Origin: Karstenula rhodostoma CBS 690.94
Lineage: Eukaryota > Ascomycota > Dothideomycetes > Pleosporales > Didymosphaeriaceae
Assembly (NCBI GenBank): GCA_010093485.1
Contig: MU001509.1
Coordinates: 112,972-176,971 of the forward strand
Length of the DNA stretch: 64,000 nucleotides
Direction of reading: 5' to 3'
The position numbers and the translations under genes are program-made. Each line of letters starts with the position of its first letter. Within the stretch, counting starts at the first letter, position 1. The notes under the pieces are model-generated. The model saw only the letters and a list, made by a program, of their open reading frames with translations. It made no database searches and had not been told where the DNA came from. Positions 1-64,000 of the stretch are shown one piece after another.

Positions 1-261
1 CATTTGCTTACCGGACAAGTAGCTACGACGCTGCACAGCGGGCGGGATGAGGACCATATCGTAGGTGAGAAATCGTGAAGGTAGCATCGTTTTCGTAGAA
101 AACTCTAGCTGAACTGTAATGGAATCTTTCAAGCTGCCTCGGTTCAAGCTTTCTACAGTGCCCGGGCTGTCTGTCGCTGCGCCCTTCTCGGTTCTTGGCG
201 TCATCGCAGCACTGCTGCCGGTTGCTTGCAACTGACCATGCTGTATCAGTGCCGAAGCCAT
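1..261 (-). CDS. possible partial gene, truncated at left edge
   Basis: On the minus strand an ATG at 261 opens a reading frame that runs without a stop toward the left edge. It translates into plausible protein, for example PSRFLTYDMVLIPPAVQRR, and meets a GTAAGC donor near position 10. It would be the first exon of a gene continuing outside the window. No family is recognised. A competing frame on the same strand (23-286) is also open, so the coding call rests on amino-acid composition and the splice donor only. Confidence 0.33.
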   Translation of the reverse strand, partial: MASALIQHGQLQATGSSAAMTPRTEKGAATDSPGTVESLNRGSLKDSITVQLEFSTKTMLPSRFLTYDMVLIPPAVQRRSYLSGKQM

Positions 262-1075
262 AGAGCTTGATCCGGACTCGAGACACAATGGAACTAGGAT
301 AGGAGAGACAATATTCAGATCAGCCAACCCTGAATAACAATGTCGTGTCTCACTGTAGCAATAAACATTTTGGCAGTACGCACGCCATCACCACATTGCC
401 GTGAGGGTTCCCATGCACGCCGGATATCAGCGTAACTTGTGCCTCAATGAAGGTTGTCGAGTACAGCCAATGTTGGCGTTGGCGGCTGCCTATCCCGCCC
501 CGTCCCGCCTGCCGTTTGCAATAAATATAGCAGGAGCGCTGTGGAGTAAGTCGAGACACTCTTGCGATCCCAAGCCTGAATTTTTACCTCCCCAATGACA
601 CATTCCATCGTCTTCCGGCACGGCGCCGCTTGCGTGGCATCATGGCTCTGCGCCCCCGAAACCATACGCCGGCCAGCAGCAGACCTCTTGGCCTGTGCTA
701 TGCACAGAAGGCCGGTCTCCAGTATTGGAGCAACCCTCCAAGTCTCTCTCGCGCCCACTTGCTCCTGCTTCGCCGCTTGTATCCATGCACGTCCCTTGCG
801 TGGTTCACCGAGAATTTCGGTCGTGAAGCAGAAAAAGCCAATGTCCTCGACCTCCAGAGCCCGCCTACACAATACTCTCAGTTTCGTCGCGTGAGCTCCC
901 CAGGTACGCCCATTCACCACGATTTAAAGTGGGGACCCAGCCGCACAACGGAATATATATAGCTGGACGCTGCGTCTCCAGGTCACCCTCATCGAACAGT
1001 ATCCAGCTCCTAACCGTACTCCGACGTTCCTCCAAAAGCCGCCGCCGCCGCCGCCGCCGCCACCACCAGCCGGAC
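262..1075. other. intergenic, upstream of the 2EXR-like gene
   Basis: Several overlapping open frames exist on both strands, but none has a convincing protein composition or domain. The right part is the probable promoter and 5' UTR of the gene starting at 1076, including a TATATA stretch near 955-961 and a GCC trinucleotide run at 1038-1067. I see no supported gene. Confidence 0.5.
1038..1067 (+). repeat. GCC/ACC trinucleotide run in 5' UTR
   Basis: Eight GCC units followed by ACC units lie about 10 bp upstream of the ATG at 1076. A simple repeat this close to the start could vary in length between strains and change the leader of the mRNA. Confidence 0.85.
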
Positions 1076-2619
1076 ATGTCGTAAGGAAACCCTGTGGTGT
1101 GCAGACATTAAGCTGACGAAGGGTCCCAGTGAACAAATCGAGGCCAAGTTGCACGATGCGCAGCCCAGGGAGTCGCTTCCTGAGATGCCCACGGAGGTCC
1201 AGATGCGCGTTGAGACGCAGCGCAGTAGGGCGACGCTAAGGCCCGCTCCTCTCAAGCTCGAGGGTACCGGCTTCGATGAACAACCTCGCATTGGGTGTGT
1301 ATCTCCATCTGTTGATTCGGGAAGACGTGAACTGACAGACTGCAGCCCTCTTCCGCCGACTCCGCTCAACCCGACCGCTCGCAAGCGCAAAGCCACCCCG
1401 ATGGTCTTGGAGAGCAACAAGCCATACTATCAGCAGAAGAAGCGAGTGGCTATCAAACAGCGCTCTCCCACCATCCCAATCGCGAATCGAGTTGGTGCCA
1501 ACAGGCGTATCGGAGTCAATGACCTCGCGATCACCATGAATGACCAAGGCGCAAACATGGTGGACGATATTCCTTTCCCATTCATGGAGCTGCCCGGCGG
1601 TGAGTGTTGCCTGTCCGCTGCTTCTAAGATTGGCTAACGAGTAGCAGAGATCCGCAACATGATCTACGCATACTGCGCAGACATGTCTACAAGGCAAGCG
1701 CTCGTCATCTACCTGCCAAAGACGGGCACGTTACGCTCCAGTACCCGACAGGTCCGAGCTGCCCCCGGAAAGTATCGCGAGCTTGACGACTCAGACAAGA
1801 AGAGGAGGGGACGGAAGGTTGCATTCGAGGCTGCTCCCACACAGGTTGCCCCGAAGGAGTCCAACCGACCGTTTGTTGGTTTAACCCAGGTCTGCCAGCA
1901 AATCCGCAAGGAGTTCTACCCAGTGTACATTGCGAACCAGGAGATTGGCATGGATCTAACCAACACGTCCAAGTATATGGAGACGTTCTTCAACCCGAAT
2001 GTTCCTCTCTCCTACGCAGACGTCTTCGACCCGAACGGCAAAAACATGCCCTTCCGCGGCAACATCACAATTGCGGTAGCTGAGAAGCCTCTACCGATTG
2101 AGAGGGCCGTTGGCTGGATTGACGTCCTTCCCCTCTTGGACACTTGGGCCAACTCAGCTCACATCGAGGCTGGCTTTGGTCGTTACTCTCGGCATGACTA
2201 CCGTCCCCAAACAGATGGCGAGGCCAAGGATCTGTAAGTTCTGGAATTGGGTATTCAATATGGATAGTAGTCGCTGACGATATGCCAGGTACCGTCTCTA
2301 TGGCCGCAGGGTGCGTCCGGACCGCTCTTGTACGGAGATGAACAAGATGTGGCGCGTCATTTTACGCCATCGCAAGCTGGCCGCTGTCCGCGTTCATCGC
2401 CAGCCAGGTGGTCAGGACAAGGCCTATTTCCACCTCATCTGGAAACACGCGCACCGCGAGTCGTGGATGACGGGCAAGCATTCCGCTATCCCGGGCACCG
2501 TGGATGGCCGCGCTACGGTCGGTAGCTGGCTGTGGAACCTTGGCTTCGATGAGATGGAGCACTTCGAGGTCCGCGTCGGTGCTGAGCAGCGTCCCGGAGA
2601 GTTCCGCTTCAGCAACTAG
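1076..2619 (+). CDS. 2EXR/F-box-like domain protein, function unknown
   Basis: Four exons are proposed: 1076-1080, 1130-1599, 1648-2233 and 2289-2619, giving 463 residues. The five-base first exon (ATGTC) is chosen because GTAAGG follows directly and splicing to the CAG at 1129 gives the start MSEQIEAKLHDAQP. The later introns have good donors and rejoin the frame exactly. The protein starts with a basic, disordered region. It then has LPGEIRNMIYAYC and a QVCQQIRKEFYPVY segment, the two hallmarks of the fungal 2EXR / F-box-associated family, usually taken as protein-interaction domains. The rest is a conserved-looking globular region ending in RPGEFRFSN. No enzyme motif is seen and no specific role can be assigned. 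Confidence 0.8.
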
Positions 2620-3660
2620 GCGTAGGTGCGCTTTGGGTCGTTCTGCCTGGTTGTCTCTTTCAAAAAGTGCCCTAGTCGTGACCTTGGTATTACCCACTGC
2701 GGCCGTTACGCGACCTTGTCTGGGTGTTGAAGACGACCAGAGGTTGACGACGCTAGCTTCTCGCGGTTATTGATGTGGTTGCCCTGATTTCAGACGCGGT
2801 GCGATGGAGGCGGTTCCCCTGGCGGTGTTTTGACAAATCTACGATTCGATCTGGAGGCTGGAACTGGTTTGAATACTCATGCTGCCAAATAGCGCTTGCA
2901 TTAATTTGGGCAGACATGTCGAGATGGTTGTAGCGACCATTTTGACGGCGCCTTGGGACTCTCTTGATTCTGGATAACTCATCAAATGCATATACCTTTC
3001 TCTCTTGCTGGCCCCTTCGAAGATGGATGCGTTCTGGATGCGCATTGATACGAGTCGTGCTGCGTCCCTGCGCTCTGGTGTTTCGAATCCGCCTGTTTCG
3101 ATCGCTGCTGACGTTGTATCGCAGGCTTTGAGACGCAAGTCGGCGTGGGACCTGATGGGGTCCAGATGGGTTACGCCCCTCGGGTTGCGAGTAGGAGGCC
3201 CAATTTCGCTAGCGCGGCACGCACCCCCTTCCTCACTGCAACCCAATTCAACGCCAGGGCATTACGACATTGAACCGGTACCTCATCGACTACCTCTCCC
3301 CACAATGTGCATCTGACATGGGCGACCACACGCGAGTACACAGTCGACACAGCGCCAACTGTGTGACACGCACGCGGGCGCCAATGAAACAAAAACTGCA
3401 TCAAAATGCGCCGTCGAACGGCCGCTTCCAGACGCGTCGGCGAATCAGGCAGGTGTCAACATTGCGGCCACAAACAACGAGCCGCTTCACGGTATCTACG
3501 AGGCTCGGTGCGGGTGTTGCAACGAAATTCCGAGGGGGTCTCAGCGCTGGCGTGGTCCTCGACCGGTGAGGTCATCGACTAGGGTTTGGGACCTGTTGCT
3601 ACCCCAGCCCGCTCTGTGTCTCTGTCTCGGTGTCTCCTAAACTGAACGTAAACGTCTGCC
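2620..3660. other. intergenic, no supported gene
   Basis: This roughly 1 kb spacer lies between two plus-strand genes. Open frames occur on both strands (for example 2839-3246 minus and 3005-3316 plus) but look like composition artefacts without domains or splice logic. It should hold the 3' UTR of the upstream gene and the promoter of the gene at 3661. Confidence 0.5.
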
Positions 3661-5028
3661 ATGGATCCGCCGCCCAGGAGGCATTCTCGCGCCTCTCGCT
3701 CGGTGCACTCGGCCACGCACTTCTCAGAGCCGCCGCTGCACCCGGTGAGGGAGCACTATTGGGACGACGACATGTCTACGCGCCCGAAGAGCATGTCCGA
3801 CTTCCAGGCCCTGATCGACGCGTCTACCCCGCTGAATGCGCTGAACGGGCAGGGCCTGCCACGCAAGAAGCCCAGTATCTCGCTGGCTGCCGGCCTGATG
3901 ATGACCTCGGAGAGCCCCAGGAACTTTAGCAGGCCGACCACGCCCGCAACCGCCCCCGCTGCCCCGGCCGGCGGCCCGTGGAGCGAGAACCTGTTCTATG
4001 CGTACGCGCAGAAGGTATACACTGCTGTACCCGACCCCTTTGCTGTTCTTGCACCCGTGCGACGGTTGAGCTGACCGTGCCCTCCGCAGAGCGACTATGC
4101 CCAATCCGCTCCCTTCGTCCTCACATTCGCCTCCGCCCTGGTCGCCGAGCAGTGGTGGTCCCTCGTCCAGCGCGAGTATCCCGAATCCTCACGGCCCGGC
4201 CCGCAGCTCTTCATACTCAAAGGCGACGACATGCAGGAGCAAATCCAGGACAACCCCAAGTTCTTCCATCTGCGAAACAGTTGGTTCTACACACCTAGCG
4301 ACGGAGCGACAGCCCCCATCCCTCTACAAGACTACCGTGGCAACCCCGTCGCCGCGCCCGAGCCCTCTAGAGACGGGGAAGAGAAGGCAGAGACCAGCGC
4401 GTTCGATTTGAAGGGCCTGGAGTCGACGCTGAAGAAGATGGCCGCCATGATCACCGAGAACACGCAATCGATCCGCGCCCTTTCCGTTGCGCAATCCACC
4501 GGCCTCCAGACAATGCAAGAGATAAACGAATCCACCTCCACCCAGATCAAAGCGCTCGCCGACAACCAAGCTGCTCTCCAGGCCATCGTCGACCAGAACG
4601 CCTCCCACTACATTGCACTGTCCAACTCTACCTTCGGTGCCCATTCTTCCATGCAGAATGTCCTTCAATCCAACGCCAAGCAGATTGAAAGCCTCGCGCG
4701 CGGTCAGAAAAAGTTGGTGGAAACCTGCGCAGATATGATGCACAGCGTTGAGAAGGTCGGCGAGGCAATGAAAGAGGTTGGGTCGGATTCAGCGAGCAAC
4801 GCAAGCGTAATGAGGGAGACAGAGAGGAGCATTGGGACCATTGTCAACCGCATCCAGCCTCCGCCGCGCAAGTTGAACAGGAGGGTCAAGGGCGTGTGGT
4901 ACGAGTACGATGACGGGCCGAATGGCGCGTCTCAGCTCTCGGGGTCCGTGACGCCGAGGAAGAAGGTCACGATGTTAGATACGCCGCCGAAGACGCCGAA
5001 GACCTCGTTGAGCGCGAGGACTACTTGA
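3661..5028 (+). CDS. coiled-coil protein of unknown function
   Basis: Two exons, 3661-4014 and 4090-5028, encode 430 residues; the intron has a GTATAC donor and a CCGCAG acceptor. The first ~110 residues are Ser/Pro-rich and probably disordered. A short hydrophobic and aromatic domain follows, with ENLFYAYAQKSDYAQ, FVLTFASALVAEQWWSLVQ and NSWFYTP. From about residue 195 to 340 there is a long Gln/Asn/Ala-rich helical stretch with heptad-like spacing, rich in SIRAL, TMQEI and QIESLA patterns and likely a coiled coil. The C-terminus (KGVWYEYDDG, then proline-directed T/S-P sites) may be a regulatory tail. No transmembrane segment or catalytic motif is seen. The family is not recognised; it looks like a conserved fungal protein rather than a chance ORF. 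Confidence 0.75.
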
Positions 5029-5619
5029 CCAAAATGCAGAGCAATTTTGTTTGATTATGATAGCGCATTCGAAACGGCGTTTTTCTGGCGTACTGGCGCG
5101 AGGTGCGTTGGTTTTGTGCACTGGTTTTGTGCATTGGTTCATAGTAATCACGTCTGTAGAGAGAAATCCATCATCAGCTCGGCCTTGCGTCCCAGTATGC
5201 GATCGAGTCGATAGATTCTGTTGTTGACTCCGCGTTCTACAGTAGCGTAGAAGTACGTCAAGAGCCTGGCTAACCCCGGGGCTGGTGACACTCTAACCCG
5301 TCACTGGCCATATCGCTTTCAATTGTTGTCGCGCTTCGCGATCCTGGTCCCCTCGTAATTGATTAAGTAATTTGGTAGTAGCTATAAAGAATTTACATGT
5401 GACTTTAAAGAACGCCAAGACTGATTGCGATTTTCCCTTACTGCTAATGCTCGGGCTTCAATCACTCTTATCATAGAAGACGCCTACTCAGATACAAGCG
5501 ACGGCTACAAGTAGCCGTACCAAACATCGAGCTCTTTCGCGACGTCATCCTTAGCGGTGAAGGATCGCTCTAGACCTCCACCACACTGGCAAAATGTCAT
5601 GGAAACACATCCCGCAAAA
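5029..5619. other. intergenic, no supported gene
   Basis: The 3' flank of the coiled-coil gene enters an AT-richer accessory stretch. No open frame with protein character is visible. A truncated 5S rRNA copy begins at its right end. Confidence 0.5.
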
Positions 5620-5668
5620 ACATATAGCAGCGAGGATTCGCTGTTGGTCACCCACGTACTGCTGTAGG
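5620..5668 (-). pseudogene. truncated/diverged 5S rRNA copy
   Basis: The minus strand contains ACGTGGGTGACC, then CAGCGAATCC, and ends in CTGCTATATGT followed by a T-run. This matches the 3' half of fungal 5S rRNA and of the complete copy 100 bp away. The 5' half cannot be followed, so this is a fragment or a heavily mutated gene. Confidence 0.7.
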
Positions 5669-5763
5669 GAGTTGCATAAGTTAGCTGGTATATTCTCCGC
5701 TATCCCTCGCTAGTCTCGAAGTCCCACACCGCACACACCACCACCAAAAACTTGCCGAAAAAA

Positions 5764-5882
5764 ACATACAACAGCGGGGATTCGCTGCTGGTCACCCACG
5801 CAACTACTGATCCGCCGGTACACTGCTTATATATGGCTGAGCGGACGGGAAGCCTAGTTTTCAGTGTCCTATGGTCGTATGT
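5764..5882 (-). rRNA. 5S ribosomal RNA (dispersed copy)
   Basis: Read on the minus strand, the 119 nt begin ACATACGACCATAGG, contain GCTTCCCGTCCGCTCAGCC and GTGGGTGACC, and end CGCTGTTGTATGT followed directly by a run of seven T, the RNA polymerase III stop. This is the fungal 5S rRNA consensus. Terminal helix I (ACATACGAC with GTTGTATGT) is intact. Helix II is changed from the usual sequence, but both sides changed together (ACACTG with CAGTGT), so pairing is kept. In Pezizomycotina 5S genes are scattered singly, which fits this position. It may be expressed or a decaying variant; the preserved pairing favours the former. Confidence 0.85.
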
Positions 5883-7343
5883 GAAAGGTAAGGGAAATTA
5901 TCATACTATATACCCCACCACCGCATAAGTATAACCATCCAACAGGAACTCAACCAGGAATGTTAGTATACTACTTATATAGACTCTGTAAGGACCAGCC
6001 TCAACATTGTAATCTGAAATGTACCACCGAAGCGGCAGCATGCTCTTCTCTACCGCACGAGATCCTTAAGGCCCTTAATTGACCCTAACCGCCCCTTACC
6101 AGCTACTGAAACCCTCCCCTATCTCCCCTGCTGGCTGTTTGTTGTAACTATAGTCGCTCGTCCTCGTATTATGGGTCAACTAGATCTCATTGACCATGCT
6201 GGTAGGGGCACAAACATGCTGGTAAATGAGATGAATTTAGAGAAGCTCAAGGAAGTATTAAACTCCTGCTATGCGGCGTATAAGAGCATCACCAGCCATT
6301 GGATTGAGTTAGTAAGCCAGTGTTCTATCAAGGTGTATCGCTTACAATAACAGATTTAATCAGGAGTCTGTTGGGCTGGGTAACCCGGGGAGCCGGCTCT
6401 GTAGAGGAGCGGCTCGTTACTGAGGTTTGGGTGACGATTGCGACAACAGACTTAAAGGAGAGACACCCACGAAGAATAGAGTTGAACGTTATTTTTCCAT
6501 CTAAAGAACCACCATCTCCTAAGCATATAAAGTTATTCTTTACATAGCTCATCCGTATATCAGTCTATTTGCGACATGGAAGATGAACACTATATCGATC
6601 CCAGTCAACGACCTTTTATATCTTCCCAACTCCTATATCATTCAACTTAATATCATCCTCGCTGATCTTTACAATGGCTGCAACAGGCCTTTCGTACCCT
6701 TAGGGTACAGTCAACAGCTCAAGTTCATCATTTCTCAGCAAATCTACGGTGCAGAAATCTCTCGTCGTTGGGATAGAATACGGGCCCTTCTTTCTTCGTG
6801 GACTCCCTCTGTACTTGGACATCCCATGGTAAGATGACTGTTGACTGCTCTTAAAAGCCTAGCGTTGGCGGGGCGAGGCATACAAAGAGGAAGGGACAAT
6901 ATGAAACTTCCATATCTTAGCGAGAGAAGGCATGGAGCTGCAAATCATAGAGATACTAGCTTCGACGACTATAGACGTCTTAGGTATCAATAATGTAATC
7001 CACAATACAACGCACTTGCACAGTGGTACAATTTAACCGGCTCGTGTATCCCGATGGGCTTTGTAGAGCTTAACGTGATAGTACATAACAATCGCATCAG
7101 CTATGATAGCACTGTAACTCGTGTATCAGTGTATATTCCTCCATATCCCATCAGGAAAACTCACATTGACCCTGTCATAGATATATACAACACGCCAGCC
7201 TTTCTCTTTCGATTTATGTTCAGCTTTGACACGATCGGGGTGGGTATGTAGAAAATCAGCAAGTCAACTACCAGGTTAACTACGCCGATAACCAATGAGA
7301 CGAGCACATTTCCTTCCGAGTTCTTTTCATTCACTGCCGTTCC
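5883..7343. other. gene-poor accessory stretch
   Basis: An AT-richer region with many stops in all frames. Only a short open frame at 6171-6350 and scattered frames at 6320-6547 and 6583-6837 are visible, none with a recognisable domain. Probably decayed sequence. Confidence 0.45.
6171..6350 (+). CDS. short ORF, hypothetical
   Basis: An ATG-started 59-codon frame (start MGQLDLIDHAGRGTNML, ending KVYRLQ) has natural-looking amino-acid composition and a predicted helical middle, but no signal peptide or known motif. It sits in decayed surroundings and may be a fragment of a larger lost gene. Confidence 0.2.
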   Translation: MGQLDLIDHAGRGTNMLVNEMNLEKLKEVLNSCYAAYKSITSHWIELVSQCSIKVYRLQ

Positions 7344-7837
7344 CTAAGCCTTTCCGATAGGAGGAGCCAATTGCGCCGCAAGAATAAACGCAGTACAGAA
7401 TAGCGGAATAGAAAAGACCACGGCGGCGATGATTTGCCAACGAAAATGGGTGATGTGACCGAAGAAGTCCCAGTAGAGAGTCAAAATATATATTTTCCCC
7501 AGGAACAAAGTCAGAGGGCTTAGCAAGGCCTCACAAAAGATAATCTAGATTCTGTGAGATGGGAATACATTAAACTTAGAGAGTAGGGTGCTACCTCTTG
7601 GGCCCGTGCTGATGTGATAAAGCTGATCAAAATATAGCAAGCGTCTCTGCTAAATTTAGGCATGATCACTACCAGTAACGCAGCATTGCCAGCGCTTATG
7701 ATGAAGGTGACAACTAGGAACCCTGGTACAGCTGTCAATACCAATCTCCAAAGAATATTTGCGTTAGAAAATTCTTTACCGTCTCCGAATTTCCATTTAC
7801 TCTTTCTGCCAATCTTCGACCAGACTCGCAAAGCCAC
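7344..7837 (-). pseudogene. remnant of a membrane-protein gene
   Basis: Two minus-strand frames (7344-7526 and 7520-7837) read into hydrophobic helices such as WQIIAAVVFSIPLFC and LVVTFIISAGNAALLVVIM, with stops between. The pattern suggests a broken multi-pass protein. A PTH11/rhodopsin-like origin is possible but not established. Confidence 0.25.
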
Positions 7838-8099
7838 AAGACAGTCAAGACAGGCATCAGTATTGCCACCACTACTATTGTGTGCGTCAAGAGTTCAGAT
7901 TGTTGCGTCACCATGCTTGTTTAACTTCCACACGCCTACTCTTGAGACCATACTTGGGTCATTCAGTATTTCTGCCAATGGGTCTGCTCGCATTATGCAA
8001 AGACAAGACGAGCACGAGAAACAAGATTGTGTCAAGGCGAAGACCTTGTTTGAGGAAATCCACGATATGCAAGTCAAACAAACTTCCGGATCAGACCTT

Positions 8100-9170
8100 A
8101 CTGCGACGACACAACACGCGACTTCATATCTTGCCACTAGGCTTTCAAGCAGCTACTTGAGCAAGGTTATGGTCTCTCAAAATGGTGTAATGTGTATTCC
8201 GTTGAAATACTGGACAAGAGAACTTCAAGTGCTTGCTATGCAAGATGTGTTCCTTGGCCCCGCGATGGAATTGATGAGCCCTGGGTTGCCTTCGATTCTA
8301 TTCAAATACTCTAAAGTCAGCTGGCAGACATAGTACCATATGCCCAAAGCCTTTAGGACGGGTAACCATCGCTACGCCAAATACATCCAAGATTCTTTTC
8401 GACGGTACTTGTCTATGAGTGCCGAGGAACGCAGTGCCGCATGTAGTGTAGATGGCTGGGCTAGTCTTTGAAGGGCTGCAGCTTGAAATAAAATGATCAA
8501 AGTTATTTTATGCATTTATACTACTGGGGGTATGTTTCCAATTTACTACTTGAATCCGATCAGCTGGTTGAGCGACAAAAGCTAATCGACGATTAGAATC
8601 AGCATGAATCCTGCAAATCTCGTATCTTGGCTTTTAGCCCATATATTATATATTGAGAGTCACATGGAACTCATTCGAGCCGAGACAGATTCAGCCTTCA
8701 AAGCAGACGGAACTCTCGACACCTATTATCTTGTCAACTCATGTCCGCGTCTCGAATCAGTATGGTACGAGGTCCTTCGACTTTACAATTCCGTTACTAC
8801 CGTTTGTTATGTTACTAAGGATACTATACCCCACGATTTTCATCTCAAAAAAAGTCACGCTGTTCTGTTTTCTGCAAGACAAATGGCGTTTCACGACCCA
8901 CGTCTAGGCGAAAACCCGCTCCAGTTTGACTCAACAAGATTTTTTCAGATCCAAAGAGGAAGTACCTAAGCAGCCATCGACACTTTGGCGGGGGGGAATA
9001 TGTATGTTGTGGTCGCCATATCACCGAGCATGACCACGCTGCTTTTGAGAAGATAGTGTACGGTTGGCCTTTCCGCAGAAATTCCCAGGCGTCTATGAGA
9101 ACGAGCCTAGCATTGGAGTGCTATTGAGTAACGATGACATCTATTTGCAATTTGAGGAACGCTCGTAGGG
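8100..9170 (+). pseudogene. decayed cytochrome P450
   Basis: Pieces of a fungal P450 appear in order on the plus strand in different frames. First come a WTRELQVLAMQDVFLGPAM segment and IQDSFRRYLSMSAEERSAA. At 8604-8969 there is a K-helix (ESVWYEVLRLYNS, with ExxR), followed by the meander residues ARQMAFHDPRLGENP and FDSTRFF. Near 8975 comes a heme-loop remnant FGGGEYVCCGRHIT. Frame breaks and in-frame stops separate the pieces, so no working enzyme can be made. The segment order and motifs resemble the CYP7/CYP8-like fungal P450s. Its own pathway is unknown; it may be debris of an older metabolite cluster to the left of the RiPP genes. Confidence 0.6.
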
Positions 9171-9328
9171 CTGTTACTGAGGGCCATATGTCAATATCGC
9201 TCAGAATTACCTAGGGCTTGCTCTTATACCCATCATACCCTCATCTGTACGTTGTAACCACCCGAGAACGTGACAATGACTTTCTTTCACTCTTGTAGTA
9301 GAATCAATGTGATGTATTGTGCAGAGTC

Positions 9329-9367
9329 GAGCACCCTGTAGAGCACCCTGTCGAGCACCCTGTCGAG
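9329..9367 (+). repeat. 12-bp minisatellite
   Basis: The unit GAGCACCCTGTC occurs three times in tandem (first copy with one mismatch), plus a partial fourth, inside decayed DNA. Confidence 0.85.
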
Positions 9368-10010
9368 CTATATGGCCGAAGATATTGGAGAGAGACGTGA
9401 ACGCAGGAGGCCGTGCATGACATAGTTGAGAACTGACAGCCGGATTGCGCCACCCATAATGTGGAACTGAGTTATCGCTCCATAGCAACTGTGTTGTCCT
9501 GCTCCGATACAGAGAACAGCGTCATGAGTGTCAAGAGCGAGATGTTGCCACATCCAGAGCCCGCAATAATTTGGTATCCATATTGCGCTTTGTTGACTGT
9601 TGGGGATGCAGGGAGAGTACCGTGTAGAGAGAATCCGACCATCTGCAGGCAGGATACTACCAGTATAAGGTAGATTGGTGGCCCGCCTCTCTTTGCAATA
9701 ACCGCGGTTATGATGGATGTGATGGAAGCCAGTGTATGACATGAGTCGGACACCGGCTGCTATCGGCGAAAGGCCATGCACAATTTGGAATCTTTGGGGG
9801 GAGCTGGAAGACTACAGAAACCCAGAAAATACCCAGATAAAGTGCATTGCCGTCTTTGAAGTCAGTGATACGTGACGGGACAGAATTTGATGGTGTGCGG
9901 GTGTGCGAGAAGCTACTCATATGGTCATTCCAAGCCAGATTCGGCTCGTGAAGAGGCGCCATGTAAACCCGGGCTCGGTGATCGAGCGACAGACTGTGAC
10001 ATGTCGCTCC
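9366..10010 (-). pseudogene. decayed MFS transporter
   Basis: Minus-strand frames give the C-terminal half of a major facilitator: SITSIITAVIAKRGGPPIYL, VSCLQMVGFSLHGTLP, NKAQYGYQIIAGSGCG, NISLLTLMTLF, then HIMGGAIRLSVLNYVMHGLL. These match the order of the last helices of drug:H+ antiporter-type MFS proteins. The pieces lie in two frames with stops between, and the N-terminal half is missing or unrecognisable. Confidence 0.55.
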
Positions 10011-10570
10011 CATAATTTAAATAGAGCCCATAACACAGCTGAGATGCAAAGAAGAGCGATGAAAAAGGCGTCTTTCCGGCCAAAGGTTAGTCAGGCTTCT
10101 TCCAGAGCAGCAACAAGGGCCAGAGTAGTAATAATCAAGAGGAAGCTGCCCGGAATATCGACACATGCAATGGAGACTACTGAAATACCAGGGCGTGACT
10201 CTCAAGTTCACCAGAGCTACTCCGAACAAAAGCTACATCATGTTCTAATAGAGCAGAAGTGCACAATGACCGAGTAGTCAGCAGATAGGTTGCACGTGCA
10301 TATCTTATTTTTCTACTGTCATCAAACATGTTTTCTCTGAAAATAGTCTTTCGATATTGTCAACCGACATTACTGCCAAAGCCGACAGCAGATATCCACA
10401 TCCACCAAACAGTCAATCATCACAGGATAGTGGGTTTCAAAATTTAGACCCTGGTAGATATCTTGTATTATTACTGTCGTGGGAGCGTATCATTAAAACC
10501 TAGATAGTATGTACATATAGATGCGACGGACTATAAGTATTAGCCGAATCCCTTATTCCCAAATATCCCC
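10011..10570. other. intergenic, no supported gene
   Basis: AT-richer spacer between the decayed MFS gene and the RTA1-like gene. A plus-strand frame (9903-10277) has no domain and overlaps the pseudogene. Nothing else is seen. Confidence 0.45.
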
Positions 10571-11756
10571 TCAATCCAGTGGTACCCCATGATCCTCTAC
10601 GAGCTCTCCGCCAATCTCATGGTAGGCATATGTACCGACGGGTATGCTATTCAGGGACGTTTGTTTGAGCAGGTCTTCGAATCCCACAATCGTCCAAACG
10701 CCCAATGCAGCTAAAACGGGCAGGCACTCAAGCGTGTAGAAGAATATCTCGTTGTGCATCAGTACCAGCAGGTGTCCCGTGAAAATTCCCGAGAGCTCAA
10801 TGAGACGGTACGCTACTCTCGTGAATATGGCTGCAAGGCTGAAGATCAAGGAGTAGATCGTCGAGCGGCATTTGTTCGACAACTGACTGGAGACATAGGT
10901 CGCTTTTGCTCTTAAATCGACAACCTCGTTGTCTCTCAATTTCTTGTGGAGTAGGATGGCTATGATGGACACATAAACCACGAGGACTTCTTGAACACCG
11001 ATGCCGACGAGATAAAATTTGAGCCCAATTATGGCCGTGCTGGAGCCGCTGCCTGATGGAGACGATCTATGCTTCGGAGCGATGAGTACACTGGCGACGA
11101 GTTGCTCAATTGCAAGAAAAGGAATCGTGACGAGAAGTACCCGTGAGAGAACGCCTCCGGTCACACCGAGAAGTTTCTCATCTTGGCGGTAAGCTGTAAT
11201 CAGTCTTTGAAGGACAGTGCAATCAAGCGCGAATATCACTGCGAACCAAGGCGAATTAGCACATAGGTGGAAAGAAAAAGACATGACGGGAGTCGAGACG
11301 AGCTAGAGTAGTTGAAGGGACGGACTCACATATCGGGCAAACCAAGACCAGTGTGTCAGAAAAAGCCACAAACTCCGGCACTTGCTGATATATCGTACCG
11401 AATGCACGCAGGATGTAGGCTGCCAAGAGGCACGTCGCGACAAGAGCCCCGATCCAAGGCAGCGAGAGGCTATGTCCCCTTGACGGTCCTCTTTCGATTC
11501 GCGGCTGGTGACGGCGAGAGACAGAGCGGGCTATCAGTGACGAGAACCCGAGTAGTACCAAGACTGCAGCGGCGCAAAAGACCAAGGCCGCAACGAAGGA
11601 TGGGTAATAAGGCCGGGAAATGTAGCCGCAGGTTCCAGGAGGTACCCAACCATTGGCATCGGGCTTCACTGTCGTTGTAGGACAATCGTGTGATGGTGAC
11701 GGATCGTCTGGAGCTGAACGGGACGAGACCAGCGGTAGACGAGCGAATGAAATCAT
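10571..11756 (-). CDS. RTA1-like multi-pass membrane protein
   Basis: Two exons (11756-11330 and 11238-10571) encode 364 residues. After a short N-terminal segment come DANGWVPPGTCGYISRPYYPS and about seven transmembrane helices, including FVAALVFCAAAVLVLLGF, PWIGALVATCLLAAYILRAF, FYLVGIGVQEVLVVYVSI and the late NEIFFYTLECLPVLAALGVW. The order and the aromatic/acidic motif in the sixth helix fit the RTA1 family of lipid-translocating or stress-resistance proteins (yeast RTA1, RSB1). The start at 11756 is the in-frame ATG just before the conserved part. It lies next to the RiPP genes and could give export or self-protection, but RTA1-like genes are common in fungi and the link is inference. 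Confidence 0.75.
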
Positions 11757-12330
11757 GGCCACTCGATCAGAAAGACCATAGCATGGTGGTAGATGCGTAA
11801 TAACCAAATATCGGGCAATTGGAGAAGGTCCAGAGAGCAGCGTATTATCAACGAGGCGGCCGAAGAGGGAATGGAGAATGTCACTGTGCAACAAGTGCAC
11901 GCTGCAGTCCCACAGCTCTGGCAACACTAGCCAAGTTCGATAGCCCCCATGGATGATGATCCTTCGGCTAGATGCGGGGTAGAGCGTTGAGGCCCTTACC
12001 AAGATCTTGGAAACAGTGCTAAGCATCCTACGACAAAGATCGTCACTCCTCGCGCGAGAGTTGATAGAGCTTGACAATCCAATTGGGAAGGTAGGCATCG
12101 AACAACCTTAAGAGAGCTTATCAGCATCTTTTCATACACGATGGCCTTCAGCCTAAGTCTTCATTGGTCACTAAATCCATTTGATCCCAGTTCCAGGGGT
12201 TTACAATTGAAAAGTAGTACATTCGTACAGTCATACAGTCGCGCGATTGCTTGCGTTATTCTCCGCACCTAGCAGGTGGTGTTCGTGGGCCAATGTAGAT
12301 ACGCCCTAAATAAAAGTCAGGATCAGATTG
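11757..12330. other. intergenic, no supported gene
   Basis: Spacer holding the presumed promoter of the RTA1-like gene and the 3' end of UstYa-1. The minus-strand frame stays open upstream to 12098 but loses conserved character, so I treat it as untranslated. Confidence 0.45.
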
Positions 12331-13278
12331 TTAGCAAAGGGGGATGTTCTCACCATCGGGCGTAGTAATCAACTTCTCTTCCTCCGAAAAGGAGTGTTGT
12401 CGCGTCCAATCCTGAACAGCATCCCAGTTGACGCACGCCGAATCTACAGTGTTGTTTGCAAATGCAACACCAGGCTTATCAGGGTTCCAAGCAATAGCTC
12501 TGACACCGAGGTCCGGCTGGCAAATAAGCCTTTTCCGTAGAGTCTCGATGCAGTGATCTATATGTGGTGGGAAATAGTGCGCCTCGTCCATATCATAGTG
12601 CTCCGTATGGTTGGCTGTCGGATCATGGGGGTTTGAACAGCGTACTCCCGCTATTTGATGTCGAATGGAATCCAGACAATGGAGATGGTGATAGACGTTC
12701 ATGGAGACCCAGACGTCGCCAGAATCGTCATTTAGAGGGATGCTTTCAAGGTCTAAATCGTCTAAAGATGTTGACGGGACGCGTATTGAGTACCCTAGAT
12801 ATATGACTTGATTAGCAATCCAGGCCTGTGACACGGAGGTCAACCTACTTACCATCCATGAGCTTCATCCATCGTTCTGTCGTTTCTTGAGTTGGAAACC
12901 CCTGATATGGGCTCGTGTGACCATGGCCCTCAAGTTCGTGATGTGTTAGAATCAATGGCCGTGAAGATATGGCCTCGAAGGCCGGTGCTTATTGGTAATC
13001 TCTGTCAGCCTGAACACTACTTGAGGGCGACTAATAGGAAATGCTCCAGACATACAAGGCACCATCGAGTACTGCGCGAGTTGGTCGCTAGCTCCCTGTG
13101 GACGTTCATTGCTAAGGAACAATCCAACAAACACTCCAGAAGTAAACAAAACCACGTTGATTGCCAGATATCGAATGTTCAATGCGCCGCTCCAGCCAGT
13201 CGTATCAAGGTTTCCGTGTGACAAGACCTCTTCGCCATCTTCTTCGCTTCGAAGTTGGGTATACTTTTGGTCCGGCAT
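12331..13278 (-). CDS. UstYa-family (DUF3328) oxidase-like protein 1
   Basis: Three exons (13278-13056, 12987-12853, 12794-12331) encode 273 residues. A cytosolic N-terminus is followed by one membrane helix at about 37-55 (YLAINVVLFTSGVFVGLFL), then the luminal UstYa domain. It has the SPAFEAI motif, then HHLHC at 155-159 followed by LDSIR, and HIDHC at 197-201 followed by IETLR. These paired HxxHC motifs define the UstYa family. Members act in ustiloxin, phomopsin and asperipin biosynthesis, where they oxidatively crosslink or cyclise ribosomal peptides. The first intron splits the Ser codon of SPA. The gene is divergent from the repeat precursor at 13853, with 574 bp between the starts, so the two may share a promoter. 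Family assignment is firm; the substrate is inferred from position. Confidence 0.92.
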
Positions 13279-13852
13279 GGTCCGGAACTGTATGACGAGA
13301 AGCGCGAAAGCCAAATTGAAAATCTGTGAGGGCGTTCGTAGATCGTGACCTCGAGTGTTGTACAGAACGATTGGCCAACTGACTCAGAGCGCTTGAGAGG
13401 CAGTTTCCGTATCAGGACTAGTTGGTGTAGTCCAAGTCCGCGTACCGAAGGTGAGGCAAGAGCAGACAAGAGAGAGTTGGAAATCTAGGCACGCATCTGG
13501 TGCAGCTGAGGATTGATGCAATGAACACGCGCGAGAACCATCTGCCAGCAGGACTGAGGATTCCGAGTCTGATGAATAAGGAAGGTGAGATGTTTACACC
13601 TACGCAAGGTCTGCATAGCAGCTACTTGGCGGGTGGCGGTCACCTTGGCGTCCCACACCGCTTCCTTCAGGATCAACGTACTCCTATGTCGGCCCTTTAC
13701 ACTACAGCCTATCGATAACGTTGCCATACGCTATGTTCTAGGGACATGGTCCAAACCGCCAACCGTTTCGGAACGCGTATATATCAGGCCTCTCTCAATT
13801 GTGATCTTCTCTTCGTCTCACACTACATATCTTGCAATATTCAATATTCAAC
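13279..13852. promoter_or_regulatory. divergent promoter, UstYa-1 / precursor 1
   Basis: This is the 574 bp between two divergent starts. A TATATA box at 13778-13783 lies about 70 bp upstream of the precursor ATG, in a good position for a strong TATA promoter. Open frames in this stretch (13485-13727 minus, 13500-13718 plus) have no protein character. Shared regulation of the oxidase and the precursor is inference. Confidence 0.55.
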
Positions 13853-14442
13853 ATGCGTGTCTCTACTGTATCCGCTATTATCGGGCTCACTGCCGGCTTT
13901 GCCAGCGCAGCTCCGGTGCAGCCCAAAGAAGTCCAGAACCGCGATGCCGATCCCCAGTGGTACGACATCACCTACGTTGACAAGGTGAAGCGCGAGGATG
14001 CCGACAAGAAGCGTGAAGCTGAGGCCCAGTGGTACGGTAAGTGTCTCTTCTCGGGCACCACATCTGCTAAATTTGAATGCTCACCGCTTCAATAGATATC
14101 ACTTACGTCGATAAGCGCGCTGAGGAGGAAAAGAAGCGCAAGGCCGACCCTCAGTGGTACGATATCACTTATGTTGACAAGCGCACCGAGGAGGAGAAGC
14201 GCAAGGCCGACCCCCAGTGGTACGACATTACCTACGTCGACAAGCGCTCTGAGGAGGAGAAGAAGCGTCAGTGGTACGATATTACTTATGTCGACAAGCG
14301 TGCGGAAGAAGAGAAGAAACGCAAGGCCGACCCTCAATGGTACGACATCACCTATGTCGACAAGCGTGCTGAAGAGGAGAAGAAGCGCAAGGCCGACCCT
14401 CAATGGTATGACATTACCTACGTTGACAAGCGCGCTGAATAG
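13853..14442 (+). CDS. Kex2-processed repeat RiPP precursor 1 (dikaritin-like)
   Basis: Two exons, 13853-14036 and 14096-14442, encode 176 residues. A signal peptide of about 19 residues (MRVSTVSAIIGLTAGFASA) is followed by a short pro-region. Seven copies of WYDITYVDK come next, each followed by Lys-Arg, the Kex2 site (the first reads DKVKR). Acidic/basic spacers (AEEEKKR or variants, then KADPQ) separate them. The architecture is that of UstA, PhomA and AprA-type precursors: secretion signal, identical cores, KR sites, no other domain. UstYa-family genes on both sides support a cyclic or crosslinked product; Trp and two Tyr in the core are likely oxidation sites. The single intron splits the Asp codon of copy 2; if it is retained, translation stops soon after copy 1. 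The core is not one I recognise from a described dikaritin. Precursor class is strong; product chemistry is inferred. Confidence 0.9.
13958..14430 (+). repeat. seven coding repeats WYDITYVDK in precursor 1
   Basis: Copies start at 13958, 14030 (split by the intron), 14155, 14218, 14272, 14338 and 14404. Spacing is 63, 54, 66 and 66 bp between the last five. The nine residues are identical in all copies, while the third codon positions differ (GAC/GAT, ATC/ATT, ACC/ACT, TAC/TAT, GTT/GTC). Confidence 0.95.
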
Positions 14443-15011
14443 AGGGGGCAGCGTATGAAGCATGAAATCTGGGGATTCACCCGGAATCTTGTCTGAATAG
14501 GGTAACAGATCGAAAGAGCACCGGTTCGCATAGACAGGTGTAGCTGTATGGCTCTACCATTGGTATACAATGAAACCTATTCAGTTACTATGATCGTGTC
14601 ATCTAAAACTATAGCCTGATATTTTGACCTCTCTTATCGATCACTTAATGCGGGGCAACTCAAACGCTCGTTGTAGTCCGACACCTTCCTCTTTCGGTGA
14701 ACGCGAAGGATCATCACGCACTAGTAGCTGACCTACTTTAGTCTAAAAAGTTGGCCGGCCTTTTGTATCCCATGACCTTTGCGCTCCGAGGCCTAAACCT
14801 TGGCCGCACTCTTGGCGAAGTGTAGTCTATTCACGATAGTCCGCAGAGGATTGCGCACTAGACAAACCCAGCACCTTGCCCTGCCAATCAAGCTGACCCT
14901 GGCTGACGTAACGGCTTGTCTGAGTCCTTCGCCTGAGAGGCAAACTCCAGTCCTCATAATCTAATTTGAGGTTAAGAGAGCATCGTCAATACATTGTGCC
15001 ACTGGTCGGAG
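14443..15011. other. intergenic, precursor 1 to UstYa-2
   Basis: 569 bp holding the precursor 3' UTR and the UstYa-2 promoter. No gene is seen. The UstYa-2 frame stays open upstream to a TTG at 14994, but the first ATG is at 15012. Confidence 0.5.
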
Positions 15012-16001
15012 ATGGATCCGCCGATTGAGCGGATGAGCTTCGAAGATTCGGAAAGTAGTCAGGACAACCACTCTCGTTCGTTGGAAGGGTTGTCGCATGA
15101 TGGAGACGCCGATACAGAGAAGTTCCTTTTATTGGGCAAAGACAGTGGAAGCGTTCACAAAGCGTCTTGGAGAAGTTCCTGGTCCTGGTCAACCAGAACC
15201 ATGGTTTTCGTGACGATTCTAAATGTCTTCTTGTTGTTGGTATCGATAGTGATACTATCAATGTCCACGAAGGGTTCTTTTTCTGATCAGGACTACTGGA
15301 GAGCTACGTCCTACTATTGTGAGGCCGCCCTCATATGTCGATCCAATCTTGCCACTGACCCGATTCTAGCCCCAGTATTTGACCGCTTCAACATCCCGAA
15401 GCTCACGCAAGTTACAAACGGCACATTCTGGAACACGGAACCTCCCTCTATTTGGCGCGCCCGCACAGGCGCCGAAGCAGATGCAGCATGGGAATCTATC
15501 GGAAGCAACATTGCACCCATCATAATCAATTCCGTCGAGGTTCTTGCGCTCGGTAAAGACCCCTCCGTGGCCGTGAAAGCACCTCCCGAACTCAACCTCG
15601 GCTCAGACGCGTACATCGCAGGTATGGACGTCTTCCACCACCTACACTGCCTGGACAAGCTCCGCCGAGAAATCTCATACAAGCACTATCACGAGGCTGA
15701 GGAAGGACCGAGTCCAGGGTCGGAGTTGCATGAAGCACATATCAACCACTGTCTTGATGTGCTTGCGCAGGCATTGAAGTGTACCGGCAGTGTTGATATG
15801 GTTACTTTCAATTGGGTTGAGGGGCATCGGATGCCACAGCCGGACTTCAACAACAAGAAGGTTTGTCGCGATTTCGAAGCGCTGAGGGAGTGGACTGTGG
15901 AGAATGGGGTCGATAGCGATGGATTTTTCAAGGCTGCAGACAAGCCGCCGCCAGGTGCCGTCATCGTGCCTGAATTCCACCCTCATAATCATGGCACATA
16001 A
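15012..16001 (+). CDS. UstYa-family (DUF3328) oxidase-like protein 2
   Basis: A single exon encodes 329 residues. An acidic N-terminus is followed by one membrane helix at about 63-84 (MVFVTILNVFLLLVSIVIL) and a luminal domain. It carries HHLHC at 209-213 (then LDKLRREI), HINHC at 243-247 (then LDVLAQALKC) and the C-terminal CRDFEALREW. The paired HxxHC motifs place it in the UstYa family. It differs from UstYa-1 and UstYa-3: there is no intron, and the SPAxEA motif after the membrane helix is replaced by TSYYCEAALICRS. It is co-directional with the precursor 569 bp upstream. By analogy with clusters carrying two UstY proteins, the two oxidases could act at different steps on the same peptide (inference). 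Confidence 0.9.
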   Translation: MDPPIERMSFEDSESSQDNHSRSLEGLSHDGDADTEKFLLLGKDSGSVHKASWRSSWSWSTRTMVFVTILNVFLLLVSIVILSMSTKGSFSDQDYWRATSYYCEAALICRSNLATDPILAPVFDRFNIPKLTQVTNGTFWNTEPPSIWRARTGAEADAAWESIGSNIAPIIINSVEVLALGKDPSVAVKAPPELNLGSDAYIAGMDVFHHLHCLDKLRREISYKHYHEAEEGPSPGSELHEAHINHCLDVLAQALKCTGSVDMVTFNWVEGHRMPQPDFNNKKVCRDFEALREWTVENGVDSDGFFKAADKPPPGAVIVPEFHPHNHGT

Positions 16002-17153
16002 GAGACATGCTCGTCAAAGATGTTTAGTGCTTCAGTCATCCATTCTTCTTCAGCGATGAATATCGCTTCTTTTCTGTCAAATCTCAGGAGACGAGGCACA
16101 ACGCATAAGCTCAGTCGATCTGAGAGTCCAAACGTGATTGTCTGTGTATCGGTACATGTACTTTGCTCCGTGGGTTGCGACATGGCAGTTCTGCAGTGAA
16201 CGCAAATACCTACATGCATAAAGGCGGCGCCAGTTAACCTCTAATCTTGGGTGGACTCGCGGCTGGCATCCGTAAACTCAAATCGTATATCCCTCTCCAT
16301 ACACTCTCGTGGCCATCTTTAAATCATCGTCAGTGTTATTTTCGCACGGGTTAGACGGTATATCATATCCGTTGAAAGGGTCTGCTATCCAAAGTGGGGC
16401 ATCGACAACGCAACTTTCCAGCAAACTTGTGTAACACTTATCTATCTTCCATGCAAGTACCCGCACCGCTCTTTGCTCACCAGCTGCCGCCGCCACAGCG
16501 CACATATAAAACCAATGTCTTTTCCTTTGCCCCGAAAAAGATACATTCGAGTCCACGGCTTAGTCCGCTTTGCATGTCATCGCGGAACCCAGGCATGACC
16601 AAGGTCAGGACTGGGATCGTTCTTGGCATGATACGCGCAGCTGTTGGCTCTTCTTCCCAGCGGTTGTCACATATATGCCTAGATCAAATAACGGCCTTGA
16701 CACCTCAGTTCTTGCGCATTTTTCTTGGCAAGTACTCCTAACCATGGGCCTACATCTCCCCTTCTCGCGTTTATTTCATGGCGGATTTGAAGTCTCTGCT
16801 GTTTGCAATGATATCGAGTGGATTGAGTTTGACGTCATGCTTGGGGGTGTCTCATTTTTTGTCTCGCAATGCAAACGTCCCCTAAGAGTTGACTGTCTCG
16901 CACTCCGATAAGCAGTTTACACCGGGTGGGCTACCACAAAACTTGTAGAGTCCTTTGTGATTGAGACGTTGCCAGCTACGCGAGAAGTATAAGTCTATGG
17001 CGTACGTGAACTCAGCAGTCCGTCAATCGGGCGCTCTCTCAGGCCAGCCACGTGCCTGATTCCCCCCAGGCAGCAATGTTGACAACATTTCCAAAACCCC
17101 AACAACACCAAAGACTTCCCTAGAACGGTTCATTCCGCACATTCTCACTCAAG
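16002..17153. other. intergenic, no supported gene
   Basis: 1.15 kb. A minus-strand frame at 16278-16556 has fairly natural composition but starts only with GTG and matches nothing known to me. Plus-strand frames at 16394-16911 lack protein character. No RNA gene is seen. Confidence 0.45.
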
Positions 17154-17790
17154 ATGTCACAGACCGACCGCCTCCCCCTAGACCAACAGATGCTCCGCGG
17201 TGCAGGGATCTGACAAGCCATCATCGCCCTCCTCATCTGCCTTCTCCTCGGCGCCGAAGCCTTCCAAACCCTTCTCAGACCGAGGGATCTGGGCATCTAC
17301 TACTTCCTGTACACGGCACTCTCTTCTTCTAATCCCGTCTCGCTGACGATCCACAGCCGCAATAGCACCACCGCTGTGCTGGCCGCCGTGATCATCTTCT
17401 CCGTCTACGTGCAACGCAAAGCCGAGATCTCGGCATAGCAAAATCTGCTTTTCGAGGCGGTGAAATCGGACTCGGCGACCGGGCTGTGGCTCTGGTTTAT
17501 TCTCGATGCGGCGTTTGGGCCGTGGATGGCGTATTGCAGGGAGCATGCTTGGATGCAGCCCTGCCATGTGAGTGAAAGGGTAGGCCGCGCGGCGCTGGCG
17601 GGTATTGCGTTGTTGTGGGTGACTGGGTCCCTTTTGAGTATGCGTGCTAAGTTTGGACAGTGTTTTTTACTATCCGGCACTTGGGTACTCGTACTTGGTG
17701 TGGAGGACGGCGCCGGAGAAGGGTGAGAGTGATGACGGAGAGCATGTTGAGCGAGGTGAAGTAGCTGATAGGTCGCCTTTGCTGGGTTGA
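17154..17790 (+). pseudogene. decayed integral membrane protein gene
   Basis: From the ATG at 17154 the frame reads MSQTDRLPLDQQMLRGAGI, stop (TGA, 17211), then a good membrane helix (QAIIALLICLLLGAEAFQTLL) and a second (TTAVLAAVIIFSVYVQRKAEI). A second in-frame stop follows (TAG, 17436). It then continues WLWFILDAAFGPWMAYCREH and AALAGIALLWVTG. After a frame change or unusually short intron near 17630-17660 it ends YYPALGYSYLVWRTAPEKG and DRSPLLG with a stop at 17788. The organisation is a small four-helix fungal membrane protein. Both stops could come from single C-to-T changes (CGA, CAG). It lies inside the RiPP region; its former role is unknown. Confidence 0.6.
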
Positions 17791-18100
17791 AGAGTGCGTG
17801 TTTGATCAAGAAAACTGCTTAGTCCGGGCTTTGGGCTCAGACGCGCATCTATCGCTAACCTGGGATGCAATACGTGCTCAGTGTGGACCGCCGTTCTTTG
17901 ACGTTGGGCGAGGAAGAGGCGACAGTAAGTTTTCCTGTATTTTCTTTTTTGTTTTTGCAGCATTTGACCAGTGGATCCTCCTGGAACACCACCTACAGTG
18001 TCATGCTTTATTCACCAATAGTCACTCTTACGCAGTCAATTGTCCCTACACTGCATGCCTCTCCACTCATACGTCACATACCCTGCGCCATGTGATGCAC

Positions 18101-19961
18101 TCACCGTTTGAAGCGCAACATCCTGTTAAACCCTCTCTGCTCAATCTCTCTTCGCGCCGCCCCGTCCACAAACTCACCGCCATTCCCATCTCTCGACATA
18201 CCGTCGCCAAACACTCTCAACAACACCACCATCATCCCAGCAGCAAGAATACTCCCACAAAGGATCCCAATCATGACAAGGTTACTTTTGCGGTACTTAT
18301 GCGGACCCTTTGCATCCTCAGGCCATCCTGTGTACAAGGCGTATGTCGTGAGGATGGAGCCGAGGTTGCCCAGTCCGGAGACGAGTGCGGATGCGGCGGC
18401 GACACCGACTTCGCCGTGACGGGGCTGGAAGATTTCGTTCGTCCAGGTCATACAGATGGGCACCGTGGGACCCAGACCGAAGCCGACCTGGTCATAATGG
18501 TCAGCGATCTGTTGTAGAAGAGTACTGGGATGAGGTTCATACGAGAAGGAGACCTCCGTAGCGAGTCCACGATTTCGCGCCGCCTCCAAAGGTGGTCATG
18601 AGGAGGCCTCCAATCTGGATGAGCACTGCGAAGGAGAAGAAACCAGCGCGGTGGTGGTGGAATCGGTCTGAAAGGGGGGTGAAGATCAGGATAGCGATGA
18701 GATCCATCTAAGCCGTATTAGTTCTTGTCCGAAAATCAGAACTCTTGCAGAGGGAACGTACGATCCAGATAGGAGCGGTCAGCAGCGAGAGGTCAATGCC
18801 GGAAAGATCAGGATTGATACCACGGATGATGACTGAAGCATACGCTTGGGTTCCAATGCCGACACCGACGACGCCGAAGTACATAACAACCAATGGCCAT
18901 AACCGCCAGTCGATGACAACATGCCAGAGATCCTTCATTGTCCACACCTTGCGGCGGTACACGCGGGTCAGATCTTCGTAATGGATCCGTGCATCCTCGC
19001 CTGACAGTGCAGGTTTGCTGTCGGGGATGAATTTGCGCCAGGATGGTTTCTCGCGAACTTCACCCGGAGGTAGAGGCCGATCTGGGAGCCACCAGAGCAG
19101 CGAGATACCAACAAGAGTGCCCACGATTCCGTAGAGGAGAAACATCCATTGAAAGCCTACGAGGCCGCCCAGGCCGTCCATCTTCTGGAAGCCGGCAGAA
19201 ACAAGGCCGACGACAGCGGCAGAAACTTGAGAAGCCGTGAAGTAGCGGCCAATCCGCTTGCCAGTCCTTGAAGGCGGGTAGAAGAGCGTGAGGTAGTACG
19301 ACATGCCAGGCCACATGCCTGCAATAACTATACCCAGCAAGAGTCGCAGGAGGCTAGACTAGTGTCAGCAACAGTGTGTGGAGTGTGGCAGAAGAAGGCT
19401 CACTAGAAGCTCCACGCAGCTTTCATACCAGTCAAGCCAATGCCAATGATGCCCACTCCTGTGACGATTCTACTCATCCACACATGCGGACTCAATTTGG
19501 ACATGACTAAGTTGGAGGGCATATCGAAGATGACGTAGCAGACGTAGAACAGGGCTAAACCAGTCGACACTTGCTTGGGGCCCAGATTGAGCTCTGAAGC
19601 GAGGTCGTGGCCTTGGGCGATGTTCATCGTTTGCGCCAGGCCGACGTTGGATCGGATGGCAGAGCACATGAAGTAGAGGATCCAGAAGGCTGAGTCGTGT
19701 TAGGGTTCGGATGGCGGGGCTAGTTTAGAAGAGCAGTACCTGGCAAGATGCGTCGATCGAGCTTACTACTTGTTGTTAGGCGTCGTACAGAGAAGAGCAG
19801 CACTTCACACACCTGTACACCTGCTCAATGCGGTCAATATCCACTGCCTCGGACCCTTGGTCGACATGTTGCTCCTCTATATCGTCTGGCTTGCGTCTAG
19901 GCCGTGCCGACTCGGCCATGTTTTTATTTTCGGGACCCCGCCCAGTTGCCTCTACGGACAT
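18101..19961 (-). CDS. MFS transporter, anion:cation symporter (Dal5-like) family
   Basis: Six exons (19961-19813, 19765-19740, 19689-19404, 19353-18762, 18707-18543, 18487-18101) join to 534 residues in a single frame. The start is the ATG before SVEATGRGPEN. After a hydrophilic N-terminus come KLDRRILPAFWILYF, the usual entry to helix 1 in this family, then GLALFYVCYVIFDMPSNLVM, RLLLGIVIAGMWPGMSYYL and later helices through GFGLGPTVPICMTWTNE. The length and motifs match the ACS/allantoate permease family, which carries vitamins, organic anions and small amides or peptides. A role in moving the RiPP product is possible, but this family more often imports nutrients; ustiloxin-type exporters belong to other MFS groups. 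It is transcribed toward the decayed membrane gene. Confidence 0.85.
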
Positions 19962-20178
19962 TTTTGCCTTGGTCTCGCGTACCAGATGCAATCTGATAAG
20001 GTGTGGTAGCACAGGTGAGCCAGTGTTCACAAAGTACTTCGTACAGATTTCCGTGGTGGGGGTGCACTAGTGATGGTTTGGGCAAGCGTCAAGCGTCATT
20101 GACGAATGGCTCAAGCTCCACGTCCAAGATGTTGGTCGCGATGCCACGACTGCTTCACCAACACACTCCATCTGCACA

Positions 20179-20902
20179 ATGTTTTGCCGCGCTGCGCTCC
20201 AAACGGTGCGCCTCCCGGGCGTCTTCAAGCCGACCCTCGGCGTGCGAGCTGTGTCGACGCTGCCATCGAATCCGCACATCTACGTCTTCCAACATCCGCT
20301 CGACGCGACGCGTTCCCTCCTCACGCTTCTTCCCACGGAGCCTCCGAATGTCGGTCTCGCGTTGGGGGCGACCTCGTCCGTTCCGCCCACTCCGGACTCG
20401 TTCACAGAAAACCGACAATTCCACTCGATTCTGCAGTCGGTCATGGCTACGCATGCTACGAGCGACCCCTCGGTCAAGCAGCAAGCCGCCGCCTTTGCCT
20501 CACCTGGCGGCTTCAACCTCGGGGCCAACAAGCGCAGCAGCGATGGTGCCGGCGCCGCCAATCAGCAAGCAGGCATGGGCGGCGCGAATAAAGGTGGCTG
20601 GATTCACGTCAGTGACGAGCGGAATCCGCCCGACTGGGGAAGGATCGCGTGGCCCGAAGACATCTTTGGGAGCGTCGAGGTTGATGGGGATGGGTCACTG
20701 ATCGGCAATTGGCAGGATAGTGGAACGTACAGGATCGTCACCCGCGAAGGAATGTGAGTAACCTCTACAATTCGGTGCAGCAAGTGGCAAAGCTACGTCG
20801 TCGAGGCAAATGCTAACGTGTGCGAACAGCCTCGGACTTACGCCCTACCTGAGGGCTAAGCTCGTCCAGCGATTGAAGGACCTTGAGAGCAGCACCAAGT
20901 AG
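20179..20902 (+). CDS. conserved fungal protein, probably mitochondrial, unknown function
   Basis: Two exons, 20179-20753 and 20830-20902, encode 215 residues. The N-terminus (MFCRAALQTVRLPGVFKPTL, then RAVSTLPS) is rich in Arg and lacks acids, as in a mitochondrial presequence. The body has a short conserved-looking stretch (HIYVFQHPLDATRSLLTLLP), a Gly/Ala/Asn-rich linker, then WPEDIFGSVEVDGDG and the C-terminal RIVTREGILGLTPYLRAKL. Splicing at ATG|TGAGTA restores the EGILGL continuity. No catalytic motif is seen. Its compact housekeeping look contrasts with its accessory neighbours, and it ends only 80 bp from the 3' end of the convergent UstYa-3 gene. Confidence 0.8.
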
Positions 20903-20981
20903 CGCGCTAAGTCTGCTGCCCAGCACACTGTATTGAACATCTGTAACAACAGCTCCACCCCTCCTCTTATGTCCCAAACCA

Positions 20982-22004
20982 TCACTCCACAGCAAGATTA
21001 TCTACATTCCATTGCCGAATCTTATCAAAATTCCGACACTTCTGATGCGGTGAAAAATCGAATGTCTCGCCCACCGGAGCCGTCTCGTCGTATCTACCAC
21101 GTCTGTATCAGCAATAGAGCTCTCGCTCAGAGGAAGCGCACATACACGATGAAATAAGGCGTCACATCCACATGGCACATCATGTCTTGCCTGAGGACAT
21201 CGATGCAATGGTCCAGATGCGTGCGGATCAGATTATCGGAGAGCCCATGGAAGTGCTCGGGCAGTGCGCCGTCGCGCGCCATATAGTGGTCCTTGTATGA
21301 CCACATGCGCAGCCAGTCCTGATGGATCCTGTCAGAGCAGTTCTTTTACACAGAGCGGGAGAGGGAGAAGTACCAAGCAATGCAGTTGGTGCATCCCCCA
21401 CAGCAAAGCCGCGCCGCCGCCCTTTGGCGTGCGCACGATGGTGGGGTCTGCAGTGCGGTTCATGCGCGGCCACGCCGACTCGGGAACGTCGAATTCGCGG
21501 TCTGGGTCGATCTTAGCTCCGGGCGTTTCGAGGCGGGGAGATGGATCTTGACGAGCTTACAGTCCCAGAGCTTCAGCCATTGCTCGTCGAGCTCCGGCGT
21601 CGGCTTCCCGCGGTAGTCGGATGCTTGGCGGAAAGTGCCAGTGTAGTCTTCTTCGTGGTACTCTACGGCTTCGAATGCGGGTGCTGGACTTTCGTTAGGA
21701 GCAACGTCACGGCTTAGGTATAGGATCGAGACTTACACCATGTGTAGAGTTGCTTTACGCATTGTGAATCCGTCACAGGGCGCATGTATGCCACCATGAC
21801 AAGAACGATGGAGGACAAAAATAACAATACATTTGCGATGGTTGCGATGGAGAAGCAGTAGCTGAAACGATTTGCCGGCGCGGGTCGCGTTGAATTCAAC
21901 AGTGTCTCTGTTGATTCTGTGGAAGCGTCGGTTTCAATTTTGGCGTAGACCGCCTGCCCACCGGGCGTGCCCCATCGGCCTCTGATCCAGTCTCGGACAG
22001 CCAT
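20982..22004 (-). CDS. UstYa-family (DUF3328) oxidase-like protein 3
   Basis: Five exons are proposed: 22004-21737, 21683-21561, 21516-21374, 21318-21146 and 21102-20982, giving 275 residues. A membrane helix at about 51-72 is followed by LYTWSPAFEAVEYHEED, the classic UstYa entry. Then come HQLHC followed by LDWLRMWSYKDHY, HLDHC followed by IDVLRQDMMC, and the end HQKCRNFDKIRQW. The first intron splits the Ser codon of SPA exactly as in UstYa-1. The second intron (21517-21560, 44 bp) is the weakest: it needs a CGGAG acceptor, and without it a frameshift would lie here. It is transcribed away from precursor 2, whose start is 1.5 kb to the right on the other strand. Confidence 0.85.
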
Positions 22005-23517
22005 GTCGTTGAAAGAAACCTCAAAGACAGAGCGAAGACAATCTCAAAAGATCCAGTCCCGCTCAATTGCGCTCGTCCCACCCAACATGACGGAACACCA
22101 CGCCCTAGGTACCGAAATCCATCGAAACTCCACCTCGCCACTCTAGCAACTCCCCGAACATGGCTTGGTGTACCCTAGTCGTCTCACTAGAGTTTACCGC
22201 CCGCCGGGCTTACGCTGACAGCCTACTTCCAGGATTAAGGTACTACGTGTAGATTGCGTATCTACGCCGTAAACAGCAGGTGGCTATGATAGCTTGGAGT
22301 GTTTACCCACTCGCGTACGTGGCATGGAGCAATGAAGTGCGCCCGGGGTGTCACCGCGGTCTTGGCATTGAGGTTTCGGGAGGCTAGCACGCGCTGATGG
22401 GGACGCGATAGTTGGGGTGTGCTGCGTGCGATAGTCTACGATAGTCTACGATAGGTGAGGGCGGCACAAGGGGGCTGTGTTAGATGCGATTTGGGAGGGA
22501 AGGGAATGAGTGTCTGTGATGTCCTTCTTAAAGCAGGCAAGGTCTTTTTTCAAATTGGAGTTACTTCGTGAAAGGAGTATGAAGGTTTTTAGTAAAATAG
22601 CCCGCATTCAGTGTCTTGCCAGATATTAGGCTATGTTTGTATGACTGGTGCGCATTAAGCTGTAGGTACTGTGGTCCGTCAGACGTTATTGCATGCAGAA
22701 GCGCCAGGAACGTATACTAGCTGCTTGCAGACTAGCGTCAGCTTGACAAAAGCTTCTGCTTGCTTCGCTTCCAGACTACCTCTCTACACATTGAAGAGCA
22801 ACCTCTAAATCCAGGCCGCAATGACGAGATCAACATTACAGATTGTGTGTATCGGAAAGTTGTTTTTAGCAAATCACTGCTAGTATCGCCCCAAGTGGCC
22901 CACAATGACCATGTCCCGATAAGTCCCTTACACGATCGCTTCGAAGAGCTTATGTCAATAAACGGCACCATTTCCCTTCTGGGGATGAGCGTATAATACT
23001 TGAAGCCGCTATTGACATTGTAGGATCATGTATGACTGAGCTTGCATGTCACCGGGCGCAGGGTGGCCAACTGATCGCCTCTCCCCCATGATACCGCCCA
23101 CCTATCGGAAGCAAAAATGACAACAATCCAGATAGATAGATATGCACAGCAACATTCGACCTGCTCTTTGGGGTTATGTTCCGAGCACTGGATGTCACAG
23201 CCGCTATCATCGAGCCGGCAAGCTAACCCGCGTGGTCTCACCATCGCACTAGTGTTTGAATCTATGAACGAAGGATCCCCCGAGGATAGAGAACCTTGCG
23301 GGATAACCAGGACCTTGTAGGCAGGTGCATGCTACATATATCGGTTGCAGCGGATGTCACAGTGCGCGGCAGGCAAACCGTAGTGAGCTTCTGGTAGGCA
23401 TAAAGGCATCGTATCTGCACACATAAAGTATCTCGTATCTGAACAATCACTCACTACTCCGCCGCAGACACACACAGTCGCTCCTAGCTTTATCTTCTCG
23501 TCCCACGCCCCTCCACA
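22005..23517. other. intergenic between UstYa-3 and precursor 2
   Basis: 1.5 kb shared 5' region of two divergent genes. No gene is supported; small frames at 22738-22996 and 23026-23320 lack protein character. A short tandem of GATAGTCTAC lies at about 22430-22453. TATA-like sequences lie near 23335 and 23421, about 100-180 bp before the precursor ATG. Confidence 0.5.
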
Positions 23518-23973
23518 ATGAAGTTCTTCGTAACTGTCCTGGCTGGAGCCGCGGCTCTGAGCACGGCTTTTGCCGCCCCGATCGAAGGTACGAATCTACA
23601 TGAACTGTAATGGTTACTGGAGAACTGACGCTGGACAGCTACGGAGGCCAACAAGCCCAGCGTTCCTCCGGTCCGAATTCGGCCCAGCATCAAGTCGGTG
23701 GGAGTTTATGCAACCGACGACGGCGAGGCTACCAAGCGCCTCCCTCCGATCCGAATTCGGCCCAGCATCAAGTCGGTGGGAGTTTATGCAACCGATGACG
23801 GCGAGGCTACCAAGCGCCTCCCTCCGATCCGAATTCGGCCCAGCATCAAGTCGGTGGGAGTTTATGCAACCGACGATGGCGAGGCCACCAAGCGCTCACC
23901 CCCGGTTAACGTTAAGCCAAATATCAAGTCGGTGGGCATATACGCTGTGGACGAGCCCACCGCCGAAGATTAG
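23518..23973 (+). CDS. Kex2-processed repeat secreted precursor 2
   Basis: Two exons, 23518-23587 and 23639-23973, encode 134 residues. A clear signal peptide (MKFFVTVLAGAAALSTAFA, cleavage before AP) is followed by a short pro-segment. Three nearly identical 26-residue repeats then contain IRPSIKSVGVYATDDGEA and end in Thr-Lys-Arg, a Kex2 site. A fourth, diverged repeat (VNVKPNIKSVGIYAVDE) ends the protein without KR. Kex2 cleavage would release about three copies of a basic-to-acidic peptide. The design fits either a fungal RiPP precursor (the UstYa-3 gene is the nearest upstream neighbour) or a secreted repeat peptide such as a repellent-like surface protein. The intron after the signal region is phase 1, as in precursor 1. 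The core is unrelated to precursor 1 and I do not recognise it. Confidence 0.85.
23671..23904 (+). repeat. three 78-bp tandem coding repeats
   Basis: Units at 23671-23748, 23749-23826 and 23827-23904 differ from one another at only a few bases; a diverged fourth starts at 23905. The near identity at DNA level, including third codon positions, shows recent expansion or homogenisation. Confidence 0.95.
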
Positions 23974-24036
23974 ATAGCATATCATACTATCTAAAGCAAA
24001 TACCAAACCAAATGTCATGCTAGTCATGCTATCATT

Positions 24037-25126
24037 CTATTCCACCACCCTCCCAAAAGCAAACCCCCTCACACCACTGCTAATCCACACGCCCTCTCCG
24101 ACCTCGACCGTGTTCACACTAATCGGCTCCTCCATGCAAAACCCCTTCTTCAGCGCCCACCGCCTCGAGGTGCCCCTCTGCCCGCCCGCCCCCACCTTGG
24201 CACTCCGCACACTGTGGCCCCACCGCCCAGCAAACGGCTTCCGCAGCTCGCCTTCGTCCAGATCCGCACTCTCGCCCTCGACGTCTTTCAGTGTTTGCGC
24301 GGTGAACTCGCCGGCGGGTACGCCGACCGGGGGCGTCACCCAGCGGCCACCGCGGAACACGTAGATGGTGGTGAGAGTGCCTTCGGTGAGCTCGTGGGTC
24401 GAGTTGTACAGGATGACTTCGGAGTAGGGGGCGCCGGCCGGGTTGGTGGGGAGCGCGCGGGAGCGAGCCGCGTCGTACTGTTCTCTCACGGTCGTCTTTA
24501 GCAGAGTGAAGGCGGAGGTGGGCGTGGGCTGTGTGTCGAGGCGGAGGTGGTATTCTGGTGGTGGGGGAGGTTCTGATGGTGGATTAGAGTGAAACGCGTC
24601 GGTAGGACCAAGGATGAGGGCGCCGCCTGTTAGAGGCGAGGGCAGGAAGGTTGGGGGATCGGGGTTTGCAGGATGGGGTGTGGGTTCCGGTCTTGGTGGG
24701 TCGAAGGATGCGGGGTAGAGGGTTGACAGAGGGACTGGGGGCGTGGGAGCAAAGTCGATGGTTATGTTTGCGGCTTTGTCGAATAGGATACGCATCTGTG
24801 GGTTGTCTCAATTTGTGTGGCTTGCTATGTTGTTGTTGTGGTCGACGTACTTTAAGTGGTCCATCGTGTCCTCCTCGGTGCAGATATTCTCCTACTTCCT
24901 GTAATAACTCTTGGTGTAGTGACTCCCCGTGTTCGAGCCTTTGGGTCACAGCGTGGAAATCGAAATGCTGCGCGGCCTCGAGCATGCGGTCGCGGTGGTA
25001 GATGAGCATGTAGAATGGGGAGGGCGAGACATAGTTCAGGATGGGCAGGGAATTTTCGGCCGATTTCAAAAGCAGAGGGTCATAACGAATGGAAGTGAAT
25101 AGGTGGAATGAGTGGTCAGACGCCAT
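24037..25126 (-). CDS. ABZ2: class IV aminotransferase-like, probable aminodeoxychorismate lyase
   Basis: Two exons (25126-24851, 24795-24037) encode 344 residues. The N-terminal part has FHLFTSIRYDP and MLIYHRDRMLEAAQHFDF, the usual lead-in of fungal ABZ2-type proteins. The C-terminal part has EVILYNSTHELTEGTLTTIY, then WVTPPVGVPAG, as in the PabC fold where the pyridoxal phosphate and substrate sit. Aminodeoxychorismate lyase makes p-aminobenzoate for folate in the cytosol. In fungi many such proteins form a divergent subgroup, so another class IV reaction remains possible. Family is fairly sure, exact reaction less so. The gene ends 63 bp from the convergent precursor 2. Confidence 0.75.
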
Positions 25127-25923
25127 GGTACTTTAGACGTGGGGTAAACGCCACGGATAGATTTTCACTATGGTGGTGAGTAGTGGGGATGAAGCAGAAT
25201 ATGACTATGCTTCGCGGAGGAGCTGACGTAGCGGAACTGCGATATGGCGCGAAACCGTGTGCATCGACATGGATATAAACGGGGAGCTTAGAGGCCCATG
25301 ATAAGCGACCTGCATATACCGCCAGCGAAGATATTATGGGTCCTTGGGCCCCAGATCCAAGTCACGTGATGATATGGGACCTAGGTAAGGTTCCCAGGTT
25401 CCAGTTGCACACTCAAACATGAGTGGTCCTTTGCACTGCACGCATGCACTTCTAATATCGAAAAGGGTCGCGAAACAAACACATCGCGCAGGATCGACAG
25501 CATCAAAACGTTGTCCTACCGTGTTCAGATTGACCAAGGAAGAAGCGACGCGCCGCAGAGTAGCTCTGCTCTACCTCGAGTATGCACTGGTGGTACAGCT
25601 TGAATTGCGGAAGACGATAATGGCACCTCAACCATTTTTCTTGAGCGGATGGTGCTTCCGTAAGTGGTGCTGATGGGAAATGTGAAGCTGCTGGCGCGTG
25701 GATTGGATGACGTGTGATGGTCTGAGCACCAAAACTTCTCCGACCCTGAGCTTCACCTCAAAGCCAACACCCTTCATCGCCACCGACTCCCACCATTGGC
25801 TGCGTCCGGTCTTTCCTAGTCGCATCTCTTCCCATTAATTCCTTTCGGGCCCTGCCTCTGTAATTGTAGTCATTCCCACCTGCCGACTTGCGCGAGCTTT
25901 CGTACCCTCTTCCGCGTCCCAAC
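25127..25923. other. intergenic, divergent promoters
   Basis: About 800 bp between the divergent ABZ2-like and TOM70 genes. No other gene is seen; the frame at 25419-25673 lacks protein character. It should contain both promoters. Confidence 0.55.
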
Positions 25924-28143
25924 ATGTCGGCCAACCCAGCAGTTCCGGTCGGACCGGGTCCCTTCCCCGTCACACTTCCGCCAGTAGGCTCCAGCTCCCT
26001 GTGGGACCGCATATCATCGTGGGCATCCGAACACAAAGGCGTCGTGTACACAGCCGCGGGTCTCACGCTCGTGGTCAGCGCTGGAGGCGTCATCTACTAT
26101 CTATCAGACGACAGGAAGGACACAAGCGAGCCGTCGCCCTCATCGAACAAGAAAAAGACCAAGCGCGATAAGAGGCGGGCAAAGGAACGCGCCGAGAAAG
26201 AGGCTGCAAAGGAGCAAGAACCCGCAGCTGAGCCGAAGAAGGCAACCGTCGCGCCTGCCGTTGAAGACGAGCTGCCGCATGTGGACGAGAGCACCGTTGG
26301 GTCGCTCTCCGAAGAGGTATGTCTGTGAATGGAAATTGCCAGCGTGTGGTCCTCTATGGTACTGCGTGCAGCGACCACTTTCTAAACCAGCCCAGTGTGG
26401 TTGGAGTCTTCTGACATACTGCAGGAGCGTAAAGATCATGCGGCCAAGCTCAAGGCCGCCGGCAACAAGGCGTACGGCTCCAAGGATTACAACCGCGCCA
26501 TAGATCTGTACGGACAGGCGCTTCTGTGCAAGCAGGATCCCGTCTTCTACTCGAACCGTGCCGCCTGCTGGAATGCCATGAGCAACTGGGACAAGGTCAT
26601 TGAGGACACTACCGCTGCCATCAACCTTGACAACGAATACGTCAAGGCGCTCAACCGCCGCGCAAACGCGTACGAACAGGTGGATCGTAATAGCGAAGCG
26701 CTTTTGGATTACACTGCTAGCTGTATCATCGATGGCTTCAGGAACGAGAGCAGTGCCCAGAGCGTCGAGCGTCTGCTCAAGAAGGTTGCCGAGGTACGAA
26801 TGGCCGTTCCACTTTGACATGTGCGACGCAAAGACTGACACCTACACAGGCGAAGGGCAAGGCGATCCTTGCGCAAAAAGAGAAGAAGCTCCCAAGCCCG
26901 ACGTTCGTCACAAACTACCTCCAGAGCTTCCGGCCCATGCCCCCGCCGTACGGTCTCGACGATGACACAAAGCTGGACGAGGAGAGCGGCAAGGGCCAAC
27001 TCAGGATAGGTCTTCACGCCATGAGCACCAAGACGGCTGAAGGATACGCCGAGGCTGCCGCGGCATTTGAGAAGGCGCTTGAGCTTGGAGATCTCGGCGA
27101 GCACGAGTCTTTCGCGTACAACATGCGCGGCACTTTCAGATACCTCAAGGGCGACAACGAGGACGCGCTCCATGACATGGACAAGAGCGTCGAGCTCCAG
27201 CAATCCCTTACTCAGAGCTTCATCAAGCGCGCCAGCATGCACTTGGAACTCGGTAAGTGTCTCTTCAAACCGACTGCTCTGAAGCACGCTAACCACTAGA
27301 ATCCACAGCAAACCCAGCCGCTGCCGAAGCTGACTTCGAAGCTGCCCTCGCTCAGAACAAAGACGACCCTGACATCTACTACCACCGCGCACAATTACAC
27401 TTCATCAAGGCCGAATTCGGCGAGGCTGCGAAGGACTACCAAAAGTCCATCGACCTGGACAAGGACTTTATTTTCTCGCACATCCAATTGGGTGTCACGC
27501 AGTACAAGATGGGCAGCATTGCATCTTCCATGGCAACATTCCGTCGCTGCATGAAGAACTTCCCACAGGTGCCAGATGTGTACAACTACTACGGTGAGCT
27601 TCTTCTAGACCAGCAGAAGTACCAAGAAGCGATTGAGAAGTTTGACACGGCCGTGGAGATGGAGCAACAGAACAAGCCCTTGTTCATCAATGTCCTTCCA
27701 CTTATCAACAAGGCGCTCGCGCTGTTCCAATGGAAGAACGACTTTGCCGAGGCTGAGCAACTCTGCCAGAAGGCATTGATCATTGACCCGGAGTGCGACA
27801 TCGCGGTCGCAACCATGGCACAACTGCTCCTGCAGCAAGGCAAAGTCACGGAAGCACTCAAATATTTCGAGCGAGCCGCGGAGCTGTCTCGGACAGAAGG
27901 TGAAATAGTAAACGCCCTCAGTTACGCCGAGGCCACACGGACACAGTTGGAGGTAAGTTTCATACCCAGTGCTGCACAAGCACTGTGTTTCCTAGATCTG
28001 GTAACGCAGGAAACCAGCATCGCGAACGGCAATTTCTTTCGGCATGAACATATGCTAACGATAAACAGGTGCAAGAGAAGTACCCTAGACTCGCCTCTCG
28101 GCTAGGGCAGATGGGTGCTGGACTGGGTGCAGGCATGCGATAA
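25924..28143 (+). CDS. TOM70: mitochondrial import receptor Tom70
   Basis: Five exons (25924-26316, 26425-26793, 26850-27252, 27309-27952, 28069-28143) encode 627 residues, the usual length for Tom70. A membrane anchor lies at about 39-60 ([21 protein letters not shown]), followed by a Lys/Glu-rich linker. TPR repeats then begin with [20 protein letters not shown], the clamp that binds Hsp70/Hsp90 tails. Further TPRs run to the end, including [20 protein letters not shown] and [20 protein letters not shown]. The protein sits in the outer mitochondrial membrane and receives carrier preproteins from cytosolic chaperones. All introns have standard sites; the last exon ([14 protein letters not shown] to GMR) is short. 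Assignment is firm. Confidence 0.95.
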
Positions 28144-29020
28144 ACCCCGCCTGACTGTTCCCTATCCTGTGTTCCATGTTGCATCTCGCTCAAGCGCTTT
28201 TAGCTGACCGCGAGGGTTTGGTCAAGAGGACCATCGGGGTTCTTTGTACAAAACTTTGTCACATTCTTCTGATCATGTCTGCCGGATGGCACATTTAGAT
28301 TGGTGGGATCGGACTTGATCGCGTTGGACTTGTCGAGGTTATCTTGTCATGTATGATTATGGTTTGGCTGGGTATGTGTACAAAAATGCGGGATGTAGAA
28401 GTCTTTAATGCGTGAATGAAAGGCATCTCAGCTTTAACAGCACAATGTTGGGAGTGGCCAGCTGATCGGCTCGGCCAGCATCCATTTGCAAATTGGTCTA
28501 GAGAGGGTTTCCCAGTCACCACTATCGCTTCATGTAGATCAACCTCTGCGTGGGCGATTGATCCTGATGAAGTACCCCGAGTGAACTCAACGCAGCATGA
28601 ACGGACGTCTATCGGTCACCGTGAAGCATCTAGTATGAACAAGCACCAACAATTCCGTTTGATAGAATCATTCGAATAATCATTCCGTATCTCACATTTT
28701 TGTCGCACAAATATCCGAACCCGCCACGTGCGACCTTGGAACCCATGCGTTATGATACAAAACAACCGACCTCATATACAGAAGGCTCATGGCCGAGGGA
28801 GCGAGATGATAGTAAAACAAGAACCCGAGCATTCGAGACGAGAGCGAAGGGCAGGACAAGGAAGGCCAGACGCACAGGTGACATGTTACGGGGATAGTAA
28901 GAGAGGGAGAAATCCAAACGCCGTCGCTAATCAAAACCAACCCAAAATTTTGCCGATGCGTGCTTTCGTGCCGTGGAGGCCTTGTGATGTCTCGGACGGC
29001 CTGGGGAGAGGCGGGCGCAA
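28144..29020. other. intergenic between convergent genes
   Basis: 877 bp between the 3' ends of TOM70 and the PRELI-domain gene. No gene is supported; plus-strand frames at 28416-28679 and 28728-29264 have no domain and the latter is antisense to the PRELI gene. Confidence 0.5.
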
Positions 29021-29875
29021 CTATTCCTCGTCCGCACGTGTGGGACCGTCCTTGAGGAGATCGCGACCCTGCAAAATGGCCTCGCGATCCTTCCGCATAC
29101 CTTCCAGCACGCCGACGAGCCCGCCCTCGCGCATTCGCTCCAGCACAACCTTCATGCCTTCCCTCGCATTCGGCTGGCTCCTCAATGTCCTCGTCAACCC
29201 GATCTTCTCGATGTTCCGCTGCAGCGCGGCAGTGCCCCAGCTCCTCAGAAAGCCGACTTTCTGAGGCTGCTCCTCCTCGGACGAAGACGAGCCCTCGGAG
29301 GCAGCGAGCCGCTTCTTCCTCCACGTTTCGCCGACGTGCGAGTGCAGCGTCACGGAGCTCTCGACGTCTGTCGTCTCGCCGTTGAGATCGACGCCGACTT
29401 TCACGCCGGCGCCGCTGCCGCCAAAATTGAGGAAGCCGTGTCGTCGCGCGGCGCCTTCCATGCCCTGGAACACCTTGATGTTATCAGGGACGTCAGGCAC
29501 GGGGCGCCGGAAGATCTGCCGCTCGACGACGGAGAGCACGCCCGTCCACTCCAGATTCCGCGACTCCGTGTCCATCCAGCCTTCTTTGACGTCGACAACC
29601 GACTTCTCGAGGATGTACGACTGCGTATCGCCGGTGGCCGAAGCGCCGAGCAGCGAGCGTGGGAGTAGCTTCGTGACGGCGGAGGGCAGCTTGGAGCGCT
29701 TGAGATGCAGGCGGATGGTGGTGAGGCGCTGCGTGTCGGGGTCGAAGTGGCGGGCGATGGTGTCGGTGGAGATGACGTGAGTGGAGTAGGGGTTCGGGTA
29801 GCGGAGGAAGTAGGCGAGGGTGACGGCGGGGAAGGGGTATGGGTAGGTGTCGGTGGAGGAGTAGAACTTGACCAT
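29021..29875 (-). CDS. PRELI/MSF1 domain protein (Ups-like mitochondrial lipid transfer)
   Basis: One exon encodes 284 residues from the ATG at 29875. The start MVKFYSSTDTYPYPFPAVTL is typical of the PRELI/MSF1 family. It continues HVISTDTIARHFDPDTQRL, LPRSLLGASATGDTQSYILE and GWMDTESRNLEWTGVLSVVE, all characteristic of the domain. Ups1/Ups2/PRELID proteins move phosphatidic acid or phosphatidylserine between mitochondrial membranes with Mdm35. The C-terminal ~120 residues (acidic Ser run, then a helical tail) are an extension beyond the domain. The frame is open further upstream to 30274, but that part is low-complexity and lies in the shared promoter with the tRNA synthetase. Confidence 0.88.
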   Translation of the reverse strand: MVKFYSSTDTYPYPFPAVTLAYFLRYPNPYSTHVISTDTIARHFDPDTQRLTTIRLHLKRSKLPSAVTKLLPRSLLGASATGDTQSYILEKSVVDVKEGWMDTESRNLEWTGVLSVVERQIFRRPVPDVPDNIKVFQGMEGAARRHGFLNFGGSGAGVKVGVDLNGETTDVESSVTLHSHVGETWRKKRLAASEGSSSSEEEQPQKVGFLRSWGTAALQRNIEKIGLTRTLRSQPNAREGMKVVLERMREGGLVGVLEGMRKDREAILQGRDLLKDGPTRADEE

Positions 29876-30311
29876 GTTGGCGGTGGTCTGGTCTCGCGTG
29901 GTTGTTGCTGGGGATGGAGAAGGGGGAGGTGGTGCGGAGCTCTGTGGTAGCGGACAAGCTAAAAACGCGTGGTGGTGTGTGTGCGACGAATGCGCATGGT
30001 CGTGTGCGTCCAATTGCAGGGTGGCAGGTGGATGTTGAGCGGGGTTGGATATGGAGAGACGGGATGGGTGGTTCGACGTCGATGAGCTCAGAGCTGCGGA
30101 GGTGCTCACGAGATTTCGCCAAATCCGAGATGCTGACCAGGGTATTGTCGGCGCTTCAAACCGCCGACCCATGGCGGGGCAAGTGCGGGCGGGTCGCTCC
30201 TTCCGTTGAATGGCTGACTCAGAAGTGCTCCAAATTCGTGTTGCTCGTACTTGACCTGGGTCGTGTCGCTCCATTTCATTCCATCGGAACCCTCTGTGTC
30301 CTCTTTACGCC
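29876..30311. promoter_or_regulatory. divergent promoter, PRELI gene / WRS1
   Basis: 436 bp separate the two divergent start codons, enough only for both 5' UTRs and a shared promoter. Low-complexity sequence leaves frames open on both strands here, which I read as non-coding. Confidence 0.55.
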
Positions 30312-31787
30312 ATGACAGAGCCCGAGCCGCCCTCCGTCGCCGCTCTCAGCCTCGCCGAGACGGCGGTTGAACCCGCGCAGGGAAAGAAGACGGAACAAGA
30401 AATCAATCCCTGGGATGTGCAAGCCGCCACAGACGAGCAGGGAAACGTCCTCGAGTTTGACTACCCTGCCATCTCGCAGAAATGGGCCACCAAGCTCATC
30501 GACGACGAGATCCTCGCCCGCTTCGAGCGCGTCACAGGCCACAAGCCGCACCGCTGGCTGCGACGCCGCCTCTTCTTCTCCCACCGCGACCTGGAGCTCA
30601 TCCTAGACACGTACGAGAAGGATGGCGAGTTTCTACTGTACACTGGACGAGGGCCCTCGAGCGAATCCATGCACATCGGTCACACGATCCCCTTCGAGTT
30701 CACCAAGTGGTTACAGGATGTCTTCGACGTGCCACTAGTCATCATGTTGACCGATGACGAAAAGTTCCTCTTCAAGGAGAAGCTCACACAGCCCGAGGTT
30801 TACGAATTCGCTCGCGGCAATGCAAAAGACATCCTTTCCATTGGCTTCGACCCGAAGAAGACTTTCGTGTATATCGACTCTGAATTCTTCACCAGCGGAT
30901 ACAACCGCCATTTCTCGCTCAATGCGACAGAATTCGAGAAGCTCATTACCAACAACCAGGTCCGGGGCGCATTCGGTTTCCACGGTTCCACAAACATCGG
31001 CAGCAATGCTTTCGCGGCGAAGCAATGTGTCGCTGCCTTTGCAAGCTCGTATCCTTTCATCTGGGGCAACGACATCAAAACGTACCACCGTTCCGCCAAA
31101 CTTGCCGCCATGCCCTGTCTAATCCCCTGCGCTATCGACCAAGACCCGTACTTCCGCCTCGTGCGCGAGAACTGCTCCCGCATGTCACTGCCTTCGCCCA
31201 AACCAGCTCTCATTCATTCTAAGTTCCTGACCGCGCTGCAAGGTGCTGGTGGCAAGATGAGCGCTTCGAACCCCAACTCGGCCATCTTCATGTCGGATAC
31301 GGATAACCAGGTCAAGAAGAAAATCAACAGCCATGCATTTAGCGGCGGACAGGAGACGGAAGCCTTGCACAGGGAGAAAGGCGGAAATCCAGACATCGAT
31401 GTCCCGTACCAGTATCTTGCGTACTTCGAGGACGACGACGACAAGTTGCTCAGGTTGGCGGATGGGTACCGAAAGGGTGAGATACTGACGGGGGAGATGA
31501 AAAAGGAATGTATCACCCTGATGCAGAAATATGTGAAGGGCTTCCAAGAAGCGAGGTCAAAAGTCACGGATGAGGTGCTGGAGGAGTTCCTGCGACCACG
31601 AAAACTGGAGTGGGTCGGAAACCCAAAGGTTGAGAAAAAAGAAGTCAAGGAGGAGGCAGCGGAGGGTGGTGCGCAGTTAGGCGAGGATGGGAAGCCCATG
31701 ACGAAGAACCAGCTTAAGAAGCTGTTGAAGGCGCAGGAGACAGAGCGCAAGAAGAAGGAGAAAGAGGCAGCAAAGGCGGCAGCGTAG
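30312..31787 (+). CDS. WRS1: tryptophanyl-tRNA synthetase, cytosolic
   Basis: A single exon encodes 491 residues. The class I signatures are present: GRGPSSESMHIGHTIPF (HIGH motif) and GGKMSASNPNSAIF (KMSKS-type loop, here KMSAS as in eukaryotic TrpRS). Other family landmarks are VIMLTDDEKFLFKEKLT and RGAFGFHGSTNIGSNAFAA. The tail after about 455 is Lys/Glu/Ala-rich and ends KKKEKEAAKAAA, a common eukaryotic addition. The archaeal/eukaryotic-type sequence and lack of a presequence indicate the cytosolic enzyme, which charges tRNA-Trp. Confidence 0.96.
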   Translation: MTEPEPPSVAALSLAETAVEPAQGKKTEQEINPWDVQAATDEQGNVLEFDYPAISQKWATKLIDDEILARFERVTGHKPHRWLRRRLFFSHRDLELILDTYEKDGEFLLYTGRGPSSESMHIGHTIPFEFTKWLQDVFDVPLVIMLTDDEKFLFKEKLTQPEVYEFARGNAKDILSIGFDPKKTFVYIDSEFFTSGYNRHFSLNATEFEKLITNNQVRGAFGFHGSTNIGSNAFAAKQCVAAFASSYPFIWGNDIKTYHRSAKLAAMPCLIPCAIDQDPYFRLVRENCSRMSLPSPKPALIHSKFLTALQGAGGKMSASNPNSAIFMSDTDNQVKKKINSHAFSGGQETEALHREKGGNPDIDVPYQYLAYFEDDDDKLLRLADGYRKGEILTGEMKKECITLMQKYVKGFQEARSKVTDEVLEEFLRPRKLEWVGNPKVEKKEVKEEAAEGGAQLGEDGKPMTKNQLKKLLKAQETERKKKEKEAAKAAA

Positions 31788-32837
31788 GTGGAATACACTT
31801 GCGTCTTGCTTTGATTTGTATTGCATCCATGCCATGCCGGGCATTAGTGTTGGCGATGTCGTTGAGCACGCAAATGATACCACTAAAAAGTTTCTCCACG
31901 AAGTAACGGTCCCTCTTTCATAAAACGTGCAAAGCATAACTCCAGTATGTTTTATGCCCAAGCCAAATCACATAGCGCCAGGACAAAAGTCTGGGTACAG
32001 TGTGTCACCCTAGTGTAGTCGATACGTAGATCGATGGTACCCACACTTTTATCTTAGTACGTGTGGTGATCGCCAATAACGGATGTCCAGAACGGCAACA
32101 TTACCAGAGTTTGGAGGTGAACATGTATAGCAATGATGCTTCTGCCACTGGAGGAGGCCCAGAAGCTTTGCTCTACGATCAGTACCCCCTCTACCTCAAT
32201 CTGCACTTACTTCACCATGCCCTCCACGACGATCTTAACTACCTCCTCGTGGACAACTAGTACCTTCTCCACGACGAACTATGCTTCCTATACCAGCCTA
32301 TGCCCAAGCTGAGTCAGCTAAATTGTCCAAGAGAAGAAGAGAACAAAAGCGAGAGGAAAGATGTATATTTAGAAAGCGGAGGGGTTTGGGTTGCGGCGGT
32401 GCATGCGGTGTGGCGTAAGCTGGGGAGGAAAGCCACATGATACAAGTTTCAGCTGAACGTCCAGAGGGGGAAGGAGGCTGACCGACGCAAACATTTCAAA
32501 TTCGCACGCACTCGTACCGAGCAGACTGCTCACAGGACTCGCTTTTGAGCGTCATCTACCTACTCCACGTCATTGCGCTGCGCTGCGCTGTGTTCCCGTC
32601 GAACGCCCGCCGTTGCTAGGTAAACAGTCGCACTACGTCAACGGCCCCATCTCCACAAAACCAGCCTGAAACGAAGGCGCTTAGCCGCATCCTCGAGCAT
32701 CACCCGGGTTGCGCTGTCGTAGGTAAACAAGCAGCCCGCCCCAGTCATCACTTCACATTTTCCCGCTGCCGTCTGGGACGTTTGAAGTTTTGAAGTTCGA
32801 GGACGCAGCAAAACAGCCAGGCATTCCTCCCTTGGCA
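31788..32837. other. intergenic, no supported gene
   Basis: About 1 kb between WRS1 and the chitin synthase gene. Small frames at 32063-32260 and 32638-32838 lack domains. The right half should be the chitin synthase promoter. Confidence 0.5.
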
Positions 32838-35800
32838 ATGGCTAGTTACAATCGCCTTGGTACGTCTCTTTGAGTTCCCCCAGAAGGCTTACAGTGCTGC
32901 GGATGCCGCGTGGCCCTCGACCGCGCCTCCCTCGCTTGGTCCTATCATTCCTGCTTTATAGCTAGACAGCCACCCAGAGGCGACCTACCTTTTGACGTCG
33001 TCGCCGGTGCAGCGCTACATTCGCCTGCTCAACAACCTTCACTATCATTATCGCGTGGGATACGCTGTCACAATCGCTAACCGCTCACCACATAGACGAA
33101 AGCATGGATCCGCGACGGCCAGGTCGCACGCCCTCGCCAGGGCACCCGCTGCAACACTACCAGCTTGACAACTATTCACATTCGCAAGCCGGCCCGCTAG
33201 AGATTCCCATGGGACCTGGGCCGGGTCCCGGCACGCCAGGCGACAGGCTCCAGATACAGCCGAGTGTATGTGTGCATCGGAAGGGCACAAAGGACGTGGA
33301 ACTGACTGCGCGCAGTATTCGGTCGAGAACATTCCCTACGGACCGACCGATTATCACGACGACTACACACCGCATCCGCAGCCGCACCGCCAGGATAGCA
33401 ATTACTCGCTTGATCCCCAAGCGCATCACGATGCGTACTACAACCCGCCCTACGATCCCTCGCCGCACGACGAGAGCCCGCATCCGTATGGCGCACAGCC
33501 CGACCACTACTGGCAAGACGATGATAGGCGGCCCATGATAGCCGGTGCGAACTCGTACGGTCCAGATCCGCATGGCCCTCTCGATCACGACGAATACTCC
33601 CCGGGCGACGACAGCCATCTGCACGCCGAGAACCCATTCCAAGACGAGCCGCTACCCACTCCGAGCCCTGCGCCCATAAAGCGATGGAAGACGGTCAAAG
33701 AGGTGCAGCTGTTCAAGGGGAACTTGGTGCTTGACTGCCCGATTCCGCCCCGGCTACTCAACCAGGTCCAGCATGCACAACCCCCAGAGCGCGACGAATT
33801 TACGCATATGCGCTACTCGGCCGCCACGTGCGACCCTGCCCATTTCGACGAGGAGCGTTTCACGTTGCGGCAGAAGCTGTTCGCAAAGCCAAGGCACACT
33901 GAGTTGTTCATCGTCATTACTATGTACAATGAGGAAGACGAACTGTTCGCGCGGACCATGATTGGCGTCATCAAGAACATCGAGTACATGAACTCGCGGA
34001 CAAACAGCAAGACGTGGGGCAAGGACGCCTGGAAGAAGATTGTGGTGTGTGTCGTTAGCGACGGACGTGCTAAGATCAACCCAAGAACGCGGGCTGTTTT
34101 AGCAGCGCTCGGTGTCTATCAAGATGGCATTGCCAAGCAGCAAGTCAACGACAAAGACGTGACAGCACATATTTATGAGGTGACTATGACATTTGAGGCA
34201 TCTCTATGCGGAGCTGACGCATTCATAGTATACTACCCAAATGACCCTGGACATCAAAAAGAGTGTTGTCGGTGTCAAAAAGGGCAACACACCCGTGCAG
34301 ATGCTTTTCTGCCTGAAAGAAAAGAACCAGAAAAAGATCAATTCGCATAGATGGTTCTTCCAAGCGTTCGGAGCGGTGCTAGACCCAAACATTTGCGTGC
34401 TGCTAGATGCTGGAACGAAACCTGGCAAAGACTCCATCTACCATCTTTGGAAAGCGTTCGATTTGGAGCCCATGTGCGCCGGCGCTTGCGGCGAGATCAA
34501 GGCCATGTTGGTCCACGGAAAGAAGCTGCTGAATCCGCTCGTTGCGACGCAGAATTTTGAGTACAAGATGAGCAATATCCTGGACAAGCCGCTGGAATCC
34601 GCATTCGGTTTCATTTCTGTGCTTCCGGGCGCTTTCTCCGCCTACCGCTACGTGGCTCTGCAGAATGATAAGACTGGTACCGGGCCTTTGGAGAAATACT
34701 TCCTCGGTGAAAAGATGCATGGAACGAATGCTGGTATATTCACAGCTAATATGTATCTTGCTGAGGATCGTATTCTCTGCTTTGAACTCGTCTCCAAGAG
34801 GAATTGCCATTGGATTCTGCAGTACGTCAAGTCTGCCAACGGCGAAACGGACGTTCCAGTTGAGATGGCCGACTTTATCTTGCAGCGAAGACGATGGTTG
34901 AACGGTTCATTCTTCGCCGCTGTGTACGCCTTGGCCCACTCCTTCGACATCTTCCGCAGTGACCACTCGTTCCTTCGGAAAGCCATGTTCCTCGTGGAAT
35001 TTTTGTATCAGACTATCAACATGCTCTTCGCCTGGTTCGCTCTCGGTAACTTCTTCCTGGTTTTCGCCATCCTGACCAAGTCACTCGCCACGGAAATCGG
35101 CACAGCTGGGAAAGTCCTCTTCATCGTCTTCGAATGGTTATATATCGGTGTCTTGATCACATGCTTCATTCTTGCGCTCGGCAACCGACCACAAGGATCA
35201 AATCGATGGTACATGAGTATGGTGTACTTCTGGGCCATTATCATGGCCTACCTCATGTTCGCCTCGGTATTCATCACAGTCAGATCGGTCCAAGCGCAAA
35301 TCGCGAGTAAACACGGGTTCAATGTGGCCGACATCTTTGCAGACAAGATCTTCTTCACCTTGGTAGTATCGCTTGCTTCGACATACCTCATGTGGTTTAT
35401 CGTCTCGATCCTCTTCTTGGACCCATGGCACATGTTTACGTGTTTCATTCAATACCTTCTCATGACGCCAACTTATATAAACATCCTTAACGTCTACGCT
35501 TTCTGCAATACGCACGACATCACCTGGGGTACCAAGGGTGACACCAAGCCGGAAAAGCTGCCCTCCGTCACGACCAAAGCAGACGGCAAAGCCGAGATCC
35601 AGGCCCCTACCGATGACGCCGACCTCAACACCCAGTACGAAACGGAGGTCCAGACTTTCTCCACAAAGTACAAAGAGCCGGAAAAGAACGTGTCGGATTC
35701 GGACAAGCAGGAAGACTACTACAAAGGCTTCCGTTCCGGTGTTGTTCTGTTCTGGATGTTTTGCAATCTGGCTCTTTGTGCGGCTGTGCTACAGACGGGT

Positions 35801-36021
35801 GGACTGCAGGTCACGCACAAAAGTGCGGATGAAGGGGAAAAGAGAGAGGACGCCGCGGCAACGATTTATTTGGCCGTTGTGCTGTGGAGTGTGGCGGGGC
35901 TGTCCCTTTTCAGGTTCATCGGGGCGATGTGGTTTTTGATTGTGAGGATGGTGAGTTTCCCCTGTTCCTTACGAATTGTGCTGGGTCATGGGCTAACGTT
36001 GAATAGTTCCGCGGTGTGTAA
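32838..36021 (+). CDS. class III chitin synthase
   Basis: Proposed exons are 32838-32859, 33096-33265, 33316-34179, 34229-35950 and 36007-36021. The core from ATG 33104 gives 920 residues. A 22-bp upstream exon (MASYNRL) joined through a GTACGT donor and a GCTAAC branch site extends it in frame to [10 protein letters not shown]; the 33104 start is the fallback. A Pro/His/Tyr-rich disordered N-terminus is followed by the catalytic domain. Motifs are [64 protein letters not shown] (EDR) and [13 protein letters not shown] (QRRRW), then about seven membrane helices. These match class III enzymes, which make polarised hyphal-tip chitin from UDP-GlcNAc at the plasma membrane. The last exon adds only FRGV. 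Class is firm; the 5' exon is likely. Confidence 0.93.
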
Positions 36022-37197
36022 ATTAGAGGTGCTTCGCATCGGGGCTTCACAGACCTTGCGGAACGTCTCAATGGCTGTTTTGATATTTTGCTGGACCGGG
36101 CCCCAACCTGCACTGGTCTATATACCATGTCGTTTTTATGTCGGCGTCGATTGTTGTCTTGGATACGTTTGTTGGGGTATGATGAATAGCGTGCACGACT
36201 TTGATACCAATACCAATGGAGTTGGTTCTTTGCTCTACTATCGTGGCGATTTCCCGCTCATTTCCAGGTGCGTGTTCACCGCAAAGGATACGTATACTGT
36301 TGTGTCCATTCAAAGACTCATCTTCATTACCCAAGGCGTGGCAGCATGCCGATTTCCCCATGCGCGCTACCGTCTCTCGTCTTCTGCTACCTTGTATTTA
36401 CTTGAGGAAGTTTTGACGCGCCAATGCTATGGAAATTGGCCGGGTGGCACGTTTCGATGTGGCACTCTTGCTTGCATGTTCATGTTGTTGTTCTGCTTTA
36501 GTAGACCACCAGTGCACAGGAGTTGCTCGGGTTGATGCCCTGGGCTCTCACGGGAGGGTGAACACCGGCGATACAGTATTAGGCCAAGATTACAAACTTT
36601 TATAGTAAGCTAAGTTACTCTAGGATTAACTATGACTAGCAAAGGTATTAGCTGACATCTGGTCTTTATGTTCCCATGAGAGCCTGGGCTCTTTCGAGAC
36701 ACTATTTTGCATTCTTGATGGACATCATCTGTCTGCCCAGTCCACTTAACACCAATTAGCCTGCAAAAGCCTGTCCTTGCAGCTGCCTCTCACCGCGAGC
36801 GGTTCTCGTGCTTTCCACCGCAACCGCGCCTGCTTCACCTGGCAACCCGCTCCTGCCTCTACTCTCACGGCGCCCGGACTTACTCGGCCTCCGAACGACG
36901 CATATCACACTGCGGTAGTTACCTTCTCTTCTCCCTCACCACCCTCTGTTCATTCGCTACGACGTCCACAAATTGTACCCGCAAGACGCCCTGTGTGAAC
37001 AGTATTTACACAACAAGGTATGTACCCCGCCGCGCACGACTTTGCCAGGAACGGGGGAGCTCGTCTTCACGGACTTGTCGCGCCTGTTGTTACATCTCCG
37101 CCGGACCTGTTCCTCGTGTTTCGCTTTAGGACGAACGAAGCTGACCCCGCAAGTAGCTTTTCCAAGTCTCTCACGACTCCGAACCGATCCAACTACA
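36022..37197. other. intergenic, no supported gene
   Basis: The chitin synthase frame stays open to 36535 if the last intron is ignored, but the spliced stop at 36019 fits better. The rest, to 37197, is the promoter and 5' UTR of the CCHC gene; it holds pyrimidine-rich sequence and no gene. Confidence 0.55.
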
Positions 37198-38919
37198 ATG
37201 TCTGGTTGGGGTGCTGAAGGTACGCAGCTCGCCAAAATATCTGCTCCTGCTGACTTTGTTGCAGCTGGTGGAGACGATAGCTGGGGCTCCGGTGGCGGCG
37301 GTGGCGACACAGCGACTGCCAATGCCGGCGGCGATTCCTGGGGTGCTGGCAACGATGGCTCTGGCAATGCTGGCGGTGGTGATGCTGGAGACCAGACCTG
37401 CCGAGTGTATGTGTTCCGTCTTCGTACTCATCACTACTGCGTGTACTAATATACCGTAGCTGCAACCAAGTCGGCCACTTCGCCCGCGAATGTCCTGACA
37501 AGCCTGAGGGCGGTGGTCTGACGGGAGAGTGCTTCAACTGCGGCGAGGTCGGGTGAGTGAGCACCATTCCTTTAACAATGAGCCGTGATTGCTAACTCCT
37601 CTATAGTCACAACAAGGCCGATTGCACCAATCCCAGGGTCGAACGCCCCTTCACCGGCACTTGCAACTTGTGCGGTGTTGAAGGTCACAGCGCCCGCAAC
37701 TGCCCCACCGCTACTTGCAAACTCTGCGGTGAGCCAGGCCACAAGGCCCTCGAGTGCAAGTCTCGCCGTATGGTCGACTGGACGGGTGTCCCTGAGCTGG
37801 ATGCTGAGGAAGCATGGATGAAGCTTGTCGCCGCATCGGATGAGAGGGACCTCGACGCTTTCCGTCTCTCCCTGCGTGCATACGCTCGTGCCATCGATGG
37901 CGAGTTCAATGTGTCCGAGGTCGAATCTGCCCTTCGCGAATCAGGTCTCAACGTCTTCCTGATTGCTATCACGCAAGAGGTTGCCCCAAACATGACTATC
38001 GTGGACCTCATTGGCAATCCCGACCGAGAGTATGTTCTCACAATCCAGCTCTCTGCGAAGCCTCGCCGTGCGAAGCTGGCACAAGGTTGGCCTGCGGATT
38101 CTGTAGAGAACCTAGAGCGACTCAAATCCGCCGGTTTCGTTCAAGATCGCGGCGTACCTATCTGCTCCAACTGTAACGAGCTCGGCCACATCAAGAAGCA
38201 TTGCAAGCAGGAGATCGTTGAGTACGAGAAGAAGACTCCGATGGTCACTTGTGTCTATTGCCAGGAGGAAGGCCATCGTGCGCGCGATTGCCCGAAGGAG
38301 CGCGTCAACCCTTACGCCTGCAAGAATTGCAAACAGGAAGGTCACAAAGCAGCCGAATGTCCGGAGCCTCGTTCAGCCGAGGGAATTGAGTGTCGGAAAT
38401 GCAACGAGACCGGCCATTTCTCCCGAGACGTAAGTTGGTTCAACTCGCATTGGTAGAGATATCACCGACTAATGTCTGTTGAACAGTGCCCGAACGTCGA
38501 AGCCCGTCCACCTCGAACTTGCCGCAACTGCGGTTCTGAGGATCACATCGCCAAGGAGTGTGACAAGCCGCGCAACCCTGACACGGTAACCTGCCGCAAC
38601 TGCGAGAAGCAGGGTCATTTCTCTCGCGACTGCCCCGAGCCAAAGGACTGGTCCAAGGTCAAGTGCTCCAACTGCGGAGAGATGGGTCATACTATCAAGG
38701 TAAGCGTTCTCCCCACTCAAACGATGCTTCTATTGACTGTTTTAGCGCTGCAAAGAGCCCATCGCAGAAGGCGATGGCACCGGAGATGGCGGTGCCGTAG
38801 GTGGTGGTGGTGGTGGTGGCTGGGATGATGCTGGTGCTGGGGCTGCTGCCTCTGGCGAAGCTCCTGTGACTGCTGGAGGTGAGGACTCCTGGGGCAGCGG
38901 TGGCGGCGCCGCCTGGTAA
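37198..38919 (+). CDS. CCHC zinc-knuckle nucleic-acid-binding protein (11 knuckles)
   Basis: Five exons (37198-37406, 37460-37552, 37607-38429, 38487-38699, 38746-38919) encode 503 residues. A Gly/Asp/Trp-rich N-terminus is followed by four CX2CX4HX4C knuckles. A spacer domain of about 130 residues contains AWMKLVAASDERDLDAFRLS and ESGLNVFLIAITQEVAPNMT. Seven more knuckles follow, and the tail is Gly-rich with repeated DSWGSGGG. The knuckles resemble those of CNBP/Gis2 proteins, which bind single-stranded nucleic acid and regulate translation, but Gis2 has seven knuckles and no spacer domain. Several knuckle arrays are split by introns inside or beside zinc ligands. A role in RNA binding is inferred from the family. 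Confidence 0.9.
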
Positions 38920-39591
38920 ATGTCACGATGGAGTGCTACTGTCACTCGACATGGGCTCGGAGGTATGACCATGTGTCAGAGGGCAAAAAAGCGGATGGGA
39001 TGAGATTCTACGAAACGGTCTCGTATATGATGGCATGGTGTAGGCGACCGGGTTATTGATCAGCTTGCTGCCACGGTGCAAACTGGTGGGATTTGACGGG
39101 GCGATGTACCACAGCAGCTGTGAGATTCTTCTGGATGGGCTCCATATCTTTCTGGCAGTGTAGCGAGATAGTTCTCATGCAAGTATCAAGCACAGCAGCT
39201 CAAAAGCACATGTTGGAGGTGATGAACTAAGTGAGTGGTGATGGTGGGCCGGCCGTGGTGTTGCAGCGGCGAACGGGTCTGTGCACGACATCGAACTTCC
39301 GAAGAGGTCGTCGCCCCACTTCCGCTCCGTCCACCACGCCTCCACGATTGCCGCCACGCCCCCAGCTTTTCCCCGCCGTTCCTGTACTCATTGCACTGAT
39401 CCGGCTAGCAGGAAGCGCATACTCAGCGTTGAAGCACAGCCAAAGGCCTCTTTGTCGGTCTATGGTGCCCGCGTCAGCGCTTCATAGCGGGGTTGTGACG
39501 GCCTGTTGGAGCCCGCCGACGGTTTGACTGACGCACGCGCAGAGCTTCCGTGCAGCACGACACCCACCATCTGAACCGCCGACGCTCAGCC
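38920..39591. other. intergenic, CCHC gene to SNF1
   Basis: 672 bp with the 3' UTR of the CCHC gene and the SNF1 promoter. No gene seen. Confidence 0.55.
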
Positions 39592-42417
<2,826 letters not shown>

Positions 42418-43920
42418 CCCGGACAGAGGGCATTATTGCTGCCAGGTGCGGCTGCAATGCGTGTCGGTTCACTATAGAGCGAGCGTATTGAAACCAATCC
42501 CAACACGGGGATTCTCTCCTCAATCAGCTCCATCTCTGCAGTGGCAAAATGTGATTTTGATATGATTGCATTGAGTTTTAGAACGTAGACTTGCACAGGA
42601 AAGGTCGCATCAACACCATAACATACGTCCAGAGCGCAGCTGTCGGCAACTCAAGCCAGGCAAGGGGCGATCTTCTCCGAGGGGACTTGTATACTGATGC
42701 ATCCCCGGGACCTCGACATCCATTCCCTTCCCATTCCCGCCAGCAGTCACTCAGCATCGAAAACCACGCACCCGAGTCTGCGGAAACGACCCGCAGCGCA
42801 TCCTGCAGCCAAGCCCAGTAGCCGCTAACGACGGACGGCCGACCAGCATGACGCGTCCCCCCAGCACGCACCCAGACTCCCAAATCTGGCACTCCGGCGC
42901 GCTCGCCCTCACATGGCACCCGCACACACTCGTATAGGTACATCCCTCTTGCGCCGGTGCGTCCCCGGCCCTCGCAAATGACTTACGCGCCGGGAGCCTT
43001 CCCCCCTTCTTCGCGTCCCCGGATCGGTAGATTACTTGGATATAACAATACCAGGCAATAAATATCGCCATCCCAGTTCTGTTTTCTGTTTGCCACACCG
43101 CGAGCGGGAAAGGTATCACAGCCCTGCCCTGCACAATACGGCCAATGATCCGACTTGCTTCCCTCGTTGAGCAACCCTTGTCCATGAACGTGCGATAGCC
43201 AGCGTCGCTGCAGGGGTATGAGATGGTGGCACCGGACGCGCCCGCTTTTGGTACCCAATAGAGGGGACTGGGGGTGGGCGCGTGGTTGAGCGCTTGCGGG
43301 TGAGGCTGGGCATTGGGGGGTGTGGCGGACTTTGCTTCTCGGGGCGGGTCGCATGTGTGGTGCGGTGGGCCGGAAAGGGAGGAGGCGAGCGTTGTAAGGG
43401 AAGATGGCTGTGGCGTATAGCAGGTTTCTTCGCGTGGGAGATTCGTTGGGGGTTGGGATATGCGTGATGGCTGGCTGGCTGGCTGGCTGTTGTAGTAAGG
43501 CCGGTTTAATCAGGATATGCTCGCTTCACTGCGGATGACTGCATGGCACGAGATGAGACGCAGATGATGATGCTGATGATGATGATGATGTGGATGCTGT
43601 ATGGTATTAGGGTATGTAGGTCTATTTTGGATTCCCGAACGTCAATATGAGATAGCCACCCAATAAAGGCCCCGAACGCCGCGTTCATACGTGGGGCCGG
43701 CCATGCCTGGCAATAAACAGAGCGTGACTCGAGCGAGAGTGAGAAAAGAATATATACAGGGTATCGTAATGCAGGAACAGCGGACTAAGCCGGACAAGCA
43801 GCGAAAGCAGGCGGAGCGGTCGTGAGTGAGCGAGCGTGCGTAGATGGGTAGGGTAAGATGTTTGGAACGCGGATGTGGACGTGGACGTGGACGTGGACGT
43901 GGACGACAGACGTCCAGTGC
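42418..43920. other. intergenic with simple repeats
   Basis: 1.5 kb without a supported gene; frames on both strands are low-complexity. It contains a GGCT tetranucleotide run (about 43469-43489), an ATG/GAT trinucleotide run (about 43563-43590) and a GTGGAC hexanucleotide run (43875-43904). Confidence 0.55.
43875..43904 (+). repeat. GTGGAC hexanucleotide repeat, five units
   Basis: Five perfect tandem copies lie 16 bp beyond the stop codon of the DUF3455 gene, in its 3' UTR. Confidence 0.9.
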
Positions 43921-44678
43921 TTATGCCTTCGGGCCGTACACCCAGTATTGAGCCGCATAGGGCACTTCGAAGTATTTCTTCTGGCCTTGACACGTCGCCG
44001 GCTTGTCGCCACCGGCGGTTTCGAGCCTGTAGACCGTGTTGACGCCTCCCTGCGACAGGTTTGCATCATCGACGAGATACAGCCACTTCACGGCGCCTTC
44101 GCCTTTTGTTCCCTGGCAAGCCGTCTTGGGCGCATCTTGGTCGGCCTTCTTCGACACCAGGGCCAGCGGGTGGGGCGTGGTCTTGGTCCTATACAGGGAG
44201 AACGTCGGGACCTTCAGAGTGAAGAAGTGGTTTCCCAGCCATTGGTTGTAGCCTTCAGCCGTGAGATACATGTCGAGCTGCCAGGTGCCAAACGTGGAGA
44301 GCGAGAGTGCTAGTCCAGATATCGCGGGGATCTTCCATTGCGCGAGAGGGTCGACGTTCAATCTTGTGCCGAGGTCGTAGAGCTTCGCTGCGGTCCGTTA
44401 GTAGGGCTCTATGTCTGGACAAGGTGCATGAGCTTACCCGTTGCTCCAGTTGTGTCGGGTGCATCTGTGGCGTTGCCGGTCAGGCAGGTATAGTTCTGTG
44501 TGCCGACGCCGAGCAGAACGTATTTGAGTTCTCCGGTAGGTACGGGAAGAGTGTTCGCAGGTATCTTCTTGGCGAGGTTGCTCAGGCTGGTCGCTCGTGG
44601 CCACTGGGGCAATGCATCGACTGTGGATGTCAAGGCAGCGACAGCCATGACAGCGGTGGAAAAAGTTGGGAACAACAT
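43921..44678 (-). CDS. secreted DUF3455 protein
   Basis: Two exons (44678-44438, 44387-43921) encode 235 residues. A signal peptide (MLFPTFSTAVMAVAALTSTV, cut near VDA-LP) is followed by LKYVLLGVGTQNYTCL, the entry of the DUF3455 family. Then come FTLKVPTFSLYRT, VKWLYLVDDANLSQGGVNTV and YRLETAGGDKPATCQGQ, ending FEVPYAAQYWVYGPKA. Several Cys and N-glycosylation sites fit an extracellular protein. DUF3455 proteins are common in plant-associated and soil fungi; an old malate-dehydrogenase label on some has no support in this sequence. Function unknown. Confidence 0.88.
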
Positions 44679-46915
44679 CGTAATGTGTAGGAGTACGACG
44701 TGGTTTGGGAGACGGAGGTGAATGGCGAAGCTTTCGAAGTCGTGGAACTACTTTCCGATAGTTCTTTTGAGGTGATGAGGCTCGGGTGGTCCGGTAAGAC
44801 TAAGATGCTGCAGGAAAAATAGTTGCCGTGAGCAAAAGGAAAGGACGAGTAAGGCGTATGCAGAACAAAGAAGTGTAGATATTTGGCGCGGTTGGAATCT
44901 CCAGGTTGGGGGAAGCTAGAAGAGTGGTGCCCTTGTCCGAATTCTTCGGGATGTAGAGATTGCCTTCTTTATAACCTTTCCTTCCATCTTCTGCACCGTT
45001 TCCCGAAAAGTAGGTAGGCGGCCAGCCATCCTAGCCCATGCACGTACATGCAGGCCGCGATCCTCATCCTTGAAGCGACCTGCATGGTTAGACTGGTGAG
45101 ACCTTGGATAGAATTAGAACCATGGGGGCCAGCCGATGGTCTCGCGCTTTGTTCTCGAATCGGCCAAAGCGGCAAAATGCTTGTGCTCGAGGGCCTGCCT
45201 GATAGGTTGAATCTACGGGATCAGAGGCATGGTTAGACTGGGGACGTGGTGAAGCGCCAGCGCTCTACCAGAGAGCGATCTGAGCCGCATCTCTGCATGC
45301 ATCACGGTCGTGGCAAGGCTTGCCTCGCGCGAAACGACAATGCCAGCGTGATCGTGAACTATGAGCCCCGTACGCAGTTCGGGCACAGAGATCACTCTGC
45401 ATCCTACATAGTAACTGTCTGAAGTTTCTCACAGTTTCACCATGGACCCTGCGGTGCAGTTGAAACCTAAAACGATTGCTGTCTGGTGAAGGACTTCGAA
45501 GGTAGGAGATAGAAAACGGCTTAAGGTGGCACGGGCCTATTCACACGACCGTGCATACTGTCCACCAACACACCAACACACCAACATGGGCCAATTTGCG
45601 GTCGGCAAGGGTCGTAAATAGCCAGCAAATGACCTGATTGTGGATGCGGCGCTACCGCAGGTGCCCCGCTTTGAGCCAGAATGTGGGCTAATTAGCTCCG
45701 CATATTCAATATTAACGGACATGGTGGCTTGCATCCTTCGGTGCATCTTCCGGTCACAACACCAGCACCCGACAGATGAGGGTGTCTGAGCTCTCGTTTA
45801 CTGACGGCAACCTGGAATTCAGCAGACGCATACCGCTGAGATCTCTAATGTTGATAGCAAGATCCGATGCGTGGGTCGCCTCATAATGAAATCGCTGTAT
45901 GGTGTCGGATTGGTGTTTTCCCGTAGCTAATTCTCTCCACAGGTAGGTAAGTCGAAGAGCGAAGAGGGAAGCATTAGCCTCTTTGTGGTCTGCATACATG
46001 GCCTGAGGGAATGAGCCGAAGCGCTATCGCCTGCCAATTTGAGGGATTTAGTAGCTATTGAAAACGCCTCGGCCGCACTACTCATCGTGTACTGTGGCAG
46101 ACACGGTGGGCCTTGCGTCCTTGACAGCCGTTCTCAAAGTTCAGTCCAAGTTTCGTTTTGACATCGCGACGACGGCAGGCAGGGTGTTTCGAAACTTGAA
46201 CTGGTGGAGGAGGGGGTTCAGACATGTGTCAAAACCTAAGCGAGAAGTTTCAGGGCCGTTACGGCAGCATCTGATACAGGAACCAGAATCAAAGATGCAC
46301 TCATGGGCCCATGTTGAGATTTGTACGAAGGTATCTGCAGGTGGTGTTGGTGCCGTATTCTGTAGGCGGATCCTGCGTTGGATCTACCTCGACTTTACGA
46401 CTTCCGCGACGATCCGTAGTAGTCGGTAATGTTACCCCTGCGACACTCTTCAAAGCGGTGCTGCTTTCCTAAGTCCAGTCCCCCGCACCGCGGCGACCAT
46501 GACAACCCGCCGTGGCGGCTTTTTAGAACGTGCTGCCAAACTGGAAAGCAAATATTTTCGTAGGATCTACCTCTTTGTTTGCAGTCGAGCCGTGCTTCGG
46601 TGTGGCCTGTGCTTGCGTTCTGTCTTCCTAAAGGGGGCGATCCAGAAGCACGGTCGTGCACGGCTCTCGGACGTGATAAGCTGTTTCATTGTTGTGAGCC
46701 GGCCGTGTCTAACTAGGGGGGGTGGAGACGGAGAGAAGAGGAGGAGTGAACAGTCGGAATTGACATCTGCGCTAAACTCGAGGTCCAGGTCAGCAGATCA
46801 TTGTGGGGCAAGAACGGCCAACCTCAGATTGGGTGGCCCTTACCACGCTATCAAGAACAACAGTGCCTTGAGTAAACTTCTGTTGTCGGCGGTACTCCCA
46901 GCTGTGCTTACAAAG
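44679..46915. other. long intergenic region, no supported gene
   Basis: 2.2 kb. Many small frames exist (for example 46058-46429 plus and 46395-46661 minus) but none has a domain, signal peptide or splice logic. A frame at 46499-47185 runs into the P450 start region in the wrong frame. No tRNA could be supported. Confidence 0.45.
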
Positions 46916-48592
46916 ATGAGTAAGATTATTGTCGACGCTTTTTCGAGGTGGGACCTGGTGTCGCATGGAATCGTCTTGTGCGGTGCCACCTTTTTGTCGC
47001 TGATGACAGTAGGTGCAAGCGTTGAAATTGTACCCATTATTAACTACATCAGCTGGGAGTCTTATACGGCATCTATAATGCATTCATTCATCCTCTCCGA
47101 CGTTATCCGGGACCACTTCTCTGGACATCCTTCCGCTTTCCCTACGTGGTTGCGATACACAGTGGCAACATACACCGGCGACTGAGGGTATTCCACGACA
47201 AATATGGACCCATCGTTCGCATTGCACCCAATGAGCTTTCCTATGCCGATGCGACCGCGTGGAAAGATATTTACGGTAATCGCCCCGGCCACCAGCCATT
47301 TGAGCGCAACCGCACCTGGTTCAAGAAGATGTCTCCGGATGAGCCACACTCTATGATGGGCTACAGCGAAGAGGCACATGCTCGACAGAAGCGAGCATTT
47401 GCCAACTCCTTCTCCGAGAAGAGCTTACGGGACCAGTCTCCTGTCATCGAAAGCTACATTGATAGCTTCATGAGCCAGCTAAGAGCTCGTAGTTCAGGCC
47501 GGCAGTGGACAGAGAAGACCGTTGATCTCTCTGATTGGTTCGTTTTTCTCATGTTTGATATCTCAGGAGATCTTTCATTCGGAGAATCTTTCGGGTGCCT
47601 CTCAACTGGGAAAGCGCATCCTTGGGTAGAAATCGCTCAGGACTTTGGCAAAGGCCTATCTCTCATAGCGTCGGTCAACCTGTATCGACCTGTCGACAAG
47701 ATTTTACGCTACATAATTCCAAACCACATACGACAACGACAAGTTGCGCACCGCGAGATGAGTGCAGCTATGGCCAAGAAGAGACTGTCCTCGAAAGTAG
47801 ACCGACCGGATTGGGTCACTCCAGCCAAGAACTATGCCGACTCCAAAAATGCTCTATCAGAAGGGGAATGGGCGATAAATATGACTATTATCATCTTCGC
47901 TGGCGCCGAGACCACTTCAAGCGCATTATGTGCAATCGCTAGACACTTGCTACAACACCGTGGAGCGCTGCATCGAGTGACAGAGGAGATACGGTCTGCA
48001 TTCGCAACTGAGGGCGATATTAAGATCGCGTCCACGGGAAACCTGCCCTATCTCAATGCTGTCATCAGCGAAAGCTTGCGAATTGCACCCCCTGCCGCCA
48101 TTGGAGTTCCAAGAGTGGTGCCAAAGGGAGGTGACACAATCTGCGGTCAGTGGGTGCCAGAGGGTGTGAGTATGAACGTCTCCATCCTCAGTATATCTCT
48201 CACAGGAACCACAGACATACGTATCATACAACCAATACTCGGCAAATCGCCAGCAGCATAACTTCCACCATCCGAATTCGTTCCTACCCGAACGCTTTCT
48301 GGATCCGAATCCTGGATCCGACAACTTCTCGTCATTGCAACCGTTCCTGATGGGTCGGCATGTCTGCATTGGAATGAAGCTTGCTTATGCGGAACTGCGT
48401 GTCATCTTAGCTAGGCTGCTGTTCGCATTCGATATGCGCTTGGCTGACGAGAAAGACCGGTGGGATTGGGGGGAACAAGATACATACATACTTTGGGTAA
48501 GTGATCCGGAAATGTTCATCATGTTAATACTGATTTCCGGAAAGGATAAGCGTCCCCTCAATGTGGCTTTGCGGAGACGCTCTCTACACTGA
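46916..48592 (+). CDS. cytochrome P450 (fungal metabolite type) 1
   Basis: Four exons (46916-47008, 47053-48165, 48215-48496, 48545-48592) encode 511 residues. The 31-residue first exon carries the membrane anchor (HGIVLCGATFLSLMT). Splicing at 47008/47053 brings in LGVLYGIYNAFIHPLRRYPG, the proline-rich hinge. Next are VFHDKYGPIVRIAPNELSYA, the I-helix AGAETTSS, the K-helix ESLR, the LPERF meander and the heme loop FLMGRHVCIG, then AYAELRVILARLLFAFD. The heme loop has His where most relatives have Arg. Close in type to isotrichodermin C-15 hydroxylase/CYP567-like enzymes of secondary metabolism, acting at the ER. It is convergent with P450 2, leaving 349 bp between their stops. Substrate unknown. 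Confidence 0.87.
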
Positions 48593-48941
48593 TCATATTT
48601 CCAAATCGCGCGAGAAGATGAGGTGAGGAAATAACAGACAGTGCCAAAGAAGCAATGTGAATCAGATTATGTGGAGCTTCGGACACACATTCTCTATTTC
48701 CAATTTGCACGGTGCTGGATAGAGCTGGCCTTATTACTCTGACAGTCATCGATAATATGCTATCAAAAGTGTTCGTGAAAACTACAGAATTCTTGCGGTG
48801 AAATATTCGTGCCAAAGTTCGGGTTGAGCGAGACTATGGAACAAAAAAAGCTGTCTACCACAGCATGCCTCAGCACCTACTACCAAAGCGGTTGGTATTG
48901 ACAACAAGCGCATCCCATGAGCATTTCCAGGCAGATCCATG

Positions 48942-50574
48942 TTACAGTACGACAAAACAACAATGGCCCTTCGGTGAGATCAAAAAGCGGTTGTCGATTT
49001 CCATCATCTCGTCCGTCATGCATGGTGCGAGTTGTGCACCCCGACAATGTCTGAAAAATATGGCCGCTCCCAGCCTCAACTCTATCCACGCTAGGTGGAG
49101 CCCAATGCAGGATCTGGAGCCTGTGCCGAAAGGATGCATCGCTGTCTTCTGCGCAGAACTCATCGTAGACTTGTCAAGAAACCGGTAGCCGTTGAAACTG
49201 ACCGTGTTAGTCGCGCGCAGATCGCGAAACAGTTTGTGACTGTGTGAGATCATGATTTTGAGCAAAAACACGTACCTCCAGGGATCATTCCATACATCTG
49301 AGTGCCTATGGATGGTGTATGCCTGTGTGCTAACCTCGGCTCCTCCGGGGATTTGGTATCCTCCGAATACCGCACCTTCTTTGGGTACAGACCTTGGCAA
49401 TGCACCTGGTGCAGCACCATATAGCCTCAACGTCTCTTCGATGACACTATTCAGCAAAGGCATATTTTTGATAAGCTCCTCCAGATGCAGCGCATCACTC
49501 AAACCTGCGACCTCAACCTCGACCTCTTTCTGCAGAGCAGGCTGCTTCAAGACAGCCCAAACCAGATACGTAAGCGTTACTGCTGTTGTATCGCTTCCCG
49601 CTATGATCAGGTTGCCAGCTTCAGTCTTGACCTCATCATCCGTGATACCGCCGTCGTCTTTTTCAGCCGCTGCTTCCATCTGCCCAAAGAGATTCTTCAT
49701 TCCCCCACCTTGTCGTCTCATGTTCTGGATTGCTTTGGTGCCATACTCCATGACTACCTTTTCTGCCTGTGTGATGGCGTGGAGCTTCCCGAAGGGGATC
49801 CAGTTCGCAAGATGCCATACAAGTGGCGCTTCAGACCGTAACACACTACTCATATTAGCACTCTGCAGGGCATCGATGTACGTGGTCTGTTGTCCAAGTT
49901 CGAGCATCTGGAAGCTTTCGCCAAAGGCAAGGTGTGCGATGACATCTGTAGCCATCAGCGTCCACCACTTCAGGATATCAGCACCGTTTCTCGGCTTCAC
50001 GTTCGAGCTATCGTTTACGACCAGAGATTGATCTCTGCCGCCTTCGATGGAGGCTTCCCTGATGCGATGCACAGCTAAAGAAACCTTCTCTCGAATGACA
50101 GTCTCCCAGTGCGTAGAAATACTGGTATAGCTGAACGCTCGTGCAAACAGACGTCGTCTTTGTGCATGCTGACTGGGATCCTGCATGGCAAAAACTCCTG
50201 GTTTCCTGCCCCTGTGCGTTCCTTCGTACCATGGCGACTTGTGAAAATGGCTGCCGATGCGGTGGATCTGAGAGAACGAAGACAGCTCAGAAACATCGAG
50301 CTGCGTTGGTGACAACCGAATGATGGGTCCGTACTTCTGGTGAAGGCTGTCGACGTGGTGGATCCTGCGACCGCTAATGGTGGCGATGCGAAGGGAGAGG
50401 TTGGTGAATCGTGTGTGCCATGGGCCTGGTACATGTGCCAAGGGAGAGCGGATGCCTCTGATAATACTCTGTAGATTTGGCTCAGCGGACAGTTTATCAT
50501 GGGGGCCATGTTTGACTCACTCGGAGGGAAAATGCAGCGATAGCCAACAGTATGATTAGCATGGGAGAGAGCAT
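48942..50574 (-). CDS. cytochrome P450 (fungal metabolite type) 2
   Basis: Three exons (50574-50521, 50480-49276, 49197-48942) encode 504 residues. The short first exon gives the anchor MLSPMLIILLAIAAFSLR; its 40-bp intron is short but keeps the frame. Then come HVPGPWHTRFTNL, LHQKYGPIIRLSPTQLDVSE, the I-helix LIIAGSDTTAVTLTY, the K-helix EETLRLYG and the heme loop FGTGSRSCIG, with LAWIELRLGAAIFF. The Arg at the usual heme-propionate position is present, unlike in P450 1. The second intron (49198-49275) interrupts the meander and restores DPWSFNGYRFLD. Type resembles polyketide- or terpenoid-modifying fungal P450s. Substrate unknown; no backbone synthase lies nearby in the window. Confidence 0.87.
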
Positions 50575-52663
50575 CGTGTCGGCGTTCTATACATGAAATC
50601 TTCTCCAAGATAAGTACAGTCAGGTAAAGTGTGCGGCTTATATTAAGAAAAATGGCTTTGAGTGACTAAGTAGAGAGCTGGTCGCCTAGGGGACGCGCCG
50701 GTTAAATGCCCTCGAAAGCAACTGCGCCCAATGAAGATCATATCGGTGTCGGAGGGTAACTGATGCCACATTGGCCCCGCTCACCCCACTTCCGGTTCAA
50801 CTAACGGATGTGAGTCCACTATTTACGGGCGTGGAGGAAACTTCCCGGACGACGTTTTCTTCTTCTTGAGTAAAAGCACTGAGCTTCTGGTAAGATGACC
50901 CTCAGCAATCGTGGAAATGGCCGACAAGGGCCGATGAGGAGGGCAGATTTCAGCTTAAAGGGAGACTCCATCGCGTTTTTTTATGGCTGTATCGTGATTT
51001 TTATCGTTATTCTCGAAAACCGGTAAATCGAGCGAGAGTTCCCTTAAACAGGCAAGAACTCACTGCGCAGAATGCTACATCGTATTCGTTGCCGAGCTTT
51101 GCTGTCGGAATTGGAGCCATAGAACTCACAACGTCGTGACCTATGGACGGTAGCGAAAACATTTGGTAAGCTACGGGAAGTGGAGGACAGGAGAGGGCGA
51201 CAAGAGATTGGCTCAACAAATTAGCGTTTTAGCATGTGGGGTAGAGACTGTGTATCAATATAGCCACGGCGCTTGACCCCCCTTCTAGTTCAGAGCCATC
51301 ACGACCTCTGGTACCTATTTAAGAAGATCTCACCAGATATTTAGTCGGCCTCCCAGCGAGGCCATTGTAGGAACTATGATTAACACACCAATTGCTACGT
51401 ATGGATCTACCGTACATCTGTAGTGCAGACATCACGATTTGTCGATTCTATTTGAGACCATGTCGACCAAACGATGTCAGAATGCTTCACGCGTGCTGGC
51501 GAAAGGTCTCCATCGTTCATGTCGGCTACGGTTGATTGAATCGTTAAAATCATGTGTAGCACGGAGCAACAATTTTAGAAAGTTTGTGCAACCCTAGGAG
51601 CATATTATTGGCCACCCTGTTGTGTAACATGCTGAAACAGTACCTCACAAGTTCCGACAACCGGGTCGAGCAGCCCTTTAGAGCGTGGCCTCCAGATATC
51701 TTGAACCCAACGAGCTACCAGCGTGAACGCGCCCAGATACTCAAGATATGTGGGATCTACTGCGCTTTATACTTGCAGTCAGCCTACATAGACTGATCTC
51801 GTGGAGTTGATGATTTCTAAATGGAACATCGCCTGCTGGTCGGGAAATTGGTAACCAATTAAGCACATTGGGCCGGCTCAAACCAGAATCCATTACCCGC
51901 TCCCAACAGATTTCCACCCCTGCAGTAAATTGGGGCACTGGAGATCCAAAACGGGCGCCCTTGCAGAACACATCATATCACAGGCACGATATAGCCACTA
52001 GACCTTCTGCACGTATCCGAACCGCTGCATATCACTCCTGGCCACGCTCTCTGTACTACATCCTCCTAGCTGATTTTAACATCTCAAAGACACTGCCTTG
52101 TCATCTCATCTCGAACTGCCAGACAGTTTCACCCGATCTGATAGCGAGACGCCGCTTATGGTCTTTCAAAACAACGAGTCAAGCGAGCATTCCTTCTACG
52201 ACCGATCTGAAACAGCCAACAAGCGCTTATTTCCGAAAGCATCGAAAGTCTCTGTCCGATGCACGAGTGAACCAGCCTTCTTGAACGCTCTCAGAAAAGT
52301 CAGATACGTAAATCAAAGAACGCACATCGCCAAGCGTGGTCCTGCACGTCATATCAATGCAGCGACCCGATCAGGAAACATCATGGCTAATCTGGGGTGT
52401 CTAGTAATTCGGCATGTAGACTTAATGTTGTGTCTTCCTAGCTCGCATTCCACGTGGAGAGAGTGCGGCGCATAGTTTGCCATTGAATTTCCTGACAAAA
52501 TGTGGCTATATATCGTCGACTATGCTCTCTGCATTCTTTGGAATATTTCTCTATCGGAATCTTGGTGCTGAGCCCGGACCATATCTATCCTCACAACTCG
52601 CTTCACCCGTCTGCTGATACCTGCAAGTTTACCAAGAACAAGTGACTTGCGAAATTAATTACC
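50575..52663. other. long intergenic region, no supported gene
   Basis: 2.1 kb of moderately AT-rich DNA with only short frames (51584-51796, 51868-52284, 52098-52475), none with recognisable protein features. It holds the promoters of P450 2 and of the TmpA-like gene. Confidence 0.5.
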
Positions 52664-54307
52664 ATGCATAACTCCTTTGAACAGCAACAGCGATGGAATC
52701 AGCAGGCGATACAGGTCCGAGATCGTACAATGCCCGTTGCGCAGCCCTCACTGTCACCACCAAAACTCACACCGGCGCTCCATTTCGATCCAGAAAAGTT
52801 CAGCTCGTCCCGTCAGGACTCAAACGTTCCTGAAAAAGCGCTCGTGCAATCCGGACGCTTTCGGGTCAACGCGGACTGCCTAGACCACATCAACGACATG
52901 TATTCGCCACATGGCATACGAAAGGACGAAGAGATCTACACACTGCTACCTGGGGAACAATATTCATCCGCTGTTCGATACCTACGGTTTTCATTTCTCA
53001 CCGTCTATCGTCGCCTGTTCACGTTCATCGTCTTGCTCAACCTGATACCACTCTGCTTCATCCTTCACCAAACAACCATTACCCTTGATACACTAGCAAC
53101 CGCTGCATCGACCAACTTTTTATTCGCCATCCTCATCAGGCAGGATTTCCTTATCAACGGCGTTTTTCGGGTCGCCTGGCTCGTTCCATGGCGTGTACCA
53201 CTGGCAGTGAGGAGGTGGATCGCGAGATGCTACTGTTATGGAGGGATCCATAGTGGAGCCGCCATGGCAGGAACAGCATGGTGGACCGCCTTCAGCGTTG
53301 TGTCGACGATGCAGATGGCCAAACAAGGACTGTATTCCATACCGCTTCTGATGACCACTTGGACAATCCTAGCGACCCTGACACTGATCATTGTCTTTGC
53401 CCTCCCAGGCTTCCGGAAGACACACCACAACATGTTCGAACTCACGCACCGCTTCCTAGGCTGGACATGCATCCTCCTTTTCTGGGCACAGCTCCTGCTC
53501 GTCATCAACCACACCGCTCCGCCAGCCCAACTCCTAACCACCCTGCTCCACACACCCACATCCTGGAACCTCACCTGCATAACCGCTCTGGTCGCATACC
53601 CCTGGCTCACTCTCCGCATCTGGGTCTTCCACCCCACCGTCCTCTCCCCCCACGCCATCCGCCTGCACTTCGCCCACCCCGTGCACAAGTTCTCCTGCCT
53701 CTCCATCTCCACCTCCCCCCTCAAAGAATGGCACCCCTTCGCCACGTTCCCCACACCTACCCAAAACACCCAAATCTCGCACCCAGACACCTCCACCTCC
53801 ATCCTCCTCTCCGACGCAGGCGACTGGACCCACGCCCTCATCCGCCACGCCCAATCCCTCACCGCCCACCACACAAGGCATAACCCCGCACCACCGCAAC
53901 TCCGCCTCTGGGTCAAACCCACCCCAATCCCCGGCGTCCTCTCCCTCACCACCCTCTTCCCCCGCGTCCTCCTCATCACCACAGGCTCAGGCATCGGCCC
54001 CTGCCTCTCCTCGCTGCTCGCCCGCCCCGCAGCCCAGTTCGTGCGGCTGGTCTGGAGCGCGCGCGCGCCCGCAGCCACCTACGGCGCGGCGCTGCTCGGG
54101 GCCGTGCACGCCGCGGATCCGGACGCGCTGGTCGTGGATACGCAGGCGCTGGGGCGGCCGGACCTCGTGCGCGTGGGGTATGCGCTGTTTCGCGCGGTGC
54201 GGGCTGAGGCGGTGTTTGTGCTGAGCAACGAGGCGGTGACGAGGAGCGTGGTGTACGGGTTGCGGTGTAGGGGCGTGCCGGCGATGGGGCCGGTTTTTGA
54301 TTCTTGA
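52664..54307 (+). CDS. TmpA-like/ferric-reductase-like membrane protein
   Basis: A single exon encodes 547 residues. The N-terminus is hydrophilic. About six membrane helices follow, for example LFTFIVLLNLIPLCFILHQ, TILATLTLIIVFALPGF and FLGWTCILLFWAQLLLVINH. A soluble C-terminal domain includes FPRVLLITTGSGIGPCLSSL, resembling an NAD-binding motif, and QFVRLVWSARAPA, and ends with ALFRAVRAEAVFVLSNEAVT. This layout matches fungal TmpA-type proteins (a membrane flavoprotein-like family studied in Aspergillus conidiation) and the related integral domains next to NRPS-like enzymes. Typical paired heme-ligand histidines are not clearly present, so real ferric reductase activity is doubtful. The second half of the gene is strikingly C-rich on the coding strand. 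Confidence 0.75.
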   Translation: MHNSFEQQQRWNQQAIQVRDRTMPVAQPSLSPPKLTPALHFDPEKFSSSRQDSNVPEKALVQSGRFRVNADCLDHINDMYSPHGIRKDEEIYTLLPGEQYSSAVRYLRFSFLTVYRRLFTFIVLLNLIPLCFILHQTTITLDTLATAASTNFLFAILIRQDFLINGVFRVAWLVPWRVPLAVRRWIARCYCYGGIHSGAAMAGTAWWTAFSVVSTMQMAKQGLYSIPLLMTTWTILATLTLIIVFALPGFRKTHHNMFELTHRFLGWTCILLFWAQLLLVINHTAPPAQLLTTLLHTPTSWNLTCITALVAYPWLTLRIWVFHPTVLSPHAIRLHFAHPVHKFSCLSISTSPLKEWHPFATFPTPTQNTQISHPDTSTSILLSDAGDWTHALIRHAQSLTAHHTRHNPAPPQLRLWVKPTPIPGVLSLTTLFPRVLLITTGSGIGPCLSSLLARPAAQFVRLVWSARAPAATYGAALLGAVHAADPDALVVDTQALGRPDLVRVGYALFRAVRAEAVFVLSNEAVTRSVVYGLRCRGVPAMGPVFDS

Positions 54308-54760
54308 GGTGGATGGGCGGTCGGCTGGGGATTGGATTGGGGGGATGGCTGAGGCGGAGGAAGATGCCCTGTGCTGGAGCTGGTGGTACTGGTGGGGGGC
54401 GTTTGAGGCGAAATGCAGATAGTGGCCGTAACGGTGATGGAGGCGAAGTGTGCTACGTGGGATCCAGTCATGTACGCAAACTCATGAGGGCGACCTGTCA
54501 AGCGCAGACGTGACTTGGGAAGTGATTCCAGTAATTCGACGTGTGTGTTCTGTTAGGGAAAACAGAACGCATAGCTTTGATCGTAAGAATCGCAACTCGT
54601 ACCCACGACGTATTCCCCAGGCGCCTGGGGCTGGTCTGCTGCCCGAGTCCAATGCGGACCTCGTGATACATTTGCTCTACAACGCCGTGCAAAGATGTCT
54701 AGATGGGGGGTATCACAACTCTTCCGGCCACTCACGCAGCCGTCCGTCCGTCCGCAACGC
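54308..54760. other. intergenic between convergent genes
   Basis: 453 bp of 3' flanking sequence for the TmpA-like and phosphatase genes. No gene seen. Confidence 0.5.
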
Positions 54761-55391
54761 TCAACTCAGCTCTCCCCGCTCCAGCGCCTGCAGAAACGCC
54801 TCCGAGAACCTCACCGCCTGCTCGTATGCCGCCGAGAAGCCATCGCTTCCGCCATAGTACGGATCCTGCACCTCCTCGCCCCTCCCGCCACGCCTCTTCC
54901 TGCCCCCAAAATCTCCAAACAGCATCACCTTCCCTACGCCTTCCTCGCCGCCCTTGCGCTTCACCTCGCGCGCACGCAGATCGAGAAGGTCCGCCAGATT
55001 GCTGTCGTCCATGGCTAATATGTAGTCGAACGCTGCAAAGTCGGAGCTCGGTTTGAACTTGCGCGCGGCGTGCGTGTACGAGGTTATGCCCTTCTTCTTG
55101 AGCGTCTGCATGGTGCGCGAGTCCGGGTCGTCGCCGACATGGTATGCGCCCGTGCCGCACGAGTCGATGCTGCGGATGAGAGGGTGGGACGAGGCATGCG
55201 GTGGGCGGGTCAAGCTCTGGAAGACGCCCTCGGACATGGTTGAGCGGCCTGCTGGAGTTAGCGGTGGGGTCTGGCGGCGTGAGATGGGAGGTGCGCCGGG
55301 CCGTACAGATGTTGCCTAGACAGACGAAGAGGACCGACACGGCTTCTGCCGACCCCTTCGCCGAAGGCGCGTGTGTCTCTCCATCCGTCAT
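54761..55391 (-). CDS. low-molecular-weight protein tyrosine phosphatase
   Basis: Two exons (55391-55307, 55248-54761) encode 190 residues. The P-loop VLFVCLGNICRSTMSEGVF contains the CX5R active site (Cys nucleophile, Arg); the intron splits the second Cys codon of that loop. Further family landmarks are IDSCGTGAYHVGDDPDSRT, FAAFDYILAMDDSN and, near the end, VQDPYYGG, which supplies the catalytic Asp. The protein is slightly longer than the usual ~160 residues because of a Lys/Gly/Arg-rich insert (around 135-150). It dephosphorylates tyrosine phosphoproteins or small phosphates in the cytosol. It is the last gene before the AT-rich block, whose edge lies less than 200 bp upstream of its start. 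Confidence 0.93.
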
Positions 55392-56449
55392 CGTGTCCTG
55401 GCAGTGGAGGAGCGAAGAAGTCGAGCGCGCGGCGGGCCAAAAAGTTGATCGGCGGGGCCCGGAGGTTTGGCGGGGCACTCCGACGTACCTTCCCTGAGCT
55501 CCCAAATAAAGTAGCTATCTACCTCGACCTCTGCTGTGCAGGCAGGTCACCCGACCATAGTTTTTAGATCAGCGTATACTACCCCCTTATAGGCGTACAG
55601 GTAAATTTTATAGTATATACTAAGGTAGCGCTAAGGCTTAGTATATTATATAAGCTAGATTACCTATAATAAATAAAATTACCTAAATAATTTCTAAATA
55701 TATTTAACTATAATACTATATATATATTTATATAAATAAGTTCTAAATAAGTTTATATAATAATTACTAATATATCTATTAAAAAGCTCCTTTATTATAT
55801 AAATAAATATATTCTAAATATATTCTAGCTTTAATATATAATAACTATTATATTAATAATATCTAGTCTTAGATTACTTATCTAATAGCCTTAGTTCCCT
55901 TTTAATAAATATATAGGTATTTATATTTAAATATATTCTAGATATATTCTAAATATATTTAATTAATAATTTAAAGAAAAAGTATATTATTAAGTATAGT
56001 AAAAATAAGTATAGGGTTTATAAAATAGGTTTAATATATTCTAAACTTATTTAAACCTTTTACTTATATAATACTAGAGGGTATACTAGATTTATAGTAT
56101 TTATATTACCTATATAATTAAGATATATAGTTTTACTATTATAGATTTAATTTAAATATATTTTAAATATATTTACCTACTTTAATTACTAACTTTTTAA
56201 AAATAAATAAAGGATAACTAGGAAAGTACTTCCTTCTCTAGATAAAAGGTAAATATATTTCTAATTTATTTTAAATATATTTAGTCTATTAATTTATATC
56301 TAGCCTACTATAATACTATAATAGTAGCTTATAATACTACTAATACTATAAGTTTAAATATATTTAAAATATATTTAAGCTAATTTTTACTAAGCTTTTA
56401 CTAGGCTTATTACTCTTTTCTCTCTTCTTTCTCCTCCTCCTCCTCCCCC

Positions 56450-57030
56450 TCCTACTCCTAACTAGGTAAGCCCTTTAAATAGATTTTAAATATATTTATA
56501 CTAATATACTTAGAATAATAATAAAGATAAAAAGAAAAAAAAAAAAAAAAAAGATAAAAAAAAGAAGAAGAAAGAGACTACCTTTTTCCCCCCTACCTAA
56601 ATAAGTCCTTTAAATAAGTTCTAAATAGGTTAAGAATATATTTAAACTAATATCTATAGAATAAGGATAAGAATAAAGAAGATAAAGAGAAAGAAATAAA
56701 AGTAAAAAAGAAAAAAAAAAAAAAAACTTCTTTTTCTTTCTTTAGTCTAGTAAGTTTTTTAAATAGGTTTAGAATATATTTATACTAATATCTATAGAAT
56801 AAGGATAAAGAAAAGGAAGATAATAAAAAAAAAAAAGAGATAAAAAAAAAGACTACTCCTTTTTTCTTTACTTAGGTAAGTCCTTTAAATAGGTTCTAAA
56901 TAAATTAAGAATATATTTAAGCTAATATCTATAAAATAAGAATAAAAAGAAGGAAGATAATAAGAAAAATAATAAGGAGGAGGAGAAAGTAAAAAAAGAG
57001 AAAAAAGAAGCCCTTTTTTCTCCCCCTAAT
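56450..57030 (+). repeat. tandem array, unit roughly 130-140 bp, with purine tract
   Basis: Four to five successive units share the order: GTAAGTCCTTTAAATAGGTT, AGAATATATTTA, ACTAATATCTATAGAATAAGG, a long A/G-only tract of 40-70 bp, then a T/C-rich closing segment. Units begin near 56463, 56602, 56748, 56875 and 57031. Related units without the purine tract continue at about 57195-57440. Confidence 0.7.
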
Positions 57031-60000
57031 AAGGTAAGTCTCTTAAATATATTCTTAACTTATTCTAAATATATTCTAGTAAATACTTATATTTTTAGCC
57101 CTTAACTAGGAACTAAAGGAAGAGAAAGAATAGAAAAAAAAGGAAAAGGGCTATTATTATTATTATTACTACTAATACTAGTAGTAGTAAAATTACTACT
57201 AAGGTAAGTTTAAATAGGTTTAGAATATATTTAACTTATTACTAATATATTTAGGCCTCTATCTTCTTAATTATTACTAAGGTAAGTTTAAATAGGTTTA
57301 GAATATATTTAATCTATTACTAATATATTTAGGCCCCTATCCCTTTAATCCTAAAGAGGTAAGGTAGTCCTTAAGGTAATTCTAGTAGTTAAGTAAGTCT
57401 AAATAAATTTAGAATATATTTAAACTATTACTAATATATTTAACTATCCTTCCCTAATAGCCTATTTAAAAGGATAAAGCTAAGTTCTTATAGTAATAAT
57501 AATAGTTATAAAGCTAGCCTTAAGTATAAAGTTTAAATATATTTAGAACTTATTTAAACTAGTTCTAAATATAACTATAAACTATTCTTTAAATAGATAA
57601 TAAAATTCTAAATATAACTCTAAACTATTTTTTAAATAGAAAATAAAAACTAAGTAGTATTTTATATAAATATATTAGTAATATATTTAAATATTTTCCT
57701 TAAATATATTTATAATATAATATAATTACTATTTAATTATATTTAGCTAATTTAAAAGGTTTTTCACGCTAGTCTATATATAGGAAGAATAAGGGGTAAG
57801 AAAGAACTATAAAAAAATCTCTTTTTTTACTTTATAGATATTACTTCTTTATTTATATCCTTTTTTTAAAGTACTTTATTATAATATTAAAACTAGAATA
57901 AAATATAATTCTTTTTATAAATATATTCTAATATTATTTATAATATATTTAAGTAGGCCTTTTACTAAAAGTATACCTAGCTTAGGTCTCTTCCTCCTAG
58001 TATACTAGAGCTTTCTAAAAATATTTCTAGTAAAGGATACTTTATTTACCTTAGGGAACTATACTACTAGGTATTACTATTAAATAATATAGGAACTCTA
58101 CTCTATAGAGTAAATTCTTTTATAGGAATATATTATAAATAAGTTTCTAATATATTTAATAGTATTTTTATAAAAAGGGTATACTTTATACTTATATTAA
58201 GTAATACTATCTAAACTACCCTATTACCTCTAGAAAGACTAGCTAAGCTAGTTTTACCTAAATATTAAAGACTATTATTTAGTATACCTAGCTTATAACT
58301 TTAAGCTCTAAAGATATCTATAAAAAGGATAGCTATATAAGTATAATTAAATATATTCTAAATATATTTAAACTAGTATAAACTATACTAGTTAAACCTA
58401 TTTAAAATATTTCTAATAAATAAAATACTAGTTACTTTCTTATTTACCTAGTAACTTTAGAGAAATAGTATTAATAGGTATTCCTTTAACCTACTCTCTT
58501 TTACTCTACTAATTATATAAAACGCTAGGTAAAAGGAAAAATAAAAAAGTATTACTTCTTTTTAAAAAGTAGCTAATTATTTTAGCTAAATTTAAAAACT
58601 TACTAGTAACTTTTTTTAGCCTTAAAGTTTCCTTCTATATATTTAGTATATAAAAAGAAGAACCTATCTATTTATTCCCTTTAAGGAAAATACTAGGAAT
58701 AGTAATATTTTAAAATAGCTAAGTAAATATATTTAGAATATATTTAAGCTATTTAATATATTTATCTATAGTCCTTTTTTATATAAATTTATCTCTTTTT
58801 ATAGTTTAAATTACTACTTATCTAGCTTAAACTACTCTTTCTAAATAGTAATTTAATCTCTTTATAGTTATAGTACCTCTCGCTTTACCTATAACTTCTA
58901 GTTTTAAATAAAAACTTATTACTATATAGATTAATTTCTACTTAAATATATTAGGATTAACTTTAGAATATATTTAAATTAATATACCTAGAATTTAGGG
59001 AAGATCTAATAGGAGATATTCTTATTAGAGAGAATTCTATAAAAGAAGTTCTTACTAGAGAAAATTTTATAGAAGGAGATTTTATAAAAATAGTCTTTCT
59101 AGTCTTAGCTAAAGGTAGACTACTTAATAGATACCTTACTCTTTCTATATTAATAAAGCTAGATAAGTCTAATATATAGAGTATTTTATCCCTTTTTATA
59201 ATATTCTTAGGTAAATTATTCTCTCTTTACCCTAAATATATTATAAATATATTTATAAAGATTTTACTTAGAATTTACTCTTTTTTACTTATTTACTAGC
59301 CTCTCTTTATATATTAATAAAGAACCTCTAAAATAGGCTTAGAGAACTATAATTTATATATTAAATCCTATATATATCCCTTACTTTATACTCTATAATA
59401 TCTTAAAGATCTATTTATTTTATACTAGAATATATTATAAATATATTCTTAATAGGTTTATATTAATTTACTTTAGAATATCTTTAAGAAAAGGTTATCT
59501 CTACCCTATTTAATATCCTTTATTTCTAGCTTATTTAACTATATTAAAGTATAATTCTATTTAATTCTAAGTAGTTTTAGGTATTAGACTTATATCTTAT
59601 AGTAAGCCTACTATAATTATAGAATATTTCTTATACCTAGTCTAGTTCTTAATACTATCCTATATTAAATTCTCTAGAATATATTAGAAATATATTCTAA
59701 ATATATTTAGTCTTTACTTCTTACTTATAAGAAGATTATATAGTTTTATATATTTAGCCTCTATTCTAATATATAGAAAACTCCTTATTTAATCCTATAT
59801 TATTCCCTAAATATATAGTACTTCTAAAACTACTTTATTAATATTTTAATAAAAGTATATATAATAAAAGTATATTATACTTTAGAGTTACTAATACTAG
59901 TCTTTTAAGTAAGGGTCTAAGATATAAAGTATTTTCCTAAAACCTATAAATATATTTAAATAATATTAGGAATATATTTATTTAGTTTACTTTATATTTA

Positions 60001-61299
60001 CTTTATATCTATATTAACTATAGTACTAAGAAATCCCTAACTATATAGATAATTCTAATAAAGGTCCTTTTAGATAGCCTTACTACTTTTTTAAAAAAAG
60101 TAGAGTAAGCTATCCCTATATATTAATAGGGATTTAGAGTTAGTAATAATTTAGCTAAGAGTAATAACTAGAACTTATTAGGAATATATTTAAGTAAAAT
60201 AATTAATAAACTATACTTTTACTATACTTCTTATAAAAGATAGTAATAAGAATTTTAGACTATTTCTTTTTAAATCTCTTATAAGATATATCTATTTAGA
60301 ATATTATCTATAAGAAGAGAATTTTTACTTATTAGTTATAGAAATAGACTATATAGTTAGCTAAAACTATTATAGTAATATCTTAAATATAATACTAAAT
60401 ATATTAGAAATATATTTAGGTAAATATATTTAGAATATATTTATATAAATATATATTTCTACTAGATTCTATAGGTATCTTATATACTACTTATAGAGAA
60501 TACCCTTAAAACTATACTTAAATAGGAAGGTAGTAAGCTTTTTATATTTTATAATTTACTAAATTTAGTTTTTATTAGTAAAGGTAGTATTTAGTTCCTC
60601 TAAATATAAAATATTTTACTACTATAAATAGACTAGTAGTTATAGAGAATTTAGAAACTAGGCTAAATCTATTACTAATATATTTTAAATATATTTCTAT
60701 AGATAAGCTTATATCTACTTAATATTAGTATAAGTATTAGATAAAGAATATTATAAATCTTCTCTAGCTAGTCTTTTAGAAGAAAGTATAGTAGTAGTAG
60801 AATATAAAAGTAAGTTCTAGATAAAATAAAAATATAGTAGAGAGTTTTTACTAGATTAATAGGAATAAGAATAAGAAATTTTACTAGATAGATCTCCTTT
60901 ACTATTATTAGATCTACTATAAATAATAATAGATTACTATAAACTATAGATATAGATAGGTTAGTTATATATTATATAATTATATAAATTATTATAATTA
61001 ATTATTATTCTAAGTCTAGTTAAGATATATCCTTAAAATAGTATCTTAGTACCCTATACTAGTTCTAATAGTATAAAATATCCTAGCCTCTCCTTTTATA
61101 TTTACTACCTACTACTATTAGTAGTTACTATAACTTACTATAATAATAAGTATACTATACTATAGGTAATAATATATATATATAATCTAATATACCCCCT
61201 TAGCTTAGTACCCCTAGGCTATCTAAGCTAGATTATAAGTAATAGCTTAAAGTACTTAGTAAAAATAGTCTTAGATTTCTTTAAGTAGTATAGTACTTA

Positions 61300-63600
61300 T
61301 TACCTCTCGATTTTCTATATTAACTAATCTAAGCTAGTTAAGGAAGTCTAACTATTTATTTACTAGTAGTACCTTTATAAGTCTATTAGTAATTATTTTA
61401 GCTAACTTAGTATACTTAATAGTAATTATTCCTATAGAGACTTCTTATTATAGCTAGTAATTATAGATATTAATATATTAGAGCTTAGTCTAGAGTTTTA
61501 ATACTTTCTAAGTTACTAAGTAAATTATTTATTAATTATTATATTATATTATAATTATAGAGCTAGGTAATATAATTCTAAGCTCCCTTAATAATCTTAA
61601 AATATAGATAGCTTCCTTAGCTACCTATAATAGGACGAGTAGTTCTACCTCTATTATAGAGGTAGTAATAGTATTTTATTTATTTACCCTTTATACTATT
61701 AGACTATTAAATAACTTAATTATATAGCCTTATAAGCTTTTCCTATTAATTATATTATTAGTAAATAAGGTATTACTAGTAATCTAGAGGTATAATCTAC
61801 CTCTAAACTATAGACTCTTATATTTAGTAACTAAGAGATATAATAATACTCTATTAGTAGTATTTTAATATACTTAGCCTAGGTTTAATAGAAACTAGGC
61901 TAGCTATAATATAGTAAAAGTAATATCTAGTTATATTATAACTATTATAAATAGTAGCGATCTAATCTTTTATTAATACTTATTAATCTCTAATAGTAAG
62001 GCTAGACCTTCTTAAGGTTTAAGTTCTATACTAGCTATAGGTATATTATAGTAGTAATTAGTTTTATTTACTAGTTATTAAATCTTCTTAATATATAAAG
62101 TCTATAATAATTATATAAATTACTAGTTTTATTTTTAAATAACCTCTATACTAAGGAACTATTATAGGTTATCTCCTCTAGTTATAGTATATTTTTATTT
62201 AAGTAGCTCTACTACTTTAGTTACTACTACCTCCTTTATTTAGTAATAAGTAATAATAATATTATCTATATAGAAAAAAATAATAATACTATCCTTAATT
62301 ATATAGTATAGTTTATATAGAATTATAGTAAAACCTATACCTTTAAGTATTATAGTAAATTCTTTCTATTATAGCTTAGATAAGATTTAGAGTTTATAAA
62401 AGGCCTTTTATAGTTTAAGGATTATACCTCTCTTTTAGTACCCTATAGATATCCTTATATAGACTTCTTAATTAAATATTATATATATAAACGCGTTAGT
62501 TATATTATATTATTTTAGTTTAAGGTTATATCTAGTAGCTATTACTATAAGTATATAGAATAATTAATTAGCTAAGGTTACTATATAGGTATCTTATAGA
62601 GTAATATCCTTCTACTAGTCTCCTTATATAACTAGTTAAGTTTTATATTTTAAGAATTAATAGTATTTATTAAGTTTATAGATATATACTTATATATAGT
62701 TAAGGATTTAGTAACCTACTTATTTAATTAGTTTCTATAGTACTTCTATTTATAAGTTTATTTATTAATAGCTAGTAAGGTATTTATATTTAGCTTCTTA
62801 AAATAATTCCCCTATTAGGTAATCCTTAAGTCTAGTTTAGATTATTAGTAGTGGTAGTAGCTAGCTTTAATAAGGCTTTAATCCTTTTATAAGTATCTAT
62901 TTTACTTATACTTTATCGAGGTTATAGTCTTTATATATACCTTTATAACCTACTAGGGTACCTATTATAAATATAACTATCTAGGATATAATTTTTATAC
63001 TAGTAGCTATTAGCTACTATATATAGTTATCTACTACTTATACTTTTAGTAATAGTATATTCTATATTATAAGTTATACTAGTAGTATAACTAGTAGTAG
63101 TATTATTAGTAGTAATAGGTAGATATTATTATACTTCCTCTCTAGTAACTCTTTTAATATCTCTTATTATTATTATAAGTTACTATAACTTATTATAACT
63201 AACTTATTTTTATAGAATAAAGTTATCTCTAGTTTAGTTATTAGAGTAGGTAGTCTCTCTATAGTTCTAACCTATAACGCGATCTCTTCTAGAGTACTAT
63301 ATATAAGGTTATCTATAAGCTCTTCCTATATTTTATTAAATACTATATCTTTATTAAATATAATATTATAAATACTAATTACTTTTAATAGTAATAGAAT
63401 CTATATATACTAGATATTTATTAATTAGTATCCTATAAGGTATCTAATCTATACCTTTAGATTAAGTTTCTATAGCTTACTTTTTCTATACTATATATTA
63501 TTAGTTATAGCGAAGACTTTACTTCTATATACTTTAAAGTATACTAGATTTAGTTTCTAAGGCTAAGTTATTATTCTATTAATAAGGATAACTATTATAA
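61300..63600 (-). mobile_element. RIP-degraded Ty1/Copia retrotransposon pol remnant
   Basis: On the minus strand, ignoring stops, the sequence around 62255-62460 reads as the Copia reverse transcriptase: a GIILKL.KAFYKL-like segment, then KEFTIILKGIGFT, then FFYIDNIII where FxYVDD is expected. About 0.8 kb downstream (61320-61490) it reads as the RNase H end: TITIKYTKLAKIIT, then KVLLVNK, LDFL, LRLVNIENRE. Order and spacing fit Copia pol ending near 61310, with integrase and gag sequence expected to the right, toward 64000. All copies of the catalytic residues that I can find are mutated by G-to-A changes, so the element is dead. LTR ends were not located. Confidence 0.65.
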
Positions 63601-64000
63601 ATATAAGGCTAGAATATAGCTAAATAGGGTAAATACTCTTAGAATTAGATATATAGAAGAAACTATATAAATTAAGACTAAACTTAAGATACTAAGATAG
63701 AGAGGGTCCTAGGGAGGGACTCTCTATATACTAGGTATTTAAGATCTACTAACTAATCTATATATAGGCCACTGGATAAGGCCTAAGCTTAAAGGTAGGT
63801 AAATATCCTATAAGGGGATTTAACCTTAGGTTAAATTAACCCTTATAATAAAGAATATTTTATATAATAAGTACTAGTAATTTTTATAATTTAGTATTTA
63901 ATTATATAGGTATACTATAGCCCTAGTAATCTTAGGCTATATTTCCTATAGAAGGTTTATATTAAATTATATTATATAGGCTTTTTCTTTTATTATACCC

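Follow-up and report, generated by a model that had tools for sequence, protein, structure and literature searches.

The window, a 64,000-nucleotide stretch of the genome of Karstenula rhodostoma CBS 690.94, contains a two-exon gene for a repeat peptide precursor, which sits between two genes for UstYa-type oxidases (UstYa-A and UstYa-B) at about 0.57 kb from each. The parts of these genes and features from the wider neighbourhood are as follows:

8586..8966 (+): P450 piece matching PF00067, profile positions 282–388 of 462
10574..12107 (−): RTA1-like membrane protein, a possible accessory gene; PF04479, E 4.9e-13 on 10574–11302
12256..13278 (−): UstYa-A, 282 aa, four exons (13278–13056, 12987–12853, 12794–12354, 12305–12256)
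12676–12690 and 12550–12564 (−): UstYa-A motifs HHLHC and HIDHC, respectively
13853..14442 (+): precursor gene, two exons; start codon ATG at 13853, last base of the stop codon at 14442, both exact
13853..14036 (+): precursor exon 1, placed by reading frame and splice site; putative signal peptide, core 1, then three residues and one further base of core 2
13955..13981 (+): core 1; spacer DADP before it, preceded by NR rather than KR; KVKR after
14027..14112 (+): core 2, interrupted by the intron; spacer EAEA before, KR after
14037..14095 (+): precursor intron, 59 bp, inside core 2; canonical (GTAAGT...ATAG, after G and before AT)
14096..14442 (+): precursor exon 2; remainder of core 2, cores 3–7 and stop
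14152..14178 (+): core 3; spacer KADP before, KR after
14215..14241 (+): core 4; spacer KADP before, KR after
14269..14295 (+): core 5; no spacer, directly after KR; KR after
14335..14361 (+): core 6; spacer KADP before, KR after
14401..14427 (+): core 7; spacer KADP before, KR after
15012..16001 (+): UstYa-B, 312 aa, two exons (15012–15318, 15370–16001)
15636–15650 and 15738–15752 (+): UstYa-B motifs HHLHC and HINHC, respectively
18711..19358 (−): major facilitator transporter piece, a possible exporter; PF07690, E 1.5e-16

The spliced precursor has 176 residues. As a preliminary description of this DNA had it, the protein opens with what by inspection resembles a signal peptide (MRVSTVSAIIGLTAGFASA, with AP following the presumed cleavage site) and carries seven identical cores, here QWYDITYVD starting at residues 35, 59, 81, 102, 120, 142 and 164; no other domain is apparent on reading. 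The intron interrupts the Asp codon of core 2, which is restored exactly on splicing, and the unspliced reading of exon 1 meets a stop at 14095 to give 80 aa with a single full core. That description had also placed KR after every core, which holds for six of the seven but not for core 1 (KVKR), and had given the core as WYDITYVD, a string present in all seven repeats although the nonamer beginning with Gln is the likelier mature core.

The nonamer occurs seven times against a maximum of one in 2000 shuffles, and a chance repeat was rejected on this ground. At the DNA level the copies vary at 8 of 27 nucleotide columns and all eight differences are synonymous. Since 91 of the 567 possible single changes in the core (16%) are synonymous, the naive probability of obtaining synonymous differences only is about 4e-7. 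The DNA has drifted at synonymous positions only; the peptide is thus under selection and was not merely copied recently. A scan of the 44.3-Mb assembly with the pattern Y-D-[LIVMF]-x-Y-[IVM]-D-K returned six of the seven cores and no match elsewhere (the backward control gave three matches), one core being missed because the intron splits it. A protein search of the genome was likewise confined to the two exons of the precursor locus.

Both flanking genes belong to the UstYa (DUF3328) family by their matches to Pfam PF11807, at E 1.9e-22 for the main exon of UstYa-A and 1.5e-49 for UstYa-B, and each possesses both HxxHC motifs. These motifs are invariant in alignments of 11 and 10 sequences of UstYa relatives, and DUF3328 proteins act as binuclear copper enzymes through HxxHC(x)nHxxHC, as shown for CctR (PMC12435403). 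UstYa-A and UstYa-B resemble each other only remotely (28% over 116 residues). The splice model of UstYa-A agrees with its relatives, the UstYa-B intron is backed by relative P0035, and in these two genes and the precursor the frames are intact and the introns canonical. Want of a UstYa association was one ground on which the preliminary description was prepared to give up its reading; the opposite was found, with UstYa genes on both sides of the precursor.

The genome (44.3 Mb, 29 contigs) contains 59 UstYa match pieces which, when those within 600 bases are merged, fall into about 42 loci, both counts being lower bounds as for any large family. The chance of two such genes lying no more than 2 kb from the precursor is about 7e-6, a figure which presumes random placement, and cluster genes are not randomly placed; at 6 of the 42 loci a further UstYa lies no more than 5 kb away. 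Among solved DUF3328 structures a sequence search with UstYa-B alone gave no match, and two UstYa profiles gave weak unrelated matches only (best E 0.9 and 0.11). None of 102 pattern matches to UstYa-A relatives in viral contigs was confirmed and the DNA of 12250–16010 had no match among plasmids, as expected of a fungal gene.

The precursor has ten matches in a protein search (E 6.3e-58 to 2.6e-3), all with related cores. They include N0V90_009502 of Kalmusia sp. IMI 367209 and DM02DRAFT_676584 of Periconia macrospinosa, both annotated as hypothetical or uncharacterised, which resemble the Karstenula protein in their cores (QWYDISYID and AWYDITYID) but possess three full copies each rather than seven. 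We collected 32 complete cores, seven of them from the window, with a pattern in which YDxxYxD was fixed, so that the constancy of these residues is partly by construction; the variants include QWYDLTYVD, QWYDLVYVD, QFYDVSYID, QFYDISYID, QWYDISYID and AWYDITYID, with I, L or V at position 5. Copies falling outside YDxxYxD are QWFG at the intron in P0008, QWYDITYMY in P0010 and QWYAWG in P0006. Judged from predicted proteins, by a Gly read-through after QWY, QFY or QWF or an exon start at DI[TS]Y, an intron at the same core codon occurs in eight of the ten relatives, P0006 and P0007 giving no sign of it. In P0009 the intron is apparent in each of two consecutive repeats, and the repeat has therefore seemingly been duplicated together with it.

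The oxidases have relatives of their own, found with a 273-aa model of UstYa-A lacking the last exon and an unspliced 329-aa reading of UstYa-B. The best named match of UstYa-A is from Bimuria (75%), while those of UstYa-B are from Paraconiothyrium brasiliense (84% over 68% of the query) and Paraphaeosphaeria minitans (80%), and its relatives reach Colletotrichum and Aspergillus at 37–57% identity. The best named matches are those to be expected of a Didymosphaeriaceae-like member of the Pleosporales. Based upon equality of contig size in bases, from which co-location might be inferred, precursor and UstYa-A relatives would share a contig for three of the ten precursor matches: P0001/P0024 (6733 bases), P0004/P0020 (39246) and P0007/P0015 (53507, both Periconia macrospinosa). 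By the same token UstYa-A and UstYa-B relatives would be linked in Bimuria novae-zelandiae (625023) and Periconia digitata (3687698). The contig sizes of the ten precursor matches do not recur among the 48 UstYa-B matches, and linkage of precursor and UstYa-B is thus seen only in the Karstenula window. No Kalmusia protein is among the matches listed for UstYa-A or UstYa-B. Named fungi with close UstYa-B proteins, P. minitans and P. brasiliense among them, gave no precursor in the protein search, perhaps since the gene was left unannotated.

We consider it likely, from the features read in the sequence, that the gene specifies a precursor of the dikaritin type, from which UstYa enzymes would make a modified peptide, as the preliminary description proposed: the repeated cores of a putatively secreted protein, their dibasic sites and two adjacent UstYa genes bearing HxxHC(x)nHxxHC are all present. 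The current definition, as given in PMC12048977, takes DUF3328 as the defining feature of dikaritins, and repeated cores with dibasic sites do lie here beside a DUF3328/UstYa gene; the original five-gene definition, also quoted there, included a tyrosinase and a methyltransferase. Neither Pfam analysis of 70 open reading frame pieces nor a motif search revealed a tyrosinase at the locus, and of 33 tyrosinase match pieces genome-wide none is on the contig carrying the precursor (C18); in this the locus departs from the older definition. The 70 pieces also gave no methyltransferase match, in a scan which can miss pieces of multi-exon genes, and no match to an S41 peptidase. The Y-x-I of the ustiloxin and phomopsin subtype is found as Y3-D4-I5 in all seven copies.

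Unlike ustiloxin and phomopsin, which need a tyrosinase, the locus appears to have none on its contig, which would place its pathway closer to that of asperipin-2a. The Aspergillus flavus asperipin-2a system (AprA/AprY) has, according to PMC6514808, a secreted multi-core precursor, a UstYa-type oxidase and an aromatic-rich core with several Tyr, as here, and its four-gene cluster also lacks a tyrosinase. It differs in its core (FYYTGY against QWYDITYVD), in having one UstYa gene where Karstenula has two flanking ones, and in its reductase aprR, to which nothing similar was matched among the 70 pieces. Ustiloxin B (UstA) and phomopsin (PhomA) share with Karstenula a repeat precursor, KR sites and at least two DUF3328 genes, and their four-residue cores, YAIG and YVIP, share Y-x-I with it (PMC7329392). 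UstA cores are described as flanked by ED and KR (PMC6514808), in place of which we find X-A/X-P spacers; the proteases which trim the ustiloxin core were reported as unknown in that 2019 review. The epichloecyclins (GigA) are cyclic nonapeptides with Tyr in the cross-link, likewise derived from a secreted multi-core precursor with probable Kex2 processing (PMC9233826), but their precursors are reported to be without the Ste13 signature (PMC6339444) that is present here.

This signature, on which the preliminary description did not remark, consists of X-Ala/X-Pro dipeptides and precedes six of the seven cores of the window precursor. Forty-one spacers were listed by hand from the window and the ten relatives and then checked by computation: their lengths are 4 (34 spacers), 2 (3), 6 (2), 0 (1) and 5 (1), so that 40 of the 41 are even. 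Within the 15 distinct even-length spacers A or P occupies 29 of 31 even positions, against a background of 17.7% of 992 non-core residues, while eight different residues occur at odd positions; these counts are not independent, the spacers being homologous. Exceptions are KSDP, DAADAA and the odd-length KAGDP. Some spacers in relatives follow a single R (NR, TR, AR or PR) instead of KR, as does that of core 1 in the window. Core 1, lying after NR and ending in KVKR, may therefore be processed at other sites or yield a longer peptide.

The spacers suggest a dipeptidyl aminopeptidase of the Ste13 type and define the first residue of the core, predicting a nine-residue product which begins with Gln. 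Core 5 lies directly after KR, and Kex2 alone would thus yield the same N-terminal Gln as Ste13-type trimming of the other six. Taken with the residue variation in relatives, the fixed N-terminus and the spacer-free core 5 permit a precise mass prediction. The calculated [M+H]+ of linear QWYDITYVD is 1202.536, falling to 1200.521 on loss of 2H and to 1198.505 on loss of 4H; for the pyroglutamate forms the corresponding values are 1185.510, 1183.494 and 1181.479. The genome has one P_proprotein (Kex2-type) match and three matches to DPPIV_N, one of them weaker. One of the DPPIV_N genes (contig C13, 847778–848902) encodes GWSYGG and, around residue 101, a hydrophobic membrane anchor, features which would suit a Ste13-like enzyme; a second has a signal-peptide-like start. 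The weak third match (two stops in the read-through) is on contig C8, in the region 390509–393015, about 1.6 kb from a UstYa piece at 392896–393015, a dipeptidyl-peptidase-like gene thus adjoining a UstYa gene.

The following pathway would be consistent with these features. In the Golgi Kex2 would cut after KR, a Kex1-type carboxypeptidase would remove the K and R, and a Ste13-like dipeptidyl aminopeptidase would remove the spacer as KA-DP, EA-EA or DA-DP, whereby all copies, core 5 included, would become one nonapeptide with N-terminal Gln, perhaps as pyroglutamate. UstYa-A and UstYa-B, acting as membrane-bound binuclear copper oxidases, would then oxidise this peptide. We would place the first crosslink most likely as an ether joining Tyr3 to the beta carbon of Ile5, because Tyr is linked to Ile within Y-x-I in both ustiloxin and phomopsin (PMC7329392); against this, relatives carry Leu or Val in place of Ile5. 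A second crosslink might be made from Tyr7. The product would be exported and would probably act outside the cell.

Probably, then, the locus makes a modified peptide which has not been described. The preliminary description knew of no product with this core, and the literature searched did not contain WYDITYVD, nor QWYDI, WYDISY, FYDVSY or WYDLTY. The family is not categorically new, given the 1758 repeat precursors with DUF3328 neighbours counted by Umemura 2020 (PMC7329392), among which it may stand unnamed; what is new here is a core family with spacers of the pheromone type. According to Le Marquer et al. (PMC6339444) the X-A/X-P (Ste13) signature in Ascomycota is generally that of alpha-pheromones only, being absent from the precursors of toxic cyclic tetrapeptides and of epichloecyclins. 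Of 76 relatives of six putative basidiomycete pheromones, 17 have DUF3328 neighbours (Umemura, PMC7329392), so that the combination is not unheard of. Karstenula offers an ascomycete example of pheromone-type processing together with UstYa neighbours, which bears on the proposed origin of such metabolites from linear secreted signals.

We might tentatively go further, with somewhat less than even confidence, and suggest a hybrid precursor family in Pleosporales in which pheromone-like N-terminal trimming by Ste13 is coupled to modification of the cyclic-toxin type by paired UstYa oxidases, giving a cross-linked peptide. Were this true, we would have a pheromone-like precursor at, or descended from, the transition of linear signals into cross-linked metabolites proposed by Umemura, the class of protease which finishes the core N-terminus would be named, and the product may be a secreted signal and not a toxin.

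The spacers are also what would be expected if QWYDITYVD were released unmodified by Kex2, Kex1 and Ste13 as a linear signal of the alpha-pheromone or hormone kind, the UstYa genes being unrelated. Ascomycete alpha-pheromone precursors do have a signal peptide, repeats and Kex2 sites followed by X-A/X-P dipeptides, and precursors with this signature have been proposed as peptide hormones (PMC6339444). X-A/X-P follows Kex2 sites here too, though with a single R before some of the spacers. The genome has a gene for the Ste2 receptor (contig C1, E 5.8e-75) and no match to PYG[LM]P[IV]G, the pheromone motif of Pleosporales, searched as an exact DNA pattern, whereby the mating pheromone gene of this fungus was not located. 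Nevertheless both types of core described for Dothideomycete alpha-pheromones are unlike QWYDITYVD, which has neither PYGxPxG nor two cysteines (PMC6339444), and pheromone-annotated precursor genes are reported with DUF3328 neighbours in three cases only (PMC7329392). The two UstYa genes flanking the precursor, and the three relatives of ten on a contig sized as that of a UstYa-A relative, make a linear product unlikely, and we retain the reading as a dikaritin-type precursor.

Possible further members of the cluster are the RTA1-like gene, whose upstream piece (11259–12107) has no Pfam match, and the major facilitator piece. The P450 fragment at 8586–9124 (+) has a heme-type motif, FGGGEYVCCGR, and no recognisable N-terminal half in the reading frames scanned; it is possibly a relic. 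A third gene of the UstYa type, UstYa-C, is at about 21130–22004 (−); it contains the pair of HxxHC motifs, and two of its pieces match Pfam (E 1.4e-11 and 4.1e-8). Five splice trials each lost the reading frame, either before or after the first HxxHC, and the gene may therefore be decayed or have an unusual intron. It lies 1.5 kb from a second Kex2-type repeat precursor (23518–23973, +; 134 aa) with a signal-peptide-like start, MKFFVTVLAGAAALSTAFAAP, the two being about 7–9 kb from the first precursor. This gene has one 51-bp intron (23588–23638) and is a single locus in the genome. It encodes four units of about 26 residues, of which the first three end in KR and every one contains SVGVYATDD or SVGIYAVDE; the strings SVGVYA and PSIKSVG were not found in the literature searched.

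The fragmentary P450 piece, with its partial PF00067 match at 8586–8966, and the want of a clean splice model for UstYa-C in five trials would suit a silent or decaying cluster, in which the genes are still recognisable and nothing is made now. We regard this as quite unlikely, the frames and introns of the precursor, UstYa-A and UstYa-B being sound and the core copies being under purifying selection. Repeats and a signal peptide, taken alone, would also fit a secreted repeat protein with a structural or surface role, comparable to Ustilago Rep1, in which the dibasic sites are incidental; this is very improbable given a nine-residue core which is invariant between variable linkers and drifts at synonymous sites only, relatives which retain related cores and spacers, and the flanking UstYa genes.

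Elsewhere in the genome, on contig C17 (about 36929–39129), UstYa pieces at 36929–37813 lie within about 1 kb of a tyrosinase match at 38484–39129, possibly an ustiloxin-like cluster. Within the window the GC content drops sharply to about 20% over roughly 55500–64000; AT-rich blocks resulting from repeat-induced mutation occur in some Dothideomycetes, and this block is similar. A 5S rRNA gene is located at 5763–5882 (−; 75.8 bits).
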